From Dokdonella koreensis DS-123 (GTDB taxonomy: Bacteria; Pseudomonadota; Gammaproteobacteria; Xanthomonadales; Rhodanobacteraceae): a stretch of DNA of 64,000 bases. The notes beneath the pieces are model-generated. The model was not told the origin of the DNA, made no database searches, and saw nothing but the letters and a program-made list of their open reading frames with translations. A program made the position numbers and the translations under genes. The stretch spans positions 124,001 to 188,000 of the forward strand of contig NZ_CP015249.1 in assembly GCF_001632775.1 (NCBI RefSeq), given 5' to 3'. The stretch's first letter is position 1; each line of letters begins with the position of its first letter. Shown piece after piece: positions 1 to 64,000 of this stretch.

Positions 1-85
1 CGCAGCACGCCGGTTCCATCTTCAGTTTCCGCCGGGCCGCAGGGCGATCCGGCGTAGTCCCGTTCCGAGCTCGAGGAATTCTGCC

Positions 86-1300
86 ATGTCCGCCTTCCGC
101 TATAGCGTTCTGATTCTGGGCCTTGCCGCGCTGATCGGCGGCTGCAGCCGTGGCGCTGCCGATACCGCCGCCGCGGCCGCCCCGCCGCCGACGGAGGTGA
201 CCGTGGCGGCCGTGGTGGCCAAGCCGTTGCGCGACTGGGAGGAATTCACCGGCCGCCTGGAGGCGGTCGACAGCGTCGAGATCCGGCCGCGGGTGAGCGG
301 TTTCATCGATTCGGTGCAGTTCGCCGAAGGCTCGCGCGTCAAGAAGGGGCAGCTGCTGTTCCGCATCGACCCGCGCCCGTTCCAGGCCGAGGTGAACCGC
401 CTGGCCGCGGCGCTCAAGCAGGCGCGCTCGCAGGCCCAGCTCGCGACCTCCAACCACGAGCGCGGCCAGCGCCTGGTCGCCCAGCACATGATCTCGCGGC
501 AGGAATTCGACCAGCTCGCGACGCTGGCCAGCACCAGCGCCGACGGCATCGGCGCCGCAGCGGCGGCACTGGAAGCGGCCCGGCTCAATCTGGAGTTCAC
601 CGAGGTGCGCTCGCCGATCGACGGCCGCGTCTCGCGCGCGCTGATCACGGCCGGCAACCTCGCCTCGAACGCGAGCGTGCTGACCACCGTCGTCTCCGAC
701 AATCCGGTCTATGCCTACTTCGACGCCGACGAGCAGACCTACCTGCGCTTCTCGCGCACGGCGACGCGCGAAGCGGACGGCCGCCACGCGGCCAGCCCGG
801 TGTTCATGGGGCTGATCGACGAACAGGGCTATCCGCACGAAGGCCGCCTGGACTTCATCGACAACCAGGTCGACACCCAGAGCGGCACCATCCGCGGCCG
901 CGCGGTGTTCGACAACGCCGACGGCCGCTTCACGCCGGGCCTGTTCACGCGCATCAAGCTGGTCGGCAGCGAGAGCCGCGACACGATCCTGGTCGACGAC
1001 CGGGCCGTGGGCATCGACCTCGGCAAGAAGTTCGTGCTGGCGCTCAAGCCCGACAACACGCTGGAGTACCGCTTCGTCGAGCTCGGCGCCGCGATCGACG
1101 GCCTGCGCGTGGTCAAGCAGGGACTCAGCCAGGGCGACGTCATCGTCGTCAACGGCCTGCAGCACGTGCGTCCCGGCGTGACGGTGAAGCCGACCACGGT
1201 GACGATGGACGCGAACCGCACCGGCGTTGCGCAGGTGACGGCCGGCGAGAGCCCGCTGCTCGCGAGCCGGGCGGCGCCGACCGAGCACGCCCAGCGCTGA
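86..1300 (+). CDS. RND efflux periplasmic adaptor (membrane fusion protein), lipoprotein
   Basis: Periplasmic adaptor of a tripartite RND pump, linking the inner-membrane permease to an outer-membrane channel. The N-terminus is a lipoprotein signal with lipobox LIGGC and acylation Cys at residue 20. It is followed by a lipoyl/barrel-sandwich segment (about 60-105), an alpha-helical hairpin (about 105-165) and a beta-barrel region, the HlyD/MexE order; 404 aa is normal for the family. GAGGAA lies seven bases before the ATG. The RND permease starts 74 bp downstream, so the two form an operon. No regulator lies downstream; the upstream side is off the window. The family is clear, the substrate cannot be read from sequence. 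Confidence 0.93.
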   Translation: MSAFRYSVLILGLAALIGGCSRGAADTAAAAAPPPTEVTVAAVVAKPLRDWEEFTGRLEAVDSVEIRPRVSGFIDSVQFAEGSRVKKGQLLFRIDPRPFQAEVNRLAAALKQARSQAQLATSNHERGQRLVAQHMISRQEFDQLATLASTSADGIGAAAAALEAARLNLEFTEVRSPIDGRVSRALITAGNLASNASVLTTVVSDNPVYAYFDADEQTYLRFSRTATREADGRHAASPVFMGLIDEQGYPHEGRLDFIDNQVDTQSGTIRGRAVFDNADGRFTPGLFTRIKLVGSESRDTILVDDRAVGIDLGKKFVLALKPDNTLEYRFVELGAAIDGLRVVKQGLSQGDVIVVNGLQHVRPGVTVKPTTVTMDANRTGVAQVTAGESPLLASRAAPTEHAQR

Positions 1301-1374
1301 TCGCGCGCCAACGAACGACCGGACGAACGGATAGGCCCAAACGCGGATGCCCCGGGCATCCCGAAGGACACGCA

Positions 1375-4300
1375 ATGAATTTTTCCCAGTTCTTCATCAC
1401 GCGCCCGGTGTTCGCCGGCGTGCTGTCGGCACTGATCCTGCTTGCCGGCCTGATCGCGATCCCGTCGCTGCCGATCTCCGAGTACCCGGAAGTCGTGCCG
1501 CCGACGGTGGTCGTGCGCACCACCTATCCCGGCGCCAACCCGCAGGTCATCGCCGATACCGTGGCCGGGCCGCTGGAACAGGCGATCACCGGCGTGGAAG
1601 GCATGCTCTACCAGTTCTCGCAGGCGACCAGCGACGGCGTCATGACGCTGACCGTCACCTTCAAGCTCGGCACCGACGTCGACAAGGCGCAGGTGCTGGT
1701 GCAGAACCGGGTCGCGCAGGCCACGCCCAAGCTGCCGCAGGACGTCCAGCGCATCGGCGTCACCGTCAACAAGTCCACGCCCGACATCACCATGGGCGTG
1801 TTCCTGACCTCGCCGGACGGACGCTACGACCTCAACTACCTCGCCAACTACATGGTGCTGCACGTCAAGGACGAGCTGGCCAAGATCGACGGCGTCGGCG
1901 ACGTGCAGCAGTTCGGCGGCGGCAACTACTCGATGCGCGTATGGCTCGACCCGGAGAAGGTCGCCGCGCGCGGCCTGACGGCCACCGACATCGCCAACGC
2001 GATCCGCGAGCAGAACGTGCAGGTCGCCGCGGGCCAGCTCGGCTCGCCGTCGGCACCGAGCACCTCGGACGGATCGGCCAAGCCGAACTTCCAGGTCGCG
2101 GTCAACACCAAGGGCCGCCTGGTCGACGAGGAGGACTTCGCCGACATCATCATCAAGACCGGCAGCGCGGGCCAGATCACGCGGCTGCGCGACGTCGCGC
2201 GGGTGGAGCTGGGATCGGACAACTACGCGCTGCGCGCGATGCTGAACAACCAGACCGCCGTCGGTGTCGGCATCTTCCAGCGCCCCGGCAGCAATGCGAT
2301 CGCGATCTCCGACGCGGTCCGCGCGAAGATGGCCGAGCTGAAGAAGTCGTTCCCCGAGGGCATCGACTACGACCCGGCCTACGACCCGACCGTGTTCGTC
2401 CGCGGCTCGATCGAGGCGGTTTCGCACACGCTGCTGGAGGCGATCGCCCTGGTCGTCATCGTGGTCATCGTGTTCCTGCAGACCTGGCGCGCGTCGATCA
2501 TTCCGCTGCTGGCCGTGCCGGTGTCCCTGATCGGCACGCTCGGCGTCATGCACCTGTTCGGCTTCGGTCTCAATACGCTGTCGCTGTTCGGCCTGGTGCT
2601 GGCGATCGGTATCGTCGTGGACGACGCGATCGTCGTCGTCGAGAACGTCGAGCGCAACATCGAAGAAGGCCTGTCGCCGCTGGACGCCACGATCCAGGCG
2701 ATGAAGGAAGTCACCGGCCCGATCGTCGCCACCGCCCTGGTGCTGTGTGCGGTGTTCGTGCCGACGGCCTTTATCAGCGGCCTCTCCGGCCAGTTCTACA
2801 AGCAGTTCGCGCTGACGATCGCGATCTCGACCGTGATCTCGGCGATCAACTCGCTGACCCTGTCGCCGGCGCTGTCGGCGCTGCTGCTCAAGGCGCACGG
2901 CGCGCCGCCGGACCGGCTGACGCGCATCCTGAACGCCTCGCTGGGCTGGTTCTTCCGGCCGTTCAACCGCTTCTTCGCACGGGCGTCGAACGGCTACGTC
3001 GGCGCCGTCAATCGCATCCTGCGCACCAGCTCGATCGCGGTGTTCGTCTACATCGGCCTGATCGGCCTGACCGCGTTCGGCTTCTCGCACGCGCCGACCG
3101 GCTTCGTGCCGGCGCAGGACAAGCAATACCTGGTCGGCTTCGCGCAGCTGCCGGATGCCTCCACGCTGGACCGCACGACCGACGTGATCCGGCGCATGGG
3201 CGACATCGCGCTGAAGACGCCGGGCGTCGAATCGGTACCGGCGTTCCCGGGCCTGTCGATCAACGGCTTCACGAATGCCCCCAACTCCGGCATCGCCTTC
3301 ACGCCGCTCAAGCCGTTCGAGGAGCGCCGCGATCCGTCGCTGTCGGCGGGCGGCATCGCGATGGCGATGAACGCGGAGTTCGCGAAGATCCAGGATGCGT
3401 TCATCGCGATCTTCCCGCCGCCGCCGGTACAGGGCCTGGGCACGATCGGCGGCTTCAAGCTGCAGGTACAGGACCGTTCCAACTTCGGCGCCAACGAACT
3501 CTACAAGCAGGTGCAGAACGTCATCGCCAAGGCCAGCCAGCGGCCGGAGCTGACCGGCGTGTTCTCCGGCTTCCAGGTCAACGTGCCGCAGATCGACGTC
3601 GAGGTCGACCGCGAGAAGGCCAAGGCGGCCGGCGTGGCGCTGCAGGACATCTACGACACGATGCAGATGTACCTCGGCTCGCTCTACGTCAACGACTTCA
3701 ACCGCTTCGGGCGCACCTACCAGGTCAACGCCCAGGCCGAACCGGGTTTCCGCATCAACGCCGAGGACATCGGCCGCCTGAAGACGCGCAACGCGCGCGG
3801 CGACATGATCCCGCTCGCGAGCTTCGTGACCGCGCGCGAGACCTCCGGGCCGGACCGCGTGCCGCACTACAACGGCTACCTCGCCGCCGAGATCAACGGC
3901 GGGCCGGCGCCCGGCTACAGCAGCGGCCAGGCGCAGAAGGCGATCGAGGAGGTGCTCGCGCAGGAGCTGCCGAACGGCATGGCCTATGAATGGACGGACC
4001 TCACCTACCAGCAGATCCTGGCCGGCAACACGATGGTCTACATCTTCCCGCTGGTGGTGCTGCTGGTGTTCCTGGTGCTCGCCGCGCAGTACGAGAGCCT
4101 CTCGCTGCCGCTGGCGGTGATCCTGATCGTGCCGATGTGTCTGCTCTGCGCGATTCTCGGCGTGCTCGCCTCCGGGGGTGACAACAACATCTTCACGCAG
4201 ATCGGCCTGATCGTGCTGGTCGGCCTCGCCTGCAAGAACGCCATCCTCATCGTCGAGTTCGCCAAGGACCGCGAGGCACAGGGCGAGACCGTGTGGCAGG

Positions 4301-4563
4301 CCGTGCTCGACGCCTGCCGCCTGCGCCTGCGCCCGATCCTGATGACCTCGCTGGCCTTCGTGATGGGCGTGGTGCCGCTGGTCCTGTCCACCGGTGCCGG
4401 CGCCGAGATGCGCCGGGCGATGGGCGTGGCGGTGTTCTCGGGCATGCTCGGCGTGACCTTCTTCGGCCTGCTGCTGACGCCGGTGTTCTACCTGCTGGTG
4501 CGGCGCCGGCGCGCGCGGCGCGCGACCGCTGCGGTGGCGCTGCAGCCGGCGCCGGGCCACTGA
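1375..4563 (+). CDS. RND multidrug efflux permease, HAE1 family (AcrB/MexF-like)
   Basis: Proton-driven inner-membrane exporter subunit, 1062 aa, full length for the AcrB/MexB/MexF family. The protein begins MNFSQFFITRPVFAGVL, the usual HAE1 start (first TM helix), and carries the two large periplasmic loops expected between TM1-2 and TM7-8. The TM4 proton-relay aspartate pair is present as D416-D417 in VDDAI. AAGGA precedes the ATG. It is co-transcribed with the adaptor at 86-1300 and with the MFS gene beginning 32 bp after its stop. No outer-membrane factor gene is present in this cluster, so a channel encoded elsewhere is presumably borrowed. Confidence 0.95.
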   Translation: MNFSQFFITRPVFAGVLSALILLAGLIAIPSLPISEYPEVVPPTVVVRTTYPGANPQVIADTVAGPLEQAITGVEGMLYQFSQATSDGVMTLTVTFKLGTDVDKAQVLVQNRVAQATPKLPQDVQRIGVTVNKSTPDITMGVFLTSPDGRYDLNYLANYMVLHVKDELAKIDGVGDVQQFGGGNYSMRVWLDPEKVAARGLTATDIANAIREQNVQVAAGQLGSPSAPSTSDGSAKPNFQVAVNTKGRLVDEEDFADIIIKTGSAGQITRLRDVARVELGSDNYALRAMLNNQTAVGVGIFQRPGSNAIAISDAVRAKMAELKKSFPEGIDYDPAYDPTVFVRGSIEAVSHTLLEAIALVVIVVIVFLQTWRASIIPLLAVPVSLIGTLGVMHLFGFGLNTLSLFGLVLAIGIVVDDAIVVVENVERNIEEGLSPLDATIQAMKEVTGPIVATALVLCAVFVPTAFISGLSGQFYKQFALTIAISTVISAINSLTLSPALSALLLKAHGAPPDRLTRILNASLGWFFRPFNRFFARASNGYVGAVNRILRTSSIAVFVYIGLIGLTAFGFSHAPTGFVPAQDKQYLVGFAQLPDASTLDRTTDVIRRMGDIALKTPGVESVPAFPGLSINGFTNAPNSGIAFTPLKPFEERRDPSLSAGGIAMAMNAEFAKIQDAFIAIFPPPPVQGLGTIGGFKLQVQDRSNFGANELYKQVQNVIAKASQRPELTGVFSGFQVNVPQIDVEVDREKAKAAGVALQDIYDTMQMYLGSLYVNDFNRFGRTYQVNAQAEPGFRINAEDIGRLKTRNARGDMIPLASFVTARETSGPDRVPHYNGYLAAEINGGPAPGYSSGQAQKAIEEVLAQELPNGMAYEWTDLTYQQILAGNTMVYIFPLVVLLVFLVLAAQYESLSLPLAVILIVPMCLLCAILGVLASGGDNNIFTQIGLIVLVGLACKNAILIVEFAKDREAQGETVWQAVLDACRLRLRPILMTSLAFVMGVVPLVLSTGAGAEMRRAMGVAVFSGMLGVTFFGLLLTPVFYLLVRRRRARRATAAVALQPAPGH

Positions 4564-4595
4564 CCGTCGGCGACCCTTTCGTTCCCGAGGTCCGC

Positions 4596-5819
4596 ATGTC
4601 CGAATCCCTCGCCATTCCCTGCAACGACGAGTGCCGTCCGACGGCGCGCTGGACGGCGGTGATCGCCATGAGCGTCACCGCCTTCATCCTGGTCACCAGC
4701 GAATTCCTGCCGGTCGGCATTCTCAACGTCCTGTCGGCCGACTTGCGCATCAGCGCCGGCGATGCCGGCGCGACCATCGTGCTGCCCGGCATTTCCGCGG
4801 CGCTCGCGGCCGTGCTGGCGCCGTACCTGGGGCGCAGGGCCGACCGTCGCGACCTGATCCTGCTGGCCGTCCTGGCCGGCGTGCTCGGCAACCTGATCTC
4901 CGCGGCGGCGCCCACGTACGCCCTGCTGCTGATCGGGCGTCTGTTCCAGGGCATCGCCGTCGGCGGGTTCTGGTCGATCGCGCTGGCGGTCGTGCCGCGC
5001 GTGGCACCGAAGGGGGTCCACATCGCCAAGGTGATGTCGGTCTACATGCTCGGCGTCACCGCCGCGACCGTACTCGGCGTGCCCCTCGCGACCTGGTTGA
5101 CCGGGGCGATCGGCTGGCGCGCCGCGTTCGCGGTCATCAGCCTGGTCTGCGTGCTGGCGATGCTGGCCTTGCTGCGCTTCATGCCGCGCATTCCGGTGAT
5201 CGATCATTTCCGCCTGCGTGACATGGGACTGCTGCTGTCCTCGATGCCGCCACGGGTCGGGTTCGCCGCCATCCTGCTGGTCGGCACGGGGCATTTCCTG
5301 TCCTACGCCTATCTTGCGCCGTTCCTGCAGCAAGCGGCGCATTTCGGTGTCGACCTGATCGCCATCACGTTGTTGATCTTCGGCATCGGCGGTGTCGTCG
5401 GCACCTGGATCGGCGGACACCTCGGCAGCCGGGACGTGCGCTACGGATTCCTGGCTACGGCGGTCGCCCTCATGCTGAGCATCGGCCTGCTGAAGGTGTT
5501 CGCGGAATCGACGATCGCGATCGTGGTGCTGGTGAGCGTGTGGGGCGTCGCCTGGGGCTGCTTTCCGATGCTCGCCAACACCTGGATGTTCGTGACCGCG
5601 CCGGACAAGGCCGAACGCGGCATCTCGGCCCTGGTGGTGGCGTTCCAGATCATGATCGGCGGCAGCGCCCTGCTCGGCGGCTGGCTGGTCGATCACCGGG
5701 GCATCGACCCGGTCCTGATGCTCAGCGCGGGGGCGGCCTTCCTCGGTGCATTGCTGGTACTGACCTACGCGAGCCGGATCCCCCTGCACGCGGGCGTTGC
5801 GAACGCGGCGACGCACTGA
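4596..5819 (+). CDS. MFS exporter, DHA1-like (sugar/nucleoside efflux type)
   Basis: Twelve-helix major facilitator transporter of 407 aa. The early segment FILVTSEFLPVGILN and the loop with GRRADRRD resemble the AraJ/SotB/NepI efflux group. The reading frame is open 101 codons further upstream, inside the RND gene. I chose ATG 4596 because GAGG precedes it and the sequence from there begins with a normal cytoplasmic tail and TM1. It lies 32 bp after the RND permease stop, in the same operon. A 15-bp tandem repeat starts at its stop codon. Substrate unknown. Confidence 0.88.
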   Translation: MSESLAIPCNDECRPTARWTAVIAMSVTAFILVTSEFLPVGILNVLSADLRISAGDAGATIVLPGISAALAAVLAPYLGRRADRRDLILLAVLAGVLGNLISAAAPTYALLLIGRLFQGIAVGGFWSIALAVVPRVAPKGVHIAKVMSVYMLGVTAATVLGVPLATWLTGAIGWRAAFAVISLVCVLAMLALLRFMPRIPVIDHFRLRDMGLLLSSMPPRVGFAAILLVGTGHFLSYAYLAPFLQQAAHFGVDLIAITLLIFGIGGVVGTWIGGHLGSRDVRYGFLATAVALMLSIGLLKVFAESTIAIVVLVSVWGVAWGCFPMLANTWMFVTAPDKAERGISALVVAFQIMIGGSALLGGWLVDHRGIDPVLMLSAGAAFLGALLVLTYASRIPLHAGVANAATH

Positions 5820-5867
5820 CGACGAACGTACTGACGACGAACGTACTGACGACGGACGTACTGACGG
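5816..5867. repeat. 15-bp direct tandem repeat, about 3.5 units
   Basis: Three consecutive copies of a unit reading CTGACGACGAACGTA (third copy with one A-to-G change) begin at 5816, 5831 and 5846, followed by a partial fourth. The first unit includes the TGA stop of the upstream MFS gene. The array sits in the 134 bp between the two MFS genes. It could be a slippage product or a cluster of protein-binding sites; no function is visible. Confidence 0.9.
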
Positions 5868-5953
5868 CTTCCGCGGGTTGACGGCCGAAAACGGCCAGCC
5901 GGCACGCGCCGCTTCGGACAGCATGGCGCTCGACACCCCTGAAGGATTCACCG

Positions 5954-7516
5954 ATGGCTTCGACGACGACTCCCTCCGACGCCCGCCGCAACTCGATCGC
6001 GCTGGTCGCGGTCTGTCTCGCCTCGCTGATGTTCGGCCTGGAGATCTCCAGCGTGCCGGTGATCCTGCCGGCGCTGGAGAAGATCCTGCGCGCCGACTTC
6101 AAGGACCTGCAGTGGATCATGAACGCCTACACGATCGCCTGCACCACCGTGCTGATGGCGACCGGTACGCTGGCCGACCGCTTCGGTCGCAGGCGCGTGT
6201 TCCTGCTCTGCATCGCCGCATTTGGCGCCACCTCGCTGCTGTGTGGCGTGGCCACGGACGTGACCGTGCTGATCGCCGGCCGTTTCCTGCAGGGCATGGC
6301 CGGCGGCGCGATGCTGATCTGCACGGTGGCCGTGCTGTCGCACCAGTTCCGTGAAGGCGCCGAGCGCAGCCGCGCCTTCGTCGCCTGGGGCGTGATCAGC
6401 GGCATCGGCCTCGGCTTCGGCCCGCTGGTCGGCGGCCTGATCGTCGCCGTGTCGAGCTGGCAATGGGTGTTCCTGATCCAGGTCCCGCTCGCCGCCGTGG
6501 CGTTCCTGCTGGCCTGGGCGTACGTGCGCGAATCGCGCGATCCGCATGCCGAGCGCCTCGACCTCGCCGGCATCGTCACGCTGTCCGTGGCGGTGTTCGC
6601 GCTGACCTATGCCATCACGCAGGGACCGGATCTCGGCTTCGCCAGCCCCGCCGCGCTGGCGATCTTCGCCGTCAGCCTCGTCGCGTTCGCCGCCTTCGTC
6701 GTCGTCGAGCAGCGGCATGCGCATCCGATGTTCGACTTCTCGGTGTTCCGGATCCGCCGCTTCGCCGGCGCGATCGTCGGCTGCGTCGGCATGAACTTCA
6801 GCTACTGGCCGCTGATGATCTACCTGCCGATCTATTTCCAGGGCGCGCTCGGCTACGACAGCACGACCGTCGGCCTGTTCCTGCTCGTCTATACGCTGCC
6901 GTTCCTGGTCATGACACCCCTGGCCGAACACCTGCTGCAGCGCTACGGTGCACGCGTCGCCGTACCGCTCGGCCTCGCCACGATCGGCACCGGCTTCCTG
7001 CTGATGTTTCTCGGCAGCACGGCCGACCAGGCCAGCGGCTGGACCCTCCTGCCCGGCATCCTGCTCGCCGGCGTGGGCATCGGCCTGACCAACAGCCCGG
7101 TCACCAACACGACCACCGCCTCGGTGTCGGGCGATCGCGCCGGCATGGCGTCGGGCATCGACATCAGCGCACGCCTGATCGCACTGGCGATCAACATCGC
7201 CGTGATGGGTCTGCTGCTGCAGGAAGGGGTGCGCGCGCGCCTCGCGGCGGCCGGTCCCGGCACCGATCCGGCGCAGCTGCGGGCGGCAGCCGAGCGCGTC
7301 GCGGCCGGCCATCTCGAAGCGTCCGACCTGCTCGCCCGTGCGGCGCTGGCGCAGGGCTTCGGCTGGGCGCTGCTGTACGGCGGTCTCGGCGTGCTCGCCC
7401 TGGCTGCCCTGAGCGTCGTCGTATTCGGCGTCCCGCACCGTCGCGCCGCAGCCTCGGCGAAGCCGCCGGTCGCGGACGGCACCGCCCGCCCGAACGCGGC
7501 ATCCTGTACCCCGTGA
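5954..7516 (+). CDS. MFS drug exporter, DHA2 family (EmrB/QacA-like)
   Basis: A 520-aa transporter of the 14-helix DHA2 drug:H+ antiporter group. MFS motif A is present as GTLADRFGRRR near residue 71-81 and the antiporter motif C region as GLGFGPLVGGL. AAGGA precedes the ATG. It is the fourth gene of the co-directional efflux cluster, separated from the previous MFS gene by 134 bp with the 15-bp repeats, so it may have its own promoter. No EmrA-type adaptor is next to it, so it probably exports into the periplasm alone. Confidence 0.9.
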   Translation: MASTTTPSDARRNSIALVAVCLASLMFGLEISSVPVILPALEKILRADFKDLQWIMNAYTIACTTVLMATGTLADRFGRRRVFLLCIAAFGATSLLCGVATDVTVLIAGRFLQGMAGGAMLICTVAVLSHQFREGAERSRAFVAWGVISGIGLGFGPLVGGLIVAVSSWQWVFLIQVPLAAVAFLLAWAYVRESRDPHAERLDLAGIVTLSVAVFALTYAITQGPDLGFASPAALAIFAVSLVAFAAFVVVEQRHAHPMFDFSVFRIRRFAGAIVGCVGMNFSYWPLMIYLPIYFQGALGYDSTTVGLFLLVYTLPFLVMTPLAEHLLQRYGARVAVPLGLATIGTGFLLMFLGSTADQASGWTLLPGILLAGVGIGLTNSPVTNTTTASVSGDRAGMASGIDISARLIALAINIAVMGLLLQEGVRARLAAAGPGTDPAQLRAAAERVAAGHLEASDLLARAALAQGFGWALLYGGLGVLALAALSVVVFGVPHRRAAASAKPPVADGTARPNAASCTP

Positions 7517-7577
7517 TCCCACGTTCCTGGATTCGTCCACCGCGCGGGACACCCGCGCCACCATCGGAGATTTCGAC

Positions 7578-8306
7578 ATGACCCAGAAGATCGCCCTCGT
7601 CACCGGTGCCACCCGCGGCATCGGCCTGGAAACCGTACGCCAGCTCGCGCAGCACGGCGTGCACGTCCTGCTCGCCGGCCGCGACCCGGCCAAGGCCGCC
7701 GAAGCCGCGGCGAAGCTGCAGCAGGAGAACCTGCCGGTCGAAGCCATCGCGCTCGACGTGAACGACGCGGGCAGCATCGCCGCCGCCGTCGCGGAGGTCG
7801 AGCGCACGCAGGGTCGCCTCGACATCCTCGTCAACAATGCCGGCATCCTCGTCGACGATCTCGCCAAGGCGCCTTCCGCACAGTCGCTCGATGCCTGGCG
7901 CAAGACCTTCGAGACGAACCTGTTCGCCGTCGTCGCCGTGACGCAGGCCTTCCTGCCGCTGCTGAAGAAGGCCGAGGCGGCGCGCATCGTCAACGTGTCG
8001 AGCATCCTCGGCTCGCTGACCCTGCACAGCGATCCGACCTCGGGTATCTACGGCTTCAAGGTGCCGGCCTACAACGCCTCCAAGTCGGCGCTCAACGCCT
8101 GGACCGTGCACCTGGCCTACGAGCTGCGCGACACGCCGATCAAGGTCAACGCGATCCACCCCGGCTACGTGAAGACCGACATGAACGGCGGCGAAGGCGA
8201 ACTCGACATCGCCGACGGTGCCAAGTCGAGCGTGGAGCTCGCCCTGGTCGATGCCGGCGGCCCCACCGGCAGCTTCACCCACCTCGGCCAGACCTTGCCC
8301 TGGTGA
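7578..8306 (+). CDS. SDR family NAD(P)-dependent oxidoreductase
   Basis: Classical short-chain dehydrogenase/reductase, 242 aa. The cofactor motif TGATRGIG is at residues 9-16, NNAG at 86-89 and the catalytic YNASK at 165-169 (Y165, K169), with Ser in VNVSS near 141-142. The body resembles plant-type carbonyl/menthone reductase-like SDRs, but the substrate cannot be assigned. GGAG precedes the ATG. It follows the DHA2 exporter by 61 bp on the same strand and probably belongs to the efflux operon, suggesting an electrophile or drug-modifying role. Confidence 0.9.
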   Translation: MTQKIALVTGATRGIGLETVRQLAQHGVHVLLAGRDPAKAAEAAAKLQQENLPVEAIALDVNDAGSIAAAVAEVERTQGRLDILVNNAGILVDDLAKAPSAQSLDAWRKTFETNLFAVVAVTQAFLPLLKKAEAARIVNVSSILGSLTLHSDPTSGIYGFKVPAYNASKSALNAWTVHLAYELRDTPIKVNAIHPGYVKTDMNGGEGELDIADGAKSSVELALVDAGGPTGSFTHLGQTLPW

Positions 8307-8331
8307 TTCCCGGGTGACGGAATCGGCGGCG

Positions 8332-8337
8332 TACACT
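8332..8337 (+). promoter_or_regulatory. -10-like hexamer TACACT just before a start codon
   Basis: TACACT at 8332-8337 is followed by only six bases before the ATG at 8344. If used as a -10 box, transcription would begin at or next to the start codon, giving a leaderless mRNA. No convincing -35 is visible. The same hexamer occurs at 34477-34482 and 44362-44367 ahead of other genes. Confidence 0.4.
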
Positions 8338-8343
8338 CGGCCG

Positions 8344-9000
8344 ATGCGCCGCCATCCGTCCCTGATCCTGGCCTTGCTGGCCGGGGTGCCGTTCGCCGCT
8401 TCTGCCGCCGAAGCGTTCAAGTGCACCGCGGCGGACGGCGCGGTCAGCTTCCAGGATCGTCCCTGTGGAGGCGGCGCGCGCCAGCAGCGCCTGCAGTTGC
8501 CGGAGTACACGCCGCCGCCGCCGCGTACCGCCGAAGCTATCGGCGGCGAGGCACCGGCGCCGTCGGTGGAGACCACATCGCCGCCGCCCGCGCCGCCGGT
8601 CCCACGCGAACCACCGCCGAGCTTCTTCCTGTGTACGCGCTACGACGGCAGCCGCTATCTCAGCGACAGCGGCGTCGGCGATCGCTACGCGGTTCCGTAC
8701 GGCCTGCTCGGCGGCTCGGGCCGCGGTCTCGCGCAGAGCTACGGCGGTCGCAACGGTATCGGCGTGTCGGCGCCCGGTCTGCGCGCGATTCCGACCCTGC
8801 CGGCCACCGAGGCGCCGCTCGCCGCAGCCTATGTCGAGGTCCAGGACGCATGTCATCGCGCCGCGCCGCAGGAGGCCTGTGCCTATCTGCGGGAGGAACT
8901 GGACGGCGTGCGCGACGCGCTCACGCGCGCGTTCAGCGACACCCAGCCGACGCTTGAGCGGCAGGAGCGCCAGTTGCGCGAACGTCTGCGCGGCTGCTGA
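8344..9000 (+). CDS. Secreted DUF4124-like protein
   Basis: 218-aa exported protein. The signal peptide ends near ASAAE (residues 17-21) and is followed by FKCTAADGAVSFQDRPC, the short beta-hairpin pattern of DUF4124 with two conserved Cys. A proline-rich linker and a Cys-containing C-terminal region follow. The frame is open further upstream (8218), but that part overlaps the SDR gene; ATG 8344 gives a proper signal peptide and sits right after a -10-like box. The function of DUF4124 proteins is unknown. It ends 15 bp from the convergent ogt gene. Confidence 0.8.
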   Translation: MRRHPSLILALLAGVPFAASAAEAFKCTAADGAVSFQDRPCGGGARQQRLQLPEYTPPPPRTAEAIGGEAPAPSVETTSPPPAPPVPREPPPSFFLCTRYDGSRYLSDSGVGDRYAVPYGLLGGSGRGLAQSYGGRNGIGVSAPGLRAIPTLPATEAPLAAAYVEVQDACHRAAPQEACAYLREELDGVRDALTRAFSDTQPTLERQERQLRERLRGC

Positions 9001-9015
9001 GCCGCACCGCTGCGG

Positions 9016-9513
9016 TCATTGCAGAATGAATGCCGTGGGCGGCGCATGCCGCCGCTCGTGCTCGAGCAGCCATTGCTTGGTCGGCAGGCCGCCGCCGAAC
9101 CCGGTCAGCTTGCCGCTGCTGCCGATGACGCGATGGCAGGGCACGATGATCGGCAGCGGGTTGGCGCCGTTCGCGGCGCCGACCGCCCGGCTGGCATTCG
9201 GCTGGCGAATCCGCCGGGCGAGTTCCCCGTAGCTGATCGTCTGGCCGTACGGAATCCGCACGAGTTCATCCCAGACCGTCTTGCGGAACGCGGTGCCACG
9301 CGCGGCGAGCGCGACATCGAACGCCGTGAGATCGCCGGCGAAGTAGGCCTGGAGCTGTTCGATCGTGGCGCCGAGGAAGCGGCGGCCGCGGTTCCAGCTC
9401 GCGTCGATGCGTGCATCCTGGTCCGCGTTCGGGAAGTCGATGTGCCGCAACCCGGCTTCGTCGGCGACCAGCAGCAGCCGCCCGATCGGTGTCTGGAGGT
9501 AGTCGAACTCCAT
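9016..9513 (-). CDS. ogt: Methylated-DNA--protein-cysteine methyltransferase
   Basis: Suicide repair enzyme that moves the alkyl group from O6-alkylguanine (and O4-alkylthymine) to its own cysteine. The active-site motif PCHRV is present with acceptor C126, plus the helix-turn-helix 'arginine finger' part SYGELARRI and the preceding RPY-like segment. Length 165 aa is typical. I start at ATG 9513 (MEFDYLQTPIG) with AGGA upstream rather than at the longer ATG 9570, which would translate repeat sequence. The Ada/AlkA-type fusion gene lies upstream on the same strand beyond a repeat array, so the two alkylation-repair activities are linked. Confidence 0.93.
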   Translation of the reverse strand: MEFDYLQTPIGRLLLVADEAGLRHIDFPNADQDARIDASWNRGRRFLGATIEQLQAYFAGDLTAFDVALAARGTAFRKTVWDELVRIPYGQTISYGELARRIRQPNASRAVGAANGANPLPIIVPCHRVIGSSGKLTGFGGGLPTKQWLLEHERRHAPPTAFILQ

Positions 9514-9528
9514 CGTCAGGGTCCTTTG

Positions 9529-9893
9529 TTTGTGCGATCGTCCTTGATCGCTGCTTCGGTCGAGTTGCATCAGCGTGGCGTGTGGTGCCGGCGGCAGGTC
9601 CAGAAGCGGCCATCCATGGCCGCACGTTTGGAAAAGGCTTTGCGATCGATCCTTGATCGCTGGTTCGGTCGAGTTGCGTCAGTGTGGCGTGCGGTGCTGG
9701 CGGCAGGTCCAGAAGCGGCCATCCATGGCCGCATGTTTGGGAAGCGCTTTGCGATTGTCCTTGATCGCTGGTTTGGTCGAGTTGCATCAGCGTGGCGTTC
9801 GATGCTGGCGGTACGTCTAGAAGCGGCCGTCCATGACTGCACGCTTGGGAAGCGCTTTTCGATCGTGCTTGATCGCTGCTTCGGTCGAGCTGC
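9529..9893. repeat. Tandem array of 108-109 bp units, about 3.3 copies, each with a palindrome
   Basis: The motif CCTTGATCGCTG begins at 9542, 9651 and 9759, and a diverged copy at 9867, giving a period of 108-109 bp. The first two units are close to identical and the third more diverged. Each full unit carries an 8-bp-arm palindrome, GCGGCCAT-CC-ATGGCCGC, at 9606-9623 and about 9715-9732; it is decayed in the third unit. The array fills the space between ogt and the Ada/AlkA-type gene, both on the minus strand. Open frames through it are shadows. It may modulate read-through into ogt or be an expanding minisatellite. Confidence 0.9.
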
Positions 9894-9922
9894 AACAGGC
9901 TGTGCACCGCTTGACGCACCGT

Positions 9923-11386
9923 TCAACTCGCGCGCCACAGCAGCATGACCGCATAGGCGCGCCACGGCCGCCAGGCCTCGCTCGCCTGTTCCAGTTCGCG
10001 CGTCGACAGCGGCCGGTCGCCGCCGGCGGCGCGCCGCAGGATCAGGTCCGCTGCCGGGAACGCGTCGGGCTGCGCGAGGGCGCGCATCGCGATGTAGTGG
10101 GCGGTCCATGCGCCGATGCCCGGCAGGGCCACCAGGTCGCGCTCGAATGCGGCCAGTGGTTGCTCGGCGCGGAACTGCACGCGGCCGTCGAGCAGTGCGC
10201 GCGCGAGGCCGCGGATCGTGGCGGCGCGTGCGCGGGTGATCCCCAGTTGTTCGAGGTCGGCCTCGACGAGGTGCTGCGGCGTGGGAAACAGCCGGCCGAG
10301 GCCGACGGCTTCGCCGGCCGGATAGACGGCGCCATGGGTGGCGGCGACGCGGGCTGCCAGCGTGCGGGCCGCGGCGACGCTGACCTGCTGGCCGAGCACG
10401 GCGCGCACGGCCAGCTCGAACCCGTCCCAGGCGCCCGGCAGGCGCTGGCCGGGCCAGCGCCGGATCAGCGGTGCCAGCAGGGCGCTGCGCCGGAACACGG
10501 CGGCCAGCGCATGCGGGTCGGCGTCGACGTCGAACATGCGCCTGACGCGGGCGGCGAGGGTCCCGAGCGTGCTGCTGCGAGGGTGGTGCACGCGCAGGCC
10601 CAGGGCTTCGTCGCCGGCGATCGGAGCGACCTCGAACCAGCCGGGGACGCCGTCGAGAATGAAGCTGCGCCGGTACGCCAGCGCCTCGGCGACCTCCACC
10701 CCGGGAATCGCGCGCCGCGCGTAGAACGCCGCCAGGTGCGCGAAATCATACGGCGCGCGAAACGGCAGGCGCAGCACGAGATCGTCCGCGGCGCCGTTGG
10801 CGAGCGCCGCGCGCGTGCGGCGGATCTCGCGAGGCGGCTTCCCGTAGGCGGCGCTGAACGCGGCATTGAAACGACGCACGCTGGCATAGCCGGCGGCCTG
10901 CGCGATCTCGGTGATCGGCAGGCCGGTTTCGCCGACCAGCTGCTTGGCGAACAGCAGCCGCCGCGTCGCCGCCACATCCAGCGGACTGGCGCCCAGCTCG
11001 TCCATGAACAGGCGGCGCAGATGGCGTTCTCCGACGCCGATGCGCCGGGCCAGCGCCGGCAGCGAACCGTCGTCCAGCGCACCTTGCTCGATCAGGCGCA
11101 GGGCGCCGGCCACCAGCTCGCTGCGGGCACGATGCAGCGGGGAGCCCGGGGCCGCTTCCGGCCGGCACCGCAGGCACGGCCGGAAGCCGGCGGCTGCGGC
11201 CGCTGCGGCACTGGGGTAGTAGACGATGTTGCGCGGCTTCGGCGCCGGGGCCGGGCATACCGGCCGGCAGTAGATGCCGGTCGATTTCACTGCGGTGAAG
11301 AACAACCCGTCGAAGCGGCGGTCGCGGGTCAGCCGTGCCCGTTCGCAGGCAGCGGGGCTGGGCATCGTCGGAAGGTCCAGGGCCAT
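9923..11386 (-). CDS. Ada-type methyl-sensor/AraC HTH fused to AlkA 3-methyladenine DNA glycosylase
   Basis: 487-aa fusion protein for the adaptive response to DNA alkylation. Residues about 15-80 form the Ada zinc domain with Cys40, Cys44, Cys71 and Cys74, the same spacing as Ada Cys38-42-69-72; the first would accept methyl from phosphotriesters. An AraC-type DNA-binding domain follows (about 85-185), then the AlkA N-terminal domain (about 200-310) and the HhH-GPD glycosylase with LPGIGAWTAHYIAMRAL and an aspartate in PAADLIL. It lacks the Ada O6-methyltransferase domain, which the neighbouring ogt supplies. Probably an autoregulated activator plus glycosylase. An internal ATG at 11365 is an alternative start. 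Confidence 0.93.
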   Translation of the reverse strand: MALDLPTMPSPAACERARLTRDRRFDGLFFTAVKSTGIYCRPVCPAPAPKPRNIVYYPSAAAAAAAGFRPCLRCRPEAAPGSPLHRARSELVAGALRLIEQGALDDGSLPALARRIGVGERHLRRLFMDELGASPLDVAATRRLLFAKQLVGETGLPITEIAQAAGYASVRRFNAAFSAAYGKPPREIRRTRAALANGAADDLVLRLPFRAPYDFAHLAAFYARRAIPGVEVAEALAYRRSFILDGVPGWFEVAPIAGDEALGLRVHHPRSSTLGTLAARVRRMFDVDADPHALAAVFRRSALLAPLIRRWPGQRLPGAWDGFELAVRAVLGQQVSVAAARTLAARVAATHGAVYPAGEAVGLGRLFPTPQHLVEADLEQLGITRARAATIRGLARALLDGRVQFRAEQPLAAFERDLVALPGIGAWTAHYIAMRALAQPDAFPAADLILRRAAGGDRPLSTRELEQASEAWRPWRAYAVMLLWRAS

Positions 11387-11395
11387 GCGGCAAAC

Positions 11396-12841
11396 CTAGC
11401 AGTCCCGCCCGCTTCGAACTGGCCGTTTTCGGCTGTCAATGGCCTCGCCCGGCTGCCGCTGCGGCTTCGTCGCGTGATCGACCGCCTGCCGAAGCAGGGT
11501 GGGCGCGATGTAGTGGCGATGCACCGGGCCGATCATCGCCATGTAGAAACGGCCGAACCGGTTGAGCGTATGCACGCGCGTACCGAGCGTGCAGCGCATC
11601 CGGCCGTCGGGCAGCCGTTCCACGCCGACGCAGGACCGGAACACCAGATGCGCGTCGTCGGCGCCGAGGATCACCTCGGCGGATGCGTCCGCGGCATCGA
11701 TCCGTTGTGCGAGCACCGGGAAGCGCCCCTCGAACAGGGGCGCGGACGGTTCCGACGACAACAGCGAAGACACCGGGCAACCGAGCGGCGAGGTGCGCAG
11801 CCCGAGCGGACGGACGAGGCGGTTGCGCAGGCGCATCAGCCGCGACACGCCGAGCGGGCGGTTCTCGAGGAAGCCGGCCAGGATCGCGGCCAGGGCCGCC
11901 GTCGCCGACGGGCTCGCGAACGCGGTGGCGCCCGTCACCCACTCGACCGCGTCTTCGTGGACCGGCAGCCGTGCAAGCTGGTCGCGCAGCAGCGAGTCGT
12001 CCGCGACGGCGGCGGGCGCCGTCCTGCGGCTGCCTGCGCCGTTGTCGGCAAGGAAACCGACCGGGCGGCGCAAGCGCGCGATCCTTGCGCGTATCCGGCC
12101 CAGCACGCGCCGCAGCGCGCCCGATGCCCGGCCGAGCCGGGACATGGGCGGGGCCTCCAGTGAAAGCGCCGTCGTCGCCACGCGTGTCGCGTCGAAGGCG
12201 GCGCTTTCGAGCAGGGCGCGCACCGGGGCCGGCAGTACTTCGGTCAGCGCGGGAATGCTGGCGTCGTTGGCGAGCACGCGCCGGCGCAGTTCCGGCGCCA
12301 GGTCGCCGCCGAGTTCGTTCGTATGGCACGACAGCGCAAACAAGGCCGGATGTGCGGATCGCGGTCGCAACGGCACGAACTGGTGCCAGGTTCCCCCGCC
12401 GAACCGAACGGTGAAAAGGCAGTCGGCCGGAATGTCGACGTGGTGCAGGGCCGCGACGAACGCGTGCGGATCGTCGGCGACCTGCGCGTCGGGTGCGGTG
12501 GAGAAGCGCAACTGCGCGCCGGCACTGCCGGAGATCGCGGTGAACACGCGGTGGCCGGCATGGCGGTGGAACGGGTGGCCGCCCGCGCCGACGACGAAGC
12601 TGTACAGCGAGGTGGCGTCGCCGTTGCCGAGGTCCATGGCGCCGAGACGGGCGGAGGGCTCGTCCAGTGCATCGACGAAGGTCTCGTGGCCGCGCTGCCG
12701 GGCCGCCGCGTGCTCGATCAGGTGGTCGCCGCCGCCGGGTCCGAGCTGCGCCACCAGCACGACCTCGACGGGAAGCCCGCCGCTGCGCGACGGAATGCGC
12801 GTGCTCGGAAACGTGCGCACGGCCCTGACGGTGCTCGACAT
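11396..12841 (-). CDS. Cupin-like domain fused to a DUF2867-like domain, function unknown
   Basis: 481-aa protein with two recognisable parts. Residues about 75-175 look like a cupin: GAGGHPFHRHAGH supplies the His cluster of motif 1 and GGGTWHQF resembles motif 2. Residues about 330-460 resemble the DUF2867 family (RLRNRLVRPLGL, then LGTRVHTLNRFGRFYMAMI). The linker is basic and low in order. ATG 12841 is chosen because the longer frame overlaps the ArsR gene, which lies 20 bp upstream and is co-transcribed. The last 20 residues run through a palindromic repeat (11419-11439), so the C-terminus may have been extended. Possibly a metal- or small-molecule-responsive protein; no function assigned. 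Confidence 0.75.
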   Translation of the reverse strand: MSSTVRAVRTFPSTRIPSRSGGLPVEVVLVAQLGPGGGDHLIEHAAARQRGHETFVDALDEPSARLGAMDLGNGDATSLYSFVVGAGGHPFHRHAGHRVFTAISGSAGAQLRFSTAPDAQVADDPHAFVAALHHVDIPADCLFTVRFGGGTWHQFVPLRPRSAHPALFALSCHTNELGGDLAPELRRRVLANDASIPALTEVLPAPVRALLESAAFDATRVATTALSLEAPPMSRLGRASGALRRVLGRIRARIARLRRPVGFLADNGAGSRRTAPAAVADDSLLRDQLARLPVHEDAVEWVTGATAFASPSATAALAAILAGFLENRPLGVSRLMRLRNRLVRPLGLRTSPLGCPVSSLLSSEPSAPLFEGRFPVLAQRIDAADASAEVILGADDAHLVFRSCVGVERLPDGRMRCTLGTRVHTLNRFGRFYMAMIGPVHRHYIAPTLLRQAVDHATKPQRQPGEAIDSRKRPVRSGRDC

Positions 12842-12861
12842 GGAATCGGGTTCCGCCCGGG

Positions 12862-13179
12862 TTAGCGCGGCTGGGGCCGGGACTTCGCCCGCGCGCGGCT
12901 TTCGCGCTTGAGCGGCCGGGCAACCGGGCATACCTCGGCGGCCCAGGCGAACACGGTGTTCGCGAGGCGGTCCGGCACCAGTCGGAAATAGACGTACTGC
13001 CCGCGCTTCTCGCGCTCGATCAGGCCGGCGTCCTCGAGGACGCGCAGGTGGCCGGACAGCGCCGGCTTGCTGAACGCGAACCGCGCGCCGATCTCGCCGG
13101 CGGTCAGTTCGCCCTGGTTGAGGTAGGCAAGGATCTTGCGCCGCGCGGTCGACGCCAGCGCTTCGAAGACACGTTCCAT
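12862..13179 (-). CDS. ArsR-family winged-helix repressor (SdpR-like)
   Basis: 105-aa DNA-binding protein with the ArsR fold: ARRKILAYLNQGELTAGEIGARF, recognition helix SKPALSGHLRVLEDAGLI and a beta-wing EKRGQYVYFRL. No ELCVCDL-type metal-binding cysteine motif is present in the recognition helix, so it resembles the metal-independent SdpR autorepressors. It is the first gene of an operon with the cupin/DUF2867-type gene and is divergent from the MarR gene at 13303. A near-palindromic AT-rich operator overlaps its -10 region. Confidence 0.9.
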   Translation of the reverse strand: MERVFEALASTARRKILAYLNQGELTAGEIGARFAFSKPALSGHLRVLEDAGLIEREKRGQYVYFRLVPDRLANTVFAWAAEVCPVARPLKRESRARAKSRPQPR

Positions 13180-13196
13180 GGCCGTTCGATAGTTAG

Positions 13197-13237
13197 GTAG
13201 TTACTTAATTAATTACCTGGTGCCCCTCGTCTGTCAA
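13197..13237 (-). promoter_or_regulatory. Promoter and operator of the ArsR-like gene
   Basis: On the minus strand a perfect -35, TTGACA (13237-13232), is followed after about 16 bases by an AT-rich -10-like TAATTA. The -10 lies inside a 20-bp imperfect palindrome at 13197-13216 (GTAGTTACTT and AATTAATTAC, 8 of 10 half-site positions symmetric). This AT-rich patch stands out in GC-rich DNA. The layout predicts autorepression by the ArsR-like protein. Confidence 0.7.
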
Positions 13238-13253
13238 GCGGCGGGCCGGACCG

Positions 13254-13294
13254 CCGATCGTTCGTTTTGACGAACGATCGGCCCTGCCTAGAAT
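13254..13294 (+). promoter_or_regulatory. Perfect 28-bp palindrome over the MarR gene promoter
   Basis: CCGATCGTTCGT (13254-13265) and ACGAACGATCGG (13270-13281) are perfect inverted repeats around TTTG. The palindrome covers a -35-like TTGACG (13267-13272), which is spaced 16 bp from a -10-like TAGAAT (13289-13294). The ATG of the MarR gene is at 13303, eight bases after the -10. This is a typical arrangement for autorepression by a MarR dimer. Confidence 0.8.
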
Positions 13295-13302
13295 CCGAGG
13301 CC

Positions 13303-13770
13303 ATGAACGCCGAAATCCTGGCCGTCCTGCGCGGCTATCCGCAGATCTACTTCGCCTGCCACAGCGAGCACCGGCGCGCGCGCAGCAACGCCCAGGCGCT
13401 CAGTGCGCGGGATGCTTCCGTCCTCGCCCACCTGTCGGTCGACGCGCCGCTGCGCGCTGCGGCGCTGGCACGGCACCTGGGCATCCGCCCCTCCACCCTG
13501 TCCGCCGCGCTGGCCGAACTGCAGGCCCTGGGCTACATCGCGCGCGATCCGGAACCGGCCGACCGGCGCGTCCAGCGGATCCGGCTGACCGCACGCGGCG
13601 AGCAGGCGATGGCGGCGGCGTCCGTACTCGATGCCGACCGCGTCGCGCTGCTGCTGGCGCGCCTGTCACCCGCGGAGCGCCGCCGTGCCGTCGAGGGCCT
13701 GGACCTGCTGGCCGGCGCCGCACGCGCGCTCGGCGGCGTGACGACCACGGAGGAGAAGCCGGCATGTTGA
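13303..13770 (+). CDS. MarR-family transcriptional regulator
   Basis: 155-aa winged-helix repressor. The HTH is in LRAAALARHLGIRPSTLSAALAEL and the wing in DPEPADRRVQRIRLTARGE, with the DxR(R) signature of MarR proteins. ATG 13303 gives a start just downstream of its promoter; the frame is open from 13267 but that would begin inside the operator. It overlaps the SRPBCC gene by seven bases, so the two are translationally coupled. MarR-SRPBCC pairs often respond to hydrophobic compounds, but no ligand can be named here. Confidence 0.9.
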   Translation: MNAEILAVLRGYPQIYFACHSEHRRARSNAQALSARDASVLAHLSVDAPLRAAALARHLGIRPSTLSAALAELQALGYIARDPEPADRRVQRIRLTARGEQAMAAASVLDADRVALLLARLSPAERRRAVEGLDLLAGAARALGGVTTTEEKPAC

Positions 13771-14300
13771 AGATCGTTCTCTCGACCATCGGCCTGCTCG
13801 CCGCCGCGGCCGTGGCGGTCGTCTGGCTTGGCAGCCGCCTGCCGAGCGCGCATCGCGCGCGGACGGCGCTGCGGCTCGCCGCGGCACCGGAGGCCGTCTA
13901 TGCGCGTATCAGCGACGTCGCCCAGGCCGGCACCTGGCGCAAGGACGTCAAGGCGGTCGAGCTGCTGCCGGTGGCGGACGGCGAAGCCGGTTTCCGGCTG
14001 ACGGACGGCAACGGCACGATCACCTACCGCATCGAGCGGGCCGAGCCGCCGCATCGTTTCGTCACCCGCATCGCCGACACCGATCTCGGCTTCGGCGGAC
14101 GCTGGACGATCGAGGTATTGCCCGACGGCAGCGGCAGCCGCGTGGCGATCACCGAGGACGGCGAGGTTTCCTCACCGGTCTTCCGGTTCTTCTCGCGCCA
14201 CGTGTTCGGCCACTACCGTACCCAGGAAGCCTATCTCGCCGCGCTGGCGGCGTCCTTCGGCGAGACGGCCCGCAGCGAACGGCTGCCCGAGCCGACCTAG
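13764..14300 (+). CDS. SRPBCC (START-like) ligand-binding protein with N-terminal membrane anchor
   Basis: 178 aa. Residues about 3-25 form a hydrophobic anchor or uncleaved signal; the rest fits a polyketide-cyclase/SRPBCC fold (TALRLAAAPEAVYARISDVAQAGTW, then a Trp-rich strand and C-terminal helix). Members bind hydrophobic ligands in a helix-grip cavity. It overlaps the MarR gene stop by seven bases and is probably controlled by that regulator. It ends 24 bp from the convergent SDR gene. Confidence 0.85.
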   Translation: MLKIVLSTIGLLAAAAVAVVWLGSRLPSAHRARTALRLAAAPEAVYARISDVAQAGTWRKDVKAVELLPVADGEAGFRLTDGNGTITYRIERAEPPHRFVTRIADTDLGFGGRWTIEVLPDGSGSRVAITEDGEVSSPVFRFFSRHVFGHYRTQEAYLAALAASFGETARSERLPEPT

Positions 14301-14324
14301 GCCGGTCTGCCCCCTGGCGGCCGA

Positions 14325-15101
14325 CTAGAAGCCGTAGCGCAGGAAGCCGCCGTCGACCGCGATGCACTCGCCGGTGACGTAGCTGGCCGCCGGCAGGCAC
14401 AGGAAGGCGACCGCGGCGGCGACTTCCTCCACCTCGCCGATGCGATGCATCGGCGTGCGCTCGAGCACCTCGTCCAGGTAGTCCGGGTCCGAGAGCGGGC
14501 CTTCGGTGCGCTGGGTGCGGATGTACCAGGGCGCGACCGCGTTGACGCGGATGCCGTCCTCGGCCCATTCGCAGGCCAGGTTCCGGGTCAGCTGGTGCAG
14601 GGCGGCCTTGGTCATGCCGTACGGCGCCCCGGTACGGACCGCGGTCAGTCCGGACACCGACCCGACGTTGACGATCGCCGCGCCGCCGTGTTCGGCCAGG
14701 TGCGGATGGGCCAGCCGGCACATCTCGAACGCGCCCAGCAGGTTGGTGTCGAGCAGGGCACGGACCTCGTCCAGGCTGTAGTCGAGCACCGGCCGGCTGG
14801 TGTTGCCGCCGGCGTTGTTGACCAGCAGCGACAGCGGCAGGTCGAGGTCGGCGATCCAGTCGAACACTTCCAGGCGCTGTTCGGCATCGGTGACGTCGGC
14901 GGCAAAGGCCAGCATGCGCCGCGCCGGGAACTCGTCCGCCAGCTCGCCGGCGATCGCCTCCAGATACGGCTCGTCGCGCGCGACCAGCAGCACGTCGGCG
15001 CCCAGCAGGGCCAGCTCGCGTACACAGGCCAGCCCGATGCCCTTGCTGGCACCGGTCACCAGCGCGACCTGCCCATCCAGTCGCCAGCGTGCCGGATTCA
15101 T
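14325..15101 (-). CDS. SDR family oxidoreductase (tropinone-reductase-like)
   Basis: 258-aa classical short-chain dehydrogenase. TGASKGIG is at 16-23, NNAG at 95-98 and catalytic YGMTK at 161-165 (Y161, K165), with Ser in VGSVSG. The C-terminus ASYVTGECIAVDGGFLRYGF is the usual FabG/tropinone-reductase-like ending. The frame is open much further upstream but ATG 15101 starts right before the Rossmann strand. It is divergent from the small lipoprotein gene at 15177. Substrate unknown. Confidence 0.9.
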   Translation of the reverse strand: MNPARWRLDGQVALVTGASKGIGLACVRELALLGADVLLVARDEPYLEAIAGELADEFPARRMLAFAADVTDAEQRLEVFDWIADLDLPLSLLVNNAGGNTSRPVLDYSLDEVRALLDTNLLGAFEMCRLAHPHLAEHGGAAIVNVGSVSGLTAVRTGAPYGMTKAALHQLTRNLACEWAEDGIRVNAVAPWYIRTQRTEGPLSDPDYLDEVLERTPMHRIGEVEEVAAAVAFLCLPAASYVTGECIAVDGGFLRYGF

Positions 15102-15176
15102 CACCGTCCTCCCGCCGCTTGTCCACGGCCTTGCCCACGCGCAGACTGTAGCGGATCCCGTCGCCGCGGAGCACCG

Positions 15177-15389
15177 ATGAACCCGTCGCGCGTTCCCCTG
15201 CTCGTCACGCTGCTCGCGCTGGCGGCCTGCTCGCCGCCGCCGCCACCGGCCGTGGAGATTCCGCCGAAGACCCTGGTCGACGGCCAGCGCGAAGCGCTCG
15301 AACGAGCCAAGGCCCTGCAAGGTGCCGCCGACCGCCACGCGGCCGATCTCGAACGCGCCGCCGCCAGCGGCGATCCTCCGGCACGCTGA
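15177..15389 (+). CDS. Small lipoprotein of unknown function
   Basis: 70-aa predicted lipoprotein: a hydrophobic signal and lipobox LALAACS put the acylated Cys near residue 19. It is followed by a proline stretch and an Ala/Glu/Arg-rich helix (GQREALERAKALQGAADRH) that could form a short coiled coil. No homologue is recognised. The gene is divergent from the SDR at 14325-15101. After it, 217 bp without a gene lead to the next start. Confidence 0.65.
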   Translation: MNPSRVPLLVTLLALAACSPPPPPAVEIPPKTLVDGQREALERAKALQGAADRHAADLERAAASGDPPAR

Positions 15390-15606
15390 GGCGGCCGAGG
15401 CCGGACTTCCACCGCGCCGGCCGGCACGCGCACCACCAGCACGGCCCGGAGAGGCGCAATCGCCGCAGGCCTGGGGGACTGTCTCGCCCTCGCGCCACCG
15501 GTTGGCCGGGTTTTTCGTCGGATCGCCTATTGATGAGACGGGAAGGCGGCGCTGCTGGCCGGCCGCCCCACGATCCCGACCACAACCCTCTGCCGGAGTG
15601 CCTTCC

Positions 15607-17061
15607 ATGCCCGCCAACCGATTGACCGCTCGCGTCGCCGCCCTGCTGGGCGGGTGTTGTCTGCTTTCCTCTGCATTCGTCCATGCCCAGGCGCTTCCGG
15701 AAGGGCCGGCCGGCACGCGCGTCCATCACGACGGTGATCTGGCCATCGTCCTCGACGGCGGCGCTTCGGGCGACCTGTGCCGGGAGGACTTCGACCGCAT
15801 CGACACGCTCTACGCCGAGGACGGCTGGCTGCGCTACAACCGCAGCGCAGGCACCGGTGACGCGGCGCCGGTGCTGTGGGACTACGGCAATCAACCGACC
15901 AACCGGCTGCTCAACTTCGGCGGCCACAGCGGACAGCCGCACACGCGCGTGCTCTCGGCCGGCTGGACGCTGTCCGGTTCGTTCATGACCAACAGCAGCT
16001 GGCTGCTGACGCCGGAGATCGATTTCGCGCCGGGCATGCGCCTGAGTTTCTGGACGCGCGCCGCGATCGACGACCTGTTCCAGTTGCCCGAGCGTCTCTA
16101 CGTGCGCGCCTGCTCGAGCGGCGACTGCAGCGACGTCGGCGCGGGCCCGGACGACGTCGGTGCGTTCACGCAGCAGCTGGCGGTCGTCAACGAGGCGCTG
16201 GTCACGAACGAATTCTGCTATGAGTCCGATGCCACCGCCTGCAACGGCTTCCCGCTCAACTGGACCCGGGTCAGCGTCGCGCTGCCCGAATCCGGGCGCG
16301 GCCGGGTCGCGATCCAGAACCACTATCCGCTGCGCTGGGGCGGCGGCTGGGAGCCGAACGGCAACGGCGTCGTCGCCGCCGTGGACACCGTGCAGATCGA
16401 CGGCGCGGCCACCTGCCCGCTGCGCCACAACCGGCTGTTCGCGCACGACTTCGAAGCGCCGGCCAACCGGCTGATCCAGAATCACGATCCGGCGAACGTC
16501 ACACTCAGCGGCGCGGTCTGCTGGCAGTGGGGCAGCAGCACCAGCGTTCGTCGCAACGCCTGGTTCCGTCGCTTCCGGCTGGCCGAGGATCACGATCTGT
16601 CCGGGCGCGTCGCCGTCACCGGCATCGACTTCGGTGTCGGCGATTCGATCGCCACGCAGTATCTTCCGATCCGCCTGTACACGATTCCGCGCGATGCCGA
16701 GCTGGCGGTCGAGAACCTCACGGTGATCGGCATCGAGAATGCGCTCGTCTACGCCGGCGACTCCTTGGTCACGCGTCATGTGCCGGCGCAGGCCTTCGTA
16801 CCGAACGCACAGACCCAGGATCTGGTCGTGGAAGTGAGTTCCGAGTACGGTCCGGCCGGCACCGAATTCTTGATCGGCATCAACCAGGCCGGGAACACGC
16901 GCGGCGCCTATTACTCGGGTGCGTGCCGCTACGGTGACGGCAGCAGCATCGCCGGCGACAACATCGTGCCGCTCGACAGCGTGGTGTACTCGCAGGGACC
17001 ACTCTACCTCCCCAATGACGCGCCGCTGATCATCGCGCACTTCGAGGAGCTGCCGTTCTGA
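15607..17061 (+). CDS. Secreted protein, choice-of-anchor-J-like, function unknown
   Basis: 484-aa exported protein with a signal peptide ending near VHAQA (residue 27-28). The N-terminal half (up to about residue 285) has a lectin-like beta pattern: LFNFGGHSGQPH-type loops, SWLLTPEIDFAPGMRLSFWTRA and a paired-Cys strand, as in choice-of-anchor J/MAM-like domains. Around residue 280 it contains RLFAHDFE, resembling the C-terminal IFASGFD tail of the protein at 58952, and then continues with a second beta-rich domain. Probably extracellular or surface exposed. The sigma/kinase operon follows on the same strand. Confidence 0.75.
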   Translation: MPANRLTARVAALLGGCCLLSSAFVHAQALPEGPAGTRVHHDGDLAIVLDGGASGDLCREDFDRIDTLYAEDGWLRYNRSAGTGDAAPVLWDYGNQPTNRLLNFGGHSGQPHTRVLSAGWTLSGSFMTNSSWLLTPEIDFAPGMRLSFWTRAAIDDLFQLPERLYVRACSSGDCSDVGAGPDDVGAFTQQLAVVNEALVTNEFCYESDATACNGFPLNWTRVSVALPESGRGRVAIQNHYPLRWGGGWEPNGNGVVAAVDTVQIDGAATCPLRHNRLFAHDFEAPANRLIQNHDPANVTLSGAVCWQWGSSTSVRRNAWFRRFRLAEDHDLSGRVAVTGIDFGVGDSIATQYLPIRLYTIPRDAELAVENLTVIGIENALVYAGDSLVTRHVPAQAFVPNAQTQDLVVEVSSEYGPAGTEFLIGINQAGNTRGAYYSGACRYGDGSSIAGDNIVPLDSVVYSQGPLYLPNDAPLIIAHFEELPF

Positions 17062-17219
17062 CCGGATGCCGCGTCCGCTCCGGCATCGTGCCGGGGCCGG
17101 CGCGGCACTTCGGCATCGGGATGTCGTCCCTGCTCGCCGAATGGCCGGCCCGTGCGCCGGCCACGGCCGATCCGGCGCCGTGCCGCGCACAGCGGGCGGT
17201 GCCTTGCGCGCCTGCGCCG

Positions 17220-17233
17220 GTGACCGTGGTCAC
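17220..17233. promoter_or_regulatory. Short palindrome upstream of the sigma-factor gene
   Basis: GTGACC-GT-GGTCAC is a perfect 6-bp-arm palindrome, 53 bp before the proposed GTG start of the sigma factor. It could be an operator for the sigma/kinase operon. The match is short and no promoter boxes are clear. Confidence 0.3.
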
Positions 17234-17285
17234 TGGACCGGCGGCATCGGGCAAGGTCCAATGGCCGCCGCCTTCTGGTGCGGCC

Positions 17286-17864
17286 GTGTCCCCGGTGTCC
17301 GATCAAGACGAGATAACCCGCCTGCTCGGCCAGGCCCGCGCCGGCGAGCGCGCGGCCTGGGAAGCACTGCTGCGCGGTACCTTCGGTGACCTGAAGCGCA
17401 TGGCACGCCAGCTGCTGCTGCGCGGCTCGACGCTGCCGACGCTCAACGCGACCAGCCTGATCAACGAGTGGTACCTGCGCCTGGCCGAATCCGGCAGCCA
17501 GGTGCCGGCCACGCGCCAGCACTTCTTCGCGCTGTCCGCCAAGGTCATGCGCCAGGTGATCTGTGCCTATGCGCGCACGCGGCTCACGCTCAAGCGGGGT
17601 GGCGAGCAGCATCGCGTCGAGCTCGACGAGGGCACGGCCGTGCTCGACGCCGAGAGCGCGGACTTCATCGCCGTGGACGCGGCCCTGCTGCGACTGGGAC
17701 GCGAGGACGAGGATCTCGTGCGCGTCGTCGAGTGCCGCTTCTTCGCCGGCATGAGCGAGCCGGAGACCGCGCAGGCCATGGGCATTTCCGAACGCACCGT
17801 GCGGCGGCTGTGGACGCGGGCGCGCGAGCGTCTGCTGGTCCTGCTCGGCGAGACGGCACCATGA
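17286..17864 (+). CDS. ECF-type RNA polymerase sigma factor
   Basis: About 192 aa in the core. Region 2 spans DQDEITRLLGQARAGERAAWEALL to about NATSLINEWYLRLAE; region 4 carries a helix-turn-helix, MSEPETAQAMGISERTVRRLWTRARERL. It belongs to the ECF subgroup usually paired with Ser/Thr kinases rather than a standard anti-sigma factor. The frame is open from 17088, but the first 60 codons show no sigma similarity. I prefer GTG 17286, with GTG 17295 as an alternative. Its TGA overlaps the kinase ATG in an ATGA, so the two are coupled. Confidence 0.85.
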   Translation: MSPVSDQDEITRLLGQARAGERAAWEALLRGTFGDLKRMARQLLLRGSTLPTLNATSLINEWYLRLAESGSQVPATRQHFFALSAKVMRQVICAYARTRLTLKRGGEQHRVELDEGTAVLDAESADFIAVDAALLRLGREDEDLVRVVECRFFAGMSEPETAQAMGISERTVRRLWTRARERLLVLLGETAP

Positions 17865-20083
17865 CGCCTACCGGCCTCAAGCGCCTGCGGCTGGAGCCCG
17901 GCGAAGCGCTGCGCAGCCAGCTGGCGCAGCAATTGTTCGACAACGACGAGGACGTGCTGCAGGCCGGCGAGCGGGTCGGTGCGTTCCGGATCGTCGGCGA
18001 GATCGGCCGCGGCGGCCTGGGCATCGTCTACCGTGCCGAACGCGACGACGGCAGCTACAGCCAGCAGGTCGCGCTCAAGGTCATGGCCGGTGACGCCGAT
18101 CCGGCGCTCGCCGAGCGTCTGCTCGATCGCGAGCGGCGCCTGCTGGCCCGGCTGCAGCACCCGGGCATCGCACGCCTGATCGACGGTGGCCGCACCGACG
18201 GCGGCCGGCTCTGGTTCGCGATGGAGGTCGTCGAGGGCGAGCGACTGGATCACTATTGCGAGCGTCGCGGGCTGCCGGGCCTGGAGCGGCTGCGGTTGTT
18301 CCTGCAGGTCTGCGACGCGGTGGACTACGCACATGCACAGCTGGTCGTGCATCGCGATCTCAAGCCCGCCAACATCCTGGTCGATGCGCGCGGTCAGGTC
18401 CGCCTGCTCGACTTCGGCATCGCCGCGGCGCTCGACGACGTCGCCGGTCAGGCGCCGCAGGCCGGTACGCCGGGCTTCGCGAGTCCGGAGCAGAACCGCG
18501 GCGATGCGGCCGGCGTCGGCGACGACATCTTCCAGCTCGGTCGCCTGCTCGACCTGCTGACGGCGGCCGCGGCGCCGCCACGCAACCGGCACCGCGATCT
18601 CGCGGCGATCCTGCGCCGCGCCCTCGACGCGACGCCGGCGTCGCGCTACCGCACGGCCGGCGCACTCGCGGCCGACGTACAGGCGCTGCTGGAACTGCGC
18701 CCGGTCGCGGCGACCGGTGGCGCGCGGCGCTATCGCGCCGGCCGCTTCCTGCATCGGCATCGGCTGGCGCTGATGGGCGCACTCGCGGTCGCCGCCGCGT
18801 TGGCCGCGCTGACCGGCACCTACGTGCGGCAGGTTGGCCTGGCCAACGCCGAGGCCGAGGCGGCGCGCCGGCGTGCCGAGGACGATGCCGCGGCGGCGCG
18901 GGCGGTCACCGAGTTCATGGTGTCGGTGTTCGCGCAGGCCGACCCGGCCCTGCACAAGGGCGAGAAGCCCAGCATCGACACGGTGCTCGAGGCGGGCACC
19001 GCGCGCATCGAGAACGAACTGCACGACAAGCCGCGCATCCGTGCGGCGATCCTGTTCGCGCTGAGCGGCATCCATCTGCGCCTGCGCCACGATCAGCAGG
19101 GCTACCGGCTCGCCGAGGCGGCCCGGGCGCTGATCGGCCATGGCGCCGAGTTCACGCGGGCGGAGCTGGCCGAACTGCTGCTGAGGCAGCCGATGCCCGA
19201 CGACCTCGCGCAGGCGGCCATCGCGCGCTACCAGTCGGTCATCGACCTGCTCGATCCGGACGATCCGAAGACGATCCGCACCTTGCTCTACGTCAAGCTG
19301 CGCATGGCGAGCACCTATCCATTCATGGGCGACTACCCGCGCGCGCTGGCCCTGCTCGACGAGCATCGGTACCTGAACCGCACGCACGGCCTGCCGGAGG
19401 AGGCCTCGGTCCTGCAACTGCAGTCCCTGCTGCTCGGGCAGCTGGAACGGTACGACGAGGCGCTGGCGATGGCCGAGCAGGCCTGGACGGCGACCGTCGA
19501 GCAGCGCGGCGCGCTCCACCCGTACACGGTGCTCGGCAGCGGCGACCTGGCGATGGCGCGGGCCGACGCCGGCCGCTTCGCACAGGCGCACGCGGCGGCC
19601 GATCATGCGATCGACTTGGCGGTGCGGTTGTACGGCAAGGACGACGGTTCGCACCTGCTGTGGTCGCGCATGCGCAAGGCCTACGTCTGGCTGCGCGAGG
19701 GTCGGTCCGAGCACGCCGCGTCGCTGCTGCGCGAGGTGCTGGCGGCCAGCGACCGGTACGCGCCCGGCGACGACGCGAGCAGCGTCACCGCCGCCGACTG
19801 GCTGGGCGAGGCCCTGTTCGCCCAGGGCGACCTCGCCGGCGCCGAGGCGGCCTGGCGGGACGCCGAGGCACGTGCGGTGGCGGGACGTTCGGCACAGCGC
19901 CCGGACCTGGGGCAGCGCGCACTGTGGCTCGCGCAGGCCTCCGCCGGACAGGGCCGCTGTGCCGAGGCGCTGGACCGGCTGCGCGCGGCCCGCGAGCACG
20001 CCGCGGCGGCGTTCGACGGCCACCCGATCCACGCTCGGCTGCGCGGGCTGCCCGGCTGTCGCGAACGCGCGGCCGGCGATTGA
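17861..20083 (+). CDS. Membrane Ser/Thr protein kinase with C-terminal TPR-like domain
   Basis: 740-aa Hanks-type kinase. The glycine loop GRGGLG is at 49-54, ATP lysine K73, catalytic HRDLKPAN at 164-171, DFG at 184-186 and SPE at 208-210. A single TM helix (about 301-321) separates the cytosolic kinase from a periplasmic region with TPR-like helical repeats (about 330-740). All catalytic residues are present. It overlaps the sigma gene (ATGA), so the kinase probably controls the sigma factor by phosphorylation. The convergent FHA protein 33 bp downstream is a candidate phosphothreonine reader. Confidence 0.92.
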   Translation: MTPTGLKRLRLEPGEALRSQLAQQLFDNDEDVLQAGERVGAFRIVGEIGRGGLGIVYRAERDDGSYSQQVALKVMAGDADPALAERLLDRERRLLARLQHPGIARLIDGGRTDGGRLWFAMEVVEGERLDHYCERRGLPGLERLRLFLQVCDAVDYAHAQLVVHRDLKPANILVDARGQVRLLDFGIAAALDDVAGQAPQAGTPGFASPEQNRGDAAGVGDDIFQLGRLLDLLTAAAAPPRNRHRDLAAILRRALDATPASRYRTAGALAADVQALLELRPVAATGGARRYRAGRFLHRHRLALMGALAVAAALAALTGTYVRQVGLANAEAEAARRRAEDDAAAARAVTEFMVSVFAQADPALHKGEKPSIDTVLEAGTARIENELHDKPRIRAAILFALSGIHLRLRHDQQGYRLAEAARALIGHGAEFTRAELAELLLRQPMPDDLAQAAIARYQSVIDLLDPDDPKTIRTLLYVKLRMASTYPFMGDYPRALALLDEHRYLNRTHGLPEEASVLQLQSLLLGQLERYDEALAMAEQAWTATVEQRGALHPYTVLGSGDLAMARADAGRFAQAHAAADHAIDLAVRLYGKDDGSHLLWSRMRKAYVWLREGRSEHAASLLREVLAASDRYAPGDDASSVTAADWLGEALFAQGDLAGAEAAWRDAEARAVAGRSAQRPDLGQRALWLAQASAGQGRCAEALDRLRAAREHAAAAFDGHPIHARLRGLPGCRERAAGD

Positions 20084-20116
20084 GCGCGGGTTGCGCCGGG
20101 GCGCGCCGGCGTGGTT

Positions 20117-21307
20117 TCAGCCCTCGCGGAACACGTAGCGCGCCGTACCGATCTGGATCACGTCCTCGTGGCGCAGCAGGCGCTCGCGGACCGGCTCGGC
20201 GTTGACGCGCGTACCGTGCCGGCTGTCGAGGTCGGCCAGCATGTAGCCCTGGCTGTTGGCTTCGATGCGGGCGTGCTGGGCTTCCACGCCGGGGCCACCG
20301 ACACGGATGTCGCTCGCGGCGTCGGCGCCGAGCGTGATCGGCTTGGGCGGCAGCGGAATGGCCGCGCGGCCGGCTTCGGCATTCTGCGGCACCAGGCGCG
20401 CCATGCGCAGGAACATCGTGCTGCCCGAGGCCGCTGCCGGTGCGCTTGCCGGCGATGGCGGCGCCGGCGGCGCGGCCGGTGGTACGGCGATGCGCGGTTC
20501 GGGCGACGCGGCGCGCGCCGCGACCGGGGCGGCCGCTGCCTTGGCCGGCGGCGGTGCGGGCACCGGGGCGGACGGGGCCGGCGGAATGCTCGGCAGGTCC
20601 GGCATCTCCAGCACTTGCAGGATCTGGGTCACGGCGGCCTCCACGTGCGCCGGCGCGGTGTCCTCGCGCGGTACCGGCGGCGGCTCGACGACGCTGGCGG
20701 TGCCCGGCTCCGGAATCTGGGCGAGCATCGAGGCATCGAGGGTCAGGGCGGCCAGCTCCTCGTCGGGCGACGGTTCCTCCGCCAGGGTCGCCAGCACCGT
20801 CGCGCTCCGCGTCGATACGGGCGGCGGCGGTGCCGGCTCGAGGTCGGCTTCGCTCTCGAAGACCTCGAGAAAGCGTGCGCGCAGCGATTCGGCACGATCT
20901 TGGGCGATGCTGCGCTCGCGCAGGGCGCTGTCGATCGCGGCCAGGCGCTCGGTGCGCTCGGCGTCGTCGTACTCGCCGAGCTGGTGGCGCAGGTCGATCT
21001 CCTGCCGATCGATCTGGATCGACGCATACGCGTGCTGGATGGCCGCGAGGCGATCGCGCAGGCCGGCATAGGCCAGGCGCGCCTGCGCGCGCAACGGAGC
21101 GCTGCGCGCCTCCAGGTCGGCGACGCGCTGGCTGTAGTCCTCGTGCACGCGCTGGAACACCGCATCGGCAAGGTTGCCCTGCATGGCCTTCAGCGATGCC
21201 AGGCGGGCGCGCAGCAGCTCGGCCTCCTGCCTGAGGCCGCGCAAGGCATCGACCACGCCGAGATCGGCGCCGTCGAGCGCATCTGGATCCGTTGTCGGAT
21301 CGACCAT
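20117..21307 (-). CDS. FHA-domain protein with N-terminal coiled coil
   Basis: 396 aa. Residues about 25-145 are charged and helical (RLAAIQHAYASIQIDRQEIDLRHQL), fitting a coiled coil. Residues about 150-290 are a Pro/Ala-rich linker. The last 90 residues form a forkhead-associated domain with the signature GGPGVEAQHARI, then LADLDSRHGTRVN. FHA domains bind phosphothreonine. ATG 21307 is preceded by GGGGAG at good spacing; a TTG two codons upstream is less likely. It converges on the kinase gene, suggesting a shared pathway. Confidence 0.85.
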   Translation of the reverse strand: MVDPTTDPDALDGADLGVVDALRGLRQEAELLRARLASLKAMQGNLADAVFQRVHEDYSQRVADLEARSAPLRAQARLAYAGLRDRLAAIQHAYASIQIDRQEIDLRHQLGEYDDAERTERLAAIDSALRERSIAQDRAESLRARFLEVFESEADLEPAPPPPVSTRSATVLATLAEEPSPDEELAALTLDASMLAQIPEPGTASVVEPPPVPREDTAPAHVEAAVTQILQVLEMPDLPSIPPAPSAPVPAPPPAKAAAAPVAARAASPEPRIAVPPAAPPAPPSPASAPAAASGSTMFLRMARLVPQNAEAGRAAIPLPPKPITLGADAASDIRVGGPGVEAQHARIEANSQGYMLADLDSRHGTRVNAEPVRERLLRHEDVIQIGTARYVFREG

Positions 21308-21721
21308 CGTCAATTCTCCCCTGCCACCGCCTCGGCGGTATCAATGTGGACGCAGTGCGGCCATGATTCCGGCGGTGCGACGGGTTGCCGACGCGCGAAC
21401 CGGTTCCCGAACGGAGCGACCGATTATGCGAGGGCCCGGTTGCGGCAGCAACCGCGCCGCCGCGCCCGACGGTCCGCAATGGCGACGTCCGTCACATTCG
21501 CGCCTGCCATGTATCGGGCCGCTGCGGTCAGCCGCCATCGATCGGGCGGATCTTGGGCGGACGGTAGGGCGGCCCGGCTCTGTCGGTATCCCGGCGGTCG
21601 CGCCGCTGCTGCGCGGCCTGCCGGCTGGCCGCGGTGAGCCGCTGCGGCAGGCGTCGGGCCGTCGCCGTGACGCCGGCCTGGCCGGCCGCGACGACCGCGG
21701 CAAGTCCCGGGGAGCAGCCGC
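21308..21721. other. Non-coding gap upstream of the FHA gene
   Basis: About 414 bp between the FHA gene start and the mobile element at 21722. Open frames here are short, compositionally biased and shadow-like. I see no convincing gene, RNA or terminator; it presumably holds the FHA gene promoter. Confidence 0.5.
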
Positions 21722-21992
21722 CTAGGGCGTGTCATCAATCCCTCGGTAGGCCGCGCCGTTCTTGCGTGCGTCCGGGACAAGGAAGAGGGAGGAAGTGGAC
21801 GTCGGTCCACGCCCGAGCGATGACGCAGTCCCGGGCGCACGCAAGAGCGGCCCTACGGGTTGGCCCTGGAAAGCCGCCAGCGTGCGTTGCGCGGCTTGAC
21901 CTGACGGCCAGTCAGGCGCGGCGCCACGCAACACCCCCTGACGACTTTCCAGGGCCAACGCGACCTGCCGGGGGATTGATGACACGCCCTAG
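21722..21992. mobile_element. 271-bp non-autonomous element (MITE-like), copy 1
   Basis: A near-identical copy lies at 38908-39178 (three differences in 271 bp, no gaps). The ends are perfect 21-bp inverted repeats (21722-21742 and 21972-21992) that continue imperfectly for about 12 more bases; each terminates in CTAG, probably the duplicated target. Inside are nested hairpins: 21761-21778 with 21828-21845 (17 of 18), 21795-21810 (GTGGAC arms), and 21859-21873 with 21945-21959 (15 of 15). No transposase is encoded. Its right CTAG contains the TAG stop codon of ilvH. A CTAG/YTAR target resembles IS5-group elements, which is inference only. Confidence 0.88.
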
Positions 21993-22492
21993 AGGCTCGG
22001 CACCAGCGCGGCGTCGCCGCGTTCCAGCGCCGCGGTGCCGCTGCGCGCCAGTTCCAGCACCGGCGCTAGGTTCGACAGTTCCGAGAAGAACGCGTTGACC
22101 TCGCGGCCGGCACCGCTGAACTGGACGACGCGGCTGCGCAGGCCGCTGTCGACGATCCGCGCGCCCGGGTGGCGGCCGACGCAGGCCTCGACCTCGGTCA
22201 GGGTGCGGCCGGCGACACCGACCTTGACGATCAGCAGCTCCGATTCGAGGTGCTCGCGGCCGGTCAGGTCGGCGATCTCGAGCACGTCGATCAGCTTGCG
22301 CGACTGCTTGACGATCTGGTCGATCACGGCGTCGTCGCCGCTGGTGACCAGGGTCAGCCGCGAGATCGCCGGGTCGTGGGTCGCGGCGACGGTCAGCGAG
22401 TCGATGTTGTAGCCGCGTGCGGAGAACAGGCCGGCGACGCGGGCCAGTGCGCCGGCCTCGTTCTGCAGCAGGATGGCGATGATCCGGCGCAT
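21989..22492 (-). CDS. ilvH: Acetolactate synthase, small (regulatory) subunit
   Basis: 167-aa regulatory subunit for valine feedback of acetohydroxyacid synthase. It begins MRRIIAILLQNEAGALARVAGLFSARGYNI, the ACT domain of IlvH/IlvN, and has the C-terminal RTLTEVEACVGRHPGARIVD segment. Its ATG shares one base with the ilvB stop (TGATG), so translation is coupled. The TAG stop is formed by the CTAG at the edge of the mobile element at 21722-21992, so the native C-terminal codons may have been altered by the insertion. Last gene of the ilv-leu superoperon. Confidence 0.93.
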   Translation of the reverse strand: MRRIIAILLQNEAGALARVAGLFSARGYNIDSLTVAATHDPAISRLTLVTSGDDAVIDQIVKQSRKLIDVLEIADLTGREHLESELLIVKVGVAGRTLTEVEACVGRHPGARIVDSGLRSRVVQFSGAGREVNAFFSELSNLAPVLELARSGTAALERGDAALVPSL

Positions 22493-24300
22493 CAGAACAT
22501 CTCCGACGGCGCGGCCTCGGCGACGGCGGGTGCCGCCTGCCGCGATGCGATGAAATCGCCGGTGATCATCTGCGCGTAGGTCATGCCGGGTCCGACCATC
22601 GGGTACACACCGGCATCCGGGTCGATCATGACCTCGAGGAAGGCCGGCCCGTCGAAGGCGATGAAGTCGGCGACGACGCGCAGCAGGTCCTCGGGCCGGT
22701 CCAGCCGGTGCGCCCACTCGAAGCCGTCGGCCTGGGCGGCGCGCACGAAGTCCTTCTTGTGCAGGCTCTTGTCGGTGGCCGAGAAGCGTCCCTTGAAGAA
22801 CAGGCGCTGCCATTGGCGCACCATGCCGTCGCCGACGTTGTTGAGCACGACCACCTTGATCGGCAGCCCGTAGGTGGTCACGGTCTCCAGCTCGCCGAGG
22901 TTCATGCGGATGCTGGCGTCGCCGTCGATGTCGATGACCGGCAGGTCGCGGCGGGCGAACCGCGCACCGATCGCGGCCGGCAGGCCGAACCCCATCGTCC
23001 CCATCGAGCCGGACGTCAGCCACAGCCGCGGCTCGCGGAAGTCGAAGTACTGCGCCGCCCACATCTGGTGTTGCCCCACGCCGGTGCTGATGATCGCGCG
23101 GCCCTGGGTCAGGCGGTTGATCGCCTCGATCACCGCGTACGGCTGGATGCGCGCGCTGGTGCGGTCGTAGTTCATCGCATGGGTGCGCTTGAGCGCGGCC
23201 ACGTGCGCATGCCAGTCCGCATACGCGCCCTCCTCGCGCGGCCGGAAGCCGTGCTGCAGCCCGTAGATGCGCAAGGTGTCCAGCGCCCGGGACAGGTTGC
23301 CCAGGTGGTGCCAGTCGGCCGGCTTGACCTTGTTGATCTCGGCCGGGTCGATGTCCAGGTGCGCGATGAAGCGTGCGCCGCCGGCGAACGCCTGCGGCAC
23401 GCCGGCCACCCGGTCGTCGAAGCGCGCACCGACGGCGATCAGGAAGTCGCAGTCCTCCACGGCGTAGTTGGCGAATGCGGTGCCGTGCATGCCGAGCATC
23501 TGCAGCGCCAGCGCGTCGGTCGTGTCGACGGCGCCCAGGCCCATCAGCGTGGTCGCCACCGGGATGCCGAAGGCACGCGCGAAGTCGCGCAGGGCGCCGG
23601 CCGCCTCACCGGCGATCACGCCGCCGCCGGCGTAGAGCAGCGGCCGGCGCGCCTCCTTCAGCGCCTCGAAGAACGGCGCGCACCGCGCCGCGTCCAGGGT
23701 CGCGGCGTCGATCGCGCGCAGCCGTGCGCGGTAGCCGGGCAACGGCAGCGTGCCCTCGCCGCGGAAGCGCAGCTCGGCGTTCTGGATGTCCTTGGGAATG
23801 TCGACCACGACCGGGCCGGGCCGGCCGGTGCGCGCGATCTCGAAGGCCGTGCGCAGCGTCGCCTCCAGCCGGCTGGCTTCGGTGACCAGGAACACGTGCT
23901 TGGCGCAGGCGGCCATGATGTTGCTGATCGGCGCCTCCTGGAACGCGTCGGTCCCGATCGATCCGGTCGGCACCTGCCCGCACAGGACCACGATCGGGAT
24001 CGAGTCGGCCATCGCGTCGCGTACCGGCGTGACCGTGTTGGTCGCGCCGGGGCCGGACGTGACCAGGGCGACACCGACCCTGCCGGATGCGCGCGCATAG
24101 CCCTGCGCCATGAAGCCGGCGCCCTGCTCGTTGGCCGGCACGATCAGCGGCAGCGGTTCGCCGCCGCCGGCCTGCGCATGGGTCTGGTTGTAGCGGAACA
24201 CGGCGTCGTAGACCGGCAGGATGGCGCCGCCGGAATAGCCGAAAACGACCTCGACGCCCTCGTCGGCCAGCACCTGCACGACGATGTCGGCACCGGTCAT
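22492..24300 (-). CDS. ilvB: Acetolactate synthase, large catalytic subunit
   Basis: 602-aa ThDP enzyme condensing two pyruvates, or pyruvate with 2-oxobutyrate, the first common step to valine/leucine and isoleucine. The catalytic Glu lies in PANEQGAGFMAQGYARA. The FAD/oxidase-derived middle domain is present, and the ThDP/Mg motif is GDASIRMNLGELETV. The frame extends to a TTG at 24315, but ATG 24300 (MTGADIVVQVL) matches the usual family start; neither has a strong Shine-Dalgarno. It lies 90 bp after ilvC and overlaps ilvH by one base. Confidence 0.95.
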   Translation of the reverse strand: MTGADIVVQVLADEGVEVVFGYSGGAILPVYDAVFRYNQTHAQAGGGEPLPLIVPANEQGAGFMAQGYARASGRVGVALVTSGPGATNTVTPVRDAMADSIPIVVLCGQVPTGSIGTDAFQEAPISNIMAACAKHVFLVTEASRLEATLRTAFEIARTGRPGPVVVDIPKDIQNAELRFRGEGTLPLPGYRARLRAIDAATLDAARCAPFFEALKEARRPLLYAGGGVIAGEAAGALRDFARAFGIPVATTLMGLGAVDTTDALALQMLGMHGTAFANYAVEDCDFLIAVGARFDDRVAGVPQAFAGGARFIAHLDIDPAEINKVKPADWHHLGNLSRALDTLRIYGLQHGFRPREEGAYADWHAHVAALKRTHAMNYDRTSARIQPYAVIEAINRLTQGRAIISTGVGQHQMWAAQYFDFREPRLWLTSGSMGTMGFGLPAAIGARFARRDLPVIDIDGDASIRMNLGELETVTTYGLPIKVVVLNNVGDGMVRQWQRLFFKGRFSATDKSLHKKDFVRAAQADGFEWAHRLDRPEDLLRVVADFIAFDGPAFLEVMIDPDAGVYPMVGPGMTYAQMITGDFIASRQAAPAVAEAAPSEMF

Positions 24301-24390
24301 CGCGGCGCCGGCCAATGGGTGCGGCGTCGCCTCGGGGGGGCTTCACGTATGGCGTTCATCGTCATCGTCCTGCATTCGGTAGAGGCTGCG

Positions 24391-25383
24391 TCAGGCGCCG
24401 GAACTGAGCCACGGCATGCGCGCGCGCAGCCGGCTGCCGACCTGCTCGATCGGATGGTCGAGGTCCTTCTGCTTGTAGGCCGAGTAGTTCGGCAGGCCGG
24501 CGGCGTGCTCGGCGGTCCATTCGCGGGCGAAGCGCCCTTCCTGGATGTCCTTGAGCACTTCGCGCATGCGGTCCTTGGTGCCGGCGTCGACGACGCGCGG
24601 ACCGCGCGTGTAGTCGCCGTACTGGGCGGTCTCGGAGATGAAGCTCAGCATCTTGGCGAGGCCGCCCTCGTAGAGCAGGTCCACGATCAGCTTCAGCTCG
24701 TGCATGACCTCGTAGTAGGCGATCTCCGGCTTGTAGCCGGCCTCGACCAGGGTCTCGAAACCGTTGATGACCAGCTCGCTGGCGCCCCCGCAGAGCACCG
24801 CCTGTTCGCCGAACAGGTCGGTCTCGGTCTCTTCCTTGAAGTCGGTCTCGATCAGCAGCGCGCGCGCGCCGCCGAGGCCGGCCGCATAGGCCAGCGCCTT
24901 CTCGCGCGCCTGGCCGCTGGCGTCCTGGTGGACCGCGAACAGGCACGGCACGCCGCGCCCGATCTCGTACTCGCGCCGGACCAGCGCGCCGGGACCCTTC
25001 GGCGCGACCAGCACGACGTCGATGTCGTAGCGCGGCTCGATCGTCTTGAAGTGCACGTTGAAGCCGTGCGCGAACAGCAGCGCGGCACCCGGCTTGGCGT
25101 TCGGCGCGATGACCTCGTTGTAGAGCGTGGCCTGGACCATGTCCGGTGTCAGCACGGCGATCAGGTCGGCGCCCTGCACGGCTTCGGCGGGCGTGAGCAC
25201 GCTGAAGCCGTCGGCGGCGGCCTTCGCCGAGGTCGGGCCGCCGGGGCGCAGGCCGATGACGACGTCGAGGCCGGAGTCGCGCAGGTTGAGGGCATGGGCG
25301 CGGCCCTGGCTGCCGTAGCCGAGCACGGCGATGCGGGCCTGGCGGAGGGCGTCGGTGGTGGCGGTGATCGTCTCGGTGCTCAT
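24391..25383 (-). CDS. ilvC: Ketol-acid reductoisomerase (NADP+), class I
   Basis: 330 aa, the short class I form. It isomerises and reduces acetolactate or acetohydroxybutyrate to the dihydroxy acid. The Rossmann motif is [17 protein letters not shown]. The Mg-binding acidic residues lie in [14 protein letters not shown] and the C-terminal knotted domain in [19 protein letters not shown]. The gene follows ilvD by 47 bp and precedes ilvB by 90 bp in the same operon. Confidence 0.96.
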
Positions 25384-25430
25384 CGGATTCTCCGGGGGGA
25401 TTGGGGCGGGTCGGGTGCGGGAGTGAGGGG

Positions 25431-27116
25431 TCAGCCGGTGGTCACCGCGCCGAGCGCGGCGGATCCGACCAGGCGGGCGTACTTGGCGAGCGCGCCGTGG
25501 ACGACCTTCGGCGGCGGCGGTGACCAGTCGGCGCGGCGCGCGGCGAGATCGGCATCGGTCTCCACGACGCGGCGGACGGCGTCGATGACGATGCGGTCAC
25601 CGTCGCGCAGCAGGGCGATCGGTCCGCCGCGCGCCGCTTCCGGGGCGACGTGGCCGACGACGAAGCCGTAGCTGGCGCCGCTGAAGCGGCCATCGGTCAT
25701 CAGGGCCACGCGATCGCCGAGGCCGCGGCCGACCAGGGCGGCGGTGACGGCGAGCATCTCGCGCATGCCCGGGCCGCCGGCCGGACCTTCGTTGCGGATC
25801 ACGACGACGTCGCCGGCCTCGATGCGGCCGACCTGCACGGCGCGGAAGCAGTCCTCCTCGCTTTCGAAGACGCGCGCGCGGCCTTCGAAGCGCAGCGTGT
25901 CGATGCCGGCCAGCTTGAGGATGCAGCCTTCGGGCGACAGGTTGCCGTAGAGGATCGAGTAGCCGCCGCGCGGCTTGAACGCCTGGGCGACCGGCCTGAC
26001 CACCGGCTGGCCGGGCGGCGTCGGCGGCGCCGCGTCGATCTCCTCGAACAGCCCGCGGCCGGTGACGGTCGGGGCGTCCTCGATCAGGCCGGCCGCGCGC
26101 AGCTCGCGCGCGACCGCGGCCATACCGCCGGCGGCGGTCATCTCGATCGCGGTGTAGCGGCCGCCGGGCATCAGGTCGGCGATGACCGGCGTCTGCACCG
26201 AGGCGCCCTCGAAATCCTCGATCGTCAGCGCGACGCCGGCCTCGTGTGCGATCGCCAGCAGGTGCAGCACGGCATTGGTCGAGCCGGCCGTCGCCGCGAC
26301 GATGCGCATCGCGTTGCGGAACGCCGCCGGCGAGAGGATGCCGCGCGGCGTACGCCCGTCGCGCAGGCATTCGAGCGCCAGTTCGCCGCAGCGCCGTGCC
26401 GCGGCGCGCTTGGCCGGATCGGTGGCGGCGATGTCGTTGAGGCCGAGCGGCGTCAGTCCGAGCGCGGTCAGCACCATCGCCATCGTATTGGCGGTGAACT
26501 GGCCGCCGCAGGCACCGGCGCCCGGGCAGGCGCGCTGCTCGACCGCGCCGAGGCGCGCGTCGTCGATCCGGCCGGCACCGTGGGCACCGACCGCCTCGAA
26601 CACCTGCTGCACGGTGATCGGCGTCCCGTCGAGCGTGCCGTGCGCGATGCTGCCGCCGTACAGCGCGACGCCGGGGACGTCCAGGCGCGCCAGCGCCATC
26701 GCCGCGGCCGGGATCGTCTTGTCGCAGCCGCACAGGACGACCATCGCGTCGAGGCAGTGGCCGTCGACGGCCAGCTCGATCGAGTCGGCGATCAGCTCGC
26801 GGCTGATCAGCGAGGCGCGCATGCCGGGCGTGCCCATCGCGATGCCGTCGGTGACCGCGATCGTGTTGAACTCGACCGGCGTGCCGCCGGCGGCGCGGAT
26901 GCCGTCGGCGACCTCGGCGGCCAGATCGCGCAGGTTGAGGTTGCACGGCGAGATGTTCGACCAGGTGTGCACGACCGCCACCAGCGGCTTGGCGATCGCC
27001 GCCGCGTCGAGCCCGGTGGCATAGAGCATCGCGCGCGCCGGCGCGCGGTCGGGACCGGTCTTGATCGCGTCGCTGCGCAGGCCCGGCGCCTTCGGTCGGG
27101 GCGGTGGCGCGTTCAT
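25431..27116 (-). CDS. ilvD: Dihydroxy-acid dehydratase
   Basis: 561-aa Fe-S dehydratase making the 2-oxo acid precursors of valine and isoleucine. Cluster cysteines lie in [10 protein letters not shown] and [16 protein letters not shown], and the C-terminal [19 protein letters not shown] is intact. Its length matches the shorter IlvD subfamily rather than the about 616-aa enterobacterial form. ATG 27116 overlaps the leuB stop by four bases (ATGA), so the two are coupled. Confidence 0.95.
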
Positions 27117-28171
27117 GCCGCCACCTTCCGGCGCGCGGCGAGCCGGTCCAGCACCGCATCGGTCACCTGCTGCGTGGTGGCATGGCCGCCGAGGTCGGCG
27201 GTCAGCTCGGCCTCGTCGAGCACCGCGTCGACCGCGGCCTCGACCGCGGCCGCCTCGGCGTCCAGGCCCAGCGAATGGCGCAGCAGCAGCGCCGCGCTGA
27301 GGATCGCGCCGATCGGATTGGCGACGCCGCGGCCGGCGATGTCCGGTGCCGAGCCGTGGATCGGTTCGTAGAGGCCGCGCCGCCCGTCGCCGAGCGAAGC
27401 CGACGGCGACACGCCGAGCGAGCCGGCGAGCGCCGCCGCCTCGTCGGTCAGGATGTCGCCGAACAGGTTCTCGGTGACGATGACGTCGTAGGCGGACGGC
27501 CGGGTCAGCAGCAGCATCGCCATCGAGTCGACCAGCTGGTGCTCGAGCGTGACGTCGGGGTAGTCCCTGGCGATGCGCTCGGTGGTGGCGCGCCACAGCC
27601 GCGAGGTCTCCAGCACGTTGGCCTTGTCGACCGAGGTCAGCCGGCCCCGGCGCGCACGCGCCAGCTCGCAGGCGCGGCGCACGACACGCTCGACCTCGGC
27701 CACGCTGTAGCGGCATTCGTCGACGGCGACGTCGCCCTCGCGTGTCTTGCGGCCGAAGTAGGCGCCGCCGGTCAGTTCGCGGACGAAGACCAGGTCGACG
27801 CCGTGCAGGTGCTCGGCCTTGAGCGGCGACAGCGCCGCCAGGCGCGGATGGACGCGCAGTGGCCGCAGGTTGGCGTAGACGCCGAGCGTCGCACGCAGCG
27901 CCAGCAGACCCTGCTCGGGCCGCACGGGCGCATTCGGGTCCGACCACTTCGGCCCGCCGACCGCGCCGAGCAGGACGGCGTCGGCCGCCCGGCAGGCCTC
28001 GACCGTCGCTGCCGGCAGCGGATCGCCGGTGGCGTCGATCGCGCAGCCGCCGATCGCGTGCTCGGTGAAGGCGAAGGCCTGGCCGGCCACGCCGCGCAGC
28101 ACGGCGACGGCGGCCGCGGTGACTTCCGGGCCGATGCCGTCCCCGGGAAGGACGGCGATGTGGGCGTTCAT
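27113..28171 (-). CDS. leuB: 3-isopropylmalate dehydrogenase
   Basis: 352-aa NAD-dependent oxidative decarboxylase of the leucine branch. It starts [17 protein letters not shown]. Substrate residues are in the [21 protein letters not shown] segment, and the cofactor loop is in the region [31 protein letters not shown]. The ATG overlaps the leuD stop (ATGA) and its own stop overlaps the ilvD start. Full length for the family. Confidence 0.96.
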
Positions 28172-28773
28172 GCGATGACCTCCACCGGGTAGGGATTGGA
28201 CCGGATGCGCTGCTCGTAGGCATCGATGTCGGCCCGGGCGTCGAGCAGGAAACCGAGCGGATCCAGGCCGCTCAGCAGGCAGTGACGGGCGAAGCCGTCG
28301 AGCGCGAACGCGAACACGCGGCCGTCGGGCAGCGTGATCGTGCCGGCGGCGACGTCGATCGCGAGGTCGAGGCCGGGGTGCTCCAGCAGTTCGGCGTGCT
28401 GGTCGGCCGGCAGCACGATCGCGAGCAGGCCGTTCTTGAGCGCATTGCTGCGGAAGATGTCGGCGATCTCCGAAGAGATCACCGCCGTGATGCCGTAGTC
28501 GAGCAGCGCCCACGGCGCATGCTCGCGCGAGGAGCCGCAGCCGAAGTTGCGGCCGGCGACGAGGATCGCGCAGTCCTTCGCGTCCGGGCGGTTGAGCGGG
28601 AAGTCGAGATTGGGGCTGCCGTCGGCCGCGTAGCGCCAGTCGTTGAACGCGTGCCGGCCCAGGCCGGTGCGCTCGGTCGTGGTCAGGAAGCGCGCCGGGA
28701 TGATGCGGTCGGTGTCGATGTTCTCGAACGGCAAGACCGCCGATCGCGAACGCAGGTGGTGGATCGGCTTCAT
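28168..28773 (-). CDS. leuD: 3-isopropylmalate dehydratase, small subunit
   Basis: 201-aa swivelling subunit of isopropylmalate isomerase. Characteristic segments are [13 protein letters not shown] and [21 protein letters not shown]. It pairs with LeuC encoded immediately upstream; the leuC stop and leuD start overlap as ATGA, and the leuD stop overlaps leuB in the same way. Normal family length. Confidence 0.96.
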
Positions 28774-30179
28774 GCGGCGTGCTCCAGCAGGGCATCGGGG
28801 TCGGTGATGCGGCCGGCGACGGCCGCCGCCGCCGCGACGCGGGGGCTGGCCAGCACGGTGCGCACGCCCGGTCCCTGGCGTCCCTCGAAGTTGCGGTTGC
28901 TGGTCGAGACGACGAGCTGGCCCGGCTGGGCGATGTCGCCGTTCATGCCGATGCACATCGAGCAGCCTGCGTCGCGCCATTCGGCACCGGCGCGCAGGAA
29001 GACCGCGTCGAGTCCCTCGGCCTCGGCCGCGTGCTTGGTCGCCACCGAGCCGGGAACGACCAGCATGCGCACGCCGTCGGCGACGCGACGGCCGTCCAGC
29101 ACGGCCGCGGCCTCGCGCAGGTCCGACAGGCGCGAGTTGGTGCAGCTGCCGACGAAGACGACGTCGACCGGCTCGCCGGTCAGCGGCCGGCCGCCCTCGA
29201 AGCGCATGTAGGCCAGGGCCTTGGCTTCCTGCGGGTCGCGCGCGACGGGAACGGCCGCCGCGATCGGTGTGACCATGCCCGGGTGCGTGCCGTAGGTGAT
29301 CGTCGGGCCGATCGTGGCGGCGTCGATGCGCACCTCGCTGTCGTAGCGCGCGCCGGGATCGCTGGCGAGCGTGCGCCAGTACGCCACGGCGCGCGCCCAG
29401 TCCACCCCGCGCGGCGCCCGCGGGCGGTCGCGGAGGTAGGCGAACGTCGTTTCATCCGGCGCGATCAGGCCGGCGCGCGCGCCGGCCTCGATCGACATGT
29501 TGCAGACCGTCATGCGCTCTTCCATCGACAGCGCCTGGATCGCACTGCCGCGGTACTCGATGACGTGGCCGGTGCCGCCGCCGACGCCGATCCTGCCGAT
29601 CACGTGCAGGATCAGGTCCTTGGCGCCGACGCCGGGGCGCAGGCGCCCGTCCACGTGGATCGCGAAGGTCCGGGGCTTGCGCTGCAGCAGGCACTGGGTG
29701 GCCAGCACGTGGCCGACCTCGGTCGTACCGATGCCGAAGGCCAGGGCGCCGAACGCGCCGTGGGTCGCGGTATGGCTGTCGCCGCAGACGATCGTCATGC
29801 CCGGCTGGGTGGCTCCCAGCTCCGGCCCCATGACGTGCACGATGCCGCGGTGCGCGCTGTCCCAGCCCTCGAGCGCGATGCCGAACGCCGCGCAATTGGC
29901 CTCCAGCCGGGCGACCTGCTGCGCCGCCTCCGGCGTGGCGTACGGGCGCACGCCGTCCGGCCCCGCGGGCAGGGTCGGCGTCGAGTGATCCAGCGTCGCC
30001 AGCACGCGCTCGGGGCACCGCACCGGAAGGCCGCGCGCGTGCAGCTCGGCGAACGCCTGCGGCGTGGTGACCTCGTGGATCAGGTGCAGGTCGACGTAGA
30101 GGATGCCGGGCGTGTCGGCGGTTTCCGCGCGCACCTGGTGCGCATCCCAGATCTTGTCGATGATGGTGCGGGCGTTCAT
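28770..30179 (-). CDS. leuC: 3-isopropylmalate dehydratase, large subunit
   Basis: 469-aa aconitase-family subunit with a [4Fe-4S] cluster. Cluster cysteines are in [14 protein letters not shown] and [11 protein letters not shown]. The start [16 protein letters not shown] is canonical, and the gene overlaps ilvE upstream by four bases (ATGA). Together with LeuD it isomerises 2-isopropylmalate to 3-isopropylmalate. Confidence 0.96.
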
Positions 30180-31162
30180 GCCGCGATGCCCTCCGGCTGC
30201 GCCCGCGCCTGCTCGTCGGCATCGGCCAGGTGGGGGTCGGTGCCGCCCGGCACGGGCGTCAGCCAGCCCCGTCGATCGGGCGTGCGGCCGTCGAACAGGC
30301 CGAAGAACGCCTGCTGCAATGCGCGCGTGACCGGTCCGGGCGTGCCGCCGCCGACCGGCTTGCGGTCGACCGAGCGCACCGGCGTGATCTCGGCGGCCGT
30401 ACCGGTCATGAAGATCTCGTCGCTGGTGTAGAGCGCCTCGCGCGGCAGGTCGCGCTCCTCGACCGCCAGCCCGAGGTCGTGTGCCAGCGTCATCACGGTG
30501 TCGCGCGTGATGCCGGCGAGGATGCCGGCGCTGCTGGGCGGCGTGTACAGCACGCCGCGGCGGACCAGGAACAGGTTCTCGCCGGCGCCTTCGCTGAGCA
30601 GGCCGTTGCTGCCGAGCGCGATGCCCTCGGCATAGCCGCCGCGGCGCGCCTCCAGGCCGATCAGCTGGCTGGACAGGTAGTTGCCACCGGCCTTGGCCCA
30701 GCTCGGGAACGTGTTCGGGGCCGGCCGGTGCCACGAGGACACGCACACGTCGGCCCCGTGCTCGATCGCGTCGCCGAGGTAGGCGCCCCAGTCCAGCGCC
30801 AGGATCGCCACGTCCACCGGCGCGCCTTCGCGCGCCAGCACGCCCAGGCCGCCGGCGCCCCGGAACACGATCGGCCGCACGTAGGCCGACTGCATCCGGT
30901 TGGCGGCGATCAGTTCCAGGCAGGCGGCGTTGATCGCGTCCTCGCCGTAGCCAATGTCGATCTCGTAGATCCGGGCCGACTCGAACAGCCGGCGCGTGTG
31001 GTCGGCGAGACGGAAATAGGCCGGTCCCTGCGGCGTGGCGTAGACCCGCTCGCCTTCGAATACCGACGAGCCGTAGTGCAGCGCGTGGGCGCTGACGTGC
31101 ACGGTCGCGTCCTGCCAGGGTTTGAGTCGGCCGTTGTGCCAGATGAAGGGCGCGTGGCTCAT
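30176..31162 (-). CDS. ilvE: Branched-chain amino acid aminotransferase
   Basis: 328-aa class IV PLP aminotransferase catalysing the last step to valine, leucine and isoleucine. The PLP lysine is K157 in [13 protein letters not shown]; the family signatures [20 protein letters not shown] and [17 protein letters not shown] are intact. The N-terminus [16 protein letters not shown] is typical. It sits unusually between leuA and leuC, with 27 bp to leuA and a four-base overlap with leuC, making one transcription unit. Confidence 0.95.
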
Positions 31163-31189
31163 GGCTGCTGTCCTCGTGGATGCATGGGT

Positions 31190-32788
31190 TCAGATGGCCT
31201 GGGCGAGCTGGCGCAGCGGGACCGCCGGCGTGCCCCGCTCGATGCGGTTGGCGATCTCCAGCGCGGCCAGCGCCGCCGCCTCGACGATGTCGGTCGACAC
31301 GCCGCGTCCCTTGAGCTCGCGGTCCTGGTGGCGCACGCCGAGCGTGGCCTGGCCCTGCGCGTCGCCGCCGTGGCTGAGGGCGCGGATCTGGAAGTCGGTC
31401 AGTTCCAGGTCGTGGCCGATCGCGCGGCCGATCGCGCGCAGCACCGCGTCGATCGGCCCGTCGCCGATCGCCGCCTCGCTGGCGCGGCGGCCGTCCTCGT
31501 GGACCAGGCGCACCGAGGCCGAGCCGTTGCCGCCGAGGTGGCTGGAGGCGTTGAGGTGTTCCAGGTGCCAGGGCCCGACCGCTTCGGGGTCGCGACCGAC
31601 CGCCAGCGCTTCCAGGTCGCTGTCGAACACTTCGCGCTTGCGGTCGGCCAGTGTCTTGAAGCGCGTGAAGATCGCATCGAGCTGGGCCTCGTCGGGGGCG
31701 TAGCCGAGCGCCGCCAGGCGTTCGCGCAGTGCGTGGCGGCCGCTGTGCTTGCCCAGCACCAGCTGCGAGCGGCTGAAGCCGACGTCCTCCGGCTTCATGA
31801 TCTCGTAGGTGCCGCGATGCTTGAGCATGCCGTGCTGGTGGATGCCCGACTCGTGGGCGAAGGCGTTCTCGCCGACCACCGCCTTGTTGCGCGCGATCGG
31901 CTGGCCGGTCAGCTGGCCGAGCAGGCGCGCGGTCGGATAGAGCTTGCGCGTGTCGATGCCGGTATCGACGCCGAACAACTCGGCACGCGTGGCGAGCGCC
32001 ATCACGATCTCCTCCAGGGAGGCGTTGCCGGCGCGCTCGCCGATGCCGCCGATCGTGCATTCGACCTGGCGCGCCCCGGCGGCCACCGCGGCCAGGCTGT
32101 TGGCGACGGCGAGACCGAGGTCGTCGTGGCAATGGGTGGAGAGCACCGCCTGGTCGATGCCGTGCACGTGCTCGCGCAGGTAGCGCACCCGCTCGTACAT
32201 CTCGGCCGGCGTCGTGTAGCCGACCGTGTCGGGCACGTTCACCGTGCGCGCGCCGGCTGCGATGACGGCCGAGAAGACCTCGACCAGGTAGTCCGGCTCG
32301 GTGCGGATCGCGTCCTCGGCCGAGAACTCCACGTCGTCGAAATGCCGGCAGGCGTTCCGGACCGCGGCGACCGCGTTCTCGATCACCTGCTCGCGGCTCA
32401 TGCCGAGCTTGAACTCGCGATGCAGCGGGCTGGTCGCGAGGAACAGGTGGATGCGTGCCTTGGCCGCCGGCGCCAGCGCGCGGGCGCAGGCGTCGATGTC
32501 GCCGGGCACGCAGCGTGCCAGGCCGCAGACGATCGGCCGGCGGACCTCGCGGGCGATCGCCTGGACCGCCTCGAAGTCGCCGTCCGAGGCGCTCGGGAAG
32601 CCGGCCTCGAGCACGTCGACGCCCAGTTCCTCCAGGGCGTGGGCCAGCCGGAGCTTGGCCGCGCGTCCCATCGAGAAGCCGGGCGCCTGTTCGCCGTCGC
32701 GCAGGCTGGTGTCGAAGATCCGGACCCGCTCGCGGCCGGTGCCGGCTGCGGGGGGTGTTACGTCGCTGGGGGGATTGTCGTTGGTCAT
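31190..32788 (-). CDS. leuA: 2-isopropylmalate synthase
   Basis: 532-aa committed enzyme of leucine synthesis. The HMGL-like barrel starts [17 protein letters not shown] (acid and metal residues), with the metal HxH in [11 protein letters not shown] and the catalytic-region HESGIHQHG. The C-terminal allosteric domain that binds leucine is present (about 390-520). I chose ATG 32788 over the upstream ATG 32818 because the latter lies against the terminator T tract. It is the first structural gene after the attenuator, so it is controlled both by attenuation and by leucine feedback. Confidence 0.96.
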
Positions 32789-32816
32789 GGTTTTTCCGCT
32801 GTCGCGGGTGCCGGGC

Positions 32817-32855
32817 AAAAAAAAACCCCACTTCCGTCGCCGGAGGTGGGGTTTT
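32817..32855 (-). terminator. Attenuator: intrinsic terminator before leuA
   Basis: On the minus strand a stem with arms CCCCACCTCC (32851-32842) and GGAAGTGGGG (32835-32826), one C-A mismatch and loop GGCGAC, is flanked by an A run and followed by about nine T residues. It ends some 30 bp before the leuA ATG. The 5' arm can instead pair with the end of the leader reading frame (32893-32906 with 32840-32853, one bulged base), a classic antiterminator alternative. Confidence 0.9.
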
Positions 32856-32890
32856 CGGGATGTTTGCGATCGTTTTATCGACGCGTGCCC

Positions 32891-33022
32891 TTAACCCGCA
32901 CCTCCGCTGGTAATGAGAAGTACGAGTACAAGGGCCAGGGTGGCATCGCGGCCGCACAGCGGGCGTCCGGCCGGGATGGGCCGTGGGAACGTCGCGTGGC
33001 GGGTGGTGTTGCGATGCGTCAT
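32891..33022 (-). CDS. Leader peptide of the ilv-leu operon, 43 aa
   Basis: A short reading frame begins ATG at 33022 and ends TAA at 32891. Residues 29-37 read LALVLVLLI, five Leu, two Val and one Ile in nine codons, just before the TAA, as in transcription-attenuation leaders. The TAA lies 35 bp before the terminator hairpin, and the final codons form one strand of the antiterminator. Stalling on scarce branched-chain aminoacyl-tRNA would free that pairing and let transcription enter leuA. The ATG is only eight bases after the -10-like box. Confidence 0.85.
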
Positions 33023-33030
33023 AGAGCGTG

Positions 33031-33060
33031 ACCGTAAGGCGACTGGTGGCGTTCTGTCAA
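33031..33060 (-). promoter_or_regulatory. Promoter of the ilv-leu superoperon
   Basis: Minus-strand consensus -35 TTGACA at 33060-33055, 18-bp spacer, then -10-like TACGGT at 33036-33031. Transcription would start next to the leader-peptide ATG at 33022. The region is divergent from the ParA-like gene at 33184. Confidence 0.7.
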
Positions 33061-33183
33061 CTGTTTCATGAAAAAAAGAAATGATCGGTCGCGATGGCCT
33101 TCCCAGGCCTCGCGCCGGGCGCCCCCGGTCGCGGTGCCCGCTGTAGTACGCTTGCCGGCGTTGCATACCGACGGGAGGCCTCG

Positions 33184-33813
33184 ATGCTGAAAGTGCTGGT
33201 TGCAAGTTCGAAGGGCGGCTGCGGCAAGACCACCCTGGCGACCAATCTCGCGGCGCACTACGCGGCCGACGGCAAGCGGACGGTCATCGTCGATGCCGAT
33301 CGCCAAGGGTCCAGCCAGCGCTGGTGCGAGAAACGCGTGCTGCTCGGCGGCATCGTGCTGCCGGTGGACGGCACGCGGCGCGGCTGGCAGCAGCGCATCC
33401 CTGCCGACGCGCAGCGCGTCGTCATCGATACGCCGGCCGGCATCCGTGCCAGCGAGATCGCCGACTGGATCGACGACGTCAACGTCATCGTCGTGCCGGT
33501 CCTCCCTTCGACGATCGACCTGGAGGCCAGCGCGGCCTTCCTGGCGGAGCTGGCCGACCTGCCGCGGATCAAGCGCGGCAAGGTCGCGGTGGGCCTGGTC
33601 GCCAACCGGCTCAAGCCGTGGACTTCGGCCTCGCAGCAGGCGCTGGACCAGATCAAGCAGCTGCCGTTCCCCCTGGTCGCGCAGATCCGCGACACGCAGG
33701 CCTATGTGCTGCTGGCCGGCCTGGGCAAGAGCATCTTCGACTACCACTCCGAACAGGTGCGCTCGCACCAGGACGACTGGGCCAAGTTGCTGCGCTGGAT
33801 CAAGCGCCAGTAG
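33184..33813 (+). CDS. ParA/MinD-like P-loop ATPase, orphan
   Basis: 209 aa. Deviant Walker A KGGCGKTT at residues 10-17 with the signature lysine K10, Walker-A' region VIVDADRQGSSQRW, and a later hydrophobic switch (VVIDTPAGI). This is the short ParA form without a DNA-binding N-terminus. No ParB or centromere-like repeats are nearby, so it is not an obvious partition locus; it may position a protein cargo. ATG 33184 is preceded by GAGG. Divergent from the ilv-leu promoter. Confidence 0.88.
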   Translation: MLKVLVASSKGGCGKTTLATNLAAHYAADGKRTVIVDADRQGSSQRWCEKRVLLGGIVLPVDGTRRGWQQRIPADAQRVVIDTPAGIRASEIADWIDDVNVIVVPVLPSTIDLEASAAFLAELADLPRIKRGKVAVGLVANRLKPWTSASQQALDQIKQLPFPLVAQIRDTQAYVLLAGLGKSIFDYHSEQVRSHQDDWAKLLRWIKRQ

Positions 33814-33894
33814 CCACGGTGCGGCCGGGAACCCCGCCGGCGTGCGTCTGTCCAACCGCCGCCGGCCTCCCCGGCATCGACAAGGAAACGCGGC

Positions 33895-34401
33895 ATGTAC
33901 AAGGCCATCCTGGCAGTGCTGTTGGTCGTTGCGGCCGGTGCCGCGCAGGCGCAGGTCGCGGTCGGCGACGTCCCGCCCGACGAGCTCGGCAAGGACCGCA
34001 GCGGCACGCCGGTGCGGATCAGCGACCACCGCGGCAAGGTCGTCGTCATCAGCTTCTGGGCCTCCTGGTGCACCTACTGCCTCAAGGAGCTGCCGGCGCT
34101 CGAGAGCATCCAGAAAGTGGCGGGCAAGGACCAGCTCGAAGTCGTCGCCGTCAACTTCAAGGAAGAGGCCGCGCTGTACCGGCGCATGCTGGCCAAGCTC
34201 AAGGACCTGCAGATGACCTTCACGCACGACGGCAATGGCCAGCTCGGCAACCGCTATGGTCTGCGCGGGCTGCCGTTCCTGGTGATGATCGGGCGTGACG
34301 GGCGCGTGGCGTTCACGCATGCCGGCTACGGCGAGCAGACCCTGGATCGCATCATCGACGAGATCAACACCTTGCTGGCGGCACCGGTGCCGGCGGCCTG
34401 A
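33895..34401 (+). CDS. Periplasmic thioredoxin-like protein, TlpA/ResA type
   Basis: 168-aa exported protein with a cleavable signal ending near AQAQ (residue 19-20). It has a thioredoxin fold with the redox motif WCTYC (C59, C62), the cis-proline region LRGLPFLVMI and a C-terminal helix. Such proteins reduce disulfides in apocytochromes or other periplasmic substrates. It lies 81 bp after the ParA gene. The specific partner is unknown. Confidence 0.9.
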   Translation: MYKAILAVLLVVAAGAAQAQVAVGDVPPDELGKDRSGTPVRISDHRGKVVVISFWASWCTYCLKELPALESIQKVAGKDQLEVVAVNFKEEAALYRRMLAKLKDLQMTFTHDGNGQLGNRYGLRGLPFLVMIGRDGRVAFTHAGYGEQTLDRIIDEINTLLAAPVPAA

Positions 34402-34512
34402 CCGCCCGGTCGCGCACGCGTCCCTCGCGGCCGGCGCGCCGTTTTCGCGTGCATGGCGACCGGCCTGACGAGCCACTACACTCGACCGCTTTCGTTCAGC
34501 GAAGGCCGGCCC

Positions 34513-35958
34513 TTGCGCATCACCTCGTCCGTCCGCGTAGTGCTGATCGCGCTGGCGCTGATCGCGCTCTACCGGGTCGCGTCGCTGCTGCTGCACGATC
34601 CGATGCTGGCGCTGGCCAACAACTACGACCAGATCCGCTACACCGGCTGCTACGACGTGGGGCCGATCCGCCCAGGCGTTCCGGCCTGGCACAGCAATCC
34701 GCATGCGCCCCTGAGCCTCTACGGCACCCAGCCGATACCCGAAGGCAACTGCTACTGGTCCACCGACCTGCTGTTCGGCGCGCCGGTGGCGATGGCGTGG
34801 CGCATCGCCGAGTGGGCCGGCGGGCCGGCCGAGCATTCGGTCCGGACGCTCGGTGCCTTGCGCCTGGCGGCGTGGCTGCTGGTTGCCGTCTGGGTGACGG
34901 CCAGCCTGTGCCGCAGCGGCCGCCCCGACGTGGCGGCGGCCCACCTGCTGGCGCTGGCGGTGGTCGCCGCCGATCCCGTCAATACCTTGTACCTCAATAC
35001 CTTCTATGCCGAGGCCGGCGCCCTGTTCGGCCTGTATCTGGCGCTGGCGGGCGCATTGGTCTGCATCGCCAGGCCGGGCCGGGTCGCATTCGCGGCGGCC
35101 GCCACCGGTGCGGCGCTGCTGGCGGGCAGCAAGTTCCAGCACGCGATACTGCCGCTGTTGCTGGCACTGGGCCTGATCGTCGCGCACGACTGCCGGATGC
35201 GGCGCGCGGCCGTGGCCCTGCTCCTCGGCGGGCTGGCCGGCGGTGCGGTGCAGCTCTACCAGGGCACGCGCGCGATTCCGCTCGCCGAAGCCATCGCCGC
35301 GACCAACCGGGTCAATTTCGTCCTGACCACGGTGCTGCCGAACGTGGCCGACGCCGGGGCGACGGTGGCCAGGCTGGGATTGCCGCCCGCCTGCGCCGAA
35401 CTGTCCGGCAAGAGCATCTACCAGCTCCAGGAGCCGGTCGAGACGCTCTGTCCGGGCCTGCGCGAACTCGGTGCGCTGCCGGCCTGGGGCGCCTTGCTGG
35501 CCGAACCGAGGGCCTGGTTCCGTGCGATGCAGCGGATGCCGCCGTACATGCTCTGGATTCCCGACTACCTGGGTATCGTCGAGGGCGTCGATGGCAAACC
35601 CCTGCCGGCCGGCCAGTTCACGTTGAGCCGGTGGATCGACCACCGTCCGCTCGGGCTGCTCGCCCTGTTCGGCCTGCCGTGGCTGGTCTGGGCGGCGACC
35701 TGGATCCTGCGCGCCGGTCCGCTGGCGCGCGGCTTCGCCGGTGCCTGCGCGATCGGTTCGGTCGCGGCGGCCGGCATCGCCCTGTTCGGCGACGGCTACG
35801 TCGAGCTGGGCAAGCACGCGCACCTGACGTTCAGCCTGGCGCTGGCCTCGCTCGCGGTGCCGGCCGCGGGCCTGGTACGGCAGCTGGCACAGCCTCGGGC
35901 GATCGCGCACAGGGATGCAGGCGAGCTGGCCGATCGGGCTGCTCCGTTGAAAAAATGA
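34513..35958 (+). CDS. Polytopic membrane protein of unknown function
   Basis: About 481 aa with roughly ten hydrophobic segments: an N-terminal helix VVLIALALIALYRVASLLL, clusters at about 110-270, and a final group at about 390-450. A long hydrophilic loop follows TM1 with Cys-containing YDQIRYTGCYDVG and NCYWSTD, as in some GT-C glycosyltransferase-like proteins, but no catalytic motif is certain. I prefer the TTG start 34513 because GAAGG precedes it and a -10-like TACACT lies at 34477-34482; ATG 34453, giving 501 aa, is the alternative. Confidence 0.75.
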   Translation: MRITSSVRVVLIALALIALYRVASLLLHDPMLALANNYDQIRYTGCYDVGPIRPGVPAWHSNPHAPLSLYGTQPIPEGNCYWSTDLLFGAPVAMAWRIAEWAGGPAEHSVRTLGALRLAAWLLVAVWVTASLCRSGRPDVAAAHLLALAVVAADPVNTLYLNTFYAEAGALFGLYLALAGALVCIARPGRVAFAAAATGAALLAGSKFQHAILPLLLALGLIVAHDCRMRRAAVALLLGGLAGGAVQLYQGTRAIPLAEAIAATNRVNFVLTTVLPNVADAGATVARLGLPPACAELSGKSIYQLQEPVETLCPGLRELGALPAWGALLAEPRAWFRAMQRMPPYMLWIPDYLGIVEGVDGKPLPAGQFTLSRWIDHRPLGLLALFGLPWLVWAATWILRAGPLARGFAGACAIGSVAAAGIALFGDGYVELGKHAHLTFSLALASLAVPAAGLVRQLAQPRAIAHRDAGELADRAAPLKK

Positions 35959-36023
35959 TGCGGCATGGTTGACGGGACCGCCGCTTGCGGCATGATCGAC
36001 GCACCATCGAGGGGAGAGACGTC

Positions 36024-36506
36024 ATGGTCATCCGCGAAGTCATTCTGCTGCGCCATGCCCATGCCGATCCGGCGGCGCCCGGCGAGGAGGACCGGACCCG
36101 CTCGCTGAGCGCCCGCGGCATCGCCGAGGCCGAGGCGGTCGGCGCCTGGCTGAAGGCGCAGCGCGCGCAGCCCGATCGGGTCCTGTGCTCGCCGGCCGAG
36201 CGCACCCGCGAGACGCTCCAGCAGGTGCTGGCGGTGACCGGCTACTCGGACCTGCGGATCGAGCCGCGCATCTACGAGGCCAGCCCGGTGACGCTGATTC
36301 GCGTCCTGGACGACCACGCCGATGCCGAGCGCGTCCTGCTGGCCGGCCACAACCCCGGGCTGGAAGACCTCGTGGCCCTGCTGGCCGATGGCGCATCCGA
36401 TGCCGGACGGGGCCTCCCGCCGGGCGCGGTGGTGTGGCTGCGGCTGCGCGAACCGGGACGGCTGGAACCGGGATCGGCCGAGGTGCTCCACTTCTGGTGG
36501 CCGTGA
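36024..36506 (+). CDS. sixA: SixA-type phosphohistidine phosphatase
   Basis: 160-aa histidine phosphatase. The catalytic RHA motif is at residues 10-12 (H11), with Arg residues in CSPAERTRET, and the second catalytic histidine is H109 in LLAGHNPGLE. SixA proteins remove phosphate from histidine-phosphotransfer domains or PTS proteins. GGGGAGAG precedes the ATG. It is followed 12 bp later by the YceI gene, probably in one operon. Confidence 0.9.
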   Translation: MVIREVILLRHAHADPAAPGEEDRTRSLSARGIAEAEAVGAWLKAQRAQPDRVLCSPAERTRETLQQVLAVTGYSDLRIEPRIYEASPVTLIRVLDDHADAERVLLAGHNPGLEDLVALLADGASDAGRGLPPGAVVWLRLREPGRLEPGSAEVLHFWWP

Positions 36507-36518
36507 CGCGCCATCGTC

Positions 36519-37094
36519 ATGCGCCTCGCCGCCGTGCTCGCCGTGCTGCTGGCGCTCGCCGCGCCCGGCCTCCACGCGGAGGTGCTCGCGCTCGATTCCA
36601 CCCGCTCGCAGGCCGGCTTCGGCATCGGCGTGCTGCTGTTGTTCGACGTCGTGGGCCGCTTCGTCAAGGTGGACGGCTTCGTCGAGATCGATCGCCAGAC
36701 CCAGGAAGCGGTCGTGGACGCGCGGATCGCCGCCGATTCGGTGCGTATCGACGGCGGCAGCCGTGAAGACTGGGCACGCTCGGCGGAGTTCTTCGATGCC
36801 GAACGCTATCCGGAAATCCGTTTCCGCTCCGACGCCTTTCCGTTGAGCCGGCTCAGCGAAGGCGGCGACCTGGCCGGCAAGCTGACGCTGCGGGGGATCA
36901 CCCGCGCCGCCAGCTTCGAGCTGCTGCCGGCGACCTGCGCCCGGCCCGCGCGCGACTGCCCGGTGCGCGCCAAGGGCGTGATCCGGCGCAGCATGTTCGG
37001 CATGCGCACGCGGCGAGCCACCCTCTCGGACAAGGTGATCCTGGAACTGTCGATCTACGCGATGCCCAGCGAAACCGGGCTCGCGCCTCCATGA
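36519..37094 (+). CDS. YceI-family periplasmic lipid-binding-like protein
   Basis: 191 aa with signal peptide ending near LHAE (residue 19-21). The YceI lipocalin-like barrel is recognised by LDSTRSQAGFGIG, the strand VDGFVEIDRQT, the motif SAEFFDAERYPEIRFRSD and LTLRGITRAASFEL. Family members bind polyisoprenoids in a hydrophobic channel. The stop overlaps the following phospholipase-D-like gene by ATGA, implying coupled expression. Confidence 0.9.
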   Translation: MRLAAVLAVLLALAAPGLHAEVLALDSTRSQAGFGIGVLLLFDVVGRFVKVDGFVEIDRQTQEAVVDARIAADSVRIDGGSREDWARSAEFFDAERYPEIRFRSDAFPLSRLSEGGDLAGKLTLRGITRAASFELLPATCARPARDCPVRAKGVIRRSMFGMRTRRATLSDKVILELSIYAMPSETGLAPP

Positions 37095-38911
37095 GCAACC
37101 GATGGGCATGCTGCCGGCTGCTGCTGGTACTGGCACTGGTCCTGCTCGGGTCCGGCTGCGCGCTCAACCGCCAGCTGGCGCGCGAGGCCGACGGCGTGGT
37201 CGAGCGCCAGCGTCCCACGGCGCTGACCTGCGATCGCGCCGACCGCTGTGCGATCGCCACGCCGTACCGGCGCCTGGCCGACGAGGCGCGCGCGGCCAGC
37301 CGGCCGGACGCGCCGGTGCACTACGTCAACGTCTTGGAACGCGGTGAGGACGCGCTGCTGCTGCGCCTGCACCTGATCCGCGCGGCCCGGCGCTCGATCG
37401 ACGTGCAGACGTTCATCTGGGCCGACGACGATTCGGGCTGGCTGATCCTCGATGAGCTGATCGCCGCCGCCCGGCGCGGCGTGCGCGTACGCGTGCTGGC
37501 CGACCAGCTCTTCTCGATCAGCGACGTGGACTGGTTCGCGCGGCTGGCGCGGGCGCACGCCAACTTCGAGTTCCGCCTCTACAACGTGACCTTCCACAAG
37601 GCGCAGGCCAGCGGCATCGACCTGGCGCTGAGCGCGGCCTGCTGCTTCTCGCGCCTCAACCAGCGCATGCACAACAAGCTGCTGCTGGTGGACGGGGAGT
37701 TCGGCATCGCCGGCGGGCGCAACTACCAGGACCGCTACTTCGACTGGGACCAGACCTTCGACTACCGGGATCGCGACGTGCTGGTGTTCGGCCCGCAGGC
37801 CGGCCAGGAGATGGTCACCTCGTTCGAGCAATTCTGGACGCATCCGCTCTCGGTGCCGTTGACGCGGCTCAACGACGTCAACCGGCGCCTGGTCGGCGGG
37901 GGCAGCGAGGGTCCGCTGCCGCCTCCGGCGACGATCCGCTGGGCCCGCGTCGGCTCGCTGCGCGACCGGGCGACCGACCAGGGCTTCATCGACGCGGCGT
38001 TCGCGTCACGCGCGCATCGCGTGGGGCGCGCCGAGTACTTCTCCGATCCGCCCGGCAAGAATGCCGATTCGGAGCAGGCGGCGCAGCTGAGCGGGCGCAT
38101 CGCGGCGCTGCTGCGCAACGCGCACGAGGACGTGCTCGCGCAGACGCCGTACCTGGTGTTCAGCCGCGGCGCGCAGGACCTGCTGCAGGAGCTGCGCGAG
38201 CGCGACCCGCCGCTGCACGCGGTGGTGTCGACCAATTCGCTGGCCGCGACCGATGCGTTCTATGTCTACGCCATCTCCTACAAGCACAAGAAGAAGTACC
38301 TCAAGCGCCTGGGACTGCGCGTGTTCGAGTTCAAGCCGTTCCCCGGCGACGCGGCGCAGATGATCGCCAACTACCACGAGCTGTCGGGCGGCGGCCAGAC
38401 CGGGCGGGTCAGCCGCCAGGGCCAGACGCCGCTGAAGCAGGCACACGGCGTGCGGCTGGGCCTGCACGCCAAGTCGATCGTGATCGACCGCCGGGTCACG
38501 ATGATCGGCTCCCACAATTTCGACCCGCGCTCGGACTACTACAACACCGAGTCGGGCTTCATCATCCACGACCGCGCCGTCGCCCGTGAGGTGTCGGCCC
38601 AGATCGAACGCGACATCGAGCCGCAGAACAGCTGGACCATCGCCCGCCGCCCGCTGACCAATGCGGTCGCGCGCATCAACAACGCGATGAGCACGATCTC
38701 CGCGGCGCTGCCGATCTTCGACCTGTGGCCGTTCCGCTATGCGACCAGCTACGAGCTCAATCCCGGCTGCGAGCCGCTGTGGCCGAACGATCCGGGGTTC
38801 TACGCGTGCTACACCTCGGTCGGCGACTTCCCGGAGGTCGACCTGCCGCTGAAGACCATCTATACCCGCATCATCACCGCCTTCGGCGTCGCCCTCGAGG
38901 GCGTGCTCTAG
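37091..38911 (+). CDS. Phospholipase D/cardiolipin-synthase-like lipoprotein
   Basis: 606-aa PLD-superfamily protein. The N-terminus has a lipoprotein signal with GSGC. Two complete HKD motifs are present: HNKLLLVD (H194, K196, D201) and HAKSIVID (H459, K461, D466), each followed by GGRN- or GSHN-type residues. It may make or remodel phospholipids at the periplasmic face. Its TAG stop is supplied by the CTAG at the left end of the mobile element at 38908-39178. The reading frame overlaps yceI (ATGA). Confidence 0.9.
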   Translation: MSNRWACCRLLLVLALVLLGSGCALNRQLAREADGVVERQRPTALTCDRADRCAIATPYRRLADEARAASRPDAPVHYVNVLERGEDALLLRLHLIRAARRSIDVQTFIWADDDSGWLILDELIAAARRGVRVRVLADQLFSISDVDWFARLARAHANFEFRLYNVTFHKAQASGIDLALSAACCFSRLNQRMHNKLLLVDGEFGIAGGRNYQDRYFDWDQTFDYRDRDVLVFGPQAGQEMVTSFEQFWTHPLSVPLTRLNDVNRRLVGGGSEGPLPPPATIRWARVGSLRDRATDQGFIDAAFASRAHRVGRAEYFSDPPGKNADSEQAAQLSGRIAALLRNAHEDVLAQTPYLVFSRGAQDLLQELRERDPPLHAVVSTNSLAATDAFYVYAISYKHKKKYLKRLGLRVFEFKPFPGDAAQMIANYHELSGGGQTGRVSRQGQTPLKQAHGVRLGLHAKSIVIDRRVTMIGSHNFDPRSDYYNTESGFIIHDRAVAREVSAQIERDIEPQNSWTIARRPLTNAVARINNAMSTISAALPIFDLWPFRYATSYELNPGCEPLWPNDPGFYACYTSVGDFPEVDLPLKTIYTRIITAFGVALEGVL

Positions 38912-39178
38912 GGCGTGTCATCAATCCCTCGGTAGGCCGCGCCGTTCTTGCGTGCGTCCGTGACAAGGAAGAGGGAGGAAGTGGACGTCGGTCCACGCCC
39001 GAGCGATGACGCAGTCCCGGGCGCACGCAAGAGCGGCCCTACGGGTTGGCCCTGGAAAGCCGCCAGCGTGCGTTGCGCGGCTTGACCTGACGGCCAGTCA
39101 GGCGCGGCGCCACACTACACCCCCTGACGACTTTCCAGGGCCAACGCGACCTGCCGGGGGATTGATGACACGCCCTAG
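38908..39178. mobile_element. 271-bp non-autonomous element (MITE-like), copy 2
   Basis: Second copy of the element at 21722-21992, same orientation, same length and 98.9 % identical by eye. The terminal inverted repeats and all internal hairpin arms are conserved. CTAG is present at both edges (38908-38911 and 39175-39178), while the bases outside differ from copy 1, consistent with a CTAG target duplication. The left CTAG carries the stop codon of the phospholipase-D-like gene. An 87-codon frame open in copy 1 has an in-frame stop here, so the element is not coding. Confidence 0.88.
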
Positions 39179-39185
39179 CCGATGG

Positions 39186-39330
39186 GTGAGAAAGGGCAGT
39201 CCTGCCCTTTCTCACCTCACACGGCCGCGGCAAAGCCGCGCCACGGGTTCCGCGGATCAGCCGCTCAGCCGTCGACCCGCGAGCGATCCATCCCTGGATC
39301 GCACAAGCAGGCTGTTTCTCGACAGCCTGC
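39186..39330. repeat. Cluster of strong hairpins downstream of the mobile element
   Basis: In the gene-free stretch 39179-39485 there are three near-perfect palindromes: 39186-39215 (GTGAGAAAGGGCA arms, 13 bp, loop GTCC), 39283-39302 (GCGATCCA and TGGATCGC, loop TCCC) and 39307-39330 (GCAGGCTGT and ACAGCCTGC, loop TTCTCG). A weaker CGCGGC-AAA-GCCGCG lies between. The last two are directly adjacent. They resemble intergenic REP-like hairpins and could terminate transcription from the PLD gene. Confidence 0.75.
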
Positions 39331-39425
39331 GAGAACGCGCCGGCGATCCCCGGACAACGGCGCGCCGGGCCGGTTTCCCGGCGAATCGGGCCGGATCGCG
39401 GCGCCGGACGGCCGGTTTCTGCCGA

Positions 39426-39455
39426 TTGACGCAAAATGGAGGTCTGGCTTAGTCT
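39426..39455 (+). promoter_or_regulatory. Promoter of the YkvA-like gene
   Basis: TTGACG at 39426-39431, an 18-bp spacer and TAGTCT at 39450-39455. Start of transcription is expected near 39462, about 24 bases before the ATG at 39486, which has GAGGA at suitable spacing. Confidence 0.55.
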
Positions 39456-39485
39456 GCTGGGGCCTTTTTCGAGGAATTTCCTTCC

Positions 39486-40061
39486 ATGTCCCTGGCCATC
39501 ACGATCGAACTCGGCGATGCCGACGTCCAACGCTTCGCCGAAACGATGCAGCGCGCCGAGAAGAACGTGCGCGGCCGTTCCGCCGAGGACATCGTCGGAT
39601 CGGCGTCGAAGCTGCTCGATCTCAGCAAGACCACCGATGCGCCGGCCTTCATCCGCGAGCGCCTCGACAAGCTGCGCAACCTGATCGAAATGGCGCGCGA
39701 CGAAGGTTTCGCGCTGCCCGAGGAGGACCGTCAGCGCGTGCTGGCCTGCCTCGCCTATTTCGCCGACGCCGACGACCTGATCCACGACAGCGTGCCGGTG
39801 CTCGGCTTCCTCGACGACGCGATCATGATCGAGCTGTGCCAGCGCGAGCTCAAGCACGAGATCGAGGCCTATGCGGACTTCACCGATTTCCGCAACCACG
39901 AGGCCCACCGCCTCGGCGTCGATCCGGCCACGCTCAAGACCCAGCGCGTCGAATGGGCCGAGGCGCGCCGCCTGGAGCTGATCGACCGCATGCGCCGTCG
40001 CCGCCGTGACGGCTACGCGAACGTCGGCGGCTGGTCGCCGGTGCTGTTCCGCGTCGGCTGA
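39486..40061 (+). CDS. YkvA/DUF1232-family protein
   Basis: 191 aa. The central segment LACLAYFADADDLIHDSVPVLGFLDDAIMIELC matches the DUF1232 pattern (D-x-IPD-x-(I/V)PV-(I/L)G-(F/Y)-(L/I)DD). The first 70 residues are helical and acidic, the C-terminus is basic. The molecular function of this family is unknown. It is transcribed alone from the promoter at 39426 and ends before a strong bidirectional terminator. Confidence 0.82.
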   Translation: MSLAITIELGDADVQRFAETMQRAEKNVRGRSAEDIVGSASKLLDLSKTTDAPAFIRERLDKLRNLIEMARDEGFALPEEDRQRVLACLAYFADADDLIHDSVPVLGFLDDAIMIELCQRELKHEIEAYADFTDFRNHEAHRLGVDPATLKTQRVEWAEARRLELIDRMRRRRRDGYANVGGWSPVLFRVG

Positions 40062-40079
40062 CGCGTCCGCGCTTTCGCT

Positions 40080-40106
40080 AAAAGGCCCGGCATTGCCGGG
40101 CCTTTT
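40080..40106. terminator. Bidirectional intrinsic terminator
   Basis: AAAAGGCCCGGC (40080-40091) and GCCGGGCCTTTT (40095-40106) form a perfect 12-bp stem around ATT, with A and T runs on both sides. It lies between the convergent YkvA-like and RDD genes and can serve both. Confidence 0.92.
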
Positions 40107-40136
40107 CGTTTCCGCGAGGAGCCCGCGCGTAGCGGC

Positions 40137-41246
40137 TCAGTAGTTGCCCAGCTGTGCGCCCAGCATGCCGATGCCGGCGATCAGGCCGAACACGGACAGG
40201 CACAGCAGCAGGACCGTCAGGATGTTGATGACCCAGCCGTACCACGGCATCGGCGGGCGCGTCGTCGGCAGCGGCTGGCCCGGCTCGACGGCACGGAACA
40301 CGACGAGCGTGCCGCAGATCATGTCGTGCAGGCCCTGGCGCCGATCGGTCCAGCCGGCCAGCATGAAGCCGATGTAGAGGATCAGGCCGGAGAGGATCTT
40401 TCCGAAGAAACGCCCGGTCGCCCGGCCGAAGCCGATGCGGCGGCCGTAGTCGTCGGTCACCTTCAGGCCCATCGCGCGCTTGCCGAGCGTCGCCTGCGCG
40501 GCGGAGCTTTCCTGCAGCGCAAAATACAGCCAGGCGAGCACGATGCCCGACACCCATTGCAGCATCATCGCCCCGAGCGCGCCGTCGAGGCTGCCGCCGG
40601 CGAGCGCGCCCAGCATGCCGATGCCGAGCACCAGGGCCACCACCCAGCCGACGACCGCCAGCAGGAAACCGTCCATGACATAGGCGGCAGTACGCCGCCA
40701 GAAGCCGGCGTGGATCGCCAGGCCGCCCGGCAGCAGATCGCCGGGCGCCACCGCGGCGACCGGCGCGGTCGCGAACGCGGCCGGCGCCTCGGCGGCGGCT
40801 GCCGCTGCGGCCCCGTATGCCGGTTCGGCAGCGGCCGGGAAAGGAACGGCATAGGCCGGCTGCGTCGCCGAGAAGGCGGTCCAGGTGCTGCTGCCGACGG
40901 GAGCGATGGGCACGTCGCCGGGCCAGTATCCCAGCCGTACGCGTTCGGCGATGAAGGCGCGCGGTACCGGCCCGCGCGGCCGGTTATCCACCAGCGCGAA
41001 GAACGCCCCCTCGCCCGCCGGATGCAGCTCGGCCTCGGCGCCGATCGCGTGGATGCCGGCCTGCAGGTTCTGCAGCTTGGCCAGGTCCTCGCTTTCCTTG
41101 ATCGTCACCGGTGCGCGGGCCAGCAGCTGGCCGCTCAGCTTCTCCGGCTCCATGCGGAAGTAGCCGGCCAACGCCGGCCAGACCAGTGTGGCGTCGTAGC
41201 CGGGCGACAACTCGCCGGTCAGCACCAAAGCCTGTCTTTCTGCCAT
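40137..41246 (-). CDS. RDD-family membrane protein with an N-terminal soluble domain
   Basis: 369 aa. Residues about 1-125 form a soluble domain: ALVLTGELSPGYDATLVWPAL, then an Ala-rich linker. The C-terminal part is an RDD domain with GFWRRTAAYVMDGFLLAVVGW, the GKRAMGLKV motif and the RRQGLHDMICGTLVV ending, plus a last TM helix. RDD proteins are poorly understood; some transport ions or compatible solutes. GGGGAG precedes ATG 41246. It follows the thiolase gene by 80 bp. Confidence 0.88.
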   Translation of the reverse strand: MAERQALVLTGELSPGYDATLVWPALAGYFRMEPEKLSGQLLARAPVTIKESEDLAKLQNLQAGIHAIGAEAELHPAGEGAFFALVDNRPRGPVPRAFIAERVRLGYWPGDVPIAPVGSSTWTAFSATQPAYAVPFPAAAEPAYGAAAAAAAEAPAAFATAPVAAVAPGDLLPGGLAIHAGFWRRTAAYVMDGFLLAVVGWVVALVLGIGMLGALAGGSLDGALGAMMLQWVSGIVLAWLYFALQESSAAQATLGKRAMGLKVTDDYGRRIGFGRATGRFFGKILSGLILYIGFMLAGWTDRRQGLHDMICGTLVVFRAVEPGQPLPTTRPPMPWYGWVINILTVLLLCLSVFGLIAGIGMLGAQLGNY

Positions 41247-41326
41247 CTCCCCTCTCCCCGTGGGGCGGGCGTCTGCCCGCCGATGCCTGCCATGATGATG
41301 CGCCCGTCGCGGCTGCCCGTCGCCCG

Positions 41327-42604
41327 TCAGGGGCGCTCCAGAATCGCCGTGACGCCCATGCCGCCGGCCGTGCAGATCGAGATCAGGCCGCGGCCCGCTC
41401 CCTTCTGTTCGAGCAGCTTGGCCAGCGCGGCGACGATGCGTGCGCCGGTGGCCGCGAACGGATGGCCCAGCGCCAGGCTGGAGCCGTTGACGTTGATCCT
41501 GGCCGGGTCGATCGCGCCGAGCGGCCGCTCCAGGCCGAGCCGGTCGCGGCAGTAGTCGGCCGACTCCCACGCGCGCAAGGTGCACAGCACCTGCGCCGCG
41601 AAGGCCTCGTGGATCTCGTAGAAGTCGAAATCCTGCAGCGTCAGGCCGGCAGCGGCCAGCATGCGCGGTACCGCGATGGTCGGTGCCATCAGCAGCCCTT
41701 CGCCGTGCACGAAATCGACCGCGGCGACCTGCGCGTGGGTCAGGTACGCCTGTACGGCCAGGCCGCGCCGGGCGGCCCAGTCGTCGCTGGCCAGCAGCAC
41801 CGCGGCGGCGCCGTCGGACAGCGCGCTGGAGTTGCCGGCGGTGAGCGTGCCGCCGGCCTTGTCGAAGGCCGGCTTGAGCGCCGCCAGCTTCTCGAGCGTG
41901 GTATCGGGCCGCAGGATGTTGTCGCGCCGGACCGCGCGGAACGGCACGACCAGATCGTCGAAGAAACCGCGTTCGTAGGCGGCGGCGGCCTTGCGGTGGC
42001 TTTCCAGCGCGAGCTGGTCCTGCGCCTCGCGCGGGATCCGCCATTCGCGCGCCATCATCTCGCAATGGTCGCCCATCGACTTGCCGGTCCGCGGCTCGGC
42101 CACGCCCGGGAACGAGGGCTTGAGCTCGCCCAGCGAGAAGCCGGTCACGGCGGTCTTGAGCTTGTCCTTGAGCGTCTTGGCGCGGTTGACGGCCAGCAGG
42201 CGCTGCTGCAGCGAGCGGCTGTAGACGATCGGTACGTCGCTGGTGGTGTCGCTGCCGCCGGCGATGCCGGCCTCGATCTGGCCGACGGCGATCTTGTTGG
42301 CGATCAGGATAGCGTTGTCGAGCGAGGTGCCGCAGGCGCGGGCGGTCGTGATGCCGGGCGTGGTCGGGGCGAGCCCGGAGGAGAGGACCGCTTCGCGGGC
42401 CAGGTTCCAGTCCGAGGCATGCTTGATCACCGCGCCGAACGCGACCTCGCCCAGCTCCTGGCCGTGCAGGCCGTAGCGCTCGACCAGGCTGCCGAGCGTC
42501 TTGACCGCCATGCCGAAGTTGCCGACGTCGGCGTATGCCGTGTTGTTGCGGCAGAACGGGATCCGAATCCCTCCGATCACTCCCACGCGATTGCTTGCAG
42601 TCAC
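41327..42604 (-). CDS. Thiolase (acetyl-CoA C-acyltransferase)
   Basis: About 425 aa. The acylated cysteine is C91 in ARACGTSLDNAIL. The other catalytic residues are in NVNGSSLALGHPFAATGAR and ISICTAGGMGVTAI. It is the FadI/AtoB-type thiolase that cleaves or joins 3-oxoacyl-CoA. I prefer the GTG start at 42604 with AGGA six bases upstream; the frame also allows GTG 42631. No other beta-oxidation gene is adjacent. It is divergent from the 2OG oxygenase gene. Confidence 0.92.
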   Translation of the reverse strand: MTASNRVGVIGGIRIPFCRNNTAYADVGNFGMAVKTLGSLVERYGLHGQELGEVAFGAVIKHASDWNLAREAVLSSGLAPTTPGITTARACGTSLDNAILIANKIAVGQIEAGIAGGSDTTSDVPIVYSRSLQQRLLAVNRAKTLKDKLKTAVTGFSLGELKPSFPGVAEPRTGKSMGDHCEMMAREWRIPREAQDQLALESHRKAAAAYERGFFDDLVVPFRAVRRDNILRPDTTLEKLAALKPAFDKAGGTLTAGNSSALSDGAAAVLLASDDWAARRGLAVQAYLTHAQVAAVDFVHGEGLLMAPTIAVPRMLAAAGLTLQDFDFYEIHEAFAAQVLCTLRAWESADYCRDRLGLERPLGAIDPARINVNGSSLALGHPFAATGARIVAALAKLLEQKGAGRGLISICTAGGMGVTAILERP

Positions 42605-42691
42605 GATGATTCCTGTCGCCGCTTGACCCACGTCAGGGAAGGGGGCCGAAGCGTTGCTATGATGCGCCGAAACACCCTTTGCCTAGTGTAT

Positions 42692-43411
42692 ATGCCCTAC
42701 GTTTTCGATCTTAACCGACTCGATCGCATCGCGTCGGAGGACGGCCCGCGGTTCCGTGCGGCCGAGCCCTATCCGCACATAGTCATCGACGAATTCCTGG
42801 AGCCGGCGGCGGCGGCCGCGCTCGCCGATGTCTTCCCGGCCGCGGGCGACGACGTAGGCTGGGACTACTACGCCGCGGCCGGCCTCGAGGTGAAGATGGG
42901 CACCTCCCGCGAGGAACGGTTCCCCGAACCGCTGCGCCGCGCCATCCACGAGATGAATGCCGGGCCGTTCGTCCGCTTCGTCGAGCGCTTGAGCGGTATC
43001 GACCACCTGCTGCCCGATCCCCACCTGGCCGGCGGCGGGCTGCACCTGACACGCGCCGGCGGCCTCCTCGGGGTCCACGCCGATTTCAACTGGCACGAGC
43101 GCCTGCAGGCGCATCGGCGGCTGAACCTGCTGATCTACCTCGGTCGCGGCTGGCGTCCGGGTTTTGGTGGCGAGCTGGAGTTGTGGGACACCGCGGCGAA
43201 GGGGCGGGTGCGGACGATCGAACCCCTGTTCAACCGTGCGGTGCTGTTCACGACCCGGTCGGACAGCTTCCACGGCCATCCGGCGCCCTGGTCCGCGCCG
43301 GAGGGGATCGAGCGGCAGTCGATCGCGCTCTACTACTACACCAGCGCGCGGCCCGAGGAAGAATTGCGCGCGCCGCACAGCACCATCTACAAGGGCTATC
43401 ACATCGACTGA
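42692..43411 (+). CDS. 2-oxoglutarate/Fe(II)-dependent oxygenase, prolyl-hydroxylase-like
   Basis: 239-aa double-stranded beta-helix oxygenase. The metal triad is visible: H129 and D131 in VHADFNWH, distal H194 or H196 in SFHGHPAPW, and a 2OG-binding Arg in ERQSIALYYYT. The region RLNLLIYLGRGWRPGFGGELELW is typical of the P4Hc family. The ATG at 42692 is chosen because the longer frame overlaps the thiolase. Its 3' end overlaps the convergent acyltransferase gene by 13 bp. Substrate unknown. Confidence 0.88.
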   Translation: MPYVFDLNRLDRIASEDGPRFRAAEPYPHIVIDEFLEPAAAAALADVFPAAGDDVGWDYYAAAGLEVKMGTSREERFPEPLRRAIHEMNAGPFVRFVERLSGIDHLLPDPHLAGGGLHLTRAGGLLGVHADFNWHERLQAHRRLNLLIYLGRGWRPGFGGELELWDTAAKGRVRTIEPLFNRAVLFTTRSDSFHGHPAPWSAPEGIERQSIALYYYTSARPEEELRAPHSTIYKGYHID

Positions 43412-44331
43412 GGGTCGCCGCTGCCCGGCGCCGGTCGCGCAGCGCTGTCGACGAACATCTCGGCAGCGGCGCTCCAGAGGTGCCAATAGGCCGGCTGCTC
43501 GCGCAGGCGCCGGTCCAGGTGCGCGGCGTAGCGCGCCATGATCTCCCCGGTGCTCGTGCCGGAGGGCAGCGTCTCGATGCGCAGCGTGCGTCCGCCGGTA
43601 TCCGGGTCCAGGCCGCAGCTGAAGATCGCGACCGGTACGCCGGCCCGGCCCGCCAGTTCGGCCAGGCCGCTCGGAAGCCGCAGCTCGCGTCCCAGCACCT
43701 GCTGGCAGGACGAGGAGCGGGTATTGCGGGGCGGCAGATCGAGCATGCCGACGACGCTGCGCCCTTGTGCGAACGCCGCCTCGATGCGCGCGGCGCTGCC
43801 GCCGAGGAACAGCGGGCCGGCCGAGCCGATGCGGCGCAAGGCCCAGGCGCGGAATCGCCCGTAGAGGACGGAAAAGCGCCCCACGCCCAGGTCGCCTGGC
43901 GCCGCCCGCCGCGCCAGGAAATGCGCGTCGATGCCGTGCGCGCGCAACTGGCTCCAGACCCAGTGGCCGGCGCCCCAGTGGAAGGTCAGCAGCAGCGCCG
44001 GTGCATCCGGCGGCGGCCATTGGCCTTCGCTGACGATGCGCGCGCGCCACCAGCGCCCGCTGCGCAGCAGGGTCAGGTAGGAATCGACCTGCTCGACCAG
44101 GCGCAGCAAGCGATGCCGCCGTTTCCAGGCCTGCTCGTCGGCCTGCGGCAGGTAGCGCCGCGCGCCCGCCCAGGCCGGCGCGACGCTGCTGCGGTAGAGA
44201 AGATCGATGCGCGCGCAACGCTTGAGCAGCGCGAAACCGACCGGCCACGGCAACAACGCGATCAGGCCCGGCAGCACGAACAGGAACAGGAGATCGGCGC
44301 CGGCGCGCCGGATGCGGTCTGACGGCTTCAC
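43399..44331 (-). CDS. LpxL/HtrB-like lysophospholipid or lipid A acyltransferase
   Basis: 310-aa membrane-associated acyltransferase. An N-terminal hydrophobic helix (about 12-30) is followed by the catalytic-type motif TFHWGAGHW (H118, H123) and the downstream GMLDLPPRNTRSSS and ELAGRAGVPVAIF segments of the LpxL superfamily. The classical HX4(D/E) acid is replaced here by H in HWGAGH, so activity is uncertain. It ends inside the convergent oxygenase gene (13-bp overlap). Confidence 0.82.
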   Translation of the reverse strand: MKPSDRIRRAGADLLFLFVLPGLIALLPWPVGFALLKRCARIDLLYRSSVAPAWAGARRYLPQADEQAWKRRHRLLRLVEQVDSYLTLLRSGRWWRARIVSEGQWPPPDAPALLLTFHWGAGHWVWSQLRAHGIDAHFLARRAAPGDLGVGRFSVLYGRFRAWALRRIGSAGPLFLGGSAARIEAAFAQGRSVVGMLDLPPRNTRSSSCQQVLGRELRLPSGLAELAGRAGVPVAIFSCGLDPDTGGRTLRIETLPSGTSTGEIMARYAAHLDRRLREQPAYWHLWSAAAEMFVDSAARPAPGSGDPQSM

Positions 44332-44422
44332 GCGAGTGGCAGCGGTCCAAACCGCCGATGGTACACTCCGCGCCCCGTTCCGGCGGCACGCGCGCTCCCC
44401 GGCGGATCGAAGTTGCGCCCCG

Positions 44423-45193
44423 ATGCCCGATACCTCTCTCCTGCACTGCGCCGCCGCGTTGGCGATCGAATGCGAGCAGGCCGGTCCGCCGGTCGCCGCG
44501 ACGCTCGACCGGCAGCACGCCGAACGCTACGGCGACGCCCTCGCCGGCGATCTGCTGCGCCTGTTTCCCGACGTGGCGGATCTGGATCTGGTCTGCGTCG
44601 GCGCCCTGTACGACCAGGCCCAGCTGCTGCGCCCGGGATGGCCGCTGCACGCGGCGCTGGCCGGGCTGGACGCCCGCTTCGGATCGGCCGAGCGGCCGGC
44701 GCGCGTGCTCGCGGTCGGTGCCCACGCGGGACACTTCCCGGACGCCGCGCTCGACCCGGACACGCGCCTGCACGGCAGCGCGATGCTGGTGATGCCGTGG
44801 CTGTTGCGCGGGGAGCCGTCGCGCATCGCGGCGACCGGCGCGCGCCTGGAGCGCGAACTGCTCGATCGCGGCATGGCCGGCGCCGATTTCGCACTGACCT
44901 TGCGCGAACTGCTCGGCATGCCGATCCGCCACGTCCGGCACCTGACGGTGTTCGACCTGTGCGCGTTGGCCTGCGCCCAGTACGAGCATGCCGGCCTCGG
45001 CGCGCTCTGGCAGATCATCGAAACCGCCCTGCTCGCGCCTGAGCGCGAGCAGGTCACCACCCTGCCCGACGGCATGCGCCTGCGCTGGCGCGGCGGAGAC
45101 GGCGTGGAAGCCGAGGCGGTCGACGACCGCCGCCGGTTCATGCAGTGCGCCGCGATCCTGGGCGCCCACGGGCTGACCTTGCGCGACGCCTGA
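44423..45193 (+). CDS. Conserved-looking protein of unknown function
   Basis: 256 aa, no signal peptide or TM segment. Composition is acidic and leucine-rich with helical stretches (LRLFPDVADLDLVCVGALYDQAQLL; FDLCALACAQYEHAGLGALWQIIETALL). I recognise no family. ATG 44423 lies about 55 bp after a -10-like TACACT at 44362-44367. It converges on ntrC. Codon use looks like its neighbours, so it is probably a real native gene. Confidence 0.7.
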   Translation: MPDTSLLHCAAALAIECEQAGPPVAATLDRQHAERYGDALAGDLLRLFPDVADLDLVCVGALYDQAQLLRPGWPLHAALAGLDARFGSAERPARVLAVGAHAGHFPDAALDPDTRLHGSAMLVMPWLLRGEPSRIAATGARLERELLDRGMAGADFALTLRELLGMPIRHVRHLTVFDLCALACAQYEHAGLGALWQIIETALLAPEREQVTTLPDGMRLRWRGGDGVEAEAVDDRRRFMQCAAILGAHGLTLRDA

Positions 45194-45330
45194 CCGGCCG
45201 GCACCGGTCAGGTGCTGCCCGGGCGACCTGTCCGATGGCTGCCGAGCCGGCGCAGGGCGTGCCCGTCCGGCTGGCTGGCCGGGCGCGCATCCGGTCACCC
45301 GATCTCCACCCCATGCCCGGAGCGGCCGGG

Positions 45331-46734
45331 TCAGCCGGAGCGGCTGCGGCGCCGCGAGCTGCCGAGCTTGCGCGTGACGGTGTTGCGCCCGATGCCGAGC
45401 GCTTCGGCGGCCTGGCTGCGATGGCCGCCATGAGCGGCCAGCGCGACCTCCAGCAGGACGCGGTCGAGTTCCGCGCGGGCGTGGGCGTGCAGGTCCTCGG
45501 CGCCGGCTTCGAGCATGCGCCGCGCCCAGTCGCGCAGCGGCTCGCTCCAGCCGGCGCCGTCGATGCCGGTCCCGCGGCGCCAGTCGGCCGGCAGGTCGCC
45601 GACGTCGATCTCGCGACCGCTGGCGAGGATGCCCAGCCGCCGGCACAGGTTCTCGAGCTGGCGCACGTTGCCGGGCCAATCGTGTTCGGCCAGCATCGCC
45701 AATGCGGCCGGCGTGAAGTGCTTGCGCTCGGTCCCCGCCTCGGCAGCGACCGCGGCGATGAAGTGCTCGGCCAGCGCGGCGACGTCCTCGCGCCGTTCGC
45801 GCAGCGCGGGCAGGCTGATGCGCACCACGTCCAGCCGGTGCAGCAGGTCGGCACGGAACTCGCCGCGCAGCACCTTGGCGTCCAGGTCCTGGTGGGTGGC
45901 GGCGACGACCCGTACGTCGGCATGCAGCAGCTCGCGGCCGCCCACGCGGTAGAACTCACCGCCGGCCAGCACGCGCAGCAGCCGCGTCTGCAGCGCCGGC
46001 GGCATGTCGCCGATCTCGTCCAGGAACAAGGTGCCGCCCGCGGCCTGCTCGAAGCGGCCGGCGTGACGGCGCAGCGCACCGGTAAAGGCGCCGGCCTCGT
46101 GGCCGAACAGTTCCGACTCGAGCAGCTCGGCCGGGATCGCGGCGGTGTTGAGCGCGACGAACGGCTGCCGCGCGCGGGCGCTCTCGCGATGCAGGGCGCG
46201 TGCGACCAGTTCCTTGCCGGTGCCGGTCTCGCCGGCGATCAGCACGGTCAGGCCGCTCGCCGCGGCGCGCCCGATCGAGCGGAACAGTTCGCGCATCGCC
46301 GGTCCGCGCCCGATCAGCTCGGCCTCCGGCGCCGGCGTCGCCGCGGGCGCCGGCTCGGTGACCGTCGTCTGCGCCAGCGCGCGCCGCGCCACGGCGACGG
46401 CCTCGTCCAGGTCGAAGGGCTTGGCCAGGTAGTCGAAGGCGCCGTGCCGGTAGGCGGCGGCGGTGGACGCCACGTCGGTGAAGGCGCTCATGACGATCAC
46501 CGGAAAGGCCGGCTGCAGCGGCTGCAGCCGTTCCAGCAGCGACAGCCCGCTGGCGCCGGGCATGCGCACGTCGGTGAACAGGACGGCCGGGCGCTGGTCC
46601 GTCAGCGCCTCGATCACGCTTTGCGCGTCGATGAACTCGCGCAGCTCGAAGCCGGCCTCGCGCAGCGCCGCGCCGAGGACGCGGCGCACGCCGCGGTCGT
46701 CGTCGACGATCCAGATCGTTGCACGCTCAGTCAT
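45331..46734 (-). CDS. ntrC: NtrC-type nitrogen response regulator, sigma-54 activator
   Basis: 467 aa in the NtrC order: receiver with phospho-acceptor D55 ([10 protein letters not shown]), AAA+ domain with Walker A GETGTGKE at 168-175 and the sigma-54-contacting GAFTGA loop at 215-220, and a C-terminal Fis-type HTH ([19 protein letters not shown]). All key residues are intact. Its ATG lies inside the end of ntrB in the restored frame (eight-base overlap). The pair would control nitrogen assimilation genes; glnA is not in the window. Confidence 0.95.
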
Positions 46735-47769
46735 CGTCGTTCACCGGCAGCAGGAGGGTGAAGGTGGTCGCGCCCGGGCGGCCGACATGGCGCAGGTCGC
46801 CGCCGTGCTCGCGCGCGATCTCCTGCGCCAGCGCCAGGCCCAGGCCGGTGCCGTCGGGCCGTCCCGACACCAGCGGCTGGAACAGGGTGTCGGCCAGCTC
46901 CGGGGAACGCCGCGGCCGTCATCGGTCAGGTCGATCCGCAGCGCGAGCGGACGGCGTTGCTCGGCCAGCCGCACGCCGTGCTCGACGCGCGAGCGCAGCG
47001 TGAGCTGGGTCGCGCCGGCCTCGACCGCATTGCGGGCGAGGTTCAGCAGCAGCTGGTGCAGGCGGTCGCGGTCGCCCTGCACCGGCGGCACGCTCGGATC
47101 GTAGTCGCGGCGGATCTGCGGCGCGCCGGTTTCGGCGCCGACCAGGGCAGCGACGCGTTCGAGCAGCTCGTGCGGATTGATCCGGGCCAGCCGCGGCTTG
47201 CCGCCGGCCCGCAGCAGGCGGTCGGCCAGCGCCGCCAGCCGGTCGGCCTCGTCGATGATCAGCTCGGCCAGCTCCGACTGCTCCGGGACGTCCAGGTGGC
47301 GCCGCAGCAGCTGGGCCGCGCCACGCAGGCCCGCCAGCGGATTCTTGACCTCGTGGGCGAAGCCGCGCAGCGACGCCGACAGCGCCGGGGCGGCAGCATC
47401 GGATGCCGCCGGCAGGCCGTGCCATTCCAGCAGCAGGCGATCGTCTCCGAACGGCGTGAACGCGGCGTCGCCGATCAGTTCGCCGCCGGTGCCGTCGCCC
47501 AGTCGGACCTGGCGCAGCAGCACCGTGCGTCCTTCCAGCCGGGCGCGCTGCGCCGCCTCGGTGAAGCTGTCGTTGTCGATGTCCAGCAGCAGATGGCCGG
47601 TGCCGGCGCGCCGGCGCAGCAGTGCGCCGAACCGCTCGGCCAGTGCCGGATTGAGCCAGTCCATCCGCAGGGTGTCGTCGATGATCGCCAGGCCGGTCGC
47701 GCAGCCTTCGAGTACCGCTTCGGCCTCGATCGCGTCCGTCTGCACCGTTCTGGCGTTTTTTGGCGACAT
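46727..47769 (-). CDS. ntrB: NtrB nitrogen sensor kinase, interrupted by a -1 frameshift
   Basis: PAS-like N-terminus, then a HisKA domain with phospho-accepting H139 in LRGFAHEVKNPLAGLRGAA, N-box LLLNLARNAVEAGA and the start of the G1 box DDGRGVP. At 46902-46905 (four G on the plus strand) the frame slips. The annotated-frame protein then reads arginine-rich nonsense and stops at 46741. In the next frame the expected ELADTLFQPL and DGTGLGLALAQEIAREHGG follow, ending TGA at 46727-46729. One inserted base restores a 347-aa protein overlapping ntrC. It may be a sequencing error, a recent mutation or programmed slippage. Confidence 0.9.
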
Positions 47770-47770
47770 A

Positions 47771-47785
47771 GCACCATTCTAGTGC
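47771..47785 (-). promoter_or_regulatory. NtrC-like binding site over the ntrB -10 box
   Basis: GCACCATTCTAGTGC is close to the NtrC palindrome (TGCACC-N5-GGTGCA) and contains, on the minus strand, a -10-like TAGAAT (47781-47776). The ntrB ATG begins six bases further, so transcription would start at the start codon. Binding of NtrC here would repress its own operon. Confidence 0.55.
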
Positions 47786-48108
47786 GAATTCACCTCATTG
47801 GCGCAAGCTTGGGACAGGTCCGTGGGGTGAGCGCCTGCTCGCACGCTGCGCGCTCTGGTGCGCGTCGTCTGCGCGGGCATGCGGACCTGTGAAGCATCCC
47901 GCCACGCGCCTTGCATCGCGCCAGCGGACCGGTGGGGCCTGCCGGCAGGGATTACGGTACTCGCTGCGGCGGGGCCGCCGTGCAAAGGCGCACGGGCCCG
48001 GCGGGCCGATCGTCGGCGCGTTGCGCGAGCAAAGGGAACGGCAAGGACCGACGGGTGCGCGGCGCGAGCCGGGTGCGGCGCGGGCGCCGTTGCGGCGCAC
48101 AGCGCGAA
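47786..48108. other. Non-coding gap between ntrB and a secreted-protein gene
   Basis: About 320 bp upstream of ntrB. The open frames here are Arg/Ala-rich shadows without ribosome-binding sites. I see no RNA gene or repeat; only the ntrB promoter region at its left end. Confidence 0.5.
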
Positions 48109-48139
48109 GGTCCCGCCGGCCGATGCGGCCGGCGGGACC
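48109..48139 (-). terminator. Strong hairpin after the secreted-protein gene
   Basis: GGTCCCGCCGGCC (48109-48121) and GGCCGGCGGGACC (48127-48139) form a perfect 13-bp stem, seven bases after the stop at 48146. There is no T tract, so it may be a weak or RNA-protecting terminator. Confidence 0.6.
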
Positions 48140-48145
48140 GGGGGG

Positions 48146-49357
48146 TTACTCGCAGGTCAGTCCGTTGACGTCGGCCAGGCGGATCCACTCGCGCTCGCCG
48201 CTGCCGGAAGGCACGCCCTCGGGCAGGTTGTTGTTGGAGGCGTAGTCGAAGACGAAGGTGCCGCAGCTCGGGAACTCGAACGTCACCGAACCCCACGGCT
48301 TGGACTGCGCGTTGAACCCTGCGCCGCCGGCGAAGCGGCCACCTTCGACCCAGATGGCCGGCGAGGTCACGCTGCGGGCGCCGGGCTGGAAGTCGACGTT
48401 GCCGTTGATCCAGAACGGCAGGCCGAGGTGGTCGAACGTGAACCAGGCCCACTGCAGCACCATGCGGCGCGGCTGGCTGCCCGAAGCGGGAACCTCGAAG
48501 ATGTCGACGTACATGCCTTCGCCGCCGTGCGCCGGATCGAAGTAGGCGGCGGTCTGGTAGCCGGTGATCGGCAGGCTGCGGAACGCGTCCGGGTACAGCT
48601 GCTGGGTCGGGTTGTAGAGGCTGACGTCGGTGGTGAAGTAGCGCGTGATGCCGCCGCTGTTGATGAGGTTGTCGAAGCGGATCGAGAACGGCAGGTTGAA
48701 GTCGAAATAGCCGGCCCCGGTGTACGGGTAGTTCTCCAGCACGTAGGTGGTGCTGTTGATGACCGGCGAATCGATCAGCGAGTCGGCGATGACCGTGTTG
48801 GGTTCGGTCACGACGCGGATCAGGCTCTTGGGGTTGTCGAACGAGACGTTGTTGACCGAATTGTTCTGGGCGACCCGGATCGCCGGGAACAGCGGATACA
48901 TGTCGCGGCGGCCTTCGTTGGCCGTCGCGCGCTGGATGCGCATCAGGGTGGCCGAATTGAAGGTCGTGTCGCTGCTGCAGGCGACGCGCCAGATGCGGAT
49001 GACGACGTTCTCGGTCGACGCGCTCTGGCCCATGCGGATCTGGTACAGCGTCACCTGCTTCTCGAACAGCAGGCCGCTCGGCTCGTCGGGCAGCGGATCG
49101 GCCAGGCAGCTCGGCGGGTAGGTGCGCAGCACGTTGGCCTGCGGCAGGCCGGCGTACTGGCTGTCGACGCTTTCGTCGCCGGCGGTGGTCGAGGCCGGCG
49201 CCGCGGCCGCCGGGCGGCGCAGCAGCCCGGCGCGCGCCGCCTGCTCCTCGGCCACGCGCGCGGTGCGGCCGGCGTCGATCGGTGGGGCGGCGGCGAAGGC
49301 GGTCGCCGCGGCGAAGCTGCTGGCGAGCAGCGCCAGGGTGCGGAAAAGGTGGGTCAT
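48146..49357 (-). CDS. Secreted protein of unknown function
   Basis: 403-aa exported protein with a signal peptide ending near AFAAA (residue 21-23). The body is beta-rich. The segment GYQTAAYFDPAHGGEGMYVDIFEVP, then QWAWFTFDHLGLPFWINGN and a Cys-pair near the end (CGTFVFDY, LTCE) is a pattern I recall from secreted proteins of this order; it has no assigned function. It is followed by a strong hairpin. Probably extracellular. No partner gene nearby. Confidence 0.75.
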   Translation of the reverse strand: MTHLFRTLALLASSFAAATAFAAAPPIDAGRTARVAEEQAARAGLLRRPAAAAPASTTAGDESVDSQYAGLPQANVLRTYPPSCLADPLPDEPSGLLFEKQVTLYQIRMGQSASTENVVIRIWRVACSSDTTFNSATLMRIQRATANEGRRDMYPLFPAIRVAQNNSVNNVSFDNPKSLIRVVTEPNTVIADSLIDSPVINSTTYVLENYPYTGAGYFDFNLPFSIRFDNLINSGGITRYFTTDVSLYNPTQQLYPDAFRSLPITGYQTAAYFDPAHGGEGMYVDIFEVPASGSQPRRMVLQWAWFTFDHLGLPFWINGNVDFQPGARSVTSPAIWVEGGRFAGGAGFNAQSKPWGSVTFEFPSCGTFVFDYASNNNLPEGVPSGSGEREWIRLADVNGLTCE

Positions 49358-49642
49358 GGGGAATCTCCTGGGTGGGACGAGAGGCGTGAGCGCACGCTAG
49401 TGGTTCGCCGTGAATGCGTGGTGAACCGATCAGACGCGGATCGGCGTGGCATCGTCGCGCTGGCTGCGCCTGGACACCGATGCTAACCTCGTCGCGCCGG
49501 TGCGGCGACCCCTCGCCGCCCTTCGCCGGATCGCACGGCGATCCACGCGCCGGCACGCCCTGCGGATCCCGCGCGGCCGGCCGGCGAAACCGGCTTGGCC
49601 ACCGGTCGCGCGTGCACCCGCCGTCCCATCCCTGACGTTGCC

Positions 49643-50428
49643 ATGACCCTGATCGACATCGGCGCCAACCTCACCCACGAATCGTTTCGCCCCGACTTCG
49701 ACGCGGTGCTCACCCGCGCGCGGGCGCACGGGCTCGAGCGGATCGTCGTCACCGGCGCCAGCGCCGGCGGCAGCCGCGCTGCATGGGCGCTGACCAAGGA
49801 GCATCCGGGCTTCCTGTATGCGACGGCCGGTGTCCACCCGCACCATGCCGTCGACTACGACGACGCGACCGATACGCTGCTGCGCGAGCTGCTGGCCGAC
49901 GACCGCGTCAAGGCCGTCGGCGAGACCGGCCTGGACTACCACCGCAACTATTCGCCCGCGGCGGCGCAGATCGACGCGTTCGAGCGCCAGCTGGCGCTCG
50001 CGGTTGACTGCGGCAAGCCGCTGTTCCTGCACCAGCGCGATGCGCACCGAGACTTTATTGCCGCCTTCGACCGGGTGCGCGACCGCGTCGGCCGCGCGGT
50101 CGTACACTGCTTCACCGGCGAGCGCGCCGAGCTGGTCGACTACCTCGATCGTGACTGCTACATCGGCATCACCGGCTGGATCTGCGACGAGCGCCGGGGC
50201 CTGCACCTGCGCGAACTGGCGGCGCTGATACCGGGCGATCGCCTGCTGATCGAGACCGACGCGCCTTATCTCCTGCCGCGCGACCTGGTGCCGAAGCCCT
50301 CGCATCGCCGCAACGAGCCGATGTACCTCGCGCATATCTGCGCCGCCGTCGCGACGGCGCGCGGCGAGTCGATCGAGGAGATCGCCGCGGCGACAACGCG
50401 CAACGCGCACGCGTTCTTCGCGCTCTAG
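49643..50428 (+). CDS. tatD: TatD-family metal-dependent deoxyribonuclease
   Basis: 261 aa, closely resembling E. coli TatD: IDIGANLTHESF, GVHPHH, GETGLDYHRN, HQRDAHRDF, VHCFTG, the stretch YIGITGWICDERRGLHLREL and IETDAPYLLPRDL. Metal-binding residues of the TIM barrel are present; as in E. coli TatD the first motif is not HxH. A 3'-5' exonuclease involved in DNA repair and fragmentation. ATG 49643 chosen; the frame opens a little earlier. No tatABC here. Confidence 0.92.
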   Translation: MTLIDIGANLTHESFRPDFDAVLTRARAHGLERIVVTGASAGGSRAAWALTKEHPGFLYATAGVHPHHAVDYDDATDTLLRELLADDRVKAVGETGLDYHRNYSPAAAQIDAFERQLALAVDCGKPLFLHQRDAHRDFIAAFDRVRDRVGRAVVHCFTGERAELVDYLDRDCYIGITGWICDERRGLHLRELAALIPGDRLLIETDAPYLLPRDLVPKPSHRRNEPMYLAHICAAVATARGESIEEIAAATTRNAHAFFAL

Positions 50429-50547
50429 GCCGTATCCCCGGCGCCCGGCAGCGGGCGGGATGCGGCGCGAGAGGGGGGCCGCCGCGATCCGGGGGGGATC
50501 GGCGCCGCATTCCGGGGCTGCCGGTGTCGGCGGCTCGCCGGCTCCGC

Positions 50548-51330
50548 CTACTCGTCGTCCTCGAAACGCAGGTGCTTCACGCTGCGTCCGCGCCGGCGCA
50601 CCAGCTTGAGCGCCTCGATGCCGATGCGGATGTGCGCGTCGACGTACTGGGCGGTGATGCCGCGATCGCTCTGTTCGGTCTTGACGCCTTCGGGAATCAT
50701 CGGCTGGTCGGAGACCAGCAGCAGCGCACCGGTCGGGATGTGGTTGGCGAAGCCGGCGGCGAAGATCGTCGCGGTCTCCATGTCGATCGCCATGCAGCGC
50801 GTGCGCCGCAGGTAGGATTTGAAGTCCTCGTCGTGCTCCCAGACCCGGCGGTTGGTGGTGTAGACCGTGCCGGTCCAGTAGTCGTGGCCGAGGTCGCGGA
50901 TCATCGTGGACACCGCGCGCTGCAGCTGGAACGCCGGCAGCGCCGGCACCTCCGGCAGCAGGTAGTCGTTGGACGTGCCCTCGCCGCGAATCGCCGCGAT
51001 CGGCAGCACCAGGTCACCGAGCTGGTTCTTCTTCTTGAGCCCGCCGCACTTGCCGAGGAACAGGCAGGCCTTGGGCGCGATCGCGCTGAGCAGGTCCATC
51101 ACCGTGGCGGCGTTCGGACTGCCCATGCCGAAGTTGATCAGGGTGATGCCGTCGGCCGTGGCATTGGGCATCGGCCGGTCGCGGCCGTTCACCTCGACGC
51201 CGTGCCATTGCGCGAAGACCTCGACGTAGTGGCCGAAGTTGGTCAGCAGGATCTGCTCGCCGAAGCCGTCCAGCGCCGTGCCGGTGTAGCGAGGAAGCCA
51301 GTTGTCGACGATCTCGTTCTTGCTGCGCAT
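50548..51330 (-). CDS. amn: AMP nucleosidase, short form
   Basis: 260 aa. It hydrolyses AMP to adenine and ribose 5-phosphate. The nucleoside phosphorylase fold shows GMGSPNAATVMDLL, LFLGKCGGLKKKNQLGDLVLP and MAIDMETATIFAAGF, with catalytic Asp in LLVSDQPMIPEGVKT. The regulatory N-terminal half of the 484-aa E. coli Amn is absent, as in the short enzymes of several other bacteria. It is divergent from tatD's side and precedes the GlxA-type gene by 25 bp. Confidence 0.9.
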   Translation of the reverse strand: MRSKNEIVDNWLPRYTGTALDGFGEQILLTNFGHYVEVFAQWHGVEVNGRDRPMPNATADGITLINFGMGSPNAATVMDLLSAIAPKACLFLGKCGGLKKKNQLGDLVLPIAAIRGEGTSNDYLLPEVPALPAFQLQRAVSTMIRDLGHDYWTGTVYTTNRRVWEHDEDFKSYLRRTRCMAIDMETATIFAAGFANHIPTGALLLVSDQPMIPEGVKTEQSDRGITAQYVDAHIRIGIEALKLVRRRGRSVKHLRFEDDE

Positions 51331-51355
51331 GGCGCGAGTATAAGCGGCGCGCCGC

Positions 51356-52342
51356 TCAATCGGCCTCGCGCGCGCGGCGCGGCGGCGTGGCGTGCGACCG
51401 GTGCCAGGCGCGGCGCAGCTGGCGTGCCGAGGCGAAGCCGCAGCGCTCGGCGATGCGTTCCATGTCCAGCCGGGTCTGGCCGAGCAGTTCCTGGGCCAGG
51501 CAGATGCGCAGGCGGCCGACGTACTCGGGCAGGCTCATGCCGGCATGCTGGTTGAACAGCCGCGACAGGTGCCGCGGGCTGGCGCCGACCCGGGCCGCCA
51601 GCGCCGCCAGCGACCAGGTGCCGGCCGGGTCGGCGGCGACCAGGTCCTGCGCGTGATGCACGGCCGGATGGATGTGGTTGCGGCCTTCGAGCCAGGGCGA
51701 GAGCTGCGGGTCGCCGCCGCCGCGGCGCAGGTAGACCACCAGGTGGCGGGCCACGGCGACCGCGCAGGCGACGCCGGCCAGGCGTGCGACCAGGTGCAGC
51801 ATCAGGTCGATGCCGGCGGTGACACCGGCACTGGTCCAGCAGCGGCCGTCCTCGACGTAGAGCCGATTCTCGACCACGCGGGCGGCCGGGGCGACGGCTG
51901 CCAGCTCGGCGCAGCAGGAGAAGTGCGTCGTGCAGGCCCGTCCGTCGAGCAGGCCGGCGCGGCCGGCCAGCAGGCCACCGGAGCAGATCGACACGATCGT
52001 CGGCCGCTGGCCGACACGCTCGCGCAGCCAGTCCACGATCGCCTGTTCCCCGGCGTCCTCGGCGTGGCGGTCGCCAGCCGCGGCGAAGGCCACGCGGTCG
52101 ACGCTGCCGGCGATCAGCACGATCGCCTCGCCCGGAACGCGCCGGGGCAGCGGCGCGATACCGGCCAGGCGCAGACCGATCGAGCTGGTCATCGCCGCGG
52201 TCGCGGCGACGTAGCGGACATCGAAGCGCACCGCGCGTTGCTCCATGTTCGCGCGGCGCAGCACCTCCAGCGGGCCGGCGACGTCCAGCAGCAGGCAGCG
52301 CGGCGGCAGGACGACCAGGACCGGGACCGCCTGGGTGCTCAT
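51356..52342 (-). CDS. GlxA-type AraC regulator with DJ-1/PfpI-like sensor domain
   Basis: 328 aa. Residues about 5-190 form a class I glutamine amidotransferase-like (DJ-1/PfpI) domain with the nucleophile-elbow-like VSICSGGLLAGRAGLL. The C-terminal about 110 residues are an AraC-type double HTH (WSLAALAARVGASPRHLSRLF and MERIAERCGFASARQLRRAW). Its start overlaps the isochorismatase gene stop by ATGA, so they form one operon and the regulator probably senses that pathway. Confidence 0.9.
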   Translation of the reverse strand: MSTQAVPVLVVLPPRCLLLDVAGPLEVLRRANMEQRAVRFDVRYVAATAAMTSSIGLRLAGIAPLPRRVPGEAIVLIAGSVDRVAFAAAGDRHAEDAGEQAIVDWLRERVGQRPTIVSICSGGLLAGRAGLLDGRACTTHFSCCAELAAVAPAARVVENRLYVEDGRCWTSAGVTAGIDLMLHLVARLAGVACAVAVARHLVVYLRRGGGDPQLSPWLEGRNHIHPAVHHAQDLVAADPAGTWSLAALAARVGASPRHLSRLFNQHAGMSLPEYVGRLRICLAQELLGQTRLDMERIAERCGFASARQLRRAWHRSHATPPRRAREAD

Positions 52343-52902
52343 GCCGCGGCGGGCAGGGCGCCGTCCAGCGCCTGGCGCACGTCGACAATGCGGGCGAAGC
52401 GGCCGGCCAGCACCAGCTCGGTGCGCGCCTTGATCTCGCCGGCCGTCCACCGGCGTCCCTGCGCGTCGGTCATCGCGAAGGTCAGGGTGGCCTCGCTGAC
52501 GAAATCGACCGCGTAGCCGAGGTCCGAGGCATGGCGCGTGGTGGTTTCGCAGCATTGCTCGGTGCGGATGCCGGCGACCAGCAGGCGGCCGATGCGCCGC
52601 TCGACCAGCCAGCCGCCGAGGCCGCTGTCGACGAGGGCGCTGTGGCGGTGCTTGTGGAAGACGGCATCGGCCTGGAGCGACAGGCCGTCGAGCGTGCGGA
52701 CGTGGCCCGACGCCACTGCGAACGGCCCCTCCGGATCGACATGGAAGACCTGCGCGATCGGCAGGCCGGCACGCTGCGCGCCGTCCACCAGGGCCTGCAG
52801 GCGCTCGATGAAGGCCGGCACGTCGGCGGCGTCCCAATAGGCACGGTGGCGAAACGATTCCTGCACGTCGACGACGATCAGCGCGGTATCGACCGGGGAC
52901 AT
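52339..52902 (-). CDS. Isochorismatase-like cysteine hydrolase
   Basis: 187 aa with the catalytic triad of the family: D12 in IVVDVQESF, K84 in VFHKHRHSAL and C117 in RTEQCCETTTRHA. Such enzymes hydrolyse amides (nicotinamidase-like) or vinyl ethers. The following GlxA-type regulator overlaps it by four bases and probably controls it. ATG 52902 chosen over the longer frame because the protein starts MSPVDTALIVVDVQ. Substrate unknown. Confidence 0.9.
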   Translation of the reverse strand: MSPVDTALIVVDVQESFRHRAYWDAADVPAFIERLQALVDGAQRAGLPIAQVFHVDPEGPFAVASGHVRTLDGLSLQADAVFHKHRHSALVDSGLGGWLVERRIGRLLVAGIRTEQCCETTTRHASDLGYAVDFVSEATLTFAMTDAQGRRWTAGEIKARTELVLAGRFARIVDVRQALDGALPAAA

Positions 52903-53076
52903 GGCGGTGCTCCGAGAAAGGTGGGAGCGGCATTGTCGGTACCGGTCATGCGTGGCGATAGGCCGCGACCGACGCAAAAACGGACAAAAAAAGCCACGCC
53001 GGACGGGGCCCGCGCCACCGGCGCGCGGCTGGTGCGGCCGGTGGCGCGCGGCGGAGGGGACGATCTGGGGTCGCGC

Positions 53077-53096
53077 CGCCCCGCCCCTGCGGGGCG
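53077..53096. terminator. GC-rich hairpin between isochorismatase and M20 genes
   Basis: CGCCCCGC (53077-53084) and GCGGGGCG (53089-53096) form an 8-bp stem with loop CCCT. It lies about 40 bp after the M20 peptidase stop (minus strand). No T run follows, so only a possible terminator. Confidence 0.4.
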
Positions 53097-53134
53097 GGCG
53101 GACCGGCGCAGGCGTTCGCGTCCTGCTCGACACC

Positions 53135-54448
53135 CTACTCGGCGTCGTAGCCGAGGAAGTCCAGGCTCGCCTGCAGCATCGCGCGCGTACCGGTTTCCAG
53201 GGCTGCCTCGTCGACGAAGAAGCGTGGCGAGTGGTTGCCCGGTGCGGTCGCCGGATCCTGTCCCGCCGGCGTCACGCCGACATTGAAATAGACGCTGGGC
53301 GCCGAGGTCGCCAGGGCCAGGTGCGGGAAGTCCTCCGAGGCGGTCCAGCGCTGGGCCTCCTGCACCTGCGCGGCGCCCAGCGCGCGTTCCAGGCTGGCGC
53401 GTACCCGCCGCGTCAGGGCGGGATCGTTGCTGTTGACCGGATTGCTACCCGGGACCACCGGGATCTCGGCCGTGATCGTCGCGCCGCTGGCGGCGGCGAT
53501 GTGCTCGGCCATGGCCTTGAGGCTGGCCAGCGCCTGCCGGCGCATGTCCTCGTCGAACGCGCGGACCGTGCCGTGCAGCTCGGCGCTGTCGGGCACGATG
53601 TTGAAGCGCTGGCCGCCGTTGAAGATGCCGAAGGTGACCACGGCCGGCTCGCGGTTGATGTCGAGCTGGCGGCTGACGATCGTCTGCGCCGCGTTGACGA
53701 TCTGCGCACCGACGACGATCGGGTCGATGCCCTTCCAGGGCGTCGCGCCATGGCTCTGGCGGCCGTGCACGACGATGCGGAACGTGTCGGAGCTGGCCAT
53801 CATCGGCCCCTCCCGCAGCGCCACCGTTCCGGCCGGCAGGATGCTGACGACGTGCATGCCGAAGATCGCATCCGGCCGGAACTGCTCGAACAGGCCTTCC
53901 TCGACCATCAGCGGCGCGCCTCCGGCCTCGCCCGGCGGTGCGCCCTCCTCGGCCGGCTGGAAGATCACCATGACCTCGCCGGCGAGCCGCTCGCGCAGCG
54001 CCGACAGGGCGCCGGCGACGCCGAGCGTCATCGCGGTATGGGTGTCGTGGCCGCAGGCGTGCATGACGCCGACCTCGCGGCCCAGGTATTCGCCACGTGC
54101 GCGCGAGGCGAACGGCAGGTCGACTTCCTCGGTCACCGGCAGGGCGTCCATGTCGGCGCGGATCGCCAGCTTCGGCCCGGCGCGCCCGCCCTTGAGGACG
54201 CCGACCACGCCGGTGTGCGCCACGCCGGTACGCACCGTGTAGCCCAGCCGGCGAAGCTCGGCTTCGACGATCTTGGCGGTGCGGAACTCCCGGTTGCTGA
54301 GCTCCGGGTGCTGGTGCAGGTCGCGTCGCCAGGCGGTGATCTGCGGCAGCAGGCGCTGGACCTCGGCCGCGGCCGGATCCGGTGCGGCGCCGGCCGCGGG
54401 CAGCGCGGCAGCCAGTGCGAAGACGCCGATCAGCAGACGCAGGTGCAT
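53135..54448 (-). CDS. Secreted M20-family amidohydrolase/peptidase
   Basis: 437 aa with a signal peptide (ends near AAGAAP, residue 22). The M20D catalytic part shows RRDLHQHPELSNREF, ADMDALPVTEE, GVMHACGHDTHTAM and FQPAEEG, with metal ligands for two ions; the dimerisation domain follows. Resembles hippurate/IAA-amino-acid hydrolase-type carboxypeptidases, here exported. It lies 112 bp downstream of tonB on the same strand but is probably a separate unit. Confidence 0.9.
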   Translation of the reverse strand: MHLRLLIGVFALAAALPAAGAAPDPAAAEVQRLLPQITAWRRDLHQHPELSNREFRTAKIVEAELRRLGYTVRTGVAHTGVVGVLKGGRAGPKLAIRADMDALPVTEEVDLPFASRARGEYLGREVGVMHACGHDTHTAMTLGVAGALSALRERLAGEVMVIFQPAEEGAPPGEAGGAPLMVEEGLFEQFRPDAIFGMHVVSILPAGTVALREGPMMASSDTFRIVVHGRQSHGATPWKGIDPIVVGAQIVNAAQTIVSRQLDINREPAVVTFGIFNGGQRFNIVPDSAELHGTVRAFDEDMRRQALASLKAMAEHIAAASGATITAEIPVVPGSNPVNSNDPALTRRVRASLERALGAAQVQEAQRWTASEDFPHLALATSAPSVYFNVGVTPAGQDPATAPGNHSPRFFVDEAALETGTRAMLQASLDFLGYDAE

Positions 54449-54560
54449 GGTTCCCCCGGGGAAGCGACTGGAGGGGTGCACTTTCGCACCTGGATCGGCC
54501 CGATGCACCCCCTGGCGCCCGGGCGGGATCCGGCGCCGCGGCCGCCGTACCGCGATCGCC

Positions 54561-55313
54561 TCAGCGCCGCCGCAGGCGGAACTCCACCGGCACCACCACC
54601 TCGACCGGATCGCCTTCGATCTCGCGGGGCGGCGCTGGCAGCGGCTGCGCCCGGCGGACCACCTCCAGTGCCTCGGCGTCGAGCGCTGCCGACCCGCTGC
54701 CGCGCTCGAGCCGGACCGCCGTGACGGCACCGCGGCGATCGACGCTGAAGCGCAGGTAGGTCACGCCTTCGTGGCGCTGGCGCAGCGCGCGCATCGGGTA
54801 GCGGCGAAAGCCTTCCAGGTGACCGAGCAGGCGGCTTTGCCAGCTGGCCTCAGCCGCCCGCTGCGCGCCGGTGGCGTGGCCGGCAGGTACCGCCGAGCCG
54901 GCCGTGGTGGCGGGCGGCGGAGGGGCGGCGGCTGCGTCAGCGTCGGGTTCCGCCGCGGCGGTGGATGCGGGAGGCGCCGCCGCGGCCGGATCGGCACGGG
55001 GTGCCACCGGCGTCTGTTCCGGTGGCTTCGGCGGGGAAGGAGTCGCATCGGTGGTTCGCCGCGCCGGGGCCGGTGCAGGGGCCGGTGCAGGCGCAGGCGT
55101 GACAGGCACGGACGCCGGGGCCGGTGGGCTCGGTCGCGCGGAGTCCGCTGGCGCAGCGGGCGGCGCCAGGTCGATCAGGATCGCCGCCGGTGCCCCGATG
55201 GAAGCCAGTGGCTGCGCCGGCCGCCGGACCAGCCAGGCGACCGCCAGGCCATGCGCGAGCAGCACCGCCAGCAGCGAAAGGCCCCAGCGCCGCGCCGACG
55301 GTGTCGCAGGCAT
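54561..55313 (-). CDS. tonB: TonB energy transducer
   Basis: 250 aa: short cytoplasmic tail, one TM helix (about 12-29), a Pro/Ala-rich periplasm-spanning linker (about 50-150) and a C-terminal TonB domain (EGFRRYPMRALRQRHEGVTYLRFSVDRRGAVTAV). It transmits proton-motive force from ExbBD to TonB-dependent receptors. The ATG shares a base with the exbD stop (TGATG). Last gene of exbB-exbD-tonB, divergent from a receptor across a Fur-like box. Confidence 0.93.
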   Translation of the reverse strand: MPATPSARRWGLSLLAVLLAHGLAVAWLVRRPAQPLASIGAPAAILIDLAPPAAPADSARPSPPAPASVPVTPAPAPAPAPAPARRTTDATPSPPKPPEQTPVAPRADPAAAAPPASTAAAEPDADAAAAPPPPATTAGSAVPAGHATGAQRAAEASWQSRLLGHLEGFRRYPMRALRQRHEGVTYLRFSVDRRGAVTAVRLERGSGSAALDAEALEVVRRAQPLPAPPREIEGDPVEVVVPVEFRLRRR

Positions 55314-55741
55314 CACGGCGTGGTCGCCGCCTCCGCCCCGACCAGGGCGATGTGCAGGTAGCCGGCATCGCGCAGTGCGTTCATCGCCGCCATCACTTCG
55401 CCATAGGCCAGCTCGCGATCGGCGCGCAGGAAGATCCGCCGCGCGTGGTCGCCGCCGGTGGCGGCATCGAGCGCCGCGGCAAGGTCGGCGCGCGCCACCG
55501 GCCGGTCGTCGAGCTGCAGCGACCGGTCCGGCTGCAGGGTCAGGAACAGGCTCCGATCCTCGCGCGGCTGCGGGGCCGCGTTCGATTCGGGCAGGTCCAC
55601 GGCGGTGTCCACCGTCGCCAGCGGCGCGGCGATCATGAAGACGATCAGCAGCACCAGCATCACGTCGATGAACGGCGTGACGTTGATCTCGTGCGATTCC
55701 TCGAGATCGTCGTCGTCGTGCGGGCGGATGCGGGCAGCCAT
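55313..55741 (-). CDS. exbD: ExbD biopolymer transport protein
   Basis: 142 aa. One N-terminal TM helix carries the conserved proton-pathway aspartate in NVTPFIDVMLVLLIVFMI; the periplasmic ExbD/TolR domain follows (RRIFLRADRELAYGEVMAAMNALRDAGY). It forms the ion channel with ExbB. It starts 14 bp after exbB and its stop overlaps tonB by one base. ExbD rather than TolR because it is between exbB and tonB. Confidence 0.93.
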   Translation of the reverse strand: MAARIRPHDDDDLEESHEINVTPFIDVMLVLLIVFMIAAPLATVDTAVDLPESNAAPQPREDRSLFLTLQPDRSLQLDDRPVARADLAAALDAATGGDHARRIFLRADRELAYGEVMAAMNALRDAGYLHIALVGAEAATTP

Positions 55742-55755
55742 GGGACGGGGGTCGC

Positions 55756-56541
55756 TCAGCGTGCGGCTGCGGGCTGCAGCGGGCCGCGGTCGGGCCGATC
55801 GGCCTGGAGTGGTGTCGCGGCGCGTGGACCTGCCGCTGCGCGGCGGTCGAGGTCGCGCGAGACGATCTGCTGTACGGCCGCGGAAAGGTCCGACGTCCGC
55901 GCGCGCGCTGCCGCCGCGCTGCGGGCGAAATGGTTGTAGACGACCACCGCCGGAATCGCGGCTACCAGGCCGAGCGCGGTGGCGAGCAGGGCCTCGGCGA
56001 TGCCGGGCGCGACCACCGCGAGCTGCGTCGTGCGCGCATGGGCGATGCCGATGAAGCTGTTCATGATGCCCCATACGGTGCCGAACAACCCCACGAACGG
56101 TGCCGTCGCGCCGATCGTCGCCAGCAGCCCGGTGCCGCGGCGCAGCTGCCGCGCGTGCGCCGCCTCGATGCGCTCGAACCGTGACGCGATGCGCTCCTTG
56201 ATGCCGCCGGCGTCGGCCAGTCCCTGCGACAGGTGCAGTTCCTGCTCGGCCGCTGCGAGCAGGCGGGCGGCGACGGCGTCGAGCGGTGTCGCGCCGGAAG
56301 CGAGGTCGGCGAGCGATGCGGTCGCGGCCAGGCGTTGTGCGGTTTCGTGCTGCCGGCGGGCGCTGCCGCGCAGCTCCCAGGCCTTGGCGACCAGGATCGT
56401 CCAGGTCAGCACCGAGGCCACGGCCAGGCCCAGCATCACCGCCTGCACGACCCAGTCGGCGGCGAGAAACATGCCCCAGACCGAGAGGTCGTGAGGCAGC
56501 GCCGGCCCGGGCGCTGCGCTGGATGCGGCGTCGCGGGTCAT
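55756..56541 (-). CDS. exbB: ExbB biopolymer transport protein (MotA/TolQ/ExbB family)
   Basis: 261 aa with three TM segments (about 28-50, 140-165 and 175-200) and the family signature GLLATIGATAPFVGLFGTVWGIMNSFIGIA. The N-terminal tail is short. It forms the pentameric proton channel with ExbD. First gene of the operon, 180 bp from the Fur-like palindrome that separates it from the receptor gene. Confidence 0.94.
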   Translation of the reverse strand: MTRDAASSAAPGPALPHDLSVWGMFLAADWVVQAVMLGLAVASVLTWTILVAKAWELRGSARRQHETAQRLAATASLADLASGATPLDAVAARLLAAAEQELHLSQGLADAGGIKERIASRFERIEAAHARQLRRGTGLLATIGATAPFVGLFGTVWGIMNSFIGIAHARTTQLAVVAPGIAEALLATALGLVAAIPAVVVYNHFARSAAAARARTSDLSAAVQQIVSRDLDRRAAAGPRAATPLQADRPDRGPLQPAAAR

Positions 56542-56723
56542 GGCCTGGGTCCCCGAGCGGGCAGCCGCTTGCGAGGCCCGTGCGCGCGGACGGTTCGATG
56601 GCGCGGCGGGGCCGGTGGCGGAGAGGCGGATCGGGCGGGCACGACGAGGCTCCGGACACGGATGGGCGAGGGGCGGGCAGGCGCCGGCGCCTGCCGCTTC
56701 CCCGGGGATCGCTTGTCAATTAG

Positions 56724-56742
56724 AATGAGAACCATTCTCACT
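56724..56742. promoter_or_regulatory. Fur-box-like palindrome in the exbB/receptor divergent region
   Basis: AATGAGAACCATTCTCACT matches the Fur pattern of GAGAA/TTCTC repeats around a centre at 56733 (arms ATGAGAA and TTCTCAC, one mismatch). AT-rich sequence follows, with a -10-like TATTAT at 56742-56747 directed at the receptor gene. Iron would repress the receptor, and possibly exbBD-tonB. Confidence 0.8.
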
Positions 56743-56771
56743 ATTATGCGCACTCGTAACAGGACCATGAT

Positions 56772-58883
56772 ATGACCAGCCTGCCCTTCGTTGCCAATCG
56801 GCCGCACCCGGTCGTTCCCGCCCTGACCTCGCGTGCACCCGCGCGGCTGGCCACGGCCCTGATCTCGATCCTCGCCGCCGCCGGCGCCTATGCCCAGGCG
56901 CCCGAGCAGCCGGCACCGGGAACGGTCTACCTCTCGCCGCTGGTGACACAGGCCGACGAGGAGGATCCCTATGCCGAGCCGGCCGCCGAGAGCGCGATCA
57001 GCGCCGACGCGATCGACCTGTTCGGCGGCCAGAACCTCGACGACGTCCTGCGCTCCACCGCCGGCACCTTCACCCGCGACAACCCGCAGAACCCGGGCGT
57101 GGCGGTCAACATCCGCGGCCTGGAAGGCTCCGGCCGCGTCAACATGATGATCGACGGCGTCCGCCAGAACTTCCGCTTCACCGGCCACGAGGCGCAGGGC
57201 TTCACCTATGTCGATCCGGCCCTGCTGGCCGGCATCGACGTCAGCCGCGGCGCGGTCTCCGGTGTCGGCGGCGCCGGCGCGCTCGGCGGCGCCGTCAATT
57301 TCCGCACGCTCGGCGCGGACGACATCCTGTCGCCGGGCCGCACCGCCGGCGGCTTCATGGCGCTCAACTACGGCGACAACGGCGCCGGCTTCGCGCCGGT
57401 CGCCGCCGGCGCGGCGCGCTTCGGCACGGTCTCGCTCGCCGCCGCGGTCAGCAAGCGATCGCCGGACAACTACGACAACGGCGACGGCCTGGAAGTCCCG
57501 GGTACCGAGCAGGACCTGCTCTCGGGCCTGGTCAAGTTCGAGTACCGGCCCAGTGCCGATCACCGCCTGACCCTCGGCGGCATCTACTACGACAACGACT
57601 TCCTCGCCAACTCCTACAACCAGAACATCGATTCCAAGCAGTACACCGCCAACTACGCCTACACGCCCGGGACGGACCTGGTCGACCTGCGCGTCAATGC
57701 CTATCGCAGCGACGTGACGATGACCTATTCCAATGCGCCCGGCATCCCCACCGGCGGCACGGCGCTGGGACGCGTGATCGAGGACGTCGGCACCGGCTTC
57801 GACATCAGCAACACCTCGCGCCTGGGCTCCAACGTGGCGATCAACTACGGCATCGAGTACTTCCACGACGACGTCGACGTCGTCAACAGCGCCGCCGTGC
57901 CGGACCGCGGCGTCAATCCCAGTGGCGAGAGCTCGATCGGCGGCGTGTTCGCCGACACGCGCGTGCGGTTCGGCATCGCCGACGTGATTCTCGGCCTGCG
58001 CTACGACCGCTACACCGTCGAGGGGCGCGGCTCGGTGACGGCCGGCAATCCGCTCGGCATGCCGGAAGGGCCGTACGTGGTGGACCGCTCGGACGGCCGC
58101 TTCAATCCGAAGCTGACGCTGGCCCTCAACCCCGCCGACTGGGTGCAGCCCTACGTCAGCTGGAGCAAGACGTTCCGGCCGCCGACGATCTCCGAGACGA
58201 TGACCGGCGGCAGCCATCCGCCGTCGGGCGGTCCGCCGCAGTCGTTCTTCCCGAATCCGTTCATCAAGCCGGAGACCTCGCGCGGCTGGGAGGCCGGTGC
58301 CAACTTCACGAGCGGGCCCGCGTTCACCGCCGACGACAGCCTGCGCGTGAAGCTCGGCTACTTCCACAACCGGGTCGACGACTACATCACCGCGATCATG
58401 GGCCAGGGCGTGTACTTCGGAAACAACCCCGGCACCTCGACCGTGAAGGGCATCGAGCTGGAGGGTGGCTACGACGCCGGCTTCGTGTTCGCGAACCTCA
58501 GCTACACCCACACCGATTCGGACCTGCCTTCGCAGGTCAACGGCTTCGGCGCGCAGAGCTACGTGCCCGACGACGTGCTCAGCGCGACGATCGGCGCCCG
58601 CCTGATCGAGCGCCGGCTCACGCTCGGCACGCGCTACTACAAGGTCTCGCGCAGCTTCATCGGCGAGATCAATGCCCCGGCCGGCGATCCGTGGGAACCG
58701 GGCTACGGCCTGGTCGATCTGTTCGCCAACTACGTCTTCACCAACGGCACCGAGCTGCGCGCGAACGTCTCGAACCTGGGCGACAAGGCCTACACGCCGG
58801 TCCTCAGCACGCCGGCCGGCGGCAGCGACCTGGACACCGGCCGCGGCCGGACGGTGTCGGTGACCGCCAAGTTCCGGTTCTGA
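56772..58883 (+). CDS. TonB-dependent receptor, heme/hemoglobin type
   Basis: 703-aa outer-membrane receptor. After an N-terminal signal (ends near AYAQA, residue 42) come the plug domain (AAESAISADAIDLFGGQNLDDVLRSTAGTF, VNIRGLEGSGRVNMMIDGVRQ) and a 22-strand-type barrel with the C-terminal aromatic FRF. The sequence RGLEGSGRVNMMIDG, the FRAP-like RPPTISE and the NPNPFIKPE-type loop with GWEAG are typical of hemoglobin/heme receptors (HasR/HmuR/HutA-like). Fur-box-like site upstream and divergent exbBD-tonB support iron uptake. Heme specificity is inferred, not certain. Confidence 0.88.
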   Translation: MTSLPFVANRPHPVVPALTSRAPARLATALISILAAAGAYAQAPEQPAPGTVYLSPLVTQADEEDPYAEPAAESAISADAIDLFGGQNLDDVLRSTAGTFTRDNPQNPGVAVNIRGLEGSGRVNMMIDGVRQNFRFTGHEAQGFTYVDPALLAGIDVSRGAVSGVGGAGALGGAVNFRTLGADDILSPGRTAGGFMALNYGDNGAGFAPVAAGAARFGTVSLAAAVSKRSPDNYDNGDGLEVPGTEQDLLSGLVKFEYRPSADHRLTLGGIYYDNDFLANSYNQNIDSKQYTANYAYTPGTDLVDLRVNAYRSDVTMTYSNAPGIPTGGTALGRVIEDVGTGFDISNTSRLGSNVAINYGIEYFHDDVDVVNSAAVPDRGVNPSGESSIGGVFADTRVRFGIADVILGLRYDRYTVEGRGSVTAGNPLGMPEGPYVVDRSDGRFNPKLTLALNPADWVQPYVSWSKTFRPPTISETMTGGSHPPSGGPPQSFFPNPFIKPETSRGWEAGANFTSGPAFTADDSLRVKLGYFHNRVDDYITAIMGQGVYFGNNPGTSTVKGIELEGGYDAGFVFANLSYTHTDSDLPSQVNGFGAQSYVPDDVLSATIGARLIERRLTLGTRYYKVSRSFIGEINAPAGDPWEPGYGLVDLFANYVFTNGTELRANVSNLGDKAYTPVLSTPAGGSDLDTGRGRTVSVTAKFRF

Positions 58884-58885
58884 CC

Positions 58886-58926
58886 GCGCTGCCGGCACGG
58901 ACCTCTTTGGTCCGCGCCGGCAGCGC
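58886..58926. terminator. Very strong hairpin between the receptor and a secreted-protein gene
   Basis: GCGCTGCCGGC (58886-58896) pairs with GCCGGCAGCGC (58916-58926), and CGGACC (58898-58903) with GGTCCG (58909-58914), giving 17 bp with one A-C mismatch and loop TCTTT. It begins three bases after the receptor stop. No T tract follows. It could be a partial terminator or 3'-end stabiliser, tuning expression of the downstream secreted protein. Confidence 0.7.
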
Positions 58927-58951
58927 CCGTGCCCTCCGAGGATTCGACCCC

Positions 58952-59632
58952 ATGATCGTTCGCACGCCCTTCGCCATCCTGGCCGCCCTGGCCGCCGCAC
59001 CTGCCATCGCGGCGGACCATCCGCTCTCGTTCACCGCCGACGGCAGCAGCCGCTGGTACGAGTTCTACACCGGCTCGTTCGCCCAGCTCGACAAGGGCTA
59101 CGGCGGCGACCCGGCGCTCGACGGCTTCTTCCGGATCGGCGCCGAAGCCGATCCGTTCGCACCGAGCGTGTTCGAGCCCGCCGGCGAGGGCGTCGACGTG
59201 TTCCCGCACGAACAGGCATTCGGAAACGTCGGAACCATCAGCTTTACCGGCAGCGGCAACGGGACCTTCGCCATCACGGCGGTGACGCTCGACCTGGCCC
59301 CGCACGTCACCGCCGAGCACGGTGTGCTCGGCACCGGCTATCGCACGACGGTCAGCAATCCGGTCGGCACGATCACCTTCGCCGGCGGCGCGGTCACCGA
59401 CATCCGGCTGGAGGCGGCCATCAGCTTCGAGCTCGACGCCAACTACATCCCGTCGATGGGGTGGCTGCCGTACGACGGGACGCTGGCGATCGCCGGCAAC
59501 CGGTTCGACATCTTCGTCGACGACGACTACCCCTTCGCCCACGGCAGCCTGCGCTACGTCTGGGACCTGACCGGCTCCGTGGACGGCGTCGGCACCGGCG
59601 CCGATCCGATCTTCGCCAGCGGTTTCGACTGA
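58952..59632 (+). CDS. Small secreted beta-rich protein downstream of the heme-type receptor
   Basis: 226 aa with a signal peptide ending near AIAADH (residue 20-22). Mature protein is glycine- and aromatic-rich with beta pattern (GNGTFAITAVTLDLAP; GTITFAGGAVTDIRLE) and ends ADPIFASGFD. It has no recognised domain and only a few His (HPLS, HEQAF, HVTAEHG, AHGSL). It begins 69 bp after the receptor stop, past a strong hairpin, and may be co-transcribed. The tail resembles a C-terminal pattern I recall in secreted proteins of this order. A hemophore-like role is a guess. Confidence 0.7.
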   Translation: MIVRTPFAILAALAAAPAIAADHPLSFTADGSSRWYEFYTGSFAQLDKGYGGDPALDGFFRIGAEADPFAPSVFEPAGEGVDVFPHEQAFGNVGTISFTGSGNGTFAITAVTLDLAPHVTAEHGVLGTGYRTTVSNPVGTITFAGGAVTDIRLEAAISFELDANYIPSMGWLPYDGTLAIAGNRFDIFVDDDYPFAHGSLRYVWDLTGSVDGVGTGADPIFASGFD

Positions 59633-59898
59633 AAGCCGGGCCGGCGTCGCTCGCGAGCGTAGGCCAAGTCCGCTACGATCCGCCGACTCGACCCGGCCGG
59701 CGCCCCGAGCCGGTCGTCGAGCTCGAATCGTGAGCGTGCCATGGACTTCAGGATGAGCGCGAACGCCGGGCGGTTCTCCGCCAGGCTGCATCGCAACGAC
59801 GCGTCGGCATCGCCGCACGGCACGATGCCGCGGCCGGCGGCGGGTCCCGCGGTTGCCTCGACGCCGGTGCCGGGTCCGCTGCGGCGACGGCCCGTATC

Positions 59899-61926
59899 GT
59901 GACCGGCCGCGTTCCCGGCGGCGGCGCTTCCGGTGGGCGGCCTTCGGCGTCCGGCCCGGCCAGCAGCGACCGGCCGGCCCGGCACGGGCCGGTGCGGCGC
60001 GGTTTCGGCACGGGGCTGGCGATTCTCCTGGCGATCGCCGTCCCGGCCGTCGCGACCACGCCGTACGACGAAGCGACCGATCCCCACGCCGGCGCGCTGC
60101 GCCAGTGCTTCCAGTCGCAGCAGACCGACCCGCTCGGCGCTGCGGCGACGGCCGAGCGGATTCTCGATGCGCAGCCGGTGCGAATCGAAACGCAGCTGCG
60201 CGCCCTGGTGTGCCTGGGCATGGCCAAGGGTACGCTCGGCGAGCCCGCGGCCGCCGACCAAGCGGCCACGAAGGTCCTCACCCTGCTCGACCTGCACGCG
60301 CTGCCGGCCGGCGAGCAGGCCCGCGCGCGCATGAATGCCGCCGGCATCCTGCAGACCATCGGCCAGCCGCAGCGCGCCACCGCCCTGCTCGAACGCGCAC
60401 TGGACGCGGCCAAGGCCGATGCGCCGGGCCTGTCCCAGCTGATGATGCTCGACAGCCTGGCGCTGCTCCATGCGGCCGACCTGGAGAACAACGAGGTGGC
60501 CGAAGGCTACTTCCGCCAGGCGATCGAACTGGCGCCGATGCTCGGCGCGGAAAACCCGATGCGCTACTACAGCGCCGCGCTGAACCTGGTCCAGCTCGGC
60601 CGCCACGACGAGGCGATGCGGGCCTTCGATCGCGCCGAGGCGATGGCCACGCGCCCGGGTCCGGGGCTGGACCAGCTGCTGTACCGCATCCGGACCAACC
60701 GGACCGACGTCCTGGTGGCGCGGGGCGAGCGCGACCGCGCGCTGGCCGAGCTTCAAACATCGGTCCTCGCCCAGCAGCAGCTGCGCGACGTCCAGGGCGA
60801 AGCGGTCAGCTGGGCCAAGCTCGGCGCGCTCCAGCTCACGGCCGGCGACACCGGCGCGGCGCTGGCGTCCGCCACGGCGGCGCTGCGCCTGGCCGACCAG
60901 GGCAACTTCATCAACGAGCAGCGCGATGCCCTGAAACTGCTGGTGAACGTGCATCGCAGCCGCGGCGAGCTCGCGCAGGCGCTGGGTCTGGCCCAGCGGC
61001 AGCACGACATGGAGCTGGCGCGGCTGCGCAACCGCAACCTGCGCACCATGGCGGCGCTGCAGGCGCAGCTCGAAAGCCAGGACCAGGTGCGCCAGGTCGA
61101 GCGGCTGCAGCACCAGAACCAGGTCCAGTCCTTGCGGGTCGAGCGTGCCGACCTGCTGCGCAACGCGGCGGTCGCTTTGCTGGGGCTGGTCGGCGTCGTC
61201 GGCACCGCGTTCGTGCTGTACCAGCGCCGGGTCAATCGCCGGCTGCGCCGCTGGAGCACGCTCGATCCGCTGACCGGCCTGATCAATCGCCGTGAGGCCG
61301 CGCGGCGATTGGCCGCCGCCGAGCGCGACGACCGCCGGCGCATGGTGCTGTTCCTGGTGGACGCGGATCGGTTCAAGGCGATCAACGACACCTACGGCCA
61401 TGCCGCCGGCGACCGCGTGCTGGTCGAACTGTCCACGCGCCTCCAGGCCGCCTGCCGGAGCGGCGACATCCTGGCGCGCTGGGGCGGGGAGGAATTCGTC
61501 GTCGCCTGCCCGCACGAGACGCTCGAGCAGGCCACCGCGACCGCCGAACGGCTCCGCAGCGCCGCCGTGCAGCGGCCGGTCCGGCTGGCCGGCGACGAGG
61601 CGTGGCCGTTGAGCGTATCGATCGGGTTCGCGCCGCTGCCGTTCTTTCCGGATGCGTCGAGCGAGCAGTGGCAGAAGGCGCTGCGCATTGCGGACATCGC
61701 GCTGTACGTGGCCAAGCATTCCGGGCGCGACGCCTGGGCGGGGCTGTGGGGCGTCGACGGCAGCGGCGTCGCGCCGCAGACGATCGGGCGCGACCTGGAA
61801 GCGCTGGCGCGGCAAGGCCGGATCCGGCTCGCGGGCAGCCGCCCGATGCGCTGGCAGGCGGCCGCCCCGGAAGCTGCCGCGGACGCGATGGGCGGCATCG
61901 GCATGGCCGCGCTGCCGCCGTCGTAG
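59899..61926 (+). CDS. Diguanylate cyclase with periplasmic TPR-like domain
   Basis: 675 aa (from GTG 59899). Signal/anchor at about 33-55, a helical TPR-like region (about 60-400), a TM helix (about 414-436) and a C-terminal GGDEF domain with active-site WGGEEF (GGEEF at 529-533) and I-site RSGD five residues upstream, so product-inhibited c-di-GMP synthesis is expected. GTG 59992 would start the protein directly at its signal peptide and is a good alternative. Sensor input is the periplasmic TPR. Genes for a response regulator follow. Confidence 0.9.
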   Translation: MTGRVPGGGASGGRPSASGPASSDRPARHGPVRRGFGTGLAILLAIAVPAVATTPYDEATDPHAGALRQCFQSQQTDPLGAAATAERILDAQPVRIETQLRALVCLGMAKGTLGEPAAADQAATKVLTLLDLHALPAGEQARARMNAAGILQTIGQPQRATALLERALDAAKADAPGLSQLMMLDSLALLHAADLENNEVAEGYFRQAIELAPMLGAENPMRYYSAALNLVQLGRHDEAMRAFDRAEAMATRPGPGLDQLLYRIRTNRTDVLVARGERDRALAELQTSVLAQQQLRDVQGEAVSWAKLGALQLTAGDTGAALASATAALRLADQGNFINEQRDALKLLVNVHRSRGELAQALGLAQRQHDMELARLRNRNLRTMAALQAQLESQDQVRQVERLQHQNQVQSLRVERADLLRNAAVALLGLVGVVGTAFVLYQRRVNRRLRRWSTLDPLTGLINRREAARRLAAAERDDRRRMVLFLVDADRFKAINDTYGHAAGDRVLVELSTRLQAACRSGDILARWGGEEFVVACPHETLEQATATAERLRSAAVQRPVRLAGDEAWPLSVSIGFAPLPFFPDASSEQWQKALRIADIALYVAKHSGRDAWAGLWGVDGSGVAPQTIGRDLEALARQGRIRLAGSRPMRWQAAAPEAAADAMGGIGMAALPPS

Positions 61927-62156
61927 CGGCGCGCGGGGCCGTCTGGACGGCCGAACCGGTGGATCGCCGCCGATCGCGTGGCGACGGCGTTGCAGCGCCG
62001 TGCGCCCGTTCTGAATTCGCGCGTCGCACATCGCTACAATGCGTTCGATCGAACAGCGGCCCGACACGTCCGGAGGCCGCTCAGGGGGAAGGGAAGTGTC
62101 CACAAAGCACGCTGCCGGGCGTTCCTGTATCGGTTCGGCACGACGACGGGGGCGCG

Positions 62157-62897
62157 GTGGCTAGAGGTGTGAGTGAGAGCGGGACCGGCAGGCCTCCGTT
62201 GCGAATCGCGCTGGTGGAGGACGATGCCGAGCTGCGCGACGCCATCCTGGCGCCGGCGCTGGTCGAGGCGGGATTCGAGGTTGCGGCATTCGGCAGCGCG
62301 GCCGCGCTGTACCGTTCGCTGCTCCACCGCAGCTTCGACGTCGTCGTCCTCGATCTCACCCTGCCGGACGAGGACGGCTTCGAGGTAGCGCGCTACCTGC
62401 GCTCGCTGTCGTCGATCGGGATCGTCATGCTCACCGGCCGCGGCGGCAGCCCCGACCGGGTCCGCGGGCTGCGCCACGGCGCCGACGCCTATCTGACCAA
62501 GCCGCTGGACATCGACCTCCTCACCGCCACGCTGCACAGCCTGTCACGGCGCCTGGAACCGTCCGAGGCCGGCACGGCGCGCGGGCGCTGGCGGCTCGGC
62601 GACGGCGACTGGAACCTGCTGACGCCGGACGGCGACTGCATCGACCTGACCGCGTCGGAGCGCAGCATCCTGCGCACGCTGTTCAACGCCGACGGCCAGC
62701 CGGTGCAGCGCGAGGAGCTGATCGCCTGCCTGACCGGCGACGTCTACGATTTCGATCCGCACAGGCTGGAGATGCTGGTGCATCGCCTGCGGCGGAAGGT
62801 CGCCGCGGGCTCGCGGCAGGCGCTGCCGCTGCGCGCCGTGCGCGGCAAGGGCTACGTGCTCGCGGTCTCGGGCCGCGTGGGCGCGGCGTCGGGCTAG
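62157..62897 (+). CDS. OmpR/PhoB-family response regulator
   Basis: About 246 aa. Receiver with acidic pocket EDD and phospho-acceptor Asp in VVVLDLTLPDEDG, switch Thr in VMLTGR and Lys in LTKPLDIDLL. Winged-helix C-terminal domain: DLTASERSILRTLF, then VQREELIACL and HRLRRKVAAGSRQ with GKGYVL. The frame is open from 61602; I chose GTG 62157 (with upstream GGGGG) but GTG 62169 is possible. It converges on the histidine kinase gene with seven bases between them; a functional pair is likely but not certain. Confidence 0.88.
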   Translation: MARGVSESGTGRPPLRIALVEDDAELRDAILAPALVEAGFEVAAFGSAAALYRSLLHRSFDVVVLDLTLPDEDGFEVARYLRSLSSIGIVMLTGRGGSPDRVRGLRHGADAYLTKPLDIDLLTATLHSLSRRLEPSEAGTARGRWRLGDGDWNLLTPDGDCIDLTASERSILRTLFNADGQPVQREELIACLTGDVYDFDPHRLEMLVHRLRRKVAAGSRQALPLRAVRGKGYVLAVSGRVGAASG

Positions 62898-62904
62898 GCG
62901 CCGC

Positions 62905-64000
62905 TCAGGCAGCCGTCGCCCGCGGCAGGCGGACGAGGAAGCGCGCGCCTTCCGCGGTGTCCTCGGCGCTGATGTCGCCGCCGGCGTTGCGGACCAGGTT
63001 GGCCGCCACGGCCAGGCCCAGGCCCGTGCCCTGGCCGTTCGGCTTGGTCGTGAAGAACGGCTCGAAGATCCGCTCGCGAAGGTCCGCTGCGATGCCCGGG
63101 CCGGTGTCGGTGAACACGATGTCCACCGCGGCTTCGTGCGGACGGACCTGGATGTCGAAGCGGCCGCCGCCGGTCATCGCCTGGTTGGCGTTGGCGGCGA
63201 TGTTGAGCGCCACCAGCGCGAACTGCGCCGGATCGAACGCCACCGGGAGCGCGTCGCTGCCGACCACGTCGATGTGCATCCGGATGCCCGGGTCGAACAG
63301 CTGCAACAGCATCGGCTCCATGTCGCGCATCGCGCGGGCCGCGTCGAAGACCTCGATCCGGGTGGCGTCGTTGCGGCTGAAGTTCAGGAGATTCTGGGTG
63401 ATCGCCGCAGCGCGCCGCGCCGCCGACTCCATGCCGTCCAATGCCTGGCGCAGTTCATCCGGGTCGCGGCTCTTGCGGCCGCGTTGCGCGTAGCCGAGCA
63501 TCAATCCGAGCAAGTTGTTGAAATCGTGCGCCACGCCGCTCGCGAGGCGGCCGACGGCCTCGACTTTCTGTGCATGGACCAGCTGCTCGCGCACGCGCCC
63601 ATGCTCGGTGATTTCCGCTTCGAGGCGCTGGTTGACGCGGGCCAGCTCGTTGCCGCGCTGGTTCGCTTCGTTGAGGCTCTCGCGCAGTGCCGCCACGGCA
63701 CGGTCGATCACGATCGAGATCAGCAGGAACAGCACGGCCGTGATCGTCGCGCCGATCACCTCGTCGACGACCGAGGCGGCAGCGATCTTGCCGGTGCGCA
63801 TGTCCGTCGCCAGGCCGACCGCGAACGCGACGATCAGCCAGCCATACATCCACCACAGTGCGCGCCGTCCCAGCACGAGGCCGGCGACGACGATCCACAC
63901 GACCTGGATCGGCTGCTCGTAGGCCTGGGCGGTCAGACCGCTGGCGGCATAGGAAAGCACCATCAGCAGCGCGGCCACGCCGAGCAGCAGCCTCGCGGCT
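62905..64000 (-). CDS. Membrane histidine kinase, truncated by the window edge
   Basis: C-terminal 365 codons of a sensor kinase; the frame stays open to base 64000, so the start is outside. At least four TM segments at the N-terminus (LIVAFAVGLATD, VLFLLISIVI and others), a coiled-coil linker (ESLNEANQRGNELARVNQRLEAEITEH), HisKA-like segment with H in GVAHDFNN and an HATPase domain (NIAANANQAM, DTGPGIAADL, GTGLGLAVAANLV). Both catalytic parts are intact. Probably partners the OmpR-type regulator next door. Confidence 0.88.
   Translation of the reverse strand, partial: AARLLLGVAALLMVLSYAASGLTAQAYEQPIQVVWIVVAGLVLGRRALWWMYGWLIVAFAVGLATDMRTGKIAAASVVDEVIGATITAVLFLLISIVIDRAVAALRESLNEANQRGNELARVNQRLEAEITEHGRVREQLVHAQKVEAVGRLASGVAHDFNNLLGLMLGYAQRGRKSRDPDELRQALDGMESAARRAAAITQNLLNFSRNDATRIEVFDAARAMRDMEPMLLQLFDPGIRMHIDVVGSDALPVAFDPAQFALVALNIAANANQAMTGGGRFDIQVRPHEAAVDIVFTDTGPGIAADLRERIFEPFFTTKPNGQGTGLGLAVAANLVRNAGGDISAEDTAEGARFLVRLPRATAA

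Follow-up and report, generated by a model that had tools for sequence, protein, structure and literature searches.

The window considered here is a stretch of 64,000 nucleotides from Dokdonella koreensis DS-123, and it carries two short, almost identical sequences bounded by inverted repeats. A preliminary description, made from the letters of the window, had treated both as MITE-like. Bacterial MITEs are commonly taken for worn-out insertion sequences (ISs), and the question raised by this locus is whether that is what the two copies are, or whether the DNA between their ends has been kept for its own sake; what is conserved in this element is its interior.

The two copies and their sites in the genome

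Compared directly over 271 positions, the two copies show three substitutions, which lie at 54, 207 and 209 of the element, and no indel; the coordinates, number of differences and lack of indels given previously were all correct. CTAG had been placed at both edges, and this holds for the window copies, with the refinement that the TA is the target: the inserted DNA proper is the 265 bp GGGCG...CGCCC between the two TA dinucleotides, and CTAG consists of the target plus element letters. The parts of the two copies and the genes that abut them are listed below.

21722–21992, + strand: copy 1 with its target, C-TA-(265-bp element GGGCG...CGCCC)-TA-G
21722–21755, + strand: P1 left arm of copy 1 (terminal inverted repeat; partner 21959–21992)
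21755–21851, + strand: P2 hairpin of copy 1, arms 21755–21778 and 21828–21851, unit sense on the + strand
21856–21962, - strand: P3 hairpin of copy 1, arms 21856–21895 and 21923–21962, unit sense on the - strand
21959–21992, + strand: P1 right arm of copy 1
21989–22495, - strand: acetolactate synthase small subunit gene (Pfam ALS_ss_C, ACT_AHAS_ss), start approximate
37091–38911, + strand: PLD-domain gene (Pfam PLDc_2, PLDc)
38908–39178, + strand: copy 2 with its target, 3 substitutions relative to copy 1
38908–38941, + strand: P1 left arm of copy 2 (partner 39145–39178)
38941–39037, + strand: P2 hairpin of copy 2, arms 38941–38964 and 39014–39037
39042–39148, - strand: P3 hairpin of copy 2, arms 39042–39081 and 39109–39148
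39145–39178, + strand: P1 right arm of copy 2

The 21-bp perfect terminal inverted repeats recorded earlier were found, and they extend to 34 bp at 91 % identity. The nested internal hairpins were also recovered; the RNA fold of copy 1 has an energy of -196.5 kcal/mol (z = -15.7 relative to 200 dinucleotide shuffles), and its DNA fold has z = -12.8 relative to shuffled sequence. In agreement with the statement that no transposase is encoded, only short mechanical frames overlap the copies, the four of these scanned against Pfam gave no match at E ≤ 0.01, and no coding capacity was found in the 271 bp.

In the 4.45 Mb genome there are 21 full-length copies sharing 98–100 % identity, together with at least seven decayed, short or partial copies, so the further copies that a BLASTN-type count was expected to reveal are present. 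All 21 full-length copies have TA on both sides and are otherwise differently flanked, as are the two in the window, whose flanking DNA had been called unrelated. The sites read C-TA...TA-G in 20 cases, while one copy ends TA-A (site CTAA). The near-identity of the 21 copies, their differing flanks and the TA on both sides support the earlier view that this is a mobile, recently active family and not the duplication of a region.

The stop codon of a coding-like frame coincides with an element edge in 17 of the 21 full-length copies; the corresponding figure for window CTAG sites away from the element edges is 5 of 12 (Fisher p 0.05, for two scores that were built not quite alike). Both copies in the window follow this pattern: at the right edge of copy 1, the CTAG supplies the TAG stop of the acetolactate synthase small subunit gene, and at the left edge of copy 2 it supplies that of the PLD-domain gene. 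Each of the four TNA words is either a stop codon or the reverse complement of one, and an element that inserts at TNA, or at CTAG, in GC-rich sequence would therefore often land on a stop codon and spare the host gene. The element is a natural marker of stop-codon insertion.

Distribution and fold of the core

A BLAST search of 60 genomes with the 271 bp found nothing in nine other genomes of the genus, and matches, chiefly to the core, in 14 further genomes. Covariance models built on P2 reached further. At E ≤ 1e-6 the first model detected the element in 110 of 233 genomes of the family, representing 16 of 26 genera, and at the class level the P2 model matched 31 of 274 genomes at E ≤ 1e-4. 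With a wider model and E ≤ 1e-5, matches appeared in 91 of the 398 phylum genomes; 56 of these belong to other classes, and many of the 56 come from one family (f208). The counts at all three levels include the genome studied here, and several genomes reached the ceiling on scored places per genome. Complete elements elsewhere are mostly 259–273 bp long and have the order P1, P2, CCC..GGGTT, P3, P1, though some are shorter or carry inserts, and many Pseudomonadota groups maintain a dimer length of about 266 bp. The element may explain intergenic repeats in many genomes.

No Rfam family scored at its gathering threshold over the element in the window or in loci L001, L083, L076, L260, L261 and L263–L266; a t44 match in L263 (positions 1328–1420) lies outside the element. 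Phages gave no match to the elements of L261 or L294. Plasmid searches returned 4, 1, 4 and 4 records, none with a listed gene beneath the match, in a table that holds genes only and is silent on repeats.

In an alignment of 25 elements of the family, 59 of the 92 predicted pairs show compensatory change on both sides. Across the class, with the family included, 31 P2 hairpins were compared, and 25 of the 31 P2 pairs change on both sides; 95.5 % of cells are paired, versus 73.3 % with shuffled partners and 33–46 % with partners slid by 1–3 columns, and none of 500 shuffles attained any of the five pairing measures. The unit represented by P2 and P3 combines a covarying stem that is long and variable with a small capped hairpin and a pair of internal loops whose sequence is nearly fixed. 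The P1 arms covary as well, but this was not counted in favour of the fold, because terminal repeats must both suit one transposase.

The relationship between P2 and P3 is seen in distant relatives. A model trained on P2 only, to which 18 of the 34 elements tested had contributed their P2 and none had contributed a P3, recognised P3, on the strand opposite to P2, in 26 of these 34 distant elements (E from 1e-14 to 7e-5). The model found 60 matches in the 34 loci, namely 34 P2 and 26 P3, and nothing else. Pairwise comparison of P2 with reversed P3 gave z ≥ 4 in 11 of 27 elements outside the family, with a best value of 10.2 (L270 scored higher, but has a wrong boundary), and z < 1 in nine; the same-strand control gave z from -1.5 to 2.2. 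Within the family itself no P2–P3 homology is visible pairwise (mean z 0.27, 108 elements). The homology in the distant relatives shows that one hairpin unit is present twice in the core, as an inverted dimer.

The two units also differ in the strand on which they fold best. By minimum free energy (MFE), P2 is better on the + strand in 92 of 94 family elements and P3 better on the - strand in 92 of 94, the P2 preference deriving in part from G.A and G.G mismatches, with energies that depend on the fold model. The 94-row alignment omits L080, L086, elements outside 250–275 bp, exact duplicates and 20 of the 21 full-length copies from the genome studied here, and L061, L072–L074, L081, L082 and the decayed copies L022–L030 are also absent from it. 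In a wider set of 37 elements, from which seven near-duplicate or wrongly bounded loci and L304 and L308 (short contigs) were left out, each preference holds in 32. An overall MFE that is better on the - strand in 85 of 104 elements had suggested a single RNA strand; this was rejected, as the value is the sum of two opposite hairpins.

Mismatched pairs, read on the + strand in the same 94 elements, give the same division. Among strand-neutral pairs, apical P3 has 452 A.C against 19 G.T (an A.C here reads as G.U on the opposite strand), and the lower P3 stem has 32 A.C against 14 G.T, whereas the P2 stem has 7 A.C against 48 G.T. These counts and those of orientation given below come from related sequences, and the events are not phylogenetically independent. 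An alternative P2 count from A3 (+ strand, 49 G.T and 3 A.C) was not relied on, as the structure had been predicted for the + strand and is biased towards it. P1, with 83 G.T and 67 A.C on the + strand, has no strand preference, and the pairing of P1 alone is therefore explained by both ends suiting one transposase. The asymmetry in P2 and P3 is expected from selection on a single-stranded fold and not from correction of a DNA palindrome.

Ends shared with IS5-family elements

An intact IS with the ends of the element was not found in the genome studied here by searches for the end pattern (up to 2 mismatches), PF13340 and PF01609. The genome does contain a truncated IS5 adjoining a related end, CTAGGAGGTGTCATC, and another IS whose probable inverted repeat starts GGGCACCTCG. 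In the copy-rich relatives G234 and G225, no exact GAGCCTGTTCA ends were paired at IS distance, a search that a diverged end would escape. PF13340, the IS5-type N-terminal domain DUF4096, has matches in 33 of the 233 family genomes (26 above the curated cut-off), compared with the 110 of 233 in which the P2 model finds the element.

Several of the DUF4096 loci that were fetched have clear ends. The right end of the IS5-family member in L197, read inward, is identical at 15/15 bases to those following TA in the window element, and its site is CTAG. The ends in L195 and L198 are GGGCGTG or GGGCCTG, followed by TTAACAC. L199, L200 and L202 have ends reading GAGCCTGTTCAAAGTCTC or closely similar to it and are flanked on each side by TGA or TAA; the left ends of L199 and L202 are identical at 18/18 bases to the sister elements L064, L076 and L084. 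The remaining DUF4096 loci that were fetched have unclear or different ends. A full-length IS sharing the element ends, which the preliminary description had proposed looking for, thus exists in relatives within the family but not in intact form in the genome itself. Two classes of end and target are found on one core, GAGCCTG with a 3-bp TNA duplication and GGGCSTG with TA in CTAG. Among copies elsewhere, an exact 3-bp TNA duplication accompanies 23 of 83 GAG-type copies, a minority, and a TA duplication accompanies 12 of 19 GGG-type copies.

The likeness between the element and the IS5/DUF4096 members (L195, L197, L199 and L202) extends to the first 15–18 bp from an end and to the type of target duplication, whereas the ISs are 816–916 bp long and encode a transposase, and three element cores showed no similarity to IS5 loci (best E about 0.05). 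The core therefore does not look like a shortened IS5. That it is not an internal deletion of an IS concerns its origin and not its mode of movement, and some definitions of MITEs do not require such a deletion. From the ends and targets, we infer that an IS5-type transposase made elsewhere would bind the ends (outer P1) and move the element in trans. The MITE reading of the preliminary description is supported to this extent, in that the window copies are, by their apparent mode of movement, MITEs, i.e. non-autonomous IS5-type miniature transposons; the covarying core of inverted hairpins that extends across the phylum goes beyond it. Among MITEs this core is unusual, being an old inverted dimer, spread over a phylum and fitted with different IS5-type ends.

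Gene junctions and the possible role of the core

A total of 110 elements were located in other genomes, and L159, L163, L166, L175 and L180, which failed the boundary check, were removed before context and duplications were counted. The gene context of the remaining 105 was read from the predictions of a simple gene finder based on codon usage; most of these elements derive from the top-scoring matches, a choice that favours copies close to the consensus. Of those beside a start codon (-20 to +30 nt), 43 have one orientation and 10 the opposite one, or 36 and 9 when orthologues are subtracted (p = 7e-5), and in the favoured orientation the P3 unit is sense in the mRNA. In the genome studied here, the numbers within 30 nt of a start codon are 0 and 0. 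Bridging by a closed P1 stem, which would bring an upstream Shine-Dalgarno sequence to the start codon, was considered and is not supported: for 29 elements next to a start codon, the anti-Shine-Dalgarno energy immediately upstream did not differ from that 30 nt upstream at the same loci (p = 0.31) or from that of other elements (p = 0.11).

Empty sites, a further point raised by the preliminary description, were found for a sister element but not, in exact form, for a window copy. The junction occupied by the sister element belongs to a related genus; of 30 loci fetched (from 32 strong matches), 3 hold an element there, one of them a different, longer one, and 27 are without the element by BLAST; in the unoccupied sequences that were read, the two gene ends are close together. 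At the acetolactate synthase gene, the 12-base end motif was found in 0 of 6 same-genus relatives having the gene, and the closest of these has not kept the CTAG, so that it offers no exact empty site.

Orthologous elements vary in their conservation. Three at the junction of the sister element, in two genera, are 94–97 % identical compared with 80–84 % for their flanks, and they show paired changes in place, e.g. GC to CG. Elements are also conserved above their flanks in L117/L149, L119/L143/L146, L104/L121 and L151/L152, and below both flanks in L115/L150 and in L063 compared with L117/L149. High identity between orthologues could have arisen by gene conversion or repeated insertion.

We consider it very probable that the element, an inverted dimer of a hairpin unit, is mobilised by IS5-family transposases. 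We are less sure that the unit is selected as a single-stranded fold, which would most likely be RNA in read-through transcripts; with one unit in sense on each strand, either landing orientation would provide one well-folded hairpin. It may also be, as we suggest only tentatively, that these elements form a phylum-wide selfish class in which a structured unit (RNA or single-stranded DNA) is present twice, once per strand, and works either way, the class having outlived its carriers by swapping IS5-type ends and targets and acting in host transcripts at gene junctions. The element makes a testable case that mobile DNA can be under selection for the fold of a single strand.

A plain MITE would be an IS5 derivative that multiplied recently, its internal hairpins having no role and the similarity of its copies being due only to shared ancestry; this would account for 21 copies of 98–100 % identity and for the IS5-like ends. 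It is nevertheless very improbable in view of the compensatory changes in the core across families, the strand-specific wobble, the nearly fixed length and the dissimilarity of the three cores tested to IS5 loci. Pairing could instead be maintained by mutation. Quasipalindrome correction, in which intrastrand template switching makes imperfect palindromes perfect, would make the covariation an artefact of DNA copying, and it correctly predicts that wobble in P1 is balanced between strands. However, P2 and P3 retain many one-strand wobbles that correction would erase (452 versus 19 and 48 versus 7), and the loops are conserved in sequence, making this explanation distinctly improbable.

The two other alternatives accept a function for the fold and place it differently. 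A host-useful role as structured RNA has been proposed for ERIC and NEMIS repeats, and a similar benefit here, in operon-junction processing or mRNA stability with only occasional movement, fits the tight gene junctions and orientation bias in other genera, as well as the orthologous site where elements with paired changes are more conserved than their flanks. We regard it as possible though rather unlikely, since 27 of 30 loci of one genus are without the element at a given junction, the genome studied here has no start-codon bias, L115/L150 and L063 versus L117/L149 are less conserved than both flanks, and gene conversion could yield the identity of orthologues. Recognition of the hairpins as single-stranded DNA that aids transposition, as for REPIN/RAYT or IS200/IS605 systems, would suit an inverted pair of strand-specific hairpins, which is like the layout of a REPIN; the ends and the TA or TNA flanks are, however, those of the IS5-family elements found, and we consider this improbable.

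The element family is apparently undescribed so far; no published description was recognised in the open-licence PMC literature, judged mostly by titles and the openings of abstracts. A resemblance of the ends to integron attC sites was compared by eye and dropped. REPINs are inverted doublets of REPs, units with a GTAG-type head that are mobilised by RAYTs, and the element resembles them in having two inverted, strand-specific hairpins that move as one unit, but differs in its terminal repeats and flanks, which are of the IS5 kind, and in its units of about 100 nt. REPs are given as 20–40 bp (PMC3733652). ERIC, NEMIS/Correia and RUP are likewise intergenic miniature elements that are structured and give stably folding transcripts (in part after the MITE review PMC10969869); by description, the element is set apart from them by its three-part fold, inverted homologous hairpins, two end classes and wider host range. 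PMC2718517 describes the MITE-like R0 and R2 repeats of Pseudomonas fluorescens (89 and 110 bp, each in two of three strains), which are similarly short, non-coding, hairpin-forming and intergenic, with ends identical to those of an insertion sequence of the strain, and its Table 3 pairs no family of about 266 bp with long terminal repeats. From R0 and R2 the element is set apart, again by description, as a covarying inverted dimer of about 266 bp that is distributed across a phylum.

IS5-family sequences and a cyanobacterial record

The IS5-type N-terminal domain PF13340 has a single match in the D. koreensis DS-123 genome, in a truncated element.

L125:2696-3240 (contig C1, about 2202.2-2202.7 kb), truncated IS5-family element, one end CTAGGAGGTGTCATC
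L199:1365-2597 (genome G232), IS5-family element
L093:6949-6969 (cyanobacterial, Kaiparowitsia implicata MAG), site of an inverted-repeat element of about 131 bp

About 1.3 kb from the truncated element, at C1:2204006, there is a lone end like that of the 271-bp element, with two mismatches. The G232 element apparently contains a tandem repeat of its final 317 bp, right end included, giving two alternative right ends. The first 21 bases of the cyanobacterial element are the same as those of the 271-bp element (CTAGGGCGTGTCATCAATCCC), and no related core was seen in it on inspection by eye.

Deletion and insertion variants

C1:1001234-1001381 (L023), 148-bp deletion derivative of the element

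In this derivative, the ends are intact, the internal hairpin P3 is gone and the loop of the other, P2, is in the inverted state, as if it had been flipped on its own stem. Two elements from different genomes, L080 and L086, carry nearly the same extra hairpin, inserted at one position in the P2 loop.

CTAG sites and the hairpin adjoining copy 2

CTAG is strongly avoided across the window, with 16 sites observed versus 168 expected from base composition (71 % GC), and the edges of the two elements account for 4 of the 16.

39185-39216, 15-bp perfect hairpin (GGTGAGAAAGGGCAG-TC-...), directly 3′ of copy 2

This could be the PLD-domain gene's 3′ terminator hairpin in a displaced position, in which case the copy 2 element lies within the transcript. 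A somewhat similar hairpin also adjoins another copy in the same genome, L016.
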